Shown: positions 1 to 64,000 of the stretch, piece by piece | How positions within the stretch are numbered: the first letter of the stretch is position 1 | Layout of the letters: each line of letters begins with the position of its first letter | Assembly: GCF_022965805.1 (NCBI RefSeq) | Contig: NC_133116.1 | Coordinates: 8,452,601 to 8,516,600 of the forward strand | From: Primulina eburnea | Lineage: Eukaryota > Streptophyta > Magnoliopsida > Lamiales > Gesneriaceae | Length of the DNA: 64,000 nucleotides | Reading direction: 5' to 3' | Translations under genes and position numbers: made by a program | Notes under the pieces: generated by a model | Told to the model about the DNA's origin: nothing | The model's database searches: none | What the model saw: the letters and a program-made list of their open reading frames with translations, nothing else

Positions 1-770
1 ACACATATATTTATTTTTTAAGTGGATCACAAATTCAATATAGAAATATATAATTATAAAAAAAAAATTGTACCACCTCTTGGCCTGGCCTGAGGCGGTG
101 GCCTCCCCGATCTCATAAAATGTCCAACCATGGGGACATGTGAGAACTCCAAAAAACACAAAATCCTTAAAAAATTGGTGATCTTTAAAACCATGAGTTT
201 CTAAAAATCGGGTGTAAAATTCCATGCTAATGAGACTGTAAAACTGACCGTTTTCCGCTTTATCAAAAGCTATAGTCGGTGGTAATGGTTCAACTCAACT
301 TTTTAAAATCGTACAACAATTAAAGTGTCACGTTTTGATTGCTCTAACAAGTAGGGATAATAATTGCACCCTAACAATCTTCATGCCAATATTGCACTCT
401 TTTCCATAAATGATAATCGAACTCATTACCTCTCTGATATCAATCGAGGACTGAACACTTTCTTTACCAATTGAGGACTGAACATTTTCTGCTTTCTAAA
501 TATATAGTTGGTAATAATTGTGCAACTCAAATATTTTAAATCGCACAACAGTTCAAACGCTATATTTCGGTTACTCGCATTTATTGTACCATAATACGGA
601 TATCTCCTTAAGGCGATTTTACCTCACACATGGTGCTTGTGGTATATGACAATTGTCTCCTAAGATATAATAACTTTCGTTTTCTAATAAGAGCACTCCA
701 AGTTAGAAAATCAGACTAACTAAAGATGTTTTCGTATTTTTTGATATGAAAAACGAAATGATATGCATCC
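1..770. other. Intergenic DNA, no gene seen
   Basis: AT-rich sequence with only short reading frames. A small imperfect direct repeat lies at about 443-490, where a phrase containing GAGGACTGAACA occurs twice about 27 bp apart. I see no coding or RNA feature. The last five bases before the next element (771-775, ATATG) are the left copy of its target-site duplication. Confidence 0.6.
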
Positions 771-775
771 ATATG

Positions 776-1562
776 TGTAGCGTCCTGAAAATTTGAAGAT
801 CTACATGAACCACATGCATACAAATTATTAAATTTCTTTGGTATTTTATTAAATTCTTTTGAAGCATAAAATGTATGTTTATTTTATTAAATTGTGTTTA
901 ATTATTTTTATACATTTTATGTATTATTATTGCATGATAGGATTTAATTCATGAAATTTTAAAAGTTCACGCACTATGATTTTTAAGATGCATTTCACAC
1001 TCGAACGAGGACAGGAGAATTTTCAAGAAAATTATTTTTATTACAAGATTAATTTTTATTAATTAATATAAGATGTTTTAAAGGTATTTTTCAAGAATTG
1101 GTATTTATTGTGTATTTTTACCCGCATGATTTTAATTTTAACGGTGCGCAAATTTTATCGAATCGGGGGACTTTTTGAGGGTTCGGCTAATATTTTCAAA
1201 AACTTTCCAACACGAATTATTTTTCGGGAGTGTGTTTGAGCTTAATGGGCCTACTTTTAAGCTTATTGGGCTTAAAACCCTTGTAAAACTTTTAAAATGC
1301 AATTTGTGGCCCATTAACTAATTATTATCTATGTAATTAAGGTCCTAAGCTCCGATTTAACCCTAAACCTAATCTTTTACTCCCCAACCAGCCGACACCC
1401 ATTCAGAATTCAATACCCCCTCGGTTTCATCACTCTCAGCTGAAGGCTCCATCGGTTTGCTCTTGTTCTTGCAAAAGAAATTCATCCGGCGTCTCCTCTT
1501 CTCGTTTTTGTTCATCGAATCATCCAGGCATGCTTTGTATCACCTTTGCTGCATCATTCACG

Positions 1563-1596
<34 letters not shown>

Positions 1597-3653
1597 GATG
1601 TGTGTATGATGCATGAAATGATTCGATCGGTCCATGAACAGGAAGGATTTCTTCGGTTTTCATCCATGTCATGCATTTCTTTTAATTGTTATTCGCGTTC
1701 TTCTCTGATTTGGTGCAAGGGGCTGCTGGGTTGTGTTGTCCAAGGGCTGTAGGCGTCGAGCTGTGTGAGGGAAGTAAGCTACTGAACCAATCGGAGAGCA
1801 GGTGAGCGTAGGAGGAACTGACCTCGTCGTGTGTGTGCGTGGGTGAGCAGATCGAGAGATTGGTAGCAGCAGCGATGCATGGTTCGATCTTGGCCAAGGA
1901 GCTGACCCACATGGGTCCGTGACAGGTCCTGGAGAGAGCTGTGAGCAGCTGGTTCAGTAATAGATCGAAGGGAGTAAGATAAAGAGGGGCTCGGTTAGTT
2001 GTTGAGCGGTTTCGGTGGTTCAACGCGGGGGTTGATTGGCTGGGCAGTAGGATTAGTTAGGATGGATCCAGGAGAGTCTTTTGGGTTCGAGGAGGGTGCC
2101 AGCTTAGCCGGTTAGGTGCTAGTCTTCCTGGTCGTGTGCTGGGATCGAAACTTGCAAGCCAAGAGAATAGGGTCTTCGGTTGCCATGGTGTAAGCGATCA
2201 TATCTACATTTGGTTTGCAAGGCAGCTTTATGCTTTGGCTGAGCTTGGTTTAGGAGGTTCATGAAGGTCATTGATGAGTCTTAAAGAATGACATATGGTG
2301 GTAGGAGAGTGGACCGAATGGTTAAGAAATTGGGGCCATGTGTTGTGATAGAATATTAATTATGGGTTGGCCGAGAATTTTGTTCCTTGCTTGACCATCA
2401 GCCGTAAGTTCAAGGGCTTGAGGATAAGGTTTTAGGACCATTATAGTGTTTTTAAAATATGATAAAAAGTTGGTAAAGTTTCGGTTAAATTTCGGTTCGA
2501 TTCGGGTTAAAACCGAGACCCCGGTCTAAGTTATAAAAAGAATCGTTTTAGTTTTGAATTTGGCTCGAGTTTATGTCTAGGGATGCTTTTAAATATGTTT
2601 TGAGACATCTTAAGGAGTTTGGTAAGCTTCGGGTCAATTTTAGAGGTCCAGGAGTAAAACGGTAAATTTTGGGTTTCTAGGGACAAAATGGTCATTTTGC
2701 AACCGGAGTGAGATTTTGGTCTTGACAGCGCCCTGAGCACAAATGTATGATATTTTAAACGTTTATGCATCATGTTTACAATTTTTAAGCAATTATGATA
2801 AATTCGGTGCATGCTTGGTTTAAATGAAAAATTATGTATATACATGCTTTTATTTAAGTGATGAATATGTTGACACGTTTTGAAGGAAGTGATTTAGTTG
2901 TGACTAACACGATGACACGATGACATGTAAGGCCCGGGCTCAGTGGGCGGGTAATGCCGTCGCTGATGACCCTCGCCGCCGGGTACCGCGGTTACACGTA
3001 GATGGATCCATCGACTGACATGATGACATGATGATACGAAAGTCACAGCTAATGAACGGAATTCAAATTAAGATTTTAACACGTATATGCTGATACGATG
3101 ATACATGCTATTACCATGTTTTGACAGGTCACAGTTACGCATACGACATGATAACATGATGAGACATGTTTTGACACGGTTACGATTTTACACGACACGC
3201 TTATGTTCATGTTTTTAAGCTCATGAAATGTATGTTGATTATGCTATTTTTCACTGTTGTGTGCTACGTATATGTACTCGTTATTACTGGTACAGGTGTG
3301 TTGAGTCTTTAGACTCACTAGGCGTGTGTGATGCAGGTGAGCATTTTGATCAGGGGACCGGAGGTGCCGAAGACTGAGTAGGCGGGCGGGATGGGCGGTG
3401 ACACGACCCGAGGACCATTGTTTTTCCGCATTTTGATTCACGTGTTTTGAGTGGAGTTGCACATTTTTGTATGTTGATGATATTACGATTTTTACACGTT
3501 TATGTTCACGTTGATTTTGGATGAAGTTAGTTATTTTCAAACTGTGTTATTCTTGTTGGCAAATAAATACAATTATTTTAAATGTTATTTTGTAATTACG
3601 AGCGAGTAAAAAAAAAAAAATGTTTCCGCACTTTTAAAATGGCAGACGTTTCA
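776..3653 (+). repeat. 5' LTR of the LARD element
   Basis: 2878 bp, starting TGTAGCG and ending GTTTCA next to the primer site. It matches 6206-9112 at an offset of 5430, or 5458 past the AT microsatellite. Small open frames inside (for example 1682-2023 minus) are copied exactly in the other LTR, but this reflects LTR youth and is no sign of protein selection. Confidence 0.93.
1565..1594. repeat. (AT)15 microsatellite in the 5' LTR
   Basis: Thirty bases of uninterrupted AT. The same site in the 3' LTR (6995-7052) has 29 units, although the rest of the LTRs is almost identical. Confidence 0.95.
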
Positions 3654-3655
3654 GT

Positions 3656-3667
3656 TGGTATCAGAGC
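3656..3667 (+). other. Primer-binding site (initiator Met tRNA type)
   Basis: TGGTATCAGAGC, complementary to the 3' end of plant initiator Met tRNA, begins 2 bp after the LTR. It would prime minus-strand DNA synthesis. Confidence 0.9.
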
Positions 3668-6167
3668 AAGGGTCCTGTATAGGGTTGTGCCACCGCCAGT
3701 TTCTGTCGCTTAGTCTTCAAGCCTCAGGTCTGTAAGTTTAAATGTTTTTAATGTTTTTAATGCTATCACCTGTCTGTTTACATGATATACGTTTTACGAG
3801 ACATGTTTACCTGTCGTTATGTTTTGAGATTAGATGCTTTAAAATGTTTATGTATGTTACGATATGAAATAAGAAATTATATGATTTTCTTGCATGCTGG
3901 TTTTGTGGTGAAATTGGACATAAATAAGAATTTTGCTATTGGGCATTGGGAAATGTTGAAAATGATTTATCTATCTTAATTTTTGGGTCAACAGTACTGA
4001 TGTCCTCCTTATGGGTCATAAGTTAATCTTGAAAATTATGAATATTTTTTTTGGGACTTGTAGAATATCTAATAAATTACTGATGGTTCGTGGTTGTAGT
4101 TGAATTAATTTTTGAGGATTCCGTGTAAGGATTAATGATTCGAAAACTACGACTATATTTGGAAATATAAAAACGTAGAATTTATTTAGGATGAGTGCTC
4201 TACCTAGTGGGGCCTAAGGATTGAATAGCATGAATTGAGAATTTTGAGGACCTACTTGTAATAATCATTAATTGAGGACCTAAGTGCAAAAAAAAAAAAA
4301 ATTCTAAGAGACTATTTTCAAAATCACCAAACTTTGGGATTAAATTTTTAGTTTCGAGAATTTTAAGGTTTAAGGAGACTAAGTCGAAAATTTTGTGTGG
4401 ACGAAAATGAAAATTTCGAAGAATTGTAGGGCCAAAAATATAATTGTTGAGAACTTTAAGGGCGACATCGCATATTCTGGAAATTTTGAGGATTAAATCC
4501 TAACTTTGAGGAACACTTGGGTTAAACCAGTAATATTTCGAGGTTATGAGAAATGATTTTGGGTCTAATAAGCTTAAAATTATTGAACTTTATGTTACGA
4601 GAAACATATAAAATGGAATTAAGAACGCCAAAAACTTATGAGTAATTGCGGAATTCTTGAAATTAAGGACAAATTGGTTAATGTTTGAGGAAATTAAGAA
4701 GTAACGTTGCAATTTTAAGAAATTTGGAGGACTAGTTTAGCAGTAAGTGAGAATTGAAGGGTTTAAATTATAGGAATTTTCGGTGATTTAGGCTTGAAGG
4801 ATATTTAGAACCTTTAGATATCTGGGTTATAATGTTATAAAGAATGGTAAACAAGGACATTGTAGAATGAATCAATATTGGACTTGGAAATTTAAGCGCG
4901 AGTGAATTAATGTGGCAAATTAAAAATTAAAGTGATGACAATTTAAGGTAAAGTTGATCGGTTAGCTAAGTTATAAGAATAGACATGGAGTTAGCAAAGT
5001 TTTGGGAATTTAAGTTTGATGTAGCATAAGTTTAATCATAACCTTAAGAGTCAAAAATTATACATGTGTCAGGGTAAAAATTATTTTTGGTATGACTGAT
5101 GGCTATGGTATTTGTTAGACGAATGTAAGAGATAAGGTAGACACCGTGTCTTCAGGAATTTTGAAAGTCGTTAAGAAACTTGTGACTAAGCGGATATGTA
5201 TGTTGGGATTATACTAACTAATACTACTTCTGTTGCGTAAGCTAAAATTTTTTTAAGTTTATGAGATAGGCGTTCATACAAAAATTTTAGGTGGAATAAA
5301 AACAAAAAGGAATTATTTATGTTAAGCATAGGTTACCAAGGAATGAATGTTAAGGTTTTTATCGAGGAAGAAATCTAAAATCGTGATATGGGGATTCTAG
5401 AGCTCTATGGGCTAAAAGCGAAGTTGATTTATTAGAGTTAGCATAATGCTACAATGAGATGATTTATTAAGTTTTATACGCTAGAATTAATTAAGCATTA
5501 AGAATACGTAAGAATGCGATATTCGTTCCAATGAGGAAAGTTCAAGGGTCTTAGGCCTCAACTATATTGTAATTAGAAAGGAAATAGTTTAAGCATGTGA
5601 TTGATGCTAGAAGGGTTTCGTTAATTAGGTAGAAGATCGATAGTGTACATTTGAGTTTTATGGATTAACTCTACTCGAATTTAAAGATTTGAAATAATTT
5701 AATAATTGGGAAATACTTGTAAATAGTTAAGTTGTGTGAGTTGGGACCGTAAGATAAAGATTTGATTCAAGGATCTTAGGCTAATTTTTATGGAATTGAG
5801 ATAAGGTTTAACTTTTAAGTGTATTACCGAGTATAGAAGTTGATCAGTAATTTTGGTGTTAAGGGTCTTTAAGTTGAACTGCATAAAGGCTAATATAATA
5901 GGTCGATGAACATTATGGGTATAGTATAAGAAAATTAAAGTGCGATAAGTTTTGACATCCATTTCTAGTATGAGGAATTGTGAGAAAGTCAAAATTTGAG
6001 GTCTTAGTAAAATAGAACTAAGTCACCGTAGGTCGTTATAAGTTGAGTTTCGCAAACGAGGATTTAGAAGGTTGAGTTAATCGGGACCGAGGAAACATAA
6101 GGACACCTTAAAAATGTATTATTTTATCAGAGTAGCGCCGCGGAAGTGTGGATTATTAAGAATATGC
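3668..6167 (+). other. Non-coding interior of the LARD element
   Basis: About 2.5 kb without gag, protease, integrase or reverse transcriptase. The + strand is purine-rich. The longest frames are under 100 codons (3782-3979 plus, 5699-5992 minus) and show no recognisable domain. It probably serves only as packaged RNA spacer, but I cannot exclude structured RNA. Confidence 0.75.
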
Positions 6168-6187
6168 GAATTTCGGGGACGAAATTC
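6168..6187 (+). promoter_or_regulatory. Perfect 8-bp hairpin with GGGA loop before the polypurine tract
   Basis: GAATTTCG (6168-6175) and CGAAATTC (6180-6187) are perfect inverted arms around GGGA, a GNRA-type tetraloop if transcribed. It ends 18 bp before the 3' LTR. A second element in this window has the same loop at the same place with two compensated pair changes (54966-54985). Confidence 0.75.
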
Positions 6188-6192
6188 CATTT

Positions 6193-6205
6193 AAGGGGGG
6201 GAGAT
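6193..6205 (+). other. Polypurine tract
   Basis: AAGGGGGGGAGAT directly precedes the 3' LTR at 6206. It is the expected primer for plus-strand synthesis. Confidence 0.9.
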
Positions 6206-6992
6206 TGTAGCGTCCTGAAAATTTGAAGATCTACATGAACCACATGCATACAAATTATTAAATTTCTTTGGTATTTTATTAAATTCTTTTAAAGCATAAA
6301 ATGTATGTTTATTTTATTAAATTGTGTTTAATTATTTTTATACATTTTATGTATTATTATTGCATGATAGGATTTAATTCATGAAATTTTAAAAGTTCAC
6401 GCACTATGATTTTTAAGATGCATTTCACACTCGAACGAGGACAGGAGAATTTTCAAGAAAATTATTTTTATTACAAGATTAATTTTTATTAATTAATATA
6501 AGATGTTTTAAAGGTATTTTTCAAGAATTGGTATTTATTGTGTATTTTTACCCGCATGATTTTAATTTTAACGGTGCGCAAATTTTATCGAATCGGGGGA
6601 CTTTTTGAGGGTTCGGCTAATATTTTCAAAAACTTTCCAACACGAATTATTTTTCGGGAGTGTGTTTGAGCTTAATGGGCCTACTTTTAAGCTTATTGGG
6701 CTTAAAACCCTTGTAAAACTTTTAAAATGCAATTTGTGGCCCATTAACTAATTATTATCTATGTAATTAAGGTCCTAAGCTCCGATTTAACCCTAAACCT
6801 AATCTTTTACTCCCCAACCAGCCGACACCCATTCAGAATTCAATACCCCCTCGGTTTCATCACTCTCAGCTGAAGGCTCCATCGGTTTGCTCTTGTTCTT
6901 GCAAAAGAAATTCATCCGGCGTCTCCTCTTCTCGTTTTTGTTCATCGAATCATCCAGGCATGCTTTGTATCACCTTTGCTGCATCATTCACG

Positions 6993-7054
<62 letters not shown>

Positions 7055-9112
7055 GATGTGTGTATGATGCATGAAATGATTCGATCGGTCCATGAACAGG
7101 AAGGATTTCTTCGGTTTTCATCCATGTCATGCATTTCTTTTAATTGTTATTCGCGTTCTTCTCTGATTTGGTGCAAGGGGCTGCTGGGTTGTGTTGTCCA
7201 AGGGCTGTAGGCGTCGAGCTGTGTGAGGGAAGTAAGCTACTGAACCAATCGGAGAGCAGGTGAGCGTAGGAGGAACTGACCTCGTCGTGTGTGTGCGTGG
7301 GTGAGCAGATCGAGAGATTGGTAGCAGCAGCGATGCATGGTTCGATCTTGGCCAAGGAGCTGACCCACATGGGTCCGTGACAGGTCCTGGAGAGAGCTGT
7401 GAGCAGCTGGTTCAGTAATAGATCGAAGGGAGTAAGATAAAGAGGGGCTCGGTTAGTTGTTGAGCGGTTTCGGTGGTTCAACGCGGGGGTTGATTGGCTG
7501 GGCAGTAGGATTAGTTAGGATGGATCCAGGAGAGTCTTTTGGGTTCGAGGAGGGTGCCAGCTTAGCCGGTTAGGTGCTAGTCTTCCTGGTCGTGTGCTGG
7601 GATCGAAACTTGCAAGCCAAGAGAATAGGGTCTTCGGTTGCCATGGTGTAAGCGATCATATCTACATTTGGTTTGCAAGGCAGCTTTATGCTTTGGCTGA
7701 GCTTGGTTTAGGAGGTTCATGAAGGTCATTGATGAGTCTTAAAGAATGACATATGGTGGTAGGAGAGTGGACCGAATGGTTAAGAAATTGGGGCCATGTG
7801 TTGTGATAGAATATTAATTATGGGTTGGCCGAGAATTTTGTTCCTTGCTTGACCATCAGCCGTAAGTTCAAGGGCTTGAGGATAAGGTTTTAGGACCATT
7901 ATAGTGTTTTTAAAATATGATAAAAAGTTGGTAAAGTTTCGGTTAAATTTCGGTTCGATTCGGGTTAAAACCGAGACCCCGGTCTAAGTTATAAAAAGAA
8001 TCGTTTTAGTTTTGAATTTGGCTCGAGTTTATGTCTAGGGATGCTTTTAAATATGTTTTGAGACATCTTAAGGAGTTTGGTAAGCTTCGGGTCAATTTTA
8101 GAGGTCCAGGAGTAAAACGGTAAATTTTGGGTTTCTAGGGACAAAATGGTCATTTTGCAACCGGAGTGAGATTTTGGTCTTGACAGCGCCCTGAGCACAA
8201 ATGTATGATATTTTAAACGTTTATGCATCATGTTTACAATTTTTAAGCAATTATGATAAATTCGGTGCATGCTTGGTTTAAATGAAAAATTATGTATATA
8301 CATGCTTTTATTTAAGTGATGAATATGTTGACACGTTTTGAAGGAAGTGATTTAGTTGTGACTAACACGATGACACGATGACATGTAAGGCCCGGGCTCA
8401 GTGGGCGGGTAATGCCGTCGCTGATGACCCTCGCCACCGGGTACCGCGGTTACACGTAGATGGATCCATCGACTGACATGATGACATGATGATACGAAAG
8501 TCACAGCTAATGAACGGAATTCAAATTAAGATTTTAACACGTATATGCTGATACGATGATACATGCTATTACCATGTTTTGACAGGTCACAGTTACGCAT
8601 ACGACATGATAACATGATGAGACATGTTTTGACACGGTTACGATTTTACACGACACGCTTATGTTCATGTTTTTAAGCTCATGAAATGTATGTTGATTAT
8701 GCTATTTTTCACTGTTGTGTGCTACGTATATGTACTCGTTATTACTGGTACAGGTGTGTTGAGTCTTTAGACTCACTAGGCGTGTGTGATGCAGGTGAGC
8801 ATTTTGATCAGGGGACCGGAGGTGCCGAAGACTGAGTAGGCGGGCGGGATGGGCGGTGACACGACCCGAGGACCATTGTTTTTCCGCATTTTGATTCACG
8901 TGTTTTGAGTGGAGTTGCACATTTTTGTATGTTGATGATATTACGATTTTTACACGTTTATGTTCACGTTGATTTTGGATGAAGTTAGTTATTTTCAAAC
9001 TGTGTTATTCTTGTTGGCAAATAAATACAATTATTTTAAATGTTATTTTGTAATTACGAGCGAGTAAAAAAAAAAAAAAATGTTTCCGCACTTTTAAAAT
9101 GGGGACGTTTCA
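6206..9112 (+). repeat. 3' LTR of the LARD element
   Basis: 2907 bp, 29 bp longer than the 5' LTR, almost entirely because of the AT microsatellite. It ends CA at 9112 and is followed by the ATATG duplication. Confidence 0.93.
6995..7052. repeat. (AT)29 microsatellite in the 3' LTR
   Basis: Fifty-eight bases of AT, 28 bp longer than in the sister LTR at 1565-1594. Confidence 0.95.
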
Positions 9113-9117
9113 ATATG

Positions 9118-9438
9118 TGTATTGGACGAATATCTACGTATTTTCGAAATTTAAGTTGTGTTAAAAAACTTCCATTCTGATACGAGATCTATTTATAACA
9201 CTCCAAGGGTTGGAGCGACCTTTTGGCGAATTGTTGTATCCCTAATTAAGATGGTATTCAATATGATCCATCAGATTTCATCTCATCTAATGAGTCACAA
9301 TAATTGGACCATATCTTTTCACGAGAATGAATCTGATGCGTCCATCTTTAGAACAATGAATCATATCGCACTCTTACTGGATTATCACATCCACTCATGG
9401 AATCCCTCATTAGATCTGTTAGATCTGATCTGGCAGTT
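9118..9438. other. Spacer between two retrotransposons, no gene seen
   Basis: About 320 bp of unique-looking DNA. A 102-codon frame crosses it (9158-9466) but runs into the neighbouring LTR and resembles no family I know. Its last bases (9439-9443, CAAAT) are the Copia target duplication. Confidence 0.6.
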
Positions 9439-9443
9439 CAAAT

Positions 9444-10195
9444 TGTTGGATAATTTTGTTGCTTAATGAATGAAAAATAAGAAAATTAATCAATGTGTTT
9501 GATTGGAAAAATTTGAGACGAAGAACGAAGCTTAATGAACGAATATTAAGTTCGCTGGCTCTAAATTAAACTCTAAACGATTTGATCGAATGTTGAAAGA
9601 ACTTCAAACGAGTAGTCGAAATATATAGGGGAAGGAAACCGAATTAAAAAAATCGGTGAATAGTAGCAGGAGTGCATGTGCGCGCGCTTGCCAGTAGCAA
9701 GCGCGCACCCACACACGGATTTGCGCATAGGTGCGCTCGCTCTCGACAGACAGCACGCGTGCGCACAGAACGCGCCCACATGCCTCCCTTCAGATTTTCT
9801 GGCATTGTTTCATTTCTTGGTATTGTTTGATGATTGTGGTCAGTTACAATGGTCAAGGGACACCCCTATGAATGAAAGATCATGTCTTTTCACATGAATA
9901 ACATTAAATGTTTGTTTATTGAAAATCGAAAACACATAATTTCATTTGCATATTGTTATTCTTCCTTCTTCAACAAGAGAGAGTTCCATTCACGTTCTTG
10001 TTATTGAACTTGGATATTTAAGTGCTCATTATCCAAGAGTTGTAGTTGTATCTTTAGAGAATATTGCCACAAAACTTTAGCACATTGTGAGGGGTAAATT
10101 CTTCTTCAAGAGAAAGTGTTCAACACTTGCCTCTACAAGCCATTTTCATTTTTTCTTCTTGTTTTTCCTATCAAATTTCAATCCATCAAACAAAA
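9444..10195 (+). repeat. 5' LTR of the deleted Copia element
   Basis: Begins TGTTGGATAATTTTG. Pairs with 12530-13279. A TATA-like AATATATAG lies near 9619, followed by a GC-rich core at 9676-9785 that differs strongly from the sister LTR. The 3' end is placed by alignment and by the TSD of the sister LTR. Confidence 0.88.
9682..9706. repeat. Perfect 10-bp inverted repeat, 5-nt loop, in the LTR GC core
   Basis: GCGCGCTTGC (9682-9691) and GCAAGCGCGC (9697-9706) flank CAGTA. It is absent in this form from the 3' LTR, which has a different imperfect hairpin at about 12807-12832. Confidence 0.85.
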
Positions 10196-10276
10196 ATCTT
10201 AAGAAGAATTTGATATTTTTAATCACTTTCAAGGAGAATCTCAATGACATAATCATCTACAACATAACATGAAACC

Positions 10277-10436
10277 GTTGCACTAGGAGAGAAACCAGAA
10301 AATTTTTCTGGTGCAGATTTCAAAAGATGGCAACAAAAGATACTCTTTTATCTCACAACCTTGAGTTTGTCAAGGTTCTTGAAGGAGGATCCTCTGACCA
10401 TTGCTGAAAATGAGACTTACACCATTGGAAGGCTCT
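10277..10436 (+). pseudogene. gag: Copia gag N-terminal fragment
   Basis: A frame of about 53 codons encodes a UBN2-type Copia Gag start, with the recognisable phrase GADFKRWQQK and then an LFYLTTL-like helix. It ends in an in-frame stop just after a deletion junction at about 10430-10440, where Gag sequence gives way to the linker before reverse transcriptase. The capsid core and zinc knuckle are gone, so no functional Gag can be made. Confidence 0.75.
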
Positions 10437-10439
10437 TAA

Positions 10440-12064
10440 AAGGCGCAAGAGCCAAAAAGAAGTAAAAAGGCTGGAATCTCAAAGTCTTTTGGTCCAAACT
10501 TCCATACTTTTATGTTGGAGAATGAATCAAAAGACATACAAGATGCTCTGGCTAGCCCTGAAGCTTCATATTGGAAAGAAGCCATCAACGCTGAAATGGA
10601 TCCCATTTTGCAAAACCATACTTGGGAACTAGTGGATCTTCCACCAGGTACCAAGCCATTGGGATGCAAATTGATATTGAAAAGGAAAACTAGAATTGAT
10701 GGAAGTATTGAAAAATACAAAGTCAAGCTTGTGGCCAAAGGCTATAGACAAAGAGAAGGTCATGATTTCTTCGACACGTATTCACCAATTTTAAGAATAA
10801 CATCCATTCATGTGCTCATTGCCATTGCAACTTTGCATAACCTTGAGATACATCAAACGGATGTCAAAATATCATTCTTAAATGGTGAACTTGAAGAAGA
10901 AATATATATGCAGCAACCTGAAGGCTTCATAGTTAAAGAACAAGAAAGAAAGGTTTGTCGTTTAATTAAGTCATTATACAGACTTAAACAAGAGCTCAAG
11001 CAGTGTCACGACAAATTTGACAGGGTAGTATTGTTAAATGGATTTAAGATTAATAAGTGTGACAAATGTGTTTATATTAAAGACACTCGAGAATCTTATG
11101 TGATAGTATGTCTATATGTGGATGACATGATAATAATGGGGAATAGCCAAGAGGTAATTAAGGGTACGAAGAAAATGTTGACAAAACATTTTGATATGAA
11201 AGATATGGGTATTGCTGATGTAATTCTAGGGATTAAAATCTTTAGAACTCCAGAAGCAATAGTCCTATCTCAGTCTCATTATGTAGAAACAGCGTTGAAG
11301 AAGTTTAAAGCTTATGACTCTACCCCAGTAAAAAAGCCTTTAGATGTGAATGTCCATTTGGCGAAGAATCGTGGAGAACCAGTTTTCCAAATGGAATACT
11401 TCAGAATTATTGGAAGCCTTATGTACATCACTAACTGTACTAGACCTGACATCTCTTGTGCAGTTAACAAATTAAGTCAGTTTACATTAACCCTAGTGAT
11501 GCACACTGGAAGGCATTGACAAGGGTGTTTAGATATTTAAAGCAAACCTCAGAATATGGATTAAATTACACAAATTATCCTGCAGTACTTGAAGGATACA
11601 GTGATGTAAATTGGATTTCTAGCACCAAGGACTCCAAATCCACCAGCGGATATGTATTTAGCATTGGTGGAGGAGCAGTCTCTTGAAGGTCATCGAAACG
11701 AACTTACATTACTAGATCTACTATGGAATCAGTGTTCAAAGTGCTAGATAAAACTGCAGAAAAAGCTGAATGGTTTCGCAACTTTCTAGATGACATTCCG
11801 TGTTGGACAAGTCCAATGCCAGCAATATTGATACATTGCAACAGTAAGTCAGCAATCGCAAGGGCACAAAACAGTATGTACAACGGAAAGTCTAGACACA
11901 TTCGTCGAAGACATAATACTGTGCGACACTTGATCTATATTGGAGTTATATCCGCTGATTATATTAAATCAAAGGATAACTTAGCGGATCCGCTTACAAA
12001 AGCATTAAATAGAGATCAAATGTACTGTTTGTCAAGACGAATGTGTTTAAAACCTACCAAATAA
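10440..12064 (+). pseudogene. pol: Copia pol fragment: reverse transcriptase and RNase H
   Basis: A long frame (from about 10440; first Met at 10512, 335 codons to 11519) is an RVT_2-type Copia reverse transcriptase. Counting from Met 10512, the QTDVK Asp is about residue 117 and the catalytic YVDD is at 202-205, both intact. A frameshift near 11510 moves the connection domain to another frame, and a Trp-to-stop change (TGA near 11686) interrupts it. The RNase H tail continues at 11723-12064 with a degraded SKSAIARAQN motif and ends at a stop. Protease and integrase are deleted. It is the most complete reverse transcriptase catalytic site in the window, but is not functional as it stands. Confidence 0.88.
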
Positions 12065-12529
12065 AGTTTTCATAGTGGCAACCCAACTTGTTGATTGGAG
12101 ATCTCAAGATCTTGGTTCAATGGGACAACTAATTTATGAGATACCCTTTTGATGATTCCGTAGCTTGCAAAAGTGGGGTAAGTAGGATACCCTTTTTACA
12201 AGGAGATCACCTATGTATGTGTGAGGACGGGCCGCCTCGATGAAACACGTATGAAGCCAAGATGTGTTCCATGGCCAAAACGGACACAACTGATAAAACA
12301 AAATGGAAATGGAAGGAAGGTTATCATGTGGGTATAGTTGTCTGGGTTTACATGAACCGCCAAGAAGTTCAAGACATCAAGTTCATTTCGTGGCTTAGTA
12401 AATCCGATTGTATTCCACTAGGGAAGGTTCAAAGCCAAAAGTCAGCTCTCCTAAAGCGATAATTTTTTGTATATACTCTCTCTTATGCATCACGAGCATT
12501 CATGAATTAATTTCATTCATGTGGGGGAT

Positions 12530-13279
12530 AGTTGGATAATTTTGTTGCTTAATGAGTGAAAATTAAGTAAATTAATCAATGTGTTTGATTGAAAAACGAA
12601 TAACGAAGCTTAATGAACGAATATTAAGTTCGATGGTTCTGAATTAAACTCGAAACGAGTTCATCGAATGTTGAAAGAACTTCACACGAGTAGCCGGAAC
12701 ATGTAAGGGACGGAAACCGAATTTAAAAAAAATTGGTGAATAGTAGCTGACATGCACCCACGCGCAGATCTATGCGCAGGTGCACGCGCTTGTGGATGCG
12801 TGCCTGCCGAGCGCTTCCGAGAGCGCTTGGCAGCACGAACGCGCACGCCGAACGCGTCCACTGGCATCCCTTCGGATTTTTCTAGCATTTTTTCATTTTC
12901 TTGGCATTGTTTGATGATTGTGGCTATTTACAATGGCCAAAGGACACCTATATGAATGAAAGATCATATCTTTTCACATGAATAACATTAAATGCTTGTT
13001 TTATTGAAAATCAAACTCACATAATTTCATTTGCATATTGTTCTTCTTCCTTCTTCAATAAGAGACGGTTTCATTCATTTCTTTGTTATAGAATTTGGAT
13101 ATTTAAGTGTTCATTATCCCAGAGTTGTAATTGTATCTTATGAGAGGATTGTCACAAACATTTAGCATATTGTGAGGGGCAAATTCTTCCTAAGGAGAAA
13201 GTGTTCAACACTTGTTCTACAAATCATTTTCATTGTTTGTTCTTGTTTTTCCTATCAAATTTCAATCCCACAAACAACA
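12530..13279 (+). repeat. 3' LTR of the deleted Copia element
   Basis: 750 bp. Starts AGTTGG (T to A at the first base) after GTGGGGGAT, ends ACAACA before the CAAAT duplication. Its GC core (12750-12865) is rearranged relative to the 5' LTR. Confidence 0.88.
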
Positions 13280-14080
13280 CAAATTACATCCCCTGTTATG
13301 GAGCATAACTGTTGAATGAACTGTTCACCAACCAACAATCATGATAATGATCCATCACACCCTTTCGATCTCATGCATCCGATTGCAATCCAACAGCGAT
13401 CAACCGTCTCCACATCAGATGTCCAAGTGGCATCACTCACATGCCACATGCACGTTGATGGGACCAGTTTCCACTTCAACACAAGACGCGTCATCGATCC
13501 TATTTTCGAGTCGTATAATTAAAGGCTCATCATTTTTTCTCGTGATGATGCGTATATGCAAAGTGCATCATTAGCGTCCGTGTGTCAGGCTCAGACACAG
13601 ACCTACATCTACTTTTATCGGACAAATAACACTTGATCGATTTTTCGAAGTTTAATAGGCCTCGAAACCAATTCTAAACATATATAGTATTTTTTATCGA
13701 TAGTATTAATGTGAAACTATATACGTCAACGACACATTGAAAAAGAGAATACATTACAAAAAACAAAAATAGTGTAAAAAGATAAAATTTAACATCTTAA
13801 ATAAATAAAATAAAAAAACAAACATAAATGATAAAAATATAGTTTTTTTATTAAATAAAAATATAATTTCATATACATATGTTCCATGAGGCATGTGGGT
13901 TTTACGTAAGCGTCATGATGTCACCATGTTGGTAATGTTTAATTTATAGACTAATTCAAAGCATTCCAAAAAATTATTTTGACCAAATAAAGTTTGCAAC
14001 AAATATACATTATGCATTTGTTTCTTGGTGGGCGGCTGTCGGTTCTGCTGGTAATATATTCGGCTGGCAATTCAAGTCTA

Positions 14081-14182
14081 TTTTTTTAATTATATATTTA
14101 AAATATATATATTGTTGCCTTATTATAATCTTTTTTTTTAATTATATATTTAAAATATATATATTGTTGCCTTATTATAATC
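14081..14182. repeat. Tandem duplication, about 51-bp unit
   Basis: A T-run, ATTATATATTTAAAATATAT and TTGTTGCCTTATTATAATC occur twice head to tail (14081-14130 and 14131-14182). The units differ only in T-run length. Confidence 0.9.
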
Positions 14183-15082
14183 TTTTTTCATATATGTTCT
14201 TATTTTGACAGGAGTATGTTAATAATTAAAAAATATTAATAAATATAAAAATTGAATTATATATTTAAAACAATCGAAAAAAAATAAAAAATATATAATT
14301 AAGACGGACGAAATATATTTATTAAATATTTTTAAAGAAATATATATGGTTGCGTCATTGGAATCGCTCTTGGTAAAATCACCTAATAAAGTCCAACGGG
14401 TAGGCCTGTAGCGGTTTTGAGAATTTATTGCGTGGAAAATATGAAGTCGAGAAGTATTAATGGATCCAACTGCAACCTCAGATTTAATGAGAAGGGACAA
14501 AAGGTCATAATATTTTACGCAAAATTATTTTAAATCTTGAAATTCAATGTAGAACCCTTGACCTTAACTAATCCATTTGATCTTGCTGGATAGATGTACC
14601 GTAAAATAGTGACATTAGATCTTAATGGGTAATACTATCTTTATTGTGGACAAGATTGTCAGTAGAGAAGAGATAATACTGATTTTGAAGGAATATGAGA
14701 CAACACCAATAGTAAGACAAACCTCTCCCCGGACTCCACGGACTCATAGCCAAAACAACCCGACATATAGCGCCCTTATCCAAGCCACCTACAATAATAC
14801 TGGCTTGTCTGCATGATGAAGTTTAATACAAGATAATCTTAACATAAAGTACTATAATCAAACCCCAATTAGACCTTTGGGAAAGATCACTTTGATGATC
14901 AATCCAGATAATGATGTCACTCCCGGAAGCACTTCTTAAAATTTCTGGATGGTATATATGGCTTAAAACTACTAAAACTTGGTCTGGAAAGGAGAGAATA
15001 ATCAAGAAGTTGGTGCCAAAATCCAAATTTACGATGGCCTATTTTTAGGCGGAGTTCAGAAGATCCGAATTCTTGTTCATAA

Positions 15083-15250
15083 GGTCTGAACTGTGCATGA
15101 GGCAACGTGTCAAGCTCTTTCTGACACCTATCTAGACGCGTGGGTTCGGTAGGTCTGAACTGGTACATATCAATGTACTTTTAACACGCAATCTATCTTG
15201 ATGGCTGGTTGGGTTTGGATGGTCTGAACTGACTTTTGAAGGTGTGAACT
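15083..15250. repeat. Degenerate repeat of GGTCTGAACTG, 69-bp spacing
   Basis: GGTCTGAACTG is at 15083, 15152 and (ending in ACTG) 15221, exactly 69 bp apart. GGTGTGAACT follows at 15241. The sequence between is only weakly similar, so this looks like an old tandem repeat. Confidence 0.6.
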
Positions 15251-15731
15251 CTTCCGTGGCTCGGAACTGTCTTCGCAAGGTTAGAACCAATTAATATATT
15301 ATAAATTCATTTTTCTTTAATAATAAAACAATAATCATGTTTAACTTGTACTTTATTCAAAATAGAACTTGGGTTATTATACGACATACCCAAGTAGGTG
15401 CAGCTCCTCATGTCACCGGGTTCAATTAGTATGAGGCAGTGTGTTGCCACAATTATAAGGAAAAAAAATTGTGTCTTAACAAACGACTATAGATTTTGTT
15501 CTAGTGGTGAGCGTTTGATGTTAACAAAATTCAATAAAAATTTTACTTTACAAATTATATAGTTAATCTCTATAGTTAATCTCTAGAACATATATTAGAC
15601 ATTTGTTAAATAATATAAAATAACATACAAATATTACATTTAATCATAAATGATATATTTTTCATGGGTTATCACAAGCTTAAACGAAATTTTTTACCTA
15701 TATTTAAAAAAATTGTGTGCACTCAATAGTA

Positions 15732-16384
15732 TGTTAGTTTGAAGTGATAACAAATAATATCGAGTTGTTTTAGGGTCTAGCTTCTATTTGCGTCTATCAA
15801 CAAGTTTCTAGCTTGATGAAGTGGAGTCAATTTGGTCTGCATTCTAGCTGAAATATTTTAATCAAGCTGTTTCGGTTCAAGTTGCACTTTAACCAAACCG
15901 CAGAAGCTCAAGCTGTAGACTAATCCTAGCTATTCAAGTCTATCAGATGAAGTACCTATCCAACAACTTCGTTGACAAGAATGTTTAATAAAATGTCAAA
16001 GATCGGTAAAAAATTTCAGAATCCAAAGCCATTAATTTTTGTAAGCATTAAATACAACACACAACAAAGAGAAGCTGACAATGCCCTCTCAAATGAGAAG
16101 AAGATACGTATGATCATTGAAAAAGTTTCCTATATTTGGAAGAAATTTCAGTATAATAGGCATATTCAAGAGAAGAAGAAAGATATCAAAACGATTTCAA
16201 AAGATTGAAGCTTTCATAATCTGTTATCCACAAGATCTCGAGCACCCTTACTATTTCAATATCAAGTTGCACTTCTTTGCACATACTTACTCTACATATG
16301 AGATTATCAAGGATCTATCAGTGCTCCTTACCAAATCTAGTTGTTCAAAGTTATCATTACAAGTGTTGTATTGTATTTTTGTTG
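15732..16384 (+). repeat. Truncated 5' LTR of the outer SIRE-like Copia element
   Basis: Starts TGTTAGTTTGAA and is alignable with 38751 to about 39420, sharing phrases such as TGTTTCGGTTCAAG and GAAGTACCTATCCA. It lacks the last 300 bp or so of the right copy and runs instead into a fragment of another LTR at about 16385. With the right LTR it brackets about 23 kb of nested elements. Confidence 0.75.
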
Positions 16385-16755
16385 CGTGATTTTTTACCGT
16401 AAGTGTACGATATCAGGTTTTAGTAATCGATTAAGTACGAATATCGTTCTACAGAAAATGTATAATATAATCTTATACTAAGTATTATAATTAAAATAAT
16501 CTTTACATTATCTAGAAAATCAAATATGGTATTTACAATATAAAATAAAATAGAAACAATAATCATTTATCTACAAGATTAATAAGGAAGAAGTCAATGA
16601 GAGATAAATTCTAGTAGTTTGATTTCACTTGACTATTAATTGATTTCTATCAATGCCTATATCACAAATTCTTTTAGTTTATTAGCCAAGAATTTTTCAT
16701 ATTTTTAACTCCTTTCCCAAATGATAAGTAGAAATTTATTGCTTGATCAACTCAA
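16385..16755 (+). repeat. Fragment of an Athila-like LTR
   Basis: Clearly related to the outer 400 bp of the LTR at 21788, with matching phrases for CCGCAAGTGTACGGT and ATCGATCCCACGAGG in degraded form. It is diverged and has neither a partner LTR nor its own gag. Both edges are approximate. It may come from a deletion that also removed gag and pol of the outer Copia. Confidence 0.65.
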
Positions 16756-17057
16756 GTTGCTTCAAAAACTACCTAAAAATGACTAACTACTCCATCAACA
16801 CTGTGGTTGTGGACTTTGAATCCTTTATGGGAATGAAAGACGAGGTCATGGTAAAAATGTTCGAAATGTTAGAAGCAACCGGGTTGAGGAAGTTCTTAGG
16901 CTGCAACACGAAGGTGTCTGAGCCAGTTCTCAGTGAGTTATTCTCATATGCAAAAGTCGATCACAACATAGTTATGTGCACAGTTCAAGGTTCAAATCTG
17001 AATATCACATAGAAGATGCTCACTGAAATGTTTGAACTGCCCGTTGTCGGCTTGACA

Positions 17058-17245
17058 TGTTAGGACCAATGGAATCCAGATATCTCCACACTAGTATGAT
17101 ATTGTCCACTTTGGGTTTTAACCCTCATGGTTTTGCTTTTGGAACCACCCAAAAGGCCTCATACCAATGGAGATATCATTCCATCTTATAAATCCATGAT
17201 CTTTCTCTAGATCTTCCAATGTGGGACTTTGGTTGCATCCCAACA
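17058..17245 (-). repeat. TRIM 3' LTR (left copy)
   Basis: 188 bp, TGTTAGGACC to ATCCCAACA. Two visible substitutions from the right copy, in the first 50 bp. Confidence 0.92.
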
Positions 17246-17491
17246 ATCCTCCCCTCAAACGAAGTTCCACTATTATTCTCATAGTCCGAGCCTCCCCTCA
17301 GGCCTTATTCGCCCTCCAACCGAGGTTACTCCACTTCACTGCGTTGTAGCGCACGCCTTACATGAATACCGGGAGCATCAACCACCTCGAGAGTTTAATC
17401 AAGGATTTTTACCGGGAGCTCTCACCTCCTTCGTTTAGGTATCAAGGATTCCAGCCACATGGCTCGATCTAGACCATGGCTCTGATACCAC

Positions 17492-17679
17492 TGTTAGGAC
17501 CAATGGAATCCGGATATCTCCACACTGGTATGATATTGTCCACTTTGGGTTTTAACCCTCATGGTTTTGCTTTTGGAACCACCCAAAAGGCCTCATACCA
17601 ATGGAGATATCATTCCATCTTATAAATCCATGATCTTTCTCTAGATCTTCCAATGTGGGACTTTGGTTGCATCCCAACA
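17492..17679 (-). repeat. TRIM 5' LTR (right copy)
   Basis: 188 bp, adjacent to the initiator-Met primer site in minus orientation, with one spacer base at 17491. Confidence 0.92.
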
Positions 17680-18644
17680 TGACATCATGTGCAACACTTC
17701 CAGAGGGTAATGTTGCTCATTGGCTAACAAAATTTTCTATTTCTGGCTTCCCAATCCCCTCCATTTGTCTGAAGAAAAAACCCGAAGGTAGGATTCCGGT
17801 TTTTCGGTGGGTAAATCAATTTTGGCCAAGGTGGGAGCTTTTGACAAGGTGATAATTGAAAAATTCACGATGATGGCATCCATCTCTTCTGGCATAAACG
17901 TAATCTGGTCAGATTTTTTTTCTCTTTTCTTATTGTGATGGTGAAAGAAGGCCCTCAATTGCATGGTTTTGATGTCATTCTATGTTATCTGCTTGAACAT
18001 CGCAAGATCAATCTGGTGGAAGTCCTGAAGCTCTAGCTGATCAAGTGATGGGCACATCTTTTGTAGATATGTTCAAGAAGAAGAACATGCAAATTGGTGT
18101 TTAGTTGTTGGAAATCAACAAGGGAAAAATATAAGAACAAGAAGTAGCTCAAATGAAACTCAAACCGAACAAGAAACCAACCAGAGATGCAAAGGTAAAG
18201 CTTGTTCTGTCTTCTGGTTTGTTGAGTAGAGTGAAGATAGTGGAACATGAAGAAGTTGCTACAAGATCTGGTTTGCAGACATTAACCTTCTAATGACAAG
18301 GGCAAATACACACTTATCGAGTCAGTTAAGTTGTCTGATGCTCGAGTCGTCATCAACATTGACACGCAGCATTTTGTTGGAATTGTTAAAGATAGAATCA
18401 GTATGTTCGATAAGTGGGTAGACCATAGAATAGTATTCCACTTCTCTGTTATTTGTGAAGAACAAAAGATGAAGGCCGTTGCATTATTTGAAGATAAATT
18501 CTGCATTGGGCTGAAACATATCTGATTTCTGAAGCTTTGGAAAGGCTCGAATTCATCGAGATAGAACTAAAGGAAAGTGTGTTACGGAAGATAATCAGAC
18601 GAAAGAGCGAAAATTTCAACGCTCACAATCCGCAAGCGAGAGAT

Positions 18645-19462
18645 TGAAGAAAAATATTATTTTTTATAATTAATTGATTTAATTTCTTATCTTAAATAAT
18701 TTTTCTAATATTATATTTCCTTGTAGATTTGATTGTAAAAATTATTTTTGAGATTTTGTATTTCTAGATAATGAGATAAGTATGATAGTATTATCATGAT
18801 ATAGTATAATGTTTAAAAGAGGAATTTATTTGTTAATCAAATTTTAATCTTCCTTATCTTATAGATTTGATTGTTGAATTCGAAGAATAAAAGGAGGAGG
18901 GATAGTCAGACGGGAGGACGACAAATCAATCATATACTCACGCTCGTGCTCGTTGAAATCTCAGAAGAAAACATTCTTCAAGAGACGTGAATTTTGAAGA
19001 GTGAAGATACTGAGTGTTGGAGACATCTGCAGACAACATCCATGACGAAGTTGGCTGAAGATCGTTTTTGTTGCTCCAAGTTTTTTTGGCTCACGTTTTG
19101 CTTTCTTATTTTACGTTTTAGTTTTGTTGGTTATTTTATAAAGCATTTTATTTTATCAATATGTTGAGAAAATTGATTTTAGTAGTAATCGCTATTGGTA
19201 TTGTTTTCGTGTGAACGTTGTGGTTTTCATAGTGATTAATTTTTGCACTGAGGCAACGCATAAGTATTTATACTTGTGCAAATTTAACATTGTCCATCTG
19301 TTTAGTTAAAGTAAATTTGTGTTACAATCTTTAATATTCCGCTACATGTTGTCCCAAATGTTGTAACATTTGGTACAACACTTAAATCTGATAAAACACA
19401 TATTTACATCTTATGCTAATATTGTTATTCACACTTGCGTCTGTCAAACAACGTTTCTTACA
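18645..19462 (+). repeat. 5' LTR of the SIRE-like Copia
   Basis: 818 bp, TGAAGAAAAATATT to TTTCTTACA. Contains one copy of the dispersed palindromic motif at 19346. Confidence 0.92.
19346..19382 (+). repeat. Dispersed palindromic motif, copy 1 (5' LTR)
   Basis: ATGTTGTCCC, then AATGTTGTAACATT, then TGGTACAACACT. The two outer parts and the centre are each near self-complementary. Confidence 0.85.
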
Positions 19463-19464
19463 AG

Positions 19465-19477
19465 TGGTATCAGAGCC
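19465..19477 (+). other. Primer-binding site (initiator Met tRNA type)
   Basis: TGGTATCAGAGCC lies 2 bp after the 5' LTR. Confidence 0.92.
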
Positions 19478-20654
19478 TACTCTTGATATACTAAGTGATG
19501 ATTCTTGTTTTTGTTTTGTTTGATAGAATTGTTTAAATGGATACATCACTCGCAAACACAGGACTTCGGCCACCAGTCTTAGATGGAACCAATTACATTC
19601 TATGGAAGGTCAAAATCAGGTTTTATATAAAATCCATAGATGAGAGAGCATGACAACGTGTTATAAGCGGTTGGACTCCACCAAGGAGCTTGGACGAAGA
19701 TGGTGATAGTCTGATAAAACCAGAAAGTGACTGGACTACTAATGAACTGCAGATTTCTAATTACAACTCAAAGGAGTTGAATGCGATTTTTTCCTCAGTT
19801 GATATGAATATGTTCGGTTTAATTACTAATTGTATCTCGGGTAAGGATGCATGGGATATCCTCCAAAGACACTGTGAAAGTTCTGAGAGTGTGCGACGAA
19901 CTAGACTAAGGATGTTTACATCCAAACTAGAGATGATGAGGATGGAAGAATCTGAGAACATACTGGATTATGATTGTCGCCTACGGGAAATGCTAATGAG
20001 GCGTTCAGTCTTGGAGACCCCATCTCCAATAATTACTTAGCAAGGTTCTCCGTTCGTTCCCCGAAAGATTCAACGTAAAAATCTGTGCAATCGATGAGGC
20101 TAAGGACACATCTCAGATGGCTCTAGAAGATCTTATCAGTTCCCTTCGTACCTTCGAAATGAATATGGACATGCAGAAGAAGAATAAGGGAAAGACGATT
20201 GCATTCCAAGTGTCAAATGATCTTCTTCAAATATCCCAAGAGGTTAATGAATCAGACATATGTGAGGATTCCACAGCTTATATCACAAAGAAATTTGGAG
20301 ATTATTTGAAAAGAATCAATGACAAAAAGAAGTCTGAGCAACCATCAAGGTTTCCGAGTCTTCCAGCACCTGAAAGGCCTCAAAATTTCCCTGCCAAACA
20401 ACTATTTCAACCAAAAAATAAAGGCAAAGGACAATTTAATTCAAAGAAGTATGATCTAGTGCAGTGTAGAGAGTGCAGTGGATTTGGTCACTATGCCAAC
20501 GAATGTGCTAACAGACTACGAAAAAATAAATGCTACAATGTTTATCTAAGCGATTAAGAATCTGATGTTGAGGAGAAGTCTACTGATGAAGATAATCATA
20601 TCTCCTTGACTGCATTATTGACAGAAAATCACTGGCTGTAGGTGAATCTGTTAG

Positions 20655-20691
20655 GTGTTGCCCTATGTGTTGCCGCTCCTGGCCGCAACAC
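20655..20691 (+). repeat. Dispersed palindromic motif, copy 2 (in gag)
   Basis: GTGTTGCCCT, then ATGTGTTGCC, then GGCCGCAACAC. Within Gag the codons start at motif base 3, giving GVALCVAAPGRNT. Confidence 0.75.
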
Positions 20692-21296
20692 GTGTGAAAA
20701 ATCAGTTTTCTTAAAATCTACAGCTTCTAGAAATTCTATTGTAGATGATGTATTGGAAGTTGATGATGAAGAGATCACTCTTGAAAGCATACAAAAACTT
20801 TATGAAGAGCTGTTTCAGGATTGGATCAGAAGAAACAAGCTTAACTCAACTCTTATAAAGGAGAACAGTGATCTAAAAGCCTTGGTTTCCAAACTTGAAG
20901 TAATTTTGAGGAAAAAGGATTTGGAACTAGGCAAGACCAATGATGAGCTTCAAAAGGCAACTGAGACACTGTCCAAGTTTAGTTTGAGTACGTCCAAAAT
21001 TGATTCCATACTTTTGATGGAAAGGGGTGACAAGAAAGGCTTAGGCTTCAAAGACATTGTGTTTGAAATTGGTGAATCTTCAAAATCAACTATTTTTGTG
21101 AAAGGAAAAACTGAAACATTCACACCGTCACAACCTACACCTTCAACCAAAATCTCTCCACCAAGAAAAACCTGCTGCACCCATTCCTAAAAAACAAAAA
21201 CGCTGGTATGTATGTCAGTACTGTTTTAAGCCTGGTCATATCAGGCCCTACTGTTATAAACTCAGGGATGACCCCATCAATCAAAAGCCAAGGCGA

Positions 21297-21334
21297 ATGT
21301 TGTCCCGAATGTTTTCCAACGTTTCCCGCAACAC
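21297..21334 (+). repeat. Dispersed palindromic motif, copy 3 (in gag, other frame)
   Basis: ATGTTGTCCCGAATG, then TTTTCCAACG, then CCCGCAACAC. Here the codons start at motif base 1, giving MLSRMFSNVSRNT, so the protein product differs from copy 2. Confidence 0.8.
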
Positions 21335-22729
21335 CCCCAACCGTCGACCAACATTAAGACAAATTTGGGTACCAAAGGTGAAAACACACTGTAATGTTGT
21401 CTATACTTCCTTAAAAACTAACACTGCAGGTCATTGGAACTTTGATAGTGGAAGCTCTTGCCATATGACAGGATCAAGAGAATAGCTCACTGATTATGTT
21501 GATAAAAAAGGAGGGAGAGTAACCTATGGAGGAGGAGTTAAAGGAAAGATTGTGGGAAAGAGAACATTGAATGTTGAAGGACTACCAAAACTACACAATG
21601 TGCTCCATGCTGAAGGATTAAATTCGAATTTGATAAGCATAAGTCAATTGTATGATGATTATTTGCATGTCAAGTTTAATAAATATACCTGTAATATTTT
21701 CGATGAAACAAACATGTGCATTATGATAGGTACAAGGTCTTCAGACAATTGTTACCAAATAGGTGACGAATTTTCATGCAATCATGCTTTTGCGCGTTTT
21801 CACTACCGCAAGTGTACGGTGTCAAGTTTTAGTACTGGTTATAGTACAGATATCGATCCCACGAGGAGTGTGTGTAAAATTGTATATCAATTCTTGTAAT
21901 TAAAATAGTCCAAACTTTATCTAGAAAATTCGTAAGAGAATTGGTTTGTTAAAAACAATTAAACTGCGAATAAACAATAAATCGAATTACCGAATGGAGA
22001 AATATAAGTGATAGAAAATATCTAGAGGAATGATTTCACTAAGTTTCTACGATTATTCTTCCTGGTAGCATTTAAATTCTTGAATTCCTATTATTTAATG
22101 GCCAAGAACACTTACGTATTTTATTCCCCCTTTCCCAAGTGACGAATAAATGTATCAATCAAACTCGATTCAATTATTCCTAATTAGAATCTACGTTTCA
22201 TAGATAAATGCAAACATTGTTCTTACTAAGCCTCGCTAAAGTTATACGCCTTCTGAACGCTATAAACATTTAACGATGTCTTCTAATGATCTATAATCCT
22301 AGTTCCTCTCCCGAGTTGTAGAATTAATCAAACAACAGACAATTTATAGCCAGTAAATTGCAGTACATTAAACACAGAGAACACAAGTAAACATAAAATG
22401 GAATTCAATCCTATAAAATAACCCTGTCAAATCATCGTGTCCACAAAGCTACATCATTCTCTAGAATGGGAGATTAGTTCATCACGAAATCGAAATAAAA
22501 ACGACGCATATTCAAAGATTTAGACATTGACATATGAGAAAATCGAAATGCAAAAGACAGATAACAAATCCAAAGTGTCGTCTCTGTCCCCAGATTCGTC
22601 GCTCTTCGTTTTTGTAATCGATCTTCGCGTGTCGTGCCTTCGTCTCGCCTTCGCTCCGAGTCTTCCCTCTGTATTTTCGTGTGTTTTCTCTCCACGGCGA
22701 CTAACCCCTGTTCTGACCTAGCGGCGCAC

Positions 22730-22737
22730 ATTATATA
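22730..22737 (-). promoter_or_regulatory. TATA box of the Athila-like LTR (left copy)
   Basis: CTATATAATG in minus reading, immediately downstream of the palindrome array in the direction of transcription. Confidence 0.6.
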
Positions 22738-22754
22738 GTGCTTTCTGGAACGTC

Positions 22755-23052
22755 GTGCGCGCGGGTGCGCGTGTTCTGGTGCTCTTGCGCGGCTGCTTCT
22801 GTGCGCTGGCCCATGCGTGTGTGCGCGCGGGTGCGCAAGATGTCGCGCGGCCGCGCGTTCCTCTCGGGTTTCCTGCTGCTTCTGTGCGCGCGGGTGCGCG
22901 ACATCTCGCGCGGCCGCGCACAAGCTTCTGTCGATCCTCTTGCTTTCATGCACGCGCGGTAGCGCGAGATGCTGGGCGGTGGCGCGCGCCTCTTTGGTCA
23001 TGCTCCAATGTTTTTGTGCGCGCAGTAGCGCGAGAAGTCGCGCGGTCGCGCG
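22755..23052 (-). repeat. Array of paired GC-rich palindromes, 66-bp period
   Basis: Five units begin with centres at 22762, 22828, 22891, 22957 and 23023 (spacings 66, 63, 66, 66). In the last four, a second quasi-palindrome is centred exactly 20 bp later (22848, 22911, 22977, 23043). Each is a CGCG-flanked six-base centre such as CGGGTG or CGGCCG. The first unit has only a weak second half. Confidence 0.85.
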
Positions 23053-23245
23053 CACACCACTGTCCGTGGGTGTGCTCTCGGTTGCACGGTCCGTCATTTT
23101 CTTAGTCCACTTGGTTTCGTGTCCACTAGTTTCTCCATTCCTGGAATGACAACAAAAACAAACCAAAAACGCATAATTCTGTTCGAAACAAGCATAATTC
23201 AAAATGGATTCCAATATAAATTAAGTGCAAATCTTGCACTTATCA

Positions 23246-23259
23246 AACCCCCCAAACTT
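23246..23259 (-). other. Polypurine tract of the Athila-like element
   Basis: AACCCCCCAAACTT on the plus strand, AAGTTTGGGGGGTT in element orientation, next to the 3' LTR. Confidence 0.88.
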
Positions 23260-25117
23260 GAACTTTTTCTAGTCCCGAGCAAAATAAAATAAAAACAGGA
23301 AGTCAATTAACAAGCAAAGAAACTCTTAACAGTCATGGATTCGCAAAAAGTGATATTGGCCTCAGACTTATCTATTTTAATGTAATTCATGATTTCCCAA
23401 GAGTCACGTGTGTGTGTGATATGTCAATGTTCGTTTAGCCCATCGAGTGCTCAAATAGAGTCGTAATGCCCATTCGCCTTACAGAATCAAGAAATCTTCA
23501 GTTTAGTTCAACTCACACTTCATCAAAATACAAATTCACATTCATAGATCACAAAAGACTTTATTGGTGATTAATTGGCTCAATGAATATTCAACGAAGT
23601 CATACCAAAGATGAAATCACACAACGAGATGCTTGCAAGCATGTGAGTAAAGTCTATACTTGATGACTATGTTTTTCAGGTATACATAGGCTTGGCTTGA
23701 ACAACTATTCTCCACTAGTATATTGGATAAATGTGACAAGGTTAATAGGTCTTGTAGGCTTGTAACGTTAGGCCACGGCTCATGGCTACAATAAAGGTAT
23801 AGAAATCAAAATTTGAGAGAAATATATGAACTTCATCAACTTCACTCATTTTCATTTTCTTCTCAACCACCACCCAATTTATTGTTTTCTTTTCATTCAT
23901 ATCCTTCATTTCCCAAATGCTTTCTTTCTCACCACTTTTGGTTCATTCTTTTCATTGTTTTTTTTTCAAGGAGCTTTTGAATCATTACAACACCAATGAA
24001 TTTATCTCTCTCAAAATCAGGTAGGAAAATAAGTATATAAGCTTCATTAGGTAGTTGTTGTGGGGTGCAGAATAGATACAAGTGGGGGCTAATTGTATGT
24101 CATTGACACACACCACTTGATTTTTTAGTAGGCCCAAAATGGGACACTAGGGATATTTCATGTTCATTTGGTAGGCTCGAAAGCTGAAAAACGGCTCCAA
24201 AGATCGCCTAAATCATTCCTATGTAACATATTATCCGTATTTTGCCTCGAAAAGTGTTCAAGCAAGTTCTAGACTTCCGTCAATCCATTAGTCAACTCAT
24301 ACAAATCAGTCACATGCAATTTGCGAACAAAATGATATATGAAATAGGTGCACAAAGAAAAAGTAAGCATCTCAATTAACTTGAAGCTCAAAGGGCTACA
24401 ATTGACAATAAGCAAAGAATATAGGCCCAAGGATATTGTGAAAAATTGCCTAGATTATTCCTATGATTGCAAAAGTGTCAATCAATGTCATGCAAGAATT
24501 ACCAAGAATCAGATCTCCCTCATCTATTTAGCATCACAGGCATGCAACTTGTCTGTAAGCAACGATAGTGTCAACAAACACGACAGTGCAAAATATTTGT
24601 GACTCCTAAGTTATCATGAACACATATAAACTTCAGGACCACACTTCAATTTTCATCATCGGCCACACATTTTTCTTATCCATGACTCTACCAATCAAAT
24701 CTAGCATGCAATAAATAAAAAAAATCAAACTAACTACTGATCGATAAAACAAAAAAATAAAAAATTTGCAGAAAGATTCTAAAAATTCTAACAAGCAACG
24801 AGCAACGCAATTTTACCCTCTCCCCCAAACTTAAAGTATGCATTGTCCTCAATGTATAGAAATAAAGAACACGACAACACATACCTCGCGCACGAGTGTC
24901 AAAACTCGGGCGCTCGAGTTGTTGTCCGCAGCATCTGAGTCATCCATTTCCATGGGCTGAGGCGGTGATAGATCTGGTGGTGGGTAAAATGAACAACTAA
25001 TGACGTAAAATATAATAAAATAATAAAAACAAAATGAATGCTAAAGAAAATAAATTGTGGGTTGCCTCCCACACAGCGCTTGGTTTAACGTCATCAGCCC
25101 GACTATACCAATCCTGT
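23260..25117 (-). other. Non-coding 3' interior of the Athila-like element
   Basis: About 1.86 kb between the protease stop and the polypurine tract, where Athila elements would have reverse transcriptase, RNase H, integrase and an env-like region. None is recognisable. The longest plus frame (24348-24602, 84 codons) shows no domain. Confidence 0.75.
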
Positions 25118-27192
25118 TCATGGTGGATCGTATGATATCTTGGATGCCTTTATTTCCACCAGCTGACCTTCAACTTCCATGGTCATCTTTCCTCGTTTCA
25201 CGTCAATAATAGCTCCAACAGCAGCCAATAATGGTCGTCCTAGAATGACATGAACGTTTTGATTGTTCCCAATATCAAGTACCACAAAATCAGCTAGAAG
25301 CCTTATTTTATCAATCTTAAGTTCAACATCTTCCACAACACCTAGCGGTGTCCTGACCAATTTATCTGCCATTTGCAAGCTTAGTCCTGTGGGCTTTATC
25401 CTGCTCAATCCAAGTTTCTCGTAAAGAGAACTTGGCATTATATTCACACTTGCTCCTGAATCACAGATGGATTTTTCAACTAATTTACCCCCTATTTCAC
25501 ATGGTACTACAAATTCTCCGGGGTCTTGTAGCTTCTGAGGGAGATTTCCTTGCTTCTCCTTATCATCTCCTCCATTAAATGCCACCTCTTCCTGCTCTGC
25601 TGACTGAATATTAGAATGTAGGGTCTTGAGATCTTCAAGACTTTTTTTCTTTTTAAATTCAGCTTGTAATTGTAAAAATCTCTGAGGGTAGGGAAGTAAG
25701 GAAATATCAATGCATTGATTTAAATCATACCTCTCAGATTTCTTACCTCGGGTTCTTTTGCTTGGAGTTGGCTTTTCATTCTGAACATGTGTGAGTTCAA
25801 CCTCTTTCTCTTCGCTGCCTACCACACCAATCTTCTCATGCTACATAAAAATAGCATTCACCTCTCTCAGATTTGGATCGGCAGTCTTTTGTACTGCGCC
25901 TGACGGTTGAGACGTGAGTTGCTTCGTTATCTGCCCAACTTGCGATTCCAGGATTTTCAACGAAGCTCCAATATTTGTCATGTGTGTCTCGAGGTTGTCA
26001 AGTCTAGACTCAGTCCTAGCCATCCTCTTGCCAGATTCAGAAACGAATGTCCCAACTAAATCCTCAAATGATGGCTTCCCTTCCCCATTTGATGTATTGA
26101 ACCCCCGGTGGAGGATTCAACACATTCTTATTGTTTGCATATGAAAAGTTCTCATGGTTCCTCAAATCAGGATGATAAGTGTTAGGGGGAGGGTTACCTC
26201 GATATCCTCCATAGCCTCCAAAGTTTTTGTTGTTGATGTATTGGACTTCTTCAAGAAAATGTGGTTCTTCAACAACAAGCGGTGGTCCCTCAGTGTTTGA
26301 TGTACTCACTTTATTAATGGTTGCTATCTGTGTAGTCAACGCTGAGACTTGCGCAGTGAGTGATGTGATAGGATCCACATCATAAACTCCAGCTGTCCTC
26401 TGTAATCCTGACCTTTCAGACGGCCATTGGTAGCTATTAATAGTCATCTGCTCAAGTAAGTCATAGGCTTGAGCAGGAGACTTGGCAAAGATCGTGCCAC
26501 CTGCTGCTGCATCCACAGTTGTACGCGTCTGACCATTCAATCCATTATAGAAAAAGCTCGATTTGTACCCAGTCTTCAAAACCATGATTTGGGCATCTCC
26601 TCAACAACTCCTTATACCTTTCCCAAGCTTCATACAATTGCTCGAAGTCAGTCTGTCTAAAAGTGCTGATCTCAATCTTTAATTGTGCAGACTTCGCAGG
26701 TGGAAAATATTTAGAAAGGAACTTCGTCGCCAGCTCCTGCCATGTCGTGATGCTCCCTAATGGCAGTGATTGGAGCCATCCTCTTGCTTGATCCCTGATA
26801 GAAAAAGGAAACAAGCGCAGTCGAATAATATCATCAGAAACACCATTTATTTTTACCGTGTCCGTAATCTCCAAGAATGTTCTGAGATGTAGATGAGGAT
26901 CTGCAGTAGTGGCTCCCCCAAACTGGTTCTGTTGAACCATGTTTATCAATGCGGGCTTAAGCTCGAAATTGTTGGCGTTTATGGTTCCTCGAGCAATGCC
27001 AGAATAGTGCGTGTTGATCACTGGTCGAAAGTGATCTCTGATTGGTATAGCCTCAGGCGGCATCTGTCTGTCGTTTTCTCTGTAATCAGCCATCGCTTTG
27101 ATTTCTTTCCTTCTCGTTTTTCTTAATCTTCTTGCAGTTCGTTCGATCTCCGGATCAAAAATAAGCGAGCCGGGGTTTTGCAATCTTAGCAT
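25118..27192 (-). pseudogene. gag-pro: Athila-like gag and aspartic protease
   Basis: Reading from 27192 leftward. The first frame (to 26545, 215 codons) is an Athila/Tat-type Gag, with NFELKPALINMVQQNQFGG and then the capsid core RLRLFPFSIRDQARGWLQSL. A frameshift near 26580 leads to 26585-26064, which holds a linker with a GGYGGYRGNPPPN patch. A further break leads to 26023-25841. A last frame (25825-25118, 235 codons) contains the aspartic protease with catalytic DSG at residues 122-124 and an ILGRPLL flap-like segment. The frame ends soon after the protease domain, with no polymerase. Capsid and protease motifs are well kept, so decay is recent. Confidence 0.88.
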
Positions 27193-27311
27193 GCACTGTC
27201 AAGCAGAAAAAATGAAAAGCTCAATCAATTTAAAATAAAATAAAAATAAAAGCTATAAATTAAAATCTGGACTAATTGGTAACAATACTGATATAAATTC
27301 AAATTTGACAC

Positions 27312-27329
27312 TCCTCGGCAACGGTGCCA
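27312..27329 (-). other. Primer-binding site (Asp tRNA type)
   Basis: TGGCACCGTTGCCGAGGA in minus orientation, close to the TGGCGCCGTTGCCGGGGA of Athila-like elements that use Asp tRNA. It lies 6 bp inside the 5' LTR. Confidence 0.85.
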
Positions 27330-27335
27330 AAAACT

Positions 27336-28793
27336 TGTTGTGCGTTTTCACTACCGCAAGTGTACGGTGTCAAGTTTTAGTACTGGTTAGAGTACAGATA
27401 TCGATCCCACGAGGAGTGTGTGTAAAATTGTATATCAATTCTTGTAATTAAAATAGTCCAAAATTTATGTAGAAAATTCGTAAGAGAATTGGTTTGTTAA
27501 AAACAATTAAACTGCGAATAAACAATAAATCGAATTACCGAATGGAGAAATATCAGTGATAGAAAATATCTAGAGGAATGATTTCACTAAGTTTCTACGA
27601 TTATTCTTCCTGGTAGCATTTAAATTCTTGAATTCCTATTATTTAATGGCCAAGAATACTTACGTATTTTATTCCCCCTTTCCCAAGTGACGAATAAATG
27701 TATCAATCAAACTCGATTCAATTATTCCTAATTAGAATCTACGTTTCATAGATAAATGCAAACAATGTTCTTACTAAGCCTCGCTAAAGTTATACACCTT
27801 CCGAACCCTATAAACATTTAACGATGTGTTCTAATGATCTATAATCCTAGTTCCTCTCCCGAGTTGTAGAATTAATCAAACAACAGACAATTTATGGCCA
27901 GTAAATTGCAGTGCAGTAAACACAAAGAACACAAGTAAACATAAAATGGAATTCAATCCTATAAAATAACCCTGTCAAATCATCGTGTCCACAAAGCTAC
28001 ATCATCCTCTAGAATGGGAGATTAGTTCATCACGAAATCGAAATAAAAACGACGCATATTCAAAGATTTAGACATTGACATATGAGAAAATCGAAATGCA
28101 AAAGACAGATAACAAATCCAAAGTGTCGTCTCTGTCCCCAGATTCGTCGCTCTTCGTTTTTGTAATCGATCTTCGCGTGTCGTGCCTTCGTCTCGCCTTC
28201 GCTCCGAGTCTTCCCTCTGTATTTTCGTGTGTTTTCTCTCCACGGCGGCTAACCCCTGTTCTGACCTAGCGGCGCGCATTATATAGTGCTTTCTGGAACG
28301 CCGTGCGCGCGGGTGCGCGTGTTCTGCTGCTGCTGCGCGGCTGCTTCTGTGCGCTGGCCCATGCGTGTGTGCGCGCGGGTGCGCAATATGTCGCGCGGCC
28401 GCGCGTTCCTCTCGGGTTTCCTGCTGCTTCTGTGCGCGCGAGTGCGCGACATCTCGCGCGGCCGCGCGCAAGCTTTTGTCGATCCTCTTGCTTCCATGCA
28501 CGCGCGGTAGCGCGAGATGCTGCGCGGTGGCGCGCGCCTCTCTGGTCATGCTCCAATGTTCTTGTGCACGCGGTAGCGCGAGAAGTCGTGCGGTCGTGCG
28601 CACACCACTGTCTGTGGGTGTGCTCTCGGTTGCACAGTCCGTCGTTTTCTTAGTCCACTTGGTTTCGTGTCCACTAGTTTCTCCATTCCTGGAATGACAA
28701 CAAAAACAAACCAAAAATGCATAATTCTGTTCGAAACAAGCATAATTCAAAATGGATTCCAATATAAATTAAGTGCAAATCTTGCACTTATCA
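27336..28793 (-). repeat. 5' LTR of the Athila-like element (right copy)
   Basis: 1458 bp, the same length as the left LTR. The TATA complement is at 28278-28285 and the palindrome array at 28303-28600. Confidence 0.9.
28303..28600 (-). repeat. Array of paired GC-rich palindromes, right LTR copy
   Basis: Centres at 28310, 28376/28396, 28439/28459, 28505/28525 and 28571/28591, with every pair exactly 20 bp apart. Base changes relative to the left LTR fall inside the motifs, but the spacing is unchanged. Confidence 0.85.
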
Positions 28794-28798
28794 CATGC

Positions 28799-29680
28799 AC
28801 AAATCAGTGAACTCGACCTTTGGCATCAAAAACTTGGTTATATAAATTTCAAAACCCTGAAGAACTTGTTTAAGTACGATGCAGTACGAAGTATGCCTAA
28901 TATTTTATCTGGAATAACATATGTATACGCGGATTATCAAAAGGGTAAGCAGACTCACGTGTCACACCCAGTGTTTCCATCATCTGGGACAACACGCTGT
29001 CTGGAGTTACTACATATGGATCTTATGGGTCCTATGGAAGTTGAAAGCTTTGGAGGTAAGAAGTACTCTTTTGTGTGTGTTGATGATTTCTCACGGATTT
29101 AATGGGTAATTTTCATTAGGGAGAAATCAGACACTTTCAATTTGTTTAAAAAATTGGTCACAAGGATCACAAACTTCCATAATTTGAAGGTGAGAAAGAT
29201 CAGGACTGATCATGGTCAGGAATTTGAAAATTCTTCATTCTCATCACTTTGTGATAGGAAAGGAATTTCACATGACTTCTCTGCACCAAAAACTCCAAGA
29301 ACGAAAGAATAAACCACTTCAAGAAATGGCAAGGGTGATGCTGACTTCAAAGAATATTTCAAAGCGTTTTTGAGCAGAGGCCCTAAATACGGCTTGTCAT
29401 ATTTCAAACAGGGTGTATTTGAAAAGTGGTCCAACCATGACTTCTTATTAAATAATCATGGAAATGAAGCCGAATATTAAATAATTTCATATTTTTGGTT
29501 GTGTTTGTTACACCTTGAATGACAGGGATCAACTTGCAAAGTTTGATTCAAAGAGTGATAAGTGTTTGTTCCTGGGATATGTCACTAGTAGTCGAGCCTA
29601 TCGCATGTTTAATTTACGAACTATGACTATTATGGAATTCATTAATATCGTTTTTGATGATTGTTCATATCTGAAAAAGA
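28799..29680 (+). pseudogene. pol: SIRE-like integrase, broken
   Basis: Continues the GAG-pre-integrase domain cut at 21787: LWHQKLGYINFKTLK follows the insertion at once. The zinc-binding HHCC is lost; the second His of the LGH phrase is Tyr and both Cys of the CxxC are Tyr. The catalytic core is recognisable with the first Asp (HMDLMGP) and IRTDHGQEFEN, but a TAA at 29100 and frameshifts near 29310 interrupt it. The C-terminal domain resumes in the frame opened at 29515 (FDSKSDKCLFLGY). Frames upstream of 28799 belong to the Athila LTR. Confidence 0.85.
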
Positions 29681-29740
29681 AAACAACTGAAGATGATATG
29701 GAAGACTTACTGGAAATTCCAATCATACTAGAAAATGCAG

Positions 29741-29775
29741 GTGTTGCCCCAGATGTTGCAAGACCTAGCACAACT
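29741..29775 (+). repeat. Dispersed palindromic motif, copy 4 (pol linker)
   Basis: GTGTTGCCCC, then AGATGTTGCAAGA, then TAGCACAACT. Codons start at motif base 3 and give GVAPDVARPSTT. Confidence 0.7.
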
Positions 29776-30845
29776 CGTGACACTGAAGTCATTGAATCTG
29801 AGGACGAAACGAACAGCGATGATGACGCATTAGATGATGGACAGAATATTCCAAGTAAAATTCAAAAGGACCATCCATCATCTAAAATAATTGGAAGAAG
29901 ATGTTCAAACTCAAAAGAAAGAAAAAGTGTATTATCGCAAGATGGCTGGACTCATATGCATGAGCTCTACATACTCACAGGTTAGATTTTCACGTTTTAT
30001 ATCCAATTTAGAACCCAAAAAAATTGATGAAGTTTTGAAAGATGAATTTTGGATTAATGCAATGCATGATGATCTTGAGAAATTTGTTCAAAATGATGTT
30101 TGGACTTTCGTTCCACCTCCTGACCACGAGAATATTATTGGTACAAAATGGATTTTCAAAAATAAGACTGATGAGTCGGGAAACATCATTCGAAACAAAG
30201 CAAGGTAGGTTGCTCAAGGGTGCACACAGGTTTAGGGGGTATATTTTGATGAGACTTTTTCTCCTGTTGCCCGTATTAAGTTAGTCAGACTATTGCTAGC
30301 TATTGCATGCTACATGAAAATAAAAATTTTTCAAATGGATGTTAAAAGTGCATTTTTAAATAGAATCTTGTGTGAAGAAGTGTATGTTAGACAACCTAAG
30401 GGTTTTGAGGATCCACATCATTTGGATCATGTCTACAAATTGAAGAAGACGCTTTATGGTTTGAAGCAAGCACCATGTGCATGGTATGCAAGATTAACCA
30501 AAAATCTACTTGAAATTGGCTTCAAACGAGGTGAGGTAGACAAAACTCTTTTCATTCAAAAATCTAAAAGTGAGATCCTTATTTGTCAAATCTATGTTTA
30601 TGATATAATCTTTGGTTCTTCATCCCAAAAGCATGCTGATAATTTGTTGAGTGTATGTCATATACTTTTGAAATGAGCATAGTTGGTGGGTTAACTTTCT
30701 TTTTTGGCTTGCAAATCAAACAAATGCATGATGAAATTTTTTTGTGTCAAAGTAAGTATGCAAAAAATTTGGTGAAAAATTTTGCAAATGAGAACACCAA
30801 ACACATGAGAACCCCGTAGGCTCGAGTGAAAAATTATGCGAAGAT

Positions 30846-30872
30846 GGTGTTGTCGAAAATGTTGACAACACT
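30846..30872 (+). repeat. Dispersed palindromic motif, copy 5 (reverse transcriptase)
   Basis: GTGTTGTCGAAAATG, then TTGACAACACTT. A shorter copy lacking the central inverted half. Confidence 0.7.
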
Positions 30873-31538
30873 TTATACTGCAGCATCATAGGAAGCCTCT
30901 TATATTTGACTGCCAAACGACCTGACATCATGTTTAATGTATGCTTGTGTGCTAGCTATCAAGCCAATCCTAAAATTTCTCATCTAAAAACTGTGAAGCG
31001 TATTCTACGTTACATAGCAGGAACAATTGAATTAGGATTATGATACACTCAAGAAAACAACTTGAATTTAGTAGGATTTTCTGATGCAGATTGGGCTGAT
31101 GATTTAGATGATAGGAAGAGTACATCTGGTGGTTGTTTTTATCTTGGCAATAATTTAATCTGATGGCATAGTAGGAAACAAAATTGTGTCTCACTTTCAA
31201 CTGCTGAATCTGAATATGTGCCAAGGAAGTTGTTGTTCTCAACTTTTATGGATGAACTAAATGATAGAAGACTATGGGCTTAAGAGTAAATCTTTAGTCG
31301 CGTACTGTGATAATCCCAGTGCAATAAATATTTCAAAAAATCAGTACAACACTCTCGAACTAAACAAATTGATATTAGACACCACTTTATTTGAGATTTA
31401 TAGAAAATGGATTGATTCGAATTGAATTTGTTGGTACAAATAACCAACTGGCTGACATGTTCATAAAAGCATTAGATTTTGAGAGATTCTCCAATCTTAG
31501 GAAATCTCTTAGCACGCGTTCTGCTTGATCATTCACAG

Positions 31539-31574
31539 ATGTTGTCCCAAATGTTACAACATCTCGGACAACAC
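31539..31574 (+). repeat. Dispersed palindromic motif, copy 6 (just after pol)
   Basis: ATGTTGTCCC, then AAATGTTACAACAT, then CTCGGACAACAC. This is the clearest nested palindrome: TGTTGTCC pairs with GGACAACA and ATGTT with AACAT. Confidence 0.85.
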
Positions 31575-32047
31575 CTAACATGCATGTGCATTGTTAGGAC
31601 TTAGGCATTATGTATTATATTCATACTGTGATATGTTGTGTTAAACTGTGTTGCATACTTTTCTGATAACACTTACAATTCCTTGTTATAGTTTAAAACT
31701 TCACACATAAACATGTGAACTTAGTCATAAAGGATTTGAAAAATAGTAACTTGACTCTAACCAATGTGACAAGTAAACCAAGAAAAATGGGAAAACAAAA
31801 AGTTGGGTTTGTGATTAGAAGAAAAGATGGAAAAAGGTACCTAAAGGAGCTCAATGAAGGCTGTACTTTTAGTGTGGAAGCTACCTCTTCTGAAATTCAC
31901 GCAGAAATAGAATAAAATGGAAAAAGCTACCTAGAAGAGTCCAATGAAGACTGTTCTTCTAGTGTGAGAGCTACCACTTCTATAATCAGAAAGTTGCTAT
32001 GTCACTGAGTGTGAAGAGAAATTAAAATTGTCTTGCTGGAATTATGT

Positions 32048-32086
32048 GTGTTGTCGGAAGATGTTGCCAACATTTGTAACAACACT
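32048..32086 (+). repeat. Dispersed palindromic motif, copy 7 (between pol and ORF3)
   Basis: GTGTTGTCGG, then AAGATGTTGCCAACATTT, then GTAACAACACT. The central ATGTTG-CCAACAT is almost perfect. Confidence 0.85.
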
Positions 32087-32880
32087 TCATCTGTAAACAT
32101 ATCTCATATTTATTTTCATATTTCTACTTCAGTCACATTCTGTTATTAGGCATAACTAGATCATGCATAAACATAACATCGTGAATATTGGTATGCCACG
32201 AGGACATGAGCATTTCAACAAAGAAAAATTCGATAAAAATCCAGTTTTTAAAGAAAATAAATTTCTTGTGTTCTTTGATGATTAGTGGAGTTAAATTCGA
32301 TGTTGGTTTTCTTTCTGGAATTTACCTTGAACAATCATGGCACGAAATTATCTCAGTGCAAAAAGGTGTTAACGGCTATTGTTGGAACTTTTCAAGTTCA
32401 CAATCTTGATTTTGATGTTAACAAAACTTGTTATTGTGTTTCTAATATATTTACTCAAGTGTGAAGTTGCAAACACAAGAAGTAAGCTGAAACCGAATTC
32501 TGCACAAACTGAATTTCTGACGAGCTTCAGTGTTTTGATGATATCTCCCAGCTGGATGATCCAAATGACAATCCGCCGAGTCGACTGATCAGAAAACTCA
32601 ATTTGGAACCAGTCGTATCTCACGTCAGTTGGGCAACATCAGATGTTATCATGGTTTAACTGATCGCTGAATTACCGAACTGATCACACAAAAAAATCAA
32701 TCAGTTGGGTTTGAGCAGTTGCGATAATTTGGTCATATCTCTCAGCTCGGTTATTGAAATGAAGCGATTCAGTATGCGTTGGAATGATAAAACGATAATC
32801 TACAAATCATCTTCAGAAGTCGAAGCCTGAATCGAAGCTAAAGATGCTGATAAATGACGATGAAGCTACTGGTTCTGCAC

Positions 32881-33110
32881 AAACTGAAATCAGCTAGGCT
32901 GATTTCAGCACATCAGCTGAAACTTAACTGAACCGAACCAGTTGAACTGAACCAGACCAGTTGAAGCCAATTGAACCAGACTAGCTGAACTGAACTAGCT
33001 GTTGATCAACTGAACCAACTGAACTTAACCGAACCAGCAGCTGACCACTGAACCAGCTGCTGACCAGTTGAACTGAACGACCAGTTGAGTTGACAAGAGT
33101 TGACCAGTTG
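32881..33110 (+). repeat. CAGTTG/AACTGAACCAG motif array in the solo LTR
   Basis: About 230 bp in which CAGTTG, CAACTG, CAGCTG and GAACCAG recur every 10-20 bp on both strands. CAGTTG/CAACTG fits the plant MYB core and the E-box CANNTG. It lies upstream of the TATA box at 33227. Confidence 0.75.
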
Positions 33111-33226
33111 GGAAAATGTCCAGGAAGGCGAATATGACCGTTGCAGTTCCAGAAACAGTACAAAAACTTTTCAAATGGTCATATTCTTGTGTCTAACGTA
33201 TATATATATATATCATTGTTGGAGCT

Positions 33227-33234
33227 TATAAATA
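33227..33234 (+). promoter_or_regulatory. Probable TATA box of the solo LTR
   Basis: TATAAATA, about 120 bp after the motif array and just after an AT-rich stretch (33200-33213). It would drive rightward transcription. Confidence 0.55.
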
Positions 33235-34193
33235 CATCTTGAAGATCAAACAACAGCTTTTGAAGAGGATTCAAAGTATGGGAAGTTAGCATGAATATAT
33301 CAGCTAGTTGAGAGCACAAGCCCTTGTGTGAGGATACATTTGAGATGTACACTGTAAATGATAAATTCCTCACACACAATCACTCACACATATACAAGAG
33401 AGTTGAACTTCAAAGTTTAGTTGAGTGAGTCTTCACACAAAGACGTTAAACAATGTGTTTGTAGTCTTTTCATATGAGACATTAAACAATATGCTGATTG
33501 TGAGGTGCTGCCTACAATCTTGAGTGCTAGAAGTTCAGTTTAGGCAGTGGGTAAGTCCTAGCTGAGTTACAAAGAGTTGTATAAATCAAAGTCTTCTAGT
33601 GAATCCTTTCCAAGGGGAAGAAGGGATGATGTATGAGCATTTGAAGTCTTCAAACATCCATAAACAATTACTTATCATTTTCATGGTTTAAAGATGCATT
33701 GTTGAAGCATTTTATGTGTTCTTCAAATACCAAAATATTGCATACAAGTGTTTGATAAAATACTTCAACCAAAATATTTTTACTCATTCAACTTGCATAT
33801 ATTTTAAATGCTTTACAAAATATTTAATCGGTTTCTACGAAGTATTATTTTGAGTATTTTCCGCTTGATTTGAACACCAAACTCGATTTAATTCATTGGT
33901 GTTCAATACTTTAAGAATCTAACTATTGTAGTTCAACGGTGATCCCCCTAACCGATCCCAACAGCTATATTTTTTTACAGTTTCATTTTTAACCGTTAGA
34001 CTAAGCCAGTTACCAAACGTTTGTTACCGTTGTACTGTGCCTTCATGTTTATCTTCATGATTTACAACGCCTAATTCATCATTATCTGTATAATGTCTCT
34101 CGAATTTTCGTGTCTTCCTCACGCAATTTCTCTCTGTGTTTTTCTGCGTTCCTCATTTTTCCCACTAACTTTCTTCACTCGATATACAATTCA

Positions 34194-36011
34194 ATGGTAG
34201 GAAAGAGTTTTGATCCTCACGACATTCGAAGCGAGATTGGACACCGAGAGGATGTTGCCCCTAGTTCAACAATATCCCTAACATCATTTCCTGAAGAGTC
34301 TTCTATGGAAATAGTTCATGTTTCTGATCAGCCCATAACGTTGGAGACTATTGTCCCACGAGAGCCAGGGAATCCCGTAAACATCGATAATCCTCCTATG
34401 TTTAGGTTTCCCAATCCACCACGATCACTGTTAAGAAGATCAAAACGACAGGCTGGGTATAACCCTAATCTTACTCCCGGCAAGCGTTTTCGCTACAAGG
34501 GCCAGTCCTCCACTCGCCCATCACTTATTGATCCGGCAGACACCTTGGGAGATGACTCGGATGAAGCTGATTACGAACTTGTGGCTCGTAAGAAGGTTGA
34601 GCCTGCAAAAGAGAGTAGCACTCTGTTTGATGACACTACAGAGTCTGATGAACCTGCTGCCACGGTTCCCCCACCAGAGACTACTCAGCCTGATGAAGAT
34701 GAGATCTCATTGGCTCAATTTATGGCCACCCTGAAGAAAGACAAACATCATGCTCCTTCCGTATCCGAACACACACAGAGCAATCCTCTTGATAATTCCA
34801 GTGATGAGGAAATGAAAGAATCTTCAAAGAGCCTCTCACATAGCAATGATTCTGGTGCATCCTCTCACCATTGTGTTGATGCTCTTAATGAGGGTGCCAT
34901 CTCTACTACTGACAACAATGAAGATTCCTCTGCATAGGAGGATGTTGATGCCGATGTTGTCCAACTCCAGAAAACACGGACCTGGATGACTATGATCTGA
35001 GTACACCGTTCAGTGAGAAATTCTACGCTGAAGCCGTTGTTGCTCAGTGGTACTTGTATGCAAATCGAGAATTCCCAGAAGAGAAGAATATTGATGGGAT
35101 TGCCTTTGACAGACAGAACTTGAGTGCATTCCTCACGCAAGCTTTCTCAATTGTGTCAGTTGTCACACCCTTCTCCCGAAAACCCGTGCTCGAATTTTAT
35201 GCTAACTTATCTCCAAGCGTGGAAAATGAGTGATCAGCAAAGTTTGGGAAAGTCTTTGTTCGTAACAGACTATATGAGTTTAGTGCTGCTGCAATAAAAT
35301 CCCATTACCAGACCCCAGCGGAAGATTTTGATGGAATTGCCCCAGACATTCATCTAGTCACCTCCACACTCACCGGGGGCATTGTTACTCGCTTCCCAAT
35401 CCATCCACATAAGCTATCAGCTACCAATTTAACATCGTTTTATTTGTGCTAGACAAGCTAGCCATTCGAAATTGGACACCTTCCACGAACACCACCATAG
35501 TCACCAGACACCAAACCATGGTTTTGTACTCCATTGAGACAAATGGAGTGTTTAATTTAGGACAGATGGTCTTCAACATGGTACGACAGTATGCAGCAGG
35601 AGGTCTTAAGGCATCTAAGCTTCCTTTTCACAGTTTAATCTATGGGATGCTGGTATCCCAAGGATTTGTTCGGGATGTTAGCGAGCCACTGTCCACCATT
35701 GGTGAATCGTTTAAAATTGCCCCGGCTCTCTTTAAGGGAAATAGGAAGATCGACTTCCTTGGTCTGCATCTGGTGATACTCCTACAGTATCTGATGTCCC
35801 CCACCCCCCAGTACCTATGCTAATCCACTACCCAACGACTTCATCCTGCTTACTGTCCCAGTAGTGCAAGCCCAACTTGATCATGCTCTAACCAAGATTG
35901 AGCAAGCCAAGGCTGATATTGCCTATTATGAAGATTTGGCTGCAAACTACAGGCTACTTTTGGAAGTGGGAGTCCATTCTGGACAAAAAGGGGGAGATGG
36001 TTATGCTTAAA
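34194..36011 (+). pseudogene. ORF3 of the SIRE-like Copia, plant transposon-protein domain
   Basis: From ATG 34194 (MVGKSFDPHD) to 34937 there are 247 open codons of hydrophilic, acidic, Ser-rich protein with a basic patch (RRSKRQAGYNP). After the stop at 34935, the same or shifted frames encode FSEKFYAEAVVAQWYLYANR, VFVRNRLYEFSAAAI and, at 35446-35823, LAIRNWTPSTNTT and IYGMLVSQGFV. I recognise this as the 'putative plant transposon protein' region found in many plant retroelement third ORFs. A short helical tail ends near 36010. At least three breaks inactivate it. Its role in such elements is unknown; an envelope function has been suggested for SIRE ORF3, but nothing here shows it. Confidence 0.75.
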
Positions 36012-36036
36012 TTGTTATGTTAATGAAATAGTGCAT

Positions 36037-36073
36037 GTGTTGTCTCAAGTGTTGCCAACAAATCTAACAACAC
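36037..36073 (+). repeat. Dispersed palindromic motif, copy 8 (3' untranslated)
   Basis: GTGTTGTCTC, then AAGTGTTGCCAACA, then ATCTAACAACAC. It lies 26 bp after the ORF3 stop. Confidence 0.85.
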
Positions 36074-36179
36074 CCTTGCTAACATTATCTTATTCAGGGG
36101 GAGAAAATTCTCTAACTCAGGGGCAGATGTCGAGTGCTTTCAAGGATTAATGTGTTTGATCTCATTTTGTCCAGAAAGG

Positions 36180-36194
36180 CAAAAAAGGAGAAAT
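36180..36194 (+). other. Polypurine tract of the SIRE-like Copia
   Basis: A-rich purine run (AAAAAAGGAGAAAT) immediately before the LTR start at 36195. Confidence 0.75.
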
Positions 36195-37015
36195 TGAAGG
36201 GAAATATTATTTTCTATAATTAATTGATTTAATTTCTTATCTTAAATAATTTCCCTAATTTTATCTTTCCTTGTAGATTTGATAGTATAAAATATTTATT
36301 GAGATTTTGTCTTTCTAGATAATGAGATAAGTATGATAATATTATCATGATATGGTATAATGTTTAAAAGAGGAATTTATTTACTAATCAAATTTTAATC
36401 TTCCTTATCTTATAGATTTGATTGTTGAATTCGAAGAAAAAAGGGAGGAAGGATAGTCATACGGGAGGACGAAGAATCAATCATATACTCACGCTCGTGC
36501 TCATTGAAATCTCAGAAGAAACATTTTTCAAGAGACGTGAAGTTTTGAAGAGTGAAGATACTGAGTGTTGCCTTGAGTATTGGAGACATCTGTAGACAAC
36601 ATCCGTGACGAAGTTGGCTGAAGATCGTTTTTTGTTGCTCCAAGTTTTTTTGGCTCATGTTTTTGCTTTCTTATTTTACGTTTTAGTTTTGTTGGTTATT
36701 TTATAAAGTATTTTATTTTCTCAATATGTTGATAAAATTGATTTTAGTAGTAATCGCTATTGGTATTGTTTTCGTGTGAACGTTATGGTTTTTATAGTGA
36801 TTAATTTTTGCCCTGAGGCATAAATATTTGTGCAAATTTAACCTTTTCCATCTGTTTATTTAAAGTAATTTGTGTTACAATATTTAATATTCTGCTGCAT
36901 GTTGTCCCAAATGTTGTAATATTTGGTACAATACTTAAATATGATAAAACAAATATTTACATCTTATGCTAATATTGTTATTCACACTTGCGTCTGTCAA
37001 ACAACGTTTCTTACA
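36195..37015 (+). repeat. 3' LTR of the SIRE-like Copia
   Basis: 821 bp, TGAAGGGAAATATT to TTTCTTACA, then GAGAT. Diverged from the 5' LTR by scattered substitutions and small indels. Confidence 0.92.
36899..36935 (+). repeat. Dispersed palindromic motif, copy 9 (3' LTR)
   Basis: The partner of copy 1, with two C-to-T-type changes (TAATATT for TAACATT, CAATAC for CAACAC). Confidence 0.85.
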
Positions 37016-37020
37016 GAGAT

Positions 37021-38580
37021 GATGTTGCAGTGATTTAGAAGCTGGAAATGGATGCATTATCTATTTCCATGATTGTGAAGATGAAGAGATATGAATATGA
37101 GTTTCCTGTAGAAGATAAAGAAGACTCTCGGGCTTTTTTTATGTTGAAGAAACTCTCATTGGTGGCAAGTCAGATTTTGATGCAGCGAGACAATATATGA
37201 GCATTCCAGCCGTAGTGTTGCAAAGTGTAGAGGTTGAGATAATTGCAGTGAAAACTCCAGCTGGACATTCATCGACTCAGGATGTTGAGGATCTTTCTAT
37301 GAAAGAAAACCCCAAAAGTCAAGCTAATCCAGCTCCCATCCAACTAGAAGTTAATATTCCCTATTTTTAAAAACTATTTGGATATTCTGACAATCCTTCG
37401 GCCGATCCAATTCCCAATGACATACAAATGTCAATCGAAAGATCACTTCATGCATCTCCACCTCTATCTTATTCTCAGATAAATAACTTGTCAGAGATGA
37501 AACTTACATCAGTGGATGATATAGTGAAATATCTGTTGGAGTTTTATTTTGATCAAGTACAACCTGGTCTTGAGCCCATGGAAGACTTTTCTGATCTGAG
37601 TTAAGTAAACTAAAGAATTGGAAGCCCAGGATTGAAGACCAGTCCATACATTGGCTCATCAAGCTAAACCCAACATCTATTGATAAGATTTGAAGTTGTT
37701 GAAATGGTTGTAACCATAAAACAAAAATATTTAGATGCGTGTCAAGATCTGATTTACTACATTTGTGTATTTATGTTCAGCATCATCTTGTAAATCAATA
37801 GACGTGAAATTATGAAATTCATTTCTCAATTTGTTCCTTCTTTATTTTATGTTTCCTAACTATCTGCAACCTGAAAAAGCAGTTATCGCTTCTTCTATTG
37901 CCACTCCAGCCGGTAAAACAATAACCTAGATGGATGGGGATCTCTCTCCACACATTCTGACCGGTGGAGAATTAGTGATTAGGACCGCCTCTCCACCTTC
38001 TGGGCCCCAGCTAGACTCTCTGCAGATATCTCAAGTTGGCCCCTCTTCATAGATCCTCATTGGCGATTTATCTAAGTATGATAACCTTCCTGAATAAGAT
38101 CTCATGCTTCAAAATTTTCTATCCCAAATTCAAGTCATGTCGAAGTCAATCAATATTTTATAAATTAAGCACTTTGCTTATATGATTGCTTTTGATAACT
38201 TAAAGTCTAAAGTGCTCAATGATATTAGCTTTATTGAGAAAAATTTCCAGATAATGAGCACTGATCAAGCTACATTGTAGAGTCAAGCCGCCAATGAACT
38301 TTCGGTTCAAATCACTCAAGTCAAGACTCTCATAGATGTGCTGCTTGATCATCTTAAGACTACAATTGGCAGCTGAAGTTTTGGAATATATGCACCATGG
38401 TGATGCCAAAAATGATGAAGATTACAAGAAGCTAGAAGAGTAAACGAGGAAGGCTGAGAAAGACAAATATGAAGAAGACATGCGAGCTGGATAGAGAATA
38501 CTACAACATGAAAAATCTAGAAGAAAGACAATTGGTGGAAGCGGCAGGAGTTCAAGATTCAAGAGATAATTTTTTGTTAC
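37021..38580 (+). pseudogene. ORF3 remnant of the outer SIRE-like Copia, right part
   Basis: Continues the 16779-18639 remnant across the inner Copia. Short coding-like patches occur near 37080-37150 (SRAFFMLKKLSLVASQ) and 37450-37600, all broken by stops. A-rich DNA and a purine run (AAAAGGGAAAATT) precede the LTR at 38751. No function can be given. Confidence 0.55.
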
Positions 38581-38750
38581 TATAGTTGTAATAGGTTTTT
38601 AATAATTTTTTCTTAATTGTAAAAATGACATTTCATTTACTCAATAAGATACATTATTTTTCTAAGTTTTGTTAGATATTGAATTGCTCAAATGTATCTT
38701 ATATATTTATTCTATCATCTTAGTCTTTTCATAACCTAAAAGGGAAAATT

Positions 38751-39716
38751 TGTTAGTTTGAAAATATCATAATTTTGGTGATAAAAATAGAATCTAGTTG
38801 TTTCAGGGTTTAGATTATATTTGAGCGTATTCACAGGTTTCTAGCTGGACATCTTGAAGTCAATCCAGACTGCATTCTCACTTAAATATTTCAATCAAGT
38901 TGTTTCGGTTCAAGCTGCACTCTAAACAAACTGCAGAAGCTCAAGCTGCAGACTAATCCTATCCGGTCAAGTCTATCATATGAAGTACCTATCCAGCAAC
39001 TCCATTGAAAAGAATGTTTCTTAAAATTTCAAAGATCAATCAATTTTTCAGAAGTCAAATATATAAATTACGAGAAACATTAAATGTGCATTGAGTGTGG
39101 TGTATTATAAAGAGAAGTTGACAATGTCCTTATGTCAGAAGAAGTTAAATATGATCATTGAAAAAGTTTCTTACTGTCGGAAGAAATTTAAGTATAAATA
39201 GGCAGATTCTAGATAAGAATAAAGACACAAGAACAATACCAAAAGATTGATGCTTTATAATCTATTATCCACAAGATCTTGAGCACTCTTATTCTTTCCA
39301 TGTCAAGTTGTTTATCTTTGCACACGCTTGTTCTACCTATTAGATCATCAAGGATCTATCAGTACTGCTATTCCAACTCTAGTTGTTCAAAGATATCATT
39401 ACAATAGTTGTATTGTATATGTCTAAATCGATAGTTCAATAGATAGTTTTTGTCCGTATTTTGATACTTAGAGTTTCAATGTAGGCATTGATAAGTCCTA
39501 TTTGAAATGGGTTTGTACAAGTGTTGTATAAATCAAAGTTTTCTAATGAATGTCTTCCTAAGTTAAAGTAAGAGTGACGTAGAAGTTGTTATTCTCCGAA
39601 CACCCATAAATTTCTTGTGTCATTTACTTTAATCTTCTTATTCTATCTGCTTTCTCTTTTTCTTGTCTAAGTCGTTGTGTACGTTAAAAGGCTACTTAGA
39701 TTAAATATACATTATC
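38751..39716 (+). repeat. 3' LTR of the outer SIRE-like Copia
   Basis: Starts TGTTAGTTTGAA after a purine tract. Its first 670 bp align with 15732-16384. The last part (39420-39716) has no partner on the left, because that LTR is truncated. The 3' edge is an estimate at the CA near 39716, and I found no target duplication shared with the left side. Confidence 0.65.
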
Positions 39717-39762
39717 ACTAGTCTAGTTGGATTGTTTTCACACTATAAAACACTTTTTGACG

Positions 39763-39933
39763 GATTATTTCATCCTACCCCTGCAGGCAGTGCCTGCAGG
39801 GGTACATCCAAGGGCCAAAATTTTTTCTGGCCCAATTTTATTTTTTTTTAATTTTTTTTTTCCCCATGAGGTGGAATCTCAACCACTCATATGGGGTGTG
39901 GGCACTGCCCACACACCCATAATCGAACTAACC
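39763..39933. mobile_element. 171-bp insertion flanked by 10-bp direct repeats
   Basis: CTTTTTGACG occurs at 39753-39762 and again at 39934-39943, as a 9-11-bp target duplication would. Inside are a perfect 14-bp palindrome pair (39776-39789 and 39791-39804, one-base centre) and a 9-bp one (39896-39904 and 39906-39914). No clear terminal inverted repeat and no coding. The duplication length would suit a Mutator-type MITE, but that is inference. Confidence 0.5.
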
Positions 39934-39943
39934 CTTTTTGACG

Positions 39944-41037
39944 TCCAATTGTATCTAGTCGTGCAAGAAAATGCATTAACAGCTAATAAATGTTAAGACC
40001 AACTCAAGTTTTAGAAAAATAAATTATGTGTTTATTAATTCTCTTCTAAACACATTTTTTATCCCAACATAGTTTTATATTTTTTAAAAGCAAAAAAAAC
40101 AAAATTTTGTATTCCATACTAAATTCTAAGATAATCTATTAAACATATTGAAATTTTAGAACCAAAAACAGTTTTTATTTTATTTTATATTATATGATAA
40201 AAACTCTGATTAATTTTTTAAAAAAAATATGATAAAATTGGGTTCAACAAATAATCATTGCATTTAGATTTTTCTATTTTGTGTTATATTTATTTAAAAT
40301 TTTATTACTATTTTTTCGATATGTCATTTTGATTTTTAAAACTCATAATTATTGTGTTTGATTTTTTGGGGGTTGAATCAAAATTTTATAATAAAAGGAA
40401 AGTGATGTATAGGTGTAATGTTGTCAAACATTAAATTAAAAAAAGTAAAGTGGATTGATATTAACATTTTTTCAGTTTAAATAACACTCCCTTTTTTCTT
40501 GTTAGGGTTTTAATCAGGGAGCTCCTGCCAAATTATTTAATTCGAGGGTAAAAAGTATTTTAGTGTACGAATTATTGAGAAATTGATACATGAATAATTT
40601 TAAATGATTTAATTGTTATATGATCCAAATAAAAAATCAATTTTACATTTAATCTAAATTTCTTTTAAGTTTAATTATTAAATTAAATTATATATATATT
40701 GTTTATTTTGAAGATCATTTTATTGATTATTTTTTAAAAAAATGTATAGTGTATTTATTTAAAAATTACAATGTCAGAAATAAATATCATACTCTTCATA
40801 TTAAAATATTAAAATGATTAATTAGTACAAATAAATTTCAAAAAATGAATTATATATTAATAAAATTATAAGTAAATAAATAAATCACATAAATTGCTAA
40901 CATATATTTTAATATATTGATAAATAATAATCATTTTAGTTTCTCTAAATCCGGTATTGATTTTTAAGAATCTCGAAATAAAAACCACACTTGGCAACCG
41001 GAGCACTAACACGACGGCACATGAATCTCACTCATTA
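39944..41037. other. AT-rich intergenic DNA, no gene seen
   Basis: About 1.1 kb, very AT-rich, with A and T runs and no frame of note. Confidence 0.65.
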
Positions 41038-41045
41038 ACTTGATT

Positions 41046-41229
41046 GAGTAGGTCTCTTATGAGGCGGTTTAATAAATCTTTATCTGTGAGACGGGTCAAC
41101 CCTACCGATGTTCACAATAAAAAGTAATATTCTTAGCATTAAAAATAATATTTTTTCATGAATGACTCAAATAAGAGATTCGTCTCACAAAATACGAACC
41201 GTAAGACCATCTCACACAAGTTTTTGTGT
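41046..41229 (+). mobile_element. hAT-type MITE, copy 1
   Basis: 184 bp from GAGTAGGTCTC to CAAGTTTTTGTGT, with imperfect inverted ends and flanks ACTTGATT (41038-41045) and ACTTAATT (41230-41237), a 7/8 match to an 8-bp duplication. The same family is at 57343-57505 in opposite orientation. Non-coding. Confidence 0.75.
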
Positions 41230-41876
41230 ACTTAATTTGTATAATTCAAACTATCGAAAGTTTTTGTACCTGTTTTTTTAGGTATTTTGGTAAGTTTCAT
41301 GGTTTTTCAACTTATACTTTAATTTAAATATAAGAATAAATTTATTTTATTTATTTTATTTTATTTTTATCAATATATTAAAAGATATGTTCTCTGTGTA
41401 TATGATTTATTTATTGAGTTGAATTTATTAATATAATTTTAAACTATGACAGAGATATAGAAAAAAATCATTTTATTGTATGTTTATAATTTTTTAAAAT
41501 GTATTAAAATTGAATATACAATTTATTACTTAATAGTCATAAAATTTTTGTATAAAAGCTACGATAATTATTTATTATAATATAAATTTTAATTAATAAA
41601 ATTATATTAAAAATAAAATAAGCATGAGTTGAATTTAATAAAAATAATTGGTTTAAAAGCAATTCATATTAGACGTAAATATTTTTTATTCATATATCAA
41701 TAAAGTTATTTATTTACAAGAGTAAATATATGAGTTTGTCAACTAACCAATTATTTGTGTACCAAAATACTTTTTACTCTTTATTTGACAATTAATCTAT
41801 TTTTAACAGATTATGTTTACCACCCTTTAATGTCAATAATAATGTCTTTTTTCCCGTATCCTGATATTTATTATAT
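41230..41876. other. AT-rich intergenic DNA, no gene seen
   Basis: About 650 bp of AT-rich sequence between the MITE and the hAT shell; nothing recognisable. Confidence 0.6.
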
Positions 41877-42392
41877 ATTGAACATAGGGGTGTAAATGAA
41901 CCGAACTGTTCGCGAGCTTTTGGGATATCGGCTCGTTAAAAAGCTCGTTCGGGCTCGTTCGTTAAGCTTATCGAGCCGAGCCCGAGCCTTATTTTGGGCT
42001 CGACAATTTTTTTGAGCCGAGCTTGAGATTAATAATGTTCGGTTCGTTAGCTCTGAACATGTTCGATAATAGGTTCGTGAGCTCAAAATTGACCTCGGCT
42101 CGTTTAGCTGGCTCGTGAGCTCGAGCTCGGCTCGTTTAAGTGGTTCACGGGCGCTGCTGGTTCCACTACAAAAAAACGGAAATATCAGCGACGGTTTTAC
42201 TAACCGCGCTATAGCGACGGTCTGCATTAAAACCGTCGCATATTAAATTAAGCGACAGTTTATTAAAACCCGTCGCTATTATAGCGACGGCTTACATCAA
42301 ACCGTCGCTATAATAGCGACCGTTATGAATAAACCGTCGTCGATTAATATAAGCGACGGTATTAGCAAACCGTCGCTGATGGCAACGGTTTT

Positions 42393-42426
42393 GGGGTTTA
42401 GGGTTTAGGGTTTAGGGTTCAGGGTT
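42393..42426 (+). repeat. Short interstitial telomere-like repeat
   Basis: About four units of TTTAGGG, one with a change (TTCAGGG), inside the subterminal region of the CACTA fragment. Confidence 0.85.
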
Positions 42427-42537
42427 TTAGCAAACTGTCTGTAAATTGTCGCGTTTAGAGTCGTTTGTAACATTTGCACTTAGTCATCCTGAGTGTTTAT
42501 TAAATAGATATATCCATTGTCCTTACAATCGAAAAAA

Positions 42538-42921
42538 ATGTCAGAACAAACCATATTTAGACGAAATTACAAATCATTTGTGTTTCCTAATAAAAAGTAC
42601 AAAATTGTTGATGTCAATCGAAAAAAGAGTCTTGGATACTACGAACCATTTGTGTTTCCTACGCAAGCCTCGCAAGTTGTGTATTTGACTTATCCAACAA
42701 CGAAGAGAGCAGAATCAGATTGGATGCATGTGAGTACTCTACGAAGGCGAGCTTATGTCACTGATGTTGAGCCAAATACTGAGCATAATCAAATTGATGC
42801 GAACGATGCATTTCAAAACAACGAAAGTGGACCTCATGACATATCAACTCAATTTCTTTTATCGTCTCAAAATCTAGTCGATGTTAATGTTATGTACGAG
42901 AACGAAATTGATTTGAACTGA
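42538..42921 (+). pseudogene. CACTA transposase fragment (DUF4216-like)
   Basis: Open from ATG 42538 for 127 codons. The central part, with PFVFPTQASQVVYLTYP and SDWMHVSTL, resembles the DUF4216 region that follows TNP2 transposase in plant CACTA elements. The upstream TNP2 catalytic part is absent, and the tail (VNVMYENEIDLN) matches nothing I know. As it stands it is a fragment. Confidence 0.65.
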
Positions 42922-43044
42922 AAACAGAAGAGGTTCAATATTCGAGCGACGATGTTCGTGACATTTATTGAATTGTACTTTGGAAAAAATATATATTTCA
43001 TTAATTATAAATGTTAATGTTTTACAATTATTGAATTTATTTTA

Positions 43045-43149
43045 GCGAGCACGACATGGCAGAGATCCAAAGTCATGGGAGCTATACGTTCACACACATC
43101 GACATGCAGATGGATTTTTCGTTGACACGCGATCCCGCCTGCTCCACGT
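43045..43149 (+). pseudogene. En/Spm-type transposase remnant
   Basis: About 35 codons reading ARHGRDPKSWELYVHTHRHAD and ending FFVDTRSRLLH resemble the conserved patch of plant Ptta/En/Spm transposases. A GTAAGT follows, so it may be an old exon edge. Too short for function. Confidence 0.5.
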
Positions 43150-43830
43150 AAGTTTATTAAATTTCGTTATTCTCATCAACGTTACATTAAGAAAATTCAA
43201 TTTGATTCATTTTAAATCAACATCATAGGAGGAGATGAAGCGCTACATGGCTGATTCATTTTGTATGAAACACTTGTATTATTATTTGCAGATTAATAAT
43301 ATGATTACATTTCTCAAATTTTGTTAATTTTTTTTTCGATTATACAGTACAATATATTTTTATTTCAGATTTAAATAATTATATCATTAAAAAAAAACAA
43401 TTAGCGACGGTTTTTTGTTGAAACCGTCGCCATCGGCGACGTTATGCTTAACCGTCGTTGTTGGCGACGGTTTAAGAATAACGTCGCCGATTACGTTTTT
43501 GTCAATACCTATCGCTATTAGCGACGCTTTTACTCAAAATCCGTTGCTATTAGCGAACCGCCATTAACGAGCCGAGCTCGAGCTGAGCCCGAGCGTCATA
43601 ATTTCCGAACGAGCCGAGTCCGAGCTTCAAACCAAAGGCTCGTAACGAGCTCGAGCCGAGCCCGAGCCGAAAAAATAGTTAAACGAGCCGAGCCCGAGCC
43701 AGCTACTGTTCGGCTCGGCTCGACTCATTTACATCCTTAATTGAACATGCGAGAACGGGAAAGAAAATGGAGTATGAACAATTTAGGAAGATCCCAATAT
43801 TCCTATTTACATACTACTCGAAAGTAAGAC

Positions 43831-43955
43831 CACTGGAGACCGGGCTTTGGTCGGTCCAAGTGGTCTCACCCTCTTTTTCCCTGTAAGTGACTCGGTTCGA
43901 GCCATCTTACCCCATAGTTTAGGAAATCAAAAAAAAAAAAAAAAAGAAAAAGAAA
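43831..43955 (+). mobile_element. SINE-like retroposon with A-tail
   Basis: GAAAGTAAGAC flanks both sides (43820-43830 and 43956-43966), an 11-bp duplication. The 125-bp insert ends in about 17 A followed by an AAAAAG-rich tail, and contains GGTTCGAGCC, a match to the tRNA-type box B. Box A is not convincing. It may be a 5'-truncated tRNA-derived SINE. Confidence 0.6.
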
Positions 43956-43966
43956 GAAAGTAAGAC

Positions 43967-46042
43967 TACTGTATTTGGGGCCTTGAATTGGGTCTGTCTG
44001 GAGTCTAGTGAAAACATTAGTGGCCAGGCATCCAAGATATGATATTATATCATTATAATAAAGTAAGTAATAATTCGTGCTAATGTGTTATGTGTGTATG
44101 TGTGTGTATATATATATTAATATATGTAGCCATGAATTTGGCGGGGAAACGAGTGGTGGTAGGTCCTTACCCCGCAATTTGGCGGGGAAATGAAGCAACC
44201 TCCATTGCCCTACAGCCCCACCAATGGGTTACTTTGGGTGATCATTGAGTCAAATTCCATCACAAAATTGTGTGAATATGTATATACGTGTGCGTATTGG
44301 AAAATTTTATTTTTGTTTCAATATAGTGTGTTTTTACGATTTTAGTTTTCTATATTGTCAAATTAATACACTATCTTGTTTATTTATTTAATTTTAGTTA
44401 TTTTACAGTGTAACATTATGTGACACCAATATGAAACATATGTAGTTCTGATGTGGGTAGTGTTACATGAAATTCTCGGTAAAAATATAACAATTTTGGA
44501 TTAGAGATTGATTAGAGGGCGTGAATAATCCATCTGCCCAAAAATAATACGGTTGTATTAGCAATATCCTAAATTTTAAATTTTGTCGGTTAGGCTTCAA
44601 TAAACTAGCAGTAAGATAACTGCGCGGAAATATACTCACAGAATTGGTTGAAAATATACTCGGTAAGGCTAAAAAATGATAAAAATCATAAAACTGAAAT
44701 AAAATACACAAAAGAATTGTTTATAAAAGTTCGAATATTAAACACTCTTATGTATCTCCTTTTATTTCAGAAGGATATCAATAGAAGGCTTCGGTGATTA
44801 TAAGAAATTTACAACGACCCCCTTCAGCAGAGCTTATCGATGATCTGCTGAAACTCGTATCTATCCTCACAACTAACACAATCTGATCAATAAAACTATT
44901 ACTGTCAGTTATATGTATTTTCGAACAAAATGCAACTATAACAATTGATCCTCAAATATTGGATATGAATATTGAGGCATGTGTTTCATAGATTCTTGAT
45001 CTCTTAAGCTCTTAAAACTTAACAATAAAAGTGTTCAGAATGTCGAGTGTGAGTATCTTCTTAAGAGACTGAAAATACACGGGAATTCGACGTGGAAGGC
45101 AGAGATCGACCCTTAGATCTTATCCCTTGACTAGATCTTGACCATCCATTCCGTAGCAAAAAAAAATTTCCCTATGCCTACTTACGACTCTTAAATATAT
45201 TATATGCAAAATATATGTCATGTTGAAGTTAAGACACACTTAAATTACATCGTACAACTATGCACATGGGGTGTCACGCGCATGTTGTGGATGTAAAAGA
45301 ACATTGAAGGATTAAAAAACCAAATAAATGCGCATTGATTCCGACCAAACCCAAGGAACGTACTCGATTCTACGATCACGTGACACAAGTATTCAACACA
45401 TACGCATTGATAGATGGGATGATCACGTGACCTCGGTATGACAAATTTTACTCGCTTCACGTGAACTTGAACTAGGATTGCGATAGAATTTTATACGATG
45501 TGGACTTGGAAAATAGCAAAGATCTTGAAACTAATGGGAGATACTTGAGTGTTATAAATTAATCGTGTAGCTCTATTTTGTGAGGAAGGGTTAAAACTTT
45601 TGGGGTTTTAGCTATTTTTAAAAAGTTAACATCGAAGCTCAAACGATTATTTTACGAGTTTTGGAACGAATTGTGATCAAGATTAATCGATCGCGTTCAG
45701 TTTGCGTTAGCGCCCATATCATATCTAAATACAACGTTTCGAACCGAAATTATATCTAAATAATTCGATCCTGATTCTACCTTTCTTTAAAATTTAAACC
45801 ATCAATATTCAAAATGAAAACCATCGACTTTAGCATAACAACGAGTCCTAATTACAAATCCTACCTATAATTCATTCAAGGTTGGCCGGACCGTATCCGA
45901 TTCTCGGCATTTACTCAGCCTTACCATCGTCAAACAAGAACCCAACAAGCCAACACCCCAGCTCCGTACCTTGATGACCACTCTCCTCCACGGTATACCT
46001 AATCACATTTGGTCTTTCAAATGAAAATATATTATTCTTTTC
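43967..46042. other. Intergenic DNA, no gene recognised
   Basis: About 2 kb. It contains a TG/TA microsatellite (44091-44125), two E2F-like sites (listed separately), and frames up to 82 codons without known domains. 44730-45000 might be a retroelement fragment, but I cannot place it. Confidence 0.55.
44135..44190. promoter_or_regulatory. Two E2F-like sites, 41 bp apart
   Basis: AATTTGGCGGGGAAA occurs at 44135-44149 and 44176-44190. TTTGGCGG fits the E2F consensus WTTSSCSS. A CCCCGC at about 44170 could pair with the second copy to form a hairpin. No gene is attached to it. Confidence 0.4.
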
Positions 46043-47785
46043 TGTTGGGATTTCGGTTTTCTTCGTGCTCAAAACGCAGCGGAAGTTTTAAAATTTTATT
46101 TTGACGTTCAAAATATTCTTTGGACACTCGTATGGTTTAAATTAAATAAACATATAAAGGATGTTTAGTATATATCTTTAGTGAACAATTTTCACTTGAC
46201 TCCAACTACTCCGATATAAGCGGGCGTAGCTCTTGTTGTAAATTTCATACGAACTTTCTTCGAAAACTCCTACTCTGGTCTACGACTGGAATACTTGTTC
46301 CTCTTTCATATTACATAAATCAATATCACATTTAATAAAAACTTAATGGACTATATTTTAACTCAATTAAAATATAATAATGTCCATTTGAACTTTAATA
46401 AATTTGCATGATGGGCTTATACTCTTACAAGCCTATGATTCATGCTCTCATTACATTAATCTCATCATAATCCCGATCGACGATCAAATATCATCGATAT
46501 CGATGTGACAATTTCAACTTATTTGTTAATATGATGAACATTTTAATTTCCAATGTCTAAATAAGACAAGTGTACTCCTTTTGATTGTGATCTTAATGGT
46601 CATACTCTCAAAATTTCTATAAGCTTTTATAAACTTTATTTATAAGTTTATCGATTGATCATATCAAACTTATTTCATATAAATTCAACTCATTGAATTT
46701 ATTATCTCAACGGGAACAAGTAAACCAGTGCTTATGTGACCCTCAATGGTTCAGAGATACAGCTAGCCGGTGGTTCACAACTCTTTGTGATTCAAGACAT
46801 AATCTTTTATTCGGACTTACCCTAATTTGCCTCATTCTATGTATCAATCATTGATCATGAGAATATCAGAAATAATATTTCTAATTAAACCCATCGAATC
46901 ATAGTAAGAGCGTCTAGTAGCATCGCCCCATGATTCCCCAGGTATCACTGATAGTGCCTACAAGAACCAGTCGATTATGATTAATGTACAATACGGTCCC
47001 TTCATCTTATATATCTCGATCGAATCTGCAACCATTGGTTCATCGAGGGTTGCATAATAATTCGATAACTATGTGGCACATCTTTGAGAATAAATAGTGG
47101 CATCACATGTACAATTGGAGAACTCTTTCTCGAATGTACATTTCATATTCTGGCCAAAGATTTCATGCGCTGTTATTTCATCAGATCACATAGGATATCC
47201 ACCCCCGTAGGTGAGCGGTGAATTCTCGACTACAATGCACTGGCTCCTACATGTGTCGCAATTTTACCTAATCTCGCCACCCGATGACTCTCCTGGAGCC
47301 GGTAAATTAGTCAAAGCATGGCCCTAGCATATAGAGCCTCAGTGTTGTCCCGGATCGTAAGGACTAATAGTGTACAATCATAACCACGGACTTATCCTCT
47401 TGATGAATGATAACCACTTGGAAAGTTCGATGGAGGATAGTTCGGTATAATCATTATATGACTACTCATCTGCATGTTTGGACATCTCTATGCCTTTACC
47501 AAGAAACGCGGTACACAACATCACATATGCTGGTCTCGAGCTCAAGTGACCTTTATCCATGTTTTAGGCGACTGAATCGACTAGGAACGAATTTCGATTA
47601 TACATTATTTACAAATGAGCTTCAACATCGAATTACGATTTATTTGTATTAAAGTATAATCAAAGTCTTTATCTATTTTATTCACATTGGTATACAGATA
47701 AAGAAATAACAAACCATGAAATAATGAACTATATTAAAATAAAGATTGTTTATTATAACTGACTCAATAAATTCTCTAACCAACA
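46043..47785. repeat. Probable solo LTR or non-autonomous LTR element, 1.74 kb
   Basis: Bounded by TGTTGGGATTTC and CTAACCAACA, typical LTR ends. The text around 47400-47640 (AACCACTTGGAAAGTTCG, TGTTTGGACATCTCTATGCC, TCGACTAGGAACGA) belongs to a repeat I recall as common in many eudicot genomes. I see no second LTR, primer site or target duplication, so boundaries and class are tentative. Confidence 0.5.
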
Positions 47786-48987
47786 GTTGTCTTACATGAC
47801 ATCTACTCTCATATATAAAATTGCACTTTATTTTTTTATCCGTCCTAAGTTTATAATCTTGTTTCCATACTTAGTATTATTTTCTCAATTCTTTTATCAA
47901 TCTACATCTATCTTTAATACATTGATTACTTTCAATATTTTTTTATTATATTAAAACACCGATTAAATAAGCATAAAACAGAATAGTACGCAAACATGTT
48001 CAAATATTTTGAGTTGAATGTTGGAATTGGTAGCCTGGCAAGCCTAGTATTGGATTATTTTAAAACTTTCACGAACGTTTTTTTTATTTTGAATATTAGT
48101 CTTATTATGACACACTTCATCTCTATACACAAGGTCACGCATTGATAAAGATCTTGAGATTGTTATAATTAATGTGAAATGTGGTTGTGTAATTATTGGC
48201 GTTTATAAAACACATTTCTTAGTGGTTGTGATATCTAAATTTGTTCCTGGTCGATGGACTGTTTAAAAAGAAAGATATTGACTTGCTTACTTAGTGTTCG
48301 TAATGTGTCATTACTGCATTTCACCAGCATAGATGTGGGGAGATTATCGTACACAAATAGGTTGGGACATATGAACGAAATGATTGTACTATACACTAAC
48401 TGTATTTGAAGGTTACTATCAGTTTGTATCGATTGTGATGTAATGTTGCTAGACACTAATCACGATTCAATTAGTATAACTGAAATTGATTTCAGACATT
48501 GATAACTAAAATAGTTTAATAATTGATTGGGGCACTTAGAGTTATGCTCGAGAAAGTGCAAAAGTAGTTTGAACATAAAATCACAAGTTGTCATCTCATT
48601 GCTAGCATATACATGAACTATTGTAGGTCACACAAATACTGATTGCGATCAACTCAAATATAAAAATTAATTTAAGTTTGTAAAGTTAATGATTTGAAAA
48701 TTAATATGATTAAAATATATTAATGAGTTGATATTTTTATATATTCGTTTTTAACCAAAATAAATAAAGAAATCTAAAGACTCGTGGACATGACATTTGT
48801 TTGAGAAATATGAGATTATTCATATATAAATTTAGGAAATATAAGTTATTTTTTTGTTCTATAACTCTAATCAAGTAATAGTTTCATTTTAGATCGAACT
48901 GAGTCTAATTGAAGACATAAAATACGGTGAGTCCATAAAATATTTAAAGCCCGGCCAAAAATAAGTATTCACCTTGTTTGAAGGTGC
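47786..48987. other. AT-rich intergenic DNA, no gene seen
   Basis: About 1.2 kb with no frame over 75 codons. The five bases 48988-48992 (ACTCG) are the next element's duplication. Confidence 0.65.
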
Positions 48988-49178
48988 ACTCGTGTAAGGC
49001 CCGAGAATTGGATTATCGTAATTTGAAATGATTTGAGTATATTACCGTAATCTGGAATTAATCTGAAATGATTTATTGATTAATTACGGTAAATATAAAT
49101 GGAACGGATCGGACTGGGAAAGACGAAAGAAAATCGAAATGGAAGGGCTGGGTGTGCGTGACCCGAAAATGCTTGGCG

Positions 49179-49441
49179 CATATGCGCGAGCCATGCGAAT
49201 GTCCAACAGCGAGTCCAGAGAAGTTCGCGCACATGCGCGAGTGTAAGCGCGCACATGCGCGGGAGGTCCAGAACCTTGGGCGCATATGCGCCGAGATGGA
49301 CGCGCATATGCGCGGGTGATCGATGGCACGAGGCAGTAGGTCTCGTGCATATGCGCGACGATTTGCGCGCATATGCGCGAGCAGTCCAGTAGGCCGGATA
49401 GTACTTCCGGCGCATATGCGCGGATCTTGGGCGCGCATATG
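49179..49441 (+). repeat. Array of paired CGCATATGCG palindromes, 22-bp spacing
   Basis: Centres (CATATG or CACATG) start at 49179, 49230/49252, 49283/49305, 49348/49370 and 49413/49436. Pair spacing is 22, 22, 22 and 23 bp; pair-to-pair distance is 53, 65 and 65 bp. The first site is a lone half, because this LTR lost part of the first pair. Most centres sit in near-perfect CGCGCATATGCGCG. Each contains CGCG (CAMTA-type box) and CANNTG (E-box) cores. Confidence 0.92.
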
Positions 49442-49493
49442 CGCCAATCATGCAGAACGAAAGGTTGCCACTTGCCCTTGAACATGCACGAGA

Positions 49494-49503
49494 TATATAT
49501 ATA
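49494..49503 (+). promoter_or_regulatory. Probable TATA box of the Gypsy 5' LTR
   Basis: TATATATATA, about 53 bp after the last palindrome. The same element is at 55525-55534 in the 3' LTR. Confidence 0.55.
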
Positions 49504-51237
49504 CATATATATCTGAATTGATTTCATTCCTCAGAATCAAGAAAAGGGGTCGAGAAAGATTATAGAAAATCCTTACGCCTTTTTATTTCAATCCGTCCGT
49601 CTGATTTTGAATCCGACTTCGGTACAGAGTTCCTATCAACGCAGGCTACAATTGGACGTAAGTTTTACTATGTTTTGACATGTTTTGAAATTAGACTATT
49701 GTCAGAATTGAATAGGATTCAGATATGATGTTCTTGTCATGTTAGACATCATAGAATCGAAGTCAGATTGAGAAACAGACTGATTGTGTAATTGTTATGA
49801 TTTTCGGAGTCGACTTGATTGAGAATTGATATCAGAGTTATGTCATCATTGAGACTATGATTCCTGCTGATACTGATTACGAATTCTGGTATTATATCTG
49901 TGATGTTTGAATTGACGGGGTTATCGAGACTGTATTGTTATGCCGTCGAAACATCAGTTAATTGATATTGATCAGATCCGGTATGGATTTAGATTGCATC
50001 TTGATTCGATATTGATTAGAGTATGTGTTTTGATTTGAGTATTGAGCAGAACAGGTATTGAATTGAGTTTTATATTGATATTATATCTGTTCGGTATTGT
50101 TATTACCAGATTAAGAATCGACCGAGATAGAGTCGGGACTTCTTCTTCTTCTTCTGAGCGAGAAGATAAAAGTATAAATTAATGTTGAGTTGGGATTGCA
50201 CAACTCGAGTGAGGTTTGACTCGAGTTTCCCTAAATCACATACTTTACTTCTTGCATTGATATTTGCATTGAGTTGATTGATATACTTGTTCTCTTGAAT
50301 TATAGATAGCATGTGGTAGACGAGTAATCTTGTGACAGAAGTGCCTGATAGTGGTGGTATCGCCACGGGCACATTGCACGATGTCACAAGATATGGGGAT
50401 AGACCATAGTCTATGACGGATGCGTCTGGACACTGGATGTTTGGTTATATCGACTTGGATAGAACTGGAGTCTTTTCTATTACTATTTGTCGATATAGGA
50501 ATGCCACATCTGGATACCGAGATCCCTAGGCTAGGATTGAGTCTAGTCTAAAACGTGGAGTCACGAGTCTGAGTGACAATTATATTGATTTATATTTATT
50601 GATGTTGATTATGTTCCTGAATATGGTTCATGTTCCTTGTTGTTCCTGATATTGGTACATGTTTAGAATAGGAGTTATTCTTGATATTGAGTATGTTCCT
50701 GATATTGGTACATGCTTAGAATAGAATTTATGCTAGATATTGAATTATGTTCCGGATTAGGGTACATGTATAGAATATGATTTATTCTTGTTATGGATTG
50801 ATATCATGATTTTGATATATAATATGATTTTATGATATATGCTTTTATATTTTCTATATGATGGCATGTATACATGATTTATACTGGGATATTTATATCT
50901 CACCGGAGTTATCCGACTGTTGTCTTGTTTGTATGTGTGCATGGCAACAGGCGGGATAGAAGCGAGGTCAGGACGAGAACGAGGCTGGAGTAGATAGCGT
51001 GGAGATCCGGGCTTTGAAGCAACGTAGGATTCAGCACGGACTTGTAGTTGAACCTAGTCGGATTATTGTAGATCATACAATAGTTGTATGTGATAATTAA
51101 TATGTAATTTGAATTTAATTATACTATGTTTTCGCTGTGTAAGTTAGAAAAAAATTTTAGACCCTGTTTATTATACTTGATTATTTATTTCTAAAGACGA
51201 TTAAGGAATGAATTAGCGTCCGGGTCTCCACAACAGG

Positions 51238-51249
51238 TGGTATCAGAGC
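51238..51249 (+). other. Primer-binding site (initiator Met tRNA type)
   Basis: TGGTATCAGAGC, 5 bp after the LTR. Confidence 0.9.
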
Positions 51250-51709
51250 TGCAGGTCCTTGAACTGTAGGTTCCTTAGCACTGAGATAGAGGAGAGTGAG
51301 CGGGATAGAATGAGTTTTCTTTCCTTGCATGTGGTTGCTAGCATGTGATTGATTATAATGTGGAATTACATTGTGTATGCTAGCATGATATTATGTTTTA
51401 CTGCCTGGACTTATATGGCATATGATTGAATATAATGTTGAAACTACATTGTATATGCTATGATTTCAGTATGTTTTACTGTTTAGAAAGCTACATGTTA
51501 CCTGAATATCTGAGTTGATTTGGTAATATGTATTATTTGAAATTGGATCAGAACCAATTCTTGATCAGAGGTAAGCTGATCAGGATTGGGATTGAGACGG
51601 ATTTGTCTCTTGTTACTACTAACATCTGTGATTATCAGATATTCCTCCTAGAAGGATTCCAGAAAGAGGTAGTACTTCGTCTGATCAGATAGATGCATCA
51701 GAAACTCAG

Positions 51710-52604
51710 ATGGAAATAAAGCTGAGAGAGTTTCAGTTATTGCGGCCGCCGATTCTGAATGGTATCGAGACATTCGAAGATTGTCAGAACTGGTTTGATG
51801 ACATAGAAATGCTGTTCGATTTACTGGATCGTACAGATGAACAGAGAGTTAAAATGGTACCTTATCATTTACGAGAAGCCGCCAGGAGTTGGTGGATTAC
51901 CAGTAGAAGAATGTGGGAAACAGAGAGGTACAGTGATTTCGTGGGAAATATTCAGAACTGAATTATATCGACGATTTTTTTCAGTCTCGTACCGAGAGGA
52001 CAAGAAAGCAGAGTTTGAGAATTTGAGCCAAGGTCAGTTGAGTATTGATGAATATACCGCCAAATTCTCTACTCTACTGCATTTTGCTCCTCAGATAGCT
52101 GGTAATGATGAAGCTATAGTAAATCAGTTCATCAGAGGGTTGAATTCGGAGGTAGTTGCATTTATGAATATGCAGCGACCTTACCATTTTGCTGACATCT
52201 TGAGTAGAGCAAAGAGAGCTGAGGCAAGTCTGATTAGACAGTTAGGGAGGTTGTGTGTGAAGCAACCCCAGACACAGCAACCTTCTCTCCGGGTTGATCG
52301 TGGTAGTACGAGTGGAAAGCAGGATTTGCAGAAAGCTCGAAAGAAGCCATTCAAGAAAGTAGAAAGTGGACTGAGTGGTTCATCTAGCTCCAGTGGTTCT
52401 AGCCCAAGTTATACTGGAGTTTATTGCAGGAATTGCGGTGGAAGACATTCCACGGAGCAATGCCGGGGAGTAACTGGTAGGTGCAATATCTGTAAACAGC
52501 AAGGACATTTTGCTAAAGCTTGTCCACAGAGGGGTCCCCGAAGATTTCAGGGAGCAGAATCCTCTAGTGGGAGGGATCGAGAAACAGACCCAGGACACAC
52601 TTGA
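51710..52604 (+). pseudogene. gag: Gypsy (chromovirus-like) gag with one frameshift
   Basis: 51710-51930 (first Met 51710; the frame may begin earlier) encodes the capsid start: LRPPILNGIETFEDCQNWFD, then REAARSWW. A single indel near 51920-51935 shifts the frame. The rest is in 51837-52604, from about TVISWEIFRTELYRRFF through LSIDEYTAKF to DILSRAKRAEASL. A Ser-rich linker precedes two zinc knuckles: CRNCGGRHSTEQC (one residue short of the usual spacing) and a standard CNICKQQGHFAKAC. The frame ends at 52604 without entering protease. Apart from the frameshift, capsid and nucleocapsid look intact, so a relative with an open frame could supply Gag. Confidence 0.88.
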
Positions 52605-54965
52605 TGATACAGTGACAGGTACTGATCTTTTATGATTATATTACATATGTATTGATATATACTAATGCATTATTTACGATTATCTTTGACTGAGTTGCAT
52701 TGATATACGTTGTACCTGTTGAGTCTGTATTTACTGTAGTATTGATTTCTTACCTTTTTGGGGAAAGAATTTGATATCAGTGATATTCTGTAATATATTG
52801 TATACTGCAGTAAGTTGAAAATGAGATTGAATTAGACTAGCTTGTACTTGTATTGTCTGATGATGACTGCGTGATGGATATTGATATATCGAACAAGTAC
52901 GGAGCTATCTTAGATTCTTGCCAGGAGATGGTAAGATTCGTACCTGACATGGTCAAAGAATAAATGATACGGTAAGGATTCTCGATTTTGAATTCCTTGA
53001 TGACCGTATTACGTATGATTCGATGATTATCGAAAGGAATGGAGTAATTCCATATGTATCCAGTTAATTACTGAAGTTGAGCCTATCAGGGATTGATTCA
53101 CTGGTAGCAGGAAGTTTGCTATAGTCTTTCAGATGAGATTTCAGGATTGTCCTGTAGCTGGGAGAATGATTTTAGCCTTGATGTGATTCCAGGTATTGGT
53201 TTCATTTTAGAATTTCTTATAGACTGATACTGATTGAATTGAGATATCAGTTGAAATATGTATTGCCTAAAGAGTTAGAGTTACATCTGATTATATGTTT
53301 CTCTGTAAAGTACTTCAGTTCCGTTTATGGGTTGATAAATCCTGTGCTTAGAAGTGTTCTGATGATTTTATGCTCGGTTTATCTATAAGATTTTGATATA
53401 TTCGTAGCGTATGATTGATTGAAGCGAACAGTGGAAATTTGTATTGAATATTCTGGGTACTGAGAGTGTTGTATACAGAATTGTTCGGATATGAATCTTG
53501 ATTGCAACAGATTGTATTGAGAGTCTGTAATATCTGAAGATAGTATACTGATTGATTATAGCACAGTAGACCCGTGATCGGTAGGTGAGAACGACATTAA
53601 ATATAGCAGAATTTCATAGATGTCAGAAATGTCAGAGATTGTATCTTATGCAGTTATTAGATCAGTATTGCGTATTGATATTTTGAATCTGAGCCGATAT
53701 TGTTATCATTCTGAGTCCGTGTTTGATACCGATTGTTATGAACCGTTAAGCTTATATACAGTTCAGTCGAGTCAGAACTGGTTTTGAAAATTCAGCGATT
53801 CAGAAGTTTGCTCAGACTGTTCAGAACTTGATCTTGATAGTCAGAACCGAATACCAGGTAGGTATTTTCTTTAATTTATATTATTAGCTGATTTGTTTGT
53901 GTCAGATATTCGAATTTGAAATGACAGTTATGGTCAGACGCACACAGTAGTAGAGTCAGTATTATTCTGGTAACAGGAAATGTGTGATAATTCGAATAGA
54001 CAGTTTTGATATAAACAGATGAAATCAGTTATGTCAGAATTTGTATTGAAATGTCTAAATCGCTAACAGATGAAGACAGAAAGATAGAAACTTTTAGATT
54101 AAAGATCTTGATTATTGATTTCTAAATAGAAATGGGAATACATTTCTATGAATTGTGTGATGACACTACTGTAGTCTTGCCAAGATAGTAATTGTGATTG
54201 AACGATTGTTCAAATCTGTATAGATTCTATTGTACAGGATGACGTACAAATATGACCAGACGACTGAGAGATATGTCAGAAAAGGGGTCAGATTGTATTG
54301 AATGCCAAAATTGATTATATCAGGCCGTGATTTTCGTTTGATTTTATATTTTTGGCTGAGTGTATAACATGATTTTTCATCTATGATTTATAGATTGACG
54401 GATAGTCGGAGTGAACTATCCTGATACTGGAGGATATCCAGGAAATGTAGTGCTGGATTATAGCACTAGTTGACATGATTCATTGTCACTTGTGAACTAT
54501 TGTACGATAATAGCTACTCAATGAGTATCGAAATAGCTTTAGTTGAAGTATTGTACAATGAGAACTGCGAAATTCCTTCGTATGAGAATGATATTGCGAT
54601 AATACCTGATATCAGATTTGATAAGATCAGAAATCTGAGAAAAAAAAAACTGATTCAGAAGAAATCGAGAATAGCTCAGAATACATAGACTAATAATCCA
54701 ACGTCGGATGATGACTGTTGGTAATTAAGGTTGAAGAATGAATATATTATTGAATAAGATACATAGATTTGATAATAGCTGATGGTTTTGGTTTATTATG
54801 AACGGTCGATTGGCATATACGGATATTGTATATCAAATAGTGTGTGATTGATTCTATCACGAGTGATGTGATTGATATGAGCTTATTGCATATTCTGTAT
54901 ATCTCCTTCTGGTATCTGATTTGAGATATGATATGATTATTTGTATAACACGAATTGAGTGTTTG
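52605..54965 (+). other. Non-coding interior of the gag-only Gypsy
   Basis: About 2.4 kb with no protease, reverse transcriptase, RNase H or integrase. The + strand is strikingly poor in C and rich in GATATTGAT/TCAGA phrases. The longest plus frame (54500-54688, 62 codons) has no domain. Stretches such as 53700-53850 look like old coding text, but I cannot identify any. Confidence 0.7.
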
Positions 54966-54985
54966 TGATTTCGGGGACGAAATCA
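54966..54985 (+). promoter_or_regulatory. Perfect 8-bp hairpin with GGGA loop before the polypurine tract
   Basis: TGATTTCG (54966-54973), GGGA, CGAAATCA (54978-54985). It ends 19 bp before the 3' LTR. Compared with 6168-6187, the two outermost pairs are T-A and G-C instead of G-C and A-T, so pairing is preserved. Confidence 0.75.
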
Positions 54986-54990
54986 TATCT

Positions 54991-55004
54991 TAGAGGGGGA
55001 GAAA
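54991..55004 (+). other. Polypurine tract
   Basis: TAGAGGGGGAGAAA directly before the 3' LTR. Confidence 0.9.
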
Positions 55005-57266
55005 TGTAATGCCCGAGAATTGGATTATCGTAATCTGAAATGATTTGAGTATATTACCGTAATCTGGAATTAATCTGAAATGATTTATTGATTAATTACG
55101 GTAAATATAAATGGAACGGATCGGACTGGGAAAGACGAAAGAAAATCGAAATGGAAGGGCTGGGTGTGCGTGACCCGAAGGTCTCGCGCATATGCGCGGA
55201 AAGTGTGCGCGCATATGCGCGAGCCATGCGAATGTCCAACAGCGAGTCCAGAGAAGTTCGCGCACATGCGCGTGTGTAAGCGCGCACATGCGCGGGAGGT
55301 CCAGAACCTTGGGCGCATATGCGCCGAGATGGACGCGCATATGCGCGGGTGATCGATGGCAAGAGGCAGTAGGTCTCGCGCATATGCGCGACGATTTGCG
55401 CGCATATGCGCGAGCAGTCCAGTAGGCCGGATAGTACTTCCGGCGCATATGCGCGGATCTTGGGCGCGCATATGCGCCAATCATGCAGAACGAAAGGTTG
55501 CCACTTGCCCTTGAACATGCACGAGATATATATATACATATATATATCTGAATTGATTTCATTCTTCATAATCAAGAAAAGGGGTCGAGAAAGATTATAG
55601 AAAATTCTTACGCCTTTTTATTTCAATCCGTCCGTCTGATTTTGAATCCGACTTCGGTACTGAGTTCCTATCAACGCAGGCTACAATTGGACGTAAGTTT
55701 TACTATGTTTTGACATGTTTTGAAATTAGACTATTGTCAGAATTGAATAGGATTCAGATATGATGTTCTTCTCATGTTAGACATCATATAATCGAAGTCA
55801 GATTGAGAAACAGATTGATTGTGTAATTGTTATGATTTTCGGAGTCGACTTGATTGAGAATTGATATCAGAGTTATGTCATCATTGAGACTATGATTCCT
55901 GCTGATACTGATTACGAATTCTGGTATTATATCTGTGATGTTTGAATTGACGGGGTTATCGAGACTGTATTGTTATGCCGTCGAAACATCAGTTAATTGA
56001 TATTGATCAGATTCGGTATTGATTTAGATTGCATCTTGATTCGATATTGATCAGAGTATGTGTTTTGATTTGAGTATTGAGCAGAACAGGTATTGAATTG
56101 AGTTGTATATTGATATTATATCTGTTCGGTATTGTTATTACTAGATTAAGAATGGATCGAGATAGAATCGGGACTTCTTCTTCTTCTTCTGAGCGAGAAG
56201 ATAAAAGTATAAATTGATGTTGAGTTGGGATTGCACAACTCGAGTGAGGTTTGACTCGAGTTTCCCTAAATCACATACTTTACTTCTTGCATTGATATTT
56301 GCATTGAGTTGATTGACATACTTGTTCTCTTGAATTATAGATAGCAGGTGGTAGACGAGTAATCTTGTGACAGAAGTGCCTGATAGTGGTGGTATCGCCA
56401 CGGGCACATTGCACGATGTCACAAGATATGGGGATAGACCATAGTCTATGACGGATGCATCTGGACACTGGATGTTTGGTTATATCGACTTGGATAGAAC
56501 TGGAGTCTTTTCTATTACTGTTTTTCGATATAGGAATGCCACATCTGGACACCGGGATCCCTAGGCTAGGATTGAATCTAGTCTAAAACGTGGAGTCACG
56601 AGTCTGAGTGACAATTATATTGATTTATATTTATTGATGTTGATTATGTTCCTGAATATGGTTCGTGTTCGTTGTTGTTCCTGATATTGGTACATGTTTA
56701 GAATAGGAGTTATTCTTGATATTGAGTATGTTCCTGATATTGGTACATGCTTAGAATAGAATTTATGCTAGATATTGAATTATGTTCCGGATTAGGATAC
56801 ATGTATAGAATATGATTTATTCTTGTTATGGATTGATATCATGATTTTGATATATAATATGATTTTCTGATATATGCTTTTATATTGTCTATATGATGGC
56901 ATGTATACATGATTTATACTGGGATATTTATATCTCACCGGAGTTATCCGGCTGTTGTCTTGTTTGTATGTGTGCAGGGCAACAGGCGGGATAGAAGCGG
57001 GGTCAGGACGAGAACGAGGCTGGAGTAGATAGCGTGGAGATCCGGGCTTTGAAGCAGCGTAGGATTCAGCACGGGTTTGTAGTTGAACCTAGTCGGATTA
57101 TTGTAGATCATACATAGTTGTATGTGATATTTAATATGTAATTTGAATTTAATTATACTATGTTTTCGCCGTGTAATTTAGAAAAAAAATTTAGACCCTG
57201 TTTATTATACTTGATTATTTATTTCTAAAGACGATTAAGGAATGAATTAGTGTCCGGGTCCCCACA
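55005..57266 (+). repeat. 3' LTR of the gag-only Gypsy
   Basis: 2262 bp, TGTAATGCCCGAGAATTGG to GGTCCCCACA. It is 22 bp longer than the 5' LTR, mainly from the complete first palindrome pair. Confidence 0.92.
55189..55474 (+). repeat. Array of five paired CGCATATGCG palindromes, 3' LTR
   Basis: Centres start at 55189/55212, 55263/55285, 55316/55338, 55381/55403 and 55446/55469. Pair spacing is 23, 22, 22, 22 and 23 bp; pair-to-pair 74, 53, 65 and 65 bp. This is the fuller version of the array. Confidence 0.93.
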
Positions 57267-57342
57267 ACTCGGACGAATTTTTCCAGAGATTATTTTCATG
57301 ATTTTTGAATTACTCGTTCATATTATAAATAATTTCGAATGT

Positions 57343-57505
57343 AGGCAAAAATTTGTGTGAGACGGTTTCACGGATCGTATTTTGTGAAACAAATCTCTTA
57401 TTTGAGTCATCCATGAAAAAATATTACTTTTTATTGTAAATATCGGTAGAGTTGACTCGTTTCACTGATAAAGATTCGTGAGACCGTATCACAAAAGACC
57501 TACTA
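57343..57505 (-). mobile_element. hAT-type MITE, copy 2
   Basis: 163 bp, the reverse of the family at 41046. Flanked by an exact 8-bp duplication TCGAATGT (57335-57342 and 57506-57513). Non-coding. Confidence 0.82.
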
Positions 57506-57682
57506 TCGAATGTGTTTTTGATACGATATCAAATAACATGTTCATATAAAATCAAAAAAATTAAATTTCTATTACCATCTATTGTGCGGTAGAACGGAAA
57601 ATTGAATATTTGTCGTAGCAAAAAAATCTTGAGATCAGTTTGAGATAATGTTTAATTTTAAATAAACAGAACTTAATTCTGT

Positions 57683-57706
57683 TTTTTTTTTTTTTTTTTT
57701 TTTTTT
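57683..57706. repeat. Poly-T run
   Basis: Twenty-four consecutive T. It could be the reversed tail of a retroposon, but no flanking duplication was found. Confidence 0.9.
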
Positions 57707-57949
57707 CTGTGAAAAAAATATGGGAAACAACCCAACATCCATGTCATGTCATCATGAACTTGTCATGCATTGATACGTCTGGTAATTTGCTTTTCATGAT
57801 ACATCCATGACATGCACTCGTAATATTTTTTATATTTTCTTCACGAAAAATAAATTGAACAATTGACCTCTTGTTTTCGATGTTCGGCTGGTAAATATTA
57901 GTATAATTAAAATTATTAAACAAAAACTCATGTAAAATTATTTCAAGAG

Positions 57950-58062
57950 TTACTTTTTGTGAGATAACTCTCTTATCATTCACAGATTTTTTTATTTTAT
58001 GTCAAAATATCATTTTTCATTCCAAATGTTGACCGAGTCGAATCGTCTCAATAAATTAAATA
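57950..58062 (+). repeat. Degenerate third copy of the hAT-type MITE
   Basis: TTGTGAGATAACTCTCTTATCATTC and the GAGTCGAATCGTCTCA region resemble parts of the MITE at 57343, with much divergence. No target duplication was found. Confidence 0.35.
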
Positions 58063-59451
58063 AGGATAAAATATAAATTTTTTTAATTTAATAACTTCTG
58101 AAAAATTTCATGAAAAACGAACAAGTATATATATATTTATTTTATAAATCATTATAAAATAATTTATTTCAACAATAAAATATTATGAGATAAAATTAAG
58201 GATTAATATATAAATTATTTTATAAATATTTTTTAATAATATATCTCTTACTATTTATTAAGTTTGAGCATAATATAGACAATTTTTTTAGTGTCATGGT
58301 ATATTTTAACTTTTTGTCTTTATTTTTTTTGTTTTATTTCAATTACAGTTTTTTCACTTATTAATTTTTAAACTTATGATACAATCATTATTTAAATATA
58401 ATAAATTGAAATTGTAATAAGTAATCATTTAAAATTACAACATGATTTTTCGCTAATTTTTACAATTAAGATATTAATCCAATTAGAATATAAACCAAAT
58501 TAATAATGAAAAAAGATTGTACAAATGCGTAATTTATGCAAAGAGTACATATATATTTATATATATTATAGGTTTTTATATGTTGTTCAACAACTGAGTC
58601 CACGTCTGTACTCACATCACACTATTTACGAATACATCTACTAAATACACAAAGATGTTGATATAGTTATTAACGGGCATATCAAAATTGTATATATATA
58701 GCGAAAGTGGATATATCGAATTCTAAGATTAAACCACGTATCAAAATTGTATTTATATATTGGCAGTGGATCTATCGGATCCTAGGACGGTTTGAGACCC
58801 ATTTGATCGGGTCTAAACCCGTTTTACCCATACTGAGTTTAATACATAGTCAGATTTAGACCTAAGCATTGCCATCCCTACCTGAACCCCATTAAAGTAT
58901 ATGTTGCATGTGCATACTTTTGACCGCTTAGGAAAACGCAAACAGCAGCTCGAGAAAAATCTCACACAAAATACACGGAGTGAGTGTGAAAAGGACAAGG
59001 TTAACTATATTAAAAGAAAGCCAGTCTTCCAAGAAAAAGCAGGTCACATTACCCGATATTTTTGACTTTTAATTTAATTTTTGACTTTGTTTTGTTTTTT
59101 TTTTTTTTTTTTATTTCCCTCTCGAGAGTTGCATTCATTGTCAGTAAATGGTTGTTGCCAAATTAATGGGCAAATCAACACACTTTTTTCCACTCCACAT
59201 TTTTGCACCTATATTTACAGTGGTAGCCACTTTTGCCTGACCATTCACTCTCCTTTCTCGAGAGGAGTTGGTAGCTGGAGCCCCGGTCTATTCACGTTGC
59301 TTCGTCGAGGATTCTATCGACGATTCACGAATCTTTTATTTGTCTTGTACGATTGTGGAAAAAAATAGTAACCATAGATTTCTAATCTCTTTTCTACACT
59401 TTTCGGATTGGTTCTAATCGTTTTTCTACACAAGTTTGTTGTCTATTTTTA
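58063..59451. other. AT-rich upstream region of the ERF gene
   Basis: About 1.4 kb, strongly AT-rich up to about 58780 and then more mixed. Poly-T at 59095-59112. No frame with known domains. It must include the ERF promoter, but I see no motif I would name. Confidence 0.6.
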
Positions 59452-59452
59452 C

Positions 59453-59461
59453 AATAAATAG
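59453..59461 (+). promoter_or_regulatory. Possible TATA box of the ERF gene
   Basis: AATAAATAG, about 30 bp before a pyrimidine-rich stretch (59484-59510) suitable for a transcription start. Weak evidence. Confidence 0.35.
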
Positions 59462-59579
59462 GTGTATCTGAGGCATTTCGTATTCCTTTTTTCTGGGGTT
59501 CTCTTTTCCAAGTGTTGAGAAGAAGAGGAGAAGGGTTGCATACCGAGATAAGGGGGACTGGACTGGAGCCTAGAGATTT

Positions 59580-59941
59580 ATGTCGGCAAGTTTTGATCTG
59601 GTTGCTGCTTTTCGGGCTCCGTCCAACCTCTGTTTCTCGTCAGTTTCTTCTGTATCCGCTCCCTGGAGCACCCTCTCTTTCTTCCCTACTGTTTCGATGC
59701 GTTTCAGGCCCAAAAGGTAAAAGCTTGCTTCCTTAATCCCTTTTGGGTTTCGGTTCTTGTTTGTGTATTTCGGGGCTGGTTTTGAGTTGATTCTCTTGGG
59801 TTTTGGTTAATATTTTTCTGAGTTTTTTTATTTTTTTGTTGCAGGACTTGTTCTGGAGTAGAGTGTTTTGGAGGTTACCACATAAATCGGTTATTTAATC
59901 TTTCCTGTTTTCCAGAGGTTCTGTTATCTAAGACTTCGTGA
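59580..59941 (+). CDS. Spliced upstream ORF in the ERF 5' UTR (77 aa, or 38 aa from the second ATG)
   Basis: ATG 59580 opens a frame that continues in phase across the intron 59717-59844 (exons 59580-59716 and 59845-59941) to TGA 59939-59941, 77 codons. An in-frame ATG at 59697 gives a 38-residue peptide starting MRFRPKR, then TCSGVECFGGYH, ending LLSKTS. The stop is 117 nt before the main ATG, and no other ATG lies between. If translated it would reduce initiation at the ERF start and could make it conditional. I recall that the Arabidopsis ERF118/CRF10-type gene has an annotated conserved-peptide uORF, which fits, but I could not check the peptide. The splice sites are AG/GT and TTGCAG/G. 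Confidence 0.6.
59717..59844 (+). other. 5'-UTR intron of the ERF gene
   Basis: 128 bp, donor AAAAG/GTAAAAG, T-rich tract and acceptor TTGTTGCAG/GAC. Splicing keeps the upstream ORF open; without it the frame changes. Predicted from sequence only. Confidence 0.7.
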
Positions 59942-60058
59942 CATAGAGCCAACTTGCGACGTTCGATTTTACCTATTGCTGTTTTTATTTGATTTGCTTT
60001 TGAAAGGCACCATTTTAAGTGTTTTTCTTTATTTGAGGGATTATTGAGTAGAGATAAA

Positions 60059-61132
60059 ATGCCAGAACCTCCGAAAACTATTACATCGGAACAAGAAACA
60101 GCGACCAGAAAGTTCAGTAACAAATCTGAACTCATCCCACCTGCGAGGATTATTCGAATTGTTTGTAGCGACCCGGATGCTACTGATTCATCTGATGATG
60201 AGGGAGTCTGTGAGAGGAAAACCAAGAGGCTCATTCGGGAAGTTCGCTTCCCTGTTGAGTACTTCAATCGAGCTCCGAAAGTTGCTGAATCAGAGGGTTC
60301 AGTTCAGGAAAGCAACACCGGGGAGAAACATCCCAAAAGGAAACGAGTACACCCCATAACCGGTATCAGACCGAGCCCTGTTCTTGGAAAATATAGAGGC
60401 GTTCGGCAGCGTAAATGGGGCAAATGGGCCGCGGAAATCCGGGATCCGATTAAGCATAAGAGGGTCTGGTTGGGTACTTACAATACTGCGGAGGAGGCAT
60501 CGAGAGCGTATGAAAGTAAAAGAATGGAATTCGAGGCGTTGGTTATTAGCACAGAGGTTTCTGCGAGTAAGAGTTTGAATGATGATGGCAGCAAAACTGT
60601 TATTTCTGTTGCTTCTAAGAAAGATGAGAGCGGGAAGAAAGAATCTGATACGGCTTTTGCATCAGAGGACTCTAATTCGAGCGTAGTATCGTTCAGCTCC
60701 CACACATCTCCATCTTCGCTGTTCGAAATGGAGTTAGCCACGGGTTTCGGAACTGAATACAAAGATGAGAATGAGATTGCTAATGTTTTCGAGGATAAAG
60801 TGGCCGAGTCTTGTGATCTTGGACTAGTAGACGACGAGTTGATGGCGATGGCCCAGATCGGTGTGGAGATTGAAATGGATTTCGAACTCGACTCACTTTT
60901 GGTGTGCAATGATTTTATGGCGCCGTTGGATGAATTCGGTTGCGAATTTGATGATCTTCCAACTTGTGGATTCCAGGATGGCGATCGGTCTATTGAGTTA
61001 CCGGACTTCGACTTCGATTTTGACTTCAAGGCTTGTAGTGAAGTTCTTGAATGGATGGATGAACCGCCAAGCGGGATGAACCGAGCATCATCAGCGATGA
61101 ATGGTGCAGCCCTCAATATCGCGTGCCCTTAA
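60059..61132 (+). CDS. AP2/ERF group VI-L (CRF-type) transcription factor
   Basis: 357 codons from ATG 60059 (AAAATGCC context, MPEPPK) to TAA 61130-61132, with no intron in the coding part. A frame five codons longer would need a TTG start and is not used. Residues 30-68 hold the CRF motif, with [14 protein letters not shown] and then a basic stretch. PKRKR at 92-96 is a likely nuclear signal. The AP2/ERF DNA-binding domain spans about 111-160 ([19 protein letters not shown], then [16 protein letters not shown]). RKW in place of the usual RPW, and a divergent end ([10 protein letters not shown]), match the group VI-L branch (ERF118/CRF10-like). The rest is acidic and Ser-rich, with a DFDFDFDF patch near the C-terminus, suited to activation. 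Expected role: nuclear regulator binding GCC-like sites, in the cytokinin-response-factor family. It is the only intact host gene seen. Subgroup assignment is from memory of motifs. Confidence 0.93.
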
Positions 61133-62669
61133 GTTTTGCAGCTGTTAGATATATATTTATTATTTATATTATTGATATCAAATGATTATTGTTAGAATTA
61201 GCATATTACGTTGTTAATTTGAAGGGGAGTGTTCTTTCAAGAATAAGAGAATTTACATTCTCGAGGGATTTTTCGGAGCTACCAGTTTTGGTTTTGGAGG
61301 GAAATTTTGTGCGAGGAATGAGATATTGGTCAAAGAGTTCGAAGGAGCCTTTGGGTTTTCCTATGCTATTAGAGCAGTCCAAAGGGTGCTTCATTCTTCT
61401 GTAATTTGGTCACAATTTTGGGACAAATTTTTTTTTTTTTGGTTATTAATATAAGAGATTGTCAACTTTTAATGGGTGTATTTGATATTATAAATTTTCC
61501 ATATTTCATGCTTTGAATTGTATTGCGATATGAACGATTGGAATATATATTGAGATTTCACATTCTATATCTGACTATCGTACTTATCAAGGTCTATTTA
61601 TTCAAGAAAACTAAGTCATCATTGGCTCCACTTGATGCCAATTTCCCGTATAGAACGAGGAGTTATTATATCATATAGTAAAATAAAACATATTAAATTA
61701 AACGGAAGATTTCATCTTTATATATTAATATTAATAAACTTTTTATAGCTTCTTACAAGCAAGGAGTGAGGGCCCGGCTAATCAAGTCTAATTTGTTCAA
61801 GTTGATATTTATATTTTATTTTTTGTTATTTGAATTTTATTCATGAATGAATTCGACATATATTCTGTACGTTAAGTGGAGTGAAGATAAAATAAAATAG
61901 AGTGTAAATATCAAGTTCCAAATATTAATCGTATAATAATTAAAAATTATTTAAACAAGCTAATTTTATTTACATCTTATTTCAATTTATTTAATATATA
62001 AAATTTGTTTACAAAAAATGAGGGAAAAGAATTATTTTCATTTAAATATTATATATATGAGGCAATGTAGATTTAACATGTCTTTTGTCTATTGGGGGCG
62101 TGGAAGGGGCTAGTGTTGGTACGTGGGCTATTTTAATTGAATCTCCTTTTAATTATTAATAATAATATACATAAAATATAGTAAATAATGATTAAAAAAA
62201 ATATGTTTGTCGCACAAAAAGGAGAGTAGGATTGTCTTGGATTCAAAGCTATGATGTTATGTGTAGGCGTTGTTAGCTGTATCCCAAATTCCTCCTCCAT
62301 TTGCCAATTGTCCCACCGAAGAACAATAATGTTCATTATTACAACTGGCGATGACAATTCACGCTTGTTTGTGTATGTGTCTTATTTTTGTCGATGTGAA
62401 ATTTGCTCAAAATCACATTGTTGTGACCAATAATTCTAATTTTATTATACATAATCCTTTACTTTGTGACATACGAATGAGCGAGCTTCTATATCAGAGG
62501 CGTGACATAGGGGGCTTTGTCTTCCAATCGAAGGCATTTGTTAATGATTGTTGTGGTACATAACTAATAATGAAAGCTTATCATAAAATATATATAAAAA
62601 AAGTAAAATTATTGTTTAATATTAAGTAAATATCTCTCATAATTTTTGCAACAACTGTTACTCCATTGT
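61133..62669. other. ERF 3' UTR and AT-rich intergenic DNA
   Basis: The 3' UTR probably ends between 61200 and 61480; no strong AATAAA is present, and a T-run lies at 61429-61440. Beyond it is about 1.2 kb of AT-rich DNA with only short frames (62133-62563) and no recognisable domain. Confidence 0.6.
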
Positions 62670-63570
62670 ACCATCTTCAAAACGTCTCACCACCCCTTAG
62701 CCTTCTACTTCTTATCATTACCTGTAAATCATTGCATAGATGAGATCTACATTCATTATCTAATACGTAAGAAATTGAATTAATTGAGACATTTACTTCA
62801 ATATTATGCATATCATTGCCAGAATCTTCTGTGCTAAATATTCCTTGCAAGTGCACTTCCAATGTCTATACTTCTTACAGTAGATGCAAACATCTTCAAT
62901 CTTATCAGGCTTTGTGGGTCGTTAGAAATTTTTTGAGCTTGCTCCGTACTTGGTTTGTTTTTCTTTGAAGGAGCATAACATTTCTTCCCTTTTCCTTTTG
63001 GGCATTTCTATGTCTCAAACGAGGAGTCCACTATGATTCCTGTTATACTCAACTCTTCAAGGCTGGCTTCTAGCTTGTTCATATTGAAGTTTACCACAAA
63101 TCCATCGAGCGACAACGGTAGTGAAAACTTAAAATGTCCATTGACAATTCATTTGGAATAACAAGGTCCGGTTGGCTCACTAGCTTCTCGATAAACCTAA
63201 TCATCATCACACCATGCTCATGGACGAAAACCTTTCTCGCAGGCATGATTTCATGAGTTCATTGACAGTAGCATGCTTTAGTGGACGTGTTTGTTCAGCA
63301 TACAACTTTTGCAAGTGATCGTAAATGTCATCAATATTTACAATTTCCTCAAACCACCACCGCAATTAGTTTTATATAGAAGCCATCATGTAGCTCTTAG
63401 CTTGCAGATGGTCCTACTATTTCTCAAGCCTAGACAATTCCTCATCAGAGGCATTTGCAGCAGTCATTTTTGGAGGCGCTTTTGTGAGCACATATGCTAT
63501 TTTCTCAGAATTTGAAGCAATTTCTTAGCCAATCTAGGTAATTGGTGCGGTTAGCTTGTTTTCATTGAGT
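62670..63570 (-). pseudogene. gag: Copia gag-protease fragment, minus strand
   Basis: Reading leftward from about 63570: a NYLDWLRN-like Gag start, stops, then a patch like EHGVMMIRFIEKLVSQPDLV (around 63220-63150). A basic GKGKKC linker follows, then an intact CX2CX4HX4C zinc knuckle (CIYCKKYRHWKCTC, about 62849-62893). A frameshift leads to 62862-62677, whose LDNECRSHLCNDLQ is the decayed protease active site (the usual DTG reads DNE). Several stops and shifts; no LTR found in the window. It is a dead fragment about 1.5 kb downstream of the ERF gene. Confidence 0.72.
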
Positions 63571-64000
63571 ATAACAGATAGAGGATTTCGCGAAGACTTC
63601 GTAAGTATACTGAAACGGAAACAGAATAAACATAACTAAGTATTTTAAAATATTTTGTAAGACATAAAATATGGACTTTTGTTTTATGAATTTCTTCCCA
63701 ATATTTTTACATTTCACCATCCTTTGATGAAAATGGGAAATCCAATTTTTTTGTGAGTACGCAATGCCCAATTGCTAAATTATAACCTAAATAATATCAA
63801 TCAATCACAATTCCCAAAATGTAGAGCCCAATTACAACTCTTTACAACCCTCAAGTAATTTTGCTTCACGTTTGAAAAGGGCACAATAATATGATCTCAT
63901 TTCTCTTCACATGTCGAGTCCACCCATCAATGCTAAACCTTAGTGCACGGTCTCCATGAGATCCCCCATATGAGCCGAAGTAATGGAGTTCCACGTATTT
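63571..64000. other. Window end, no gene recognised
   Basis: A 69-codon minus frame (63562-63771) overlaps the Gag start but shows no domain. The last 200 bp may continue into another repeat beyond the window. Confidence 0.5.

Follow-up and report, generated by a model that had tools for sequence, protein, structure and literature searches.

Background

Why should one plant retrotransposon carry the same short palindrome in its LTRs, its genes and its untranslated DNA? The question is raised by a Copia element of Primulina eburnea, located in the 64,000-nucleotide stretch of DNA analysed here (the window), in which an initial annotation recognized a 37-bp nested palindrome at nine or more sites. 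The annotation regarded this palindrome as unlike any named feature, although palindromic RM boxes of Sireviruses were already known (PMC2829016). In the available text of Bousios et al. 2010 (PMC2829016), RM boxes are palindromes that cluster in the upper half of the LTR, ahead of the TATA box, and in the region preceding the env-like gene. They have a CGG-CCG core except in one element, mark CpG islands and have been proposed to play a regulatory role.

Results

The motif-bearing element belongs to the SIRE/Sirevirus lineage of Ty1-copia. Its 5' LTR (TG...CA; 18645..19462, + strand) and 3' LTR (36195..37015, + strand) were delimited by sequence and LTR alignment, and the sequence reveals a flanking target duplication, GAGAT, at 18640-18644 and 37016-37020. 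The primer binding site found by sequence 3' of the 5' LTR, TGGTATCAGAGCC (19465..19477, + strand), contains the Sirevirus primer binding site TATCAGAGC as given in the available text of PMC2829016, and the element encodes a Copia reverse transcriptase (RVT_2, 102.8 bits). Ahead of the 3' LTR, AGGGGGAG polypurine tracts number 4, 3 and 2 in loci L050, L052 and L054, where the extra 3' ORF matches PF20167 at 82.9, 84.8 and 69.7 bits, respectively; the 3' ORF of the window copy reaches 28.6 bits, under the cut-off of 45. An AlphaFold model of the 3' ORF part that matches PF20167 has a mean pLDDT of 46. The 3' ORF region also encodes a basic stretch that resembles a nuclear signal, as judged by eye. 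The SIRE element is interrupted by a nested LTR retrotransposon with gag (PF03732) and aspartic protease (21795..28796, ends approximate, - strand), and there is a nested solo LTR (TGTTGG...CCAACA; 32380..33963, no strand assigned) with the target duplication GCTAT.

Read directly from the sequence, the nine start coordinates of the initial annotation are right to within 1 base (30846 being 30847), but nine or more sites was an understatement. Within the element, 13 places score at least 8 bits by at least one of two profiles, and the LTR copy at 36565 had been missed. The first profile was built from ten window copies, and thus from the same copies later scored; the second was built from 16 rows from several elements. 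All sites are given without strand. The 5' LTR holds LTRA (19014..19040), which has lost 12 bp between two half-sites, and LTRB (19346..19382; sequence and profile scan), and the 3' LTR holds LTRA (36565..36602; LTR alignment and profile scan) and LTRB (36899..36935; sequence and profile scan). GAG2 (20655..20691; sequence and profile scan) and GAG3 (21297..21335) are coding and differ in reading phase. Directly before the integrase core lies IN (28967..28995), whose left half is decayed here; it had been annotated at 28970 as a right half only, and is an integrase site that is more complete in relatives. INC (29741..29776) occupies the integrase-reverse transcriptase linker, RH (30847..30884) the interval between reverse transcriptase and RNase H, PRH (31539..31574) a position past the end of pol, and PREENV (32048..32084) a position upstream of the 3' ORF. 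The left half reported at 34250 is as weak as stated (34252..34270, close to the 3' ORF start; 3.0 bits), and a better copy exists at 34942..34978. This degenerate copy within the 3' ORF, probably ENVX, scores 10.1 bits with the second profile and 3.4 with the first, and was excluded from pooled mismatch and half-site counts. LINK (36037..36073) is untranslated and lies upstream of the 3' LTR.

Outside the SIRE element, nothing in the remaining 54 kb of the window reached 8 bits, the best being 5.0 bits. Across 28 loci and the window, the first profile gave 276 strand hits with E of at most 10, a count in which the palindrome is scored on both strands, all 28 loci were chosen around a match to a motif piece, and two of them (L007 and L008) fall inside the window itself. 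Dinucleotide shuffles of the same loci and window gave 4 hits of up to 9.5 bits. Genome-wide, a 21-base piece of the motif had 1,296 matches at three or fewer mismatches, versus 4 for the reversed pattern. A chance origin was rejected on the reversed-pattern, shuffle and outside-element controls. The spacing of sites is more even than expected at random in two related elements (P 0.008 and 0.007). Viral contigs, when searched, yielded neither encoded relatives nor the motif.

Four TGTTG/CAACA half-sites describe the 37-bp nested palindrome better. The dominant layout is TGTTG-12-TGTTG-(5 to 7)-CAACA-(12 or 13)-CAACA, and of 179 distinct sites, 152 depart from the 20 half-site letters by two mismatches or fewer; the best sequence in a base-shuffled control (n = 537) had 5 half-site mismatches. 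The letters that vary least are in the arms, and the centre is variable. At 10 of 14 locations the outer half-sites are the more conserved pair. The inner half-sites are the better conserved at the other four (RH, IN, PREENV and LINK2), which we counted against recognition by a DNA-binding protein. The 2-bp variation in centre spacing was counted likewise, since it would be awkward for a rigid DNA-bound dimer.

Three young copies, with LTR identities of 99.3, 99.7 and 99.9% and gag-pol frames open through the sites, carry 13 sites each. Full-length comparison of these three, one from clade 1 and two from clade 2, found 9 of 11 site types at corresponding positions in both clades, which are separated by a branch length of 0.28 substitutions per site. 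A single recent duplication is ruled out by the recurrence of sites in young copies and in two separated clades. Seven of the 11 site types fall inside open gag, pol and 3' ORF frames. Because some sites are noncoding and the coding ones occupy two reading phases in young relatives with open frames, the shared feature is nucleic acid, and a protein-level repeat is ruled out as sole cause. The initial annotation had rightly noted the different phases of the Gag copies, and had placed the shared feature at the DNA or RNA level in the LTR, coding and untranslated DNA of one Copia family. Within the fast-changing integrase-reverse transcriptase linker, INC has 68% inter-clade identity versus 53% and 44% in its 60-base flanks. 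RH (0.76 versus 0.77/0.79) and PRH (0.74 versus 0.77/0.58) do not exceed both flanks, and were counted against the DNA-protein reading.

The initial annotation had also raised template switching, by which a tiny selfish sequence would have been copied around the element. A local half-site duplication in L012 near 6838 and the 12-bp loss between 5' LTR half-sites do show slippage, and some sites are clade-specific (PREENV, ENVA and LINK versus ENVY and LINK2). However, the same site is 0.71 identical across clades, while different sites are 0.60 identical across clades and 0.61 within one element, which argues against recent copying and makes such an origin very improbable. The same near-equality of 0.61 and 0.60 rules out concerted homogenisation within the element.

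Dyad mismatches are strand-symmetric, with G·T at 128 and A·C at 130 over 11 locations, and at 45 and 47 in an 18-locus set that includes young copies. An RNA helix should tolerate G·T above A·C, so these equal counts favour a DNA-binding protein. When sequences were folded singly, A·C reached 175 versus 94 for G·T, counts that are not independent and that we held against the DNA-protein reading. The arms co-vary at corresponding pairs, for example from A-T to G-C in PRH and INC; double-change pairs, however, are no more frequent than in shuffles (PRH, 2 versus 2.1; INC, 3 versus 2.6), and mostly track a single clade split. Pairing at INC was 79.3% versus 78.0% in shuffles, 43 of 500 of which were as high, and its covariation score of 0.090 was not above one slid control (0.093). 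The inter-clade shift from A-T to G-C was dropped as a coordinated change among sites, there being no general within-element likeness, and is retained only as arm co-variation.

Sense-RNA hairpins would explain the sites as structures folded in genomic RNA, for packaging by Gag or for nuclear export by the 3' ORF product. Both LTR sites follow a TATA-like box in the LTRs of clades 1b and 2, so that transcription may cover every site; no TATA-like box was found before the LTRA site of the window LTR. The arms are complementary and co-varying, the centre length is freely variable, and the basic, nuclear-signal-like stretch seen by eye in the 3' ORF region would suit such a role. Viral RNA packaging signals have a conserved loop and a variable stem. 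Here, in contrast to RNA packaging or export signals, the arms are conserved and the centre is variable, and G·U is not in excess of A·C, so that wobble pairs lend no support to the hairpin role considered earlier. The half-site recurs within one arm and is kept in sequence, beyond mere pairing, and the stretches separating half-sites are unpaired at LINK and, in part, at GAG3. A precedent for export comes from worms, where an LTR element has an accessory protein that exports the element's RNA according to the available text of PMC10309623, and the available text of PMC6281560 describes packaging signals of ssRNA viruses that, like these sites, form a degenerate stem in many copies along the genome, including coding regions. 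On balance, we consider sense-RNA hairpins somewhat unlikely.

The hairpins could also be a source of small RNAs and of silencing, with the palindromes persisting for other reasons or by chance. A related idea has reportedly been argued for maize Sireviruses, whose LTRs have palindrome-rich regions, and folding at 11 locations gave stems with 13 to 23 paired columns. These stems are imperfect, however, and both the retention of sites in live elements and the repeated half-sites within one arm are left unexplained, for which reasons we judge a small-RNA source improbable.

Homologs from other species provided hints at the protein level. Among the best 120 of 7,993 homologous proteins, the integrase-reverse transcriptase linker was excisable in 17, and 10 of these 17 linkers have the residue pattern expected of two half-sites 12 bp apart, whereas shuffles averaged 0.5 and never exceeded 3; the pattern was obtained by back-translation only, and was sought after some sequences had been viewed. 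The ten linkers come from four Trifolium proteins and six others, several of them near-identical. Similar patterns were seen by eye, again in back-translation, at ENVX and ENVY in 3' ORF homologs from Henckelia and others.

Discussion

We favour, with middling confidence, the reading that a putative sequence-specific DNA-binding protein recognises the dispersed copies over that of sense-RNA hairpins. The protein would act as an oligomer on the four TGTTG half-sites of each site, and selection in replicating SIRE elements would have kept about 13 sites along the whole element. We infer a protein ligand that reads double-stranded DNA and whose binding benefits the element; the most likely use would be to mark element DNA lengthwise, for example to counter silencing or to organise chromatin. 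Candidate ligands include three proteins of the element itself (Gag, integrase and the 3' ORF product) as well as host factors.

Another proposal is that the sites bind, or act as decoys for, either the integrase of the element or a CAACA-reading host transcription factor. RAV1-type factors have this target. The Copia element Tos17 targets the palindrome ANGTT-5 bp-AACNT, as quoted in the available text of PMC6911290, which resembles the inner ATGTT..AACAT. However, the GTT-AAC gap here is mostly 2 to 4 bp rather than 5, the sole insertion site viewed, that of the window element (GAGAT), lacks such a palindrome by eye, and host-factor binding should have little need for four-part symmetry within coding DNA. 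We regard this proposal as very improbable.

Compared with RM boxes as characterized in the available text of PMC2829016, the sites are likewise dyad-symmetric short palindromes, in the same retrotransposon lineage, that occupy the LTRs and the region before the env-like gene, and the 13 copies in each young element lie above the RM minimum of at least 8 per element. Unlike RM boxes, they have a TGTTG/CAACA rather than a CGG-CCG core, with four half-sites per site; two copies per LTR follow the TATA-like box (clades 1b and 2), and most site types are in open frames. CpG islands are also lacking, since four LTRs, with 29-35% GC, contain 16-18 CpG versus 16.5-24 expected. The location inside Sirevirus genes and the four-half-site build set these sites apart from known RM boxes, and in the open-licence literature we found no report of such palindromes in the coding DNA of Sireviruses.

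A further comparison is with VANDALs, which are Mutator-like DNA transposons. Their VANC has an anti-silencing function, and its motifs differ among related families (Hosaka et al. 2017, PMC5735166), those of VANC6 being AGTTGTCC and AGTTGTAC. In the available text of that paper, VANC motifs are tandem repeats in noncoding DNA, and no palindrome is described. In both systems a short DNA motif recurs throughout a single family of transposons, and the half-site in its TGTTGTCC form shares GTTGTCC with the VANC6 motifs, a 7-base overlap that may be chance. The present sites differ in being palindromic, partly coding and not in tandem noncoding arrays, and the domain carried by SIRE 3' ORF products is PF20167. 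Neither VANC domain, DUF1985 or DUF287, was found in five stretches of 3' ORF searched to an E of 10 with filters that drop most matches above 0.1; DUF1985 is present elsewhere in the Primulina eburnea genome.

The SIRE 3' ORF product has long been termed env-like. In a bolder form of the DNA-protein reading, which we consider clearly unlikely, this product, taken to be fast-evolving and nuclear, would bind the approximately 13 palindromes and keep the element open or protected. Such self-recognition would be a separately evolved counterpart of VANC, and may extend across flowering-plant Sireviruses.

Conclusions

Our findings suggest that the element's own DNA (or RNA) is recognised all along its length, and that constraint beyond protein coding shapes gag, pol and the 3' ORF of the SIRE element. 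Binding sites of retrotransposons are usually sought in LTRs, whereas here the sites run through genes. They may serve as a probe for the function of the SIRE 3' ORF, and for how abundant plant retrotransposons would mark or protect themselves.

The host element and the distribution of the motif

The element that carries the motif is a SIRE-type Copia retrotransposon, located in the window (C16:8452601-8516600 of the 812 Mb genome that was searched). It has a 5' LTR at 18645-19462, a 3' LTR at 36195-37015, a GAGAT target duplication, the PBS TGGTATCAGAGCC and a Copia reverse transcriptase scoring 102.8 bits, while its 3' ORF has decayed. A nested LTR retrotransposon on the opposite strand (about 21795-28796) and a nested solo LTR (32380-33963) interrupt it. 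The LTRs of the former (22748-23064 and 28296-28612) contain arrayed GC-rich repeats that resemble GCGCGCGGGTGCGCG and have inverted counterparts, and the solo LTR holds short repeats of AACTGAACCAG type at 32926-33081. A 73-base stretch located downstream of pol and ahead of the palindrome that precedes the 3' ORF recurs 90 bases on at 81% (31824-31986). Two repeats about 82% identical, one on each side of the SIRE element (15752-16328 and 38785-39369), may be the LTR pair of an earlier element that received the insertion. A 188-bp repeat (17058-17245 and 17492-17679, starts 434 bp apart) is 99% identical.

The motif is real. Direct reading of the sequence placed all nine copies to within 1 base of the starts assigned in the initial annotation. 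Using two profiles, one from ten window copies and one from 16 rows of several elements, 13 sites scored at least 8 bits with one or both profiles within the element's 9.8 kb; the remaining 54 kb of the window had no such site and a maximum of 5.0 bits. In the window and 28 fetched loci, all chosen around a match to a motif piece and two of them inside the window, there were 276 strand matches at E up to 10 versus 4 in dinucleotide shuffles. Genome-wide, a 21-base motif piece allowing up to three mismatches gave 667 forward and 629 reverse matches, and the reversed pattern used as a control gave 4 and 0. After masking of the sites themselves, SIRE-like sequence covered 60 bp or more of the 300-base flanks at 106 of 109 sites (at least 9 bits, 26 loci, the two window loci left out), which speaks to family membership of motif-picked loci, not to absence elsewhere. 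A tandem array at C9:3544738-3558968 repeats a 1,421-bp unit that joins part of a SIRE LTR to the gag start, with 11 units among the matches listed; a similar repeat at another locus has a 1,398-bp unit.

Structure and coding context of the sites

Leaving out six of 209 records (partial, unassignable, one name clash and the window's own copy at 34942) and counting identical sequences once gave 179 distinct sites at 14 locations. The arrangements seen most often run TGTTG, 12 bp, TGTTG, 5-7 bp, CAACA, 12-13 bp, CAACA. Over the 20 half-site letters, 152 of the 179 have at most two mismatches; the fewest among 537 base-shuffled sequences was five. One half-site is regularly poor at some locations, for example the left outer in IN (before the integrase core) and in LINK2, and the right outer in RH (RT-RNase H). 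Half a palindrome is duplicated in place in one locus (L012, near 6838), a trace of slippage within the motif.

GAG2, INC (the integrase-RT linker), RH and the 3' ORF sites share one reading phase and GAG3 and IN another, while the LTR sites, PRH (after the pol end) and LINK (upstream of the 3' LTR) are noncoding. The claims that the two gag copies are read in different phases, and that the shared feature is DNA or RNA and not protein, are upheld by these two phases and the noncoding sites. INC lies in a fast-changing linker and is 68% identical between clades, versus 53% and 44% in its flanks. By the same measure RH is no better conserved than its flanks, and PRH stands out against one flank only.

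Conservation and origin of the copies

Out of 16,451 candidates in a reverse transcriptase search, 150 were scored, and 20 copies were picked over the identity range, with long open frames preferred, and read over 2.1 kb each. They form two clades, and the branch between these measures 0.28 substitutions per site. In 18 of the 20 copies this stretch has its full set of three sites at a threshold of 6 bits; L029 and L039 have two, and the third L039 site was detected with the second profile. Separate stretches covering their length were read for one element of clade 1 and two of clade 2. LTR identity within these three elements is 99.3, 99.7 and 99.9%, and each has 13 sites of at least 7 bits by the second profile, to which sites of these clades contributed. 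Common to all three are LTRA and LTRB in both LTRs, GAG2, GAG3, IN, INC, RH, PRH and ENVX (3' ORF region); the remaining two sites differ by clade. The gag-pol frame is open through the sites in all three, and the 3' ORF is split over two frames in L050 and L052. Given the young LTRs and the sites common to both clades, the motif has been kept in recently moved elements, at positions that for the most part predate the separation of the clades. One recent local duplication therefore does not account for the copies.

Spread within the element by template switching, suggested in the initial annotation, is not supported. Comparing a site with its counterpart in the other clade gives an identity of 0.71, comparing different sites gives 0.61 inside one element and 0.60 between clades, and there is thus no sign of homogenisation or recent copying. 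The spacing of sites in two related elements is more regular than chance would give (P 0.008 and 0.007).

Double-stranded DNA or hairpin

At LTRB, GAG3, INC and PRH, A-T and G-C pairs replace each other through changes in both arms. Doubly changed cells number 11 at PRH (versus 5.1) and 11 at INC (versus 6.0). At neither site are doubly changed pairs more numerous than in shuffles, and most double changes trace to one clade split. Paired cells amount to 88.2% at PRH (86.2 in shuffles, 37-61 in slid controls) and 79.3% at INC (78.0 in shuffles), where one slid control equalled the covariation score. None of the three mismatch counts shows the surplus of G·U that a sense-RNA helix should produce, with G·T versus A·C at 128 versus 130 (11 locations), 45 versus 47 (18 loci, young copies among them) and 94 versus 175 when each sequence was folded separately. 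This absence, together with the constant arm letters and the same half-site occurring twice per arm, favours, short of proof, a motif read as double-stranded DNA by a putative protein.

The 3' ORF product is a candidate binder. A PF20167 domain scores 82.9, 84.8 and 69.7 bits in the 3' ORF region of the three young elements (L050, L052 and L054, respectively), downstream of a basic stretch that by eye resembles a nuclear signal; both occur in a single Primulina eburnea protein, P0121. Relatives of the PF20167 part number 12 proteins, from Henckelia, Primulina and other samples. Structure prediction for this stretch gave a model too poor for use. SIRE 3' ORFs are described as very heterogeneous in PMC6317226.

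Relation to other plants and known systems

Protein-level comparison, using back-translation patterns chosen after the sequences were seen, gives a hint that other plants carry these sites too. The residue spacing expected from the motif occurs in 10 of 17 usable integrase-RT linkers among the best 120 of 7,993 homologues (four Trifolium, six from other samples). MLQH, a possible translation of the inner palindrome, occurs in 2 of 13 integrase linkers, and 3' ORF homologs show V..V.NT..NT-like patterns by eye.

For VANC6, one of the anti-silencing proteins of VANDAL elements, PMC5735166 reports an association with AGTTGTCC/AGTTGTAC, and AGTTGTCC has seven bases in common with the TGTTGTCC form of the SIRE half-site. 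VANC was picked for comparison before its motif was read, and a single short match of this kind may be coincidence. Searches of the 3' ORF stretches did not detect DUF1985 or DUF287, the domains of VANC proteins. The RM boxes of Sireviruses are palindromic, repeated and noncoding, with a CGG-CCG core, and lie in CpG islands, according to PMC2829016. The motif is likewise palindromic and repeated, yet differs from that description in three of the four defining points tested, and we therefore class it beside these repeats as a variant: a Sirevirus palindromic repeat, but one that is differently built and spread through genes.
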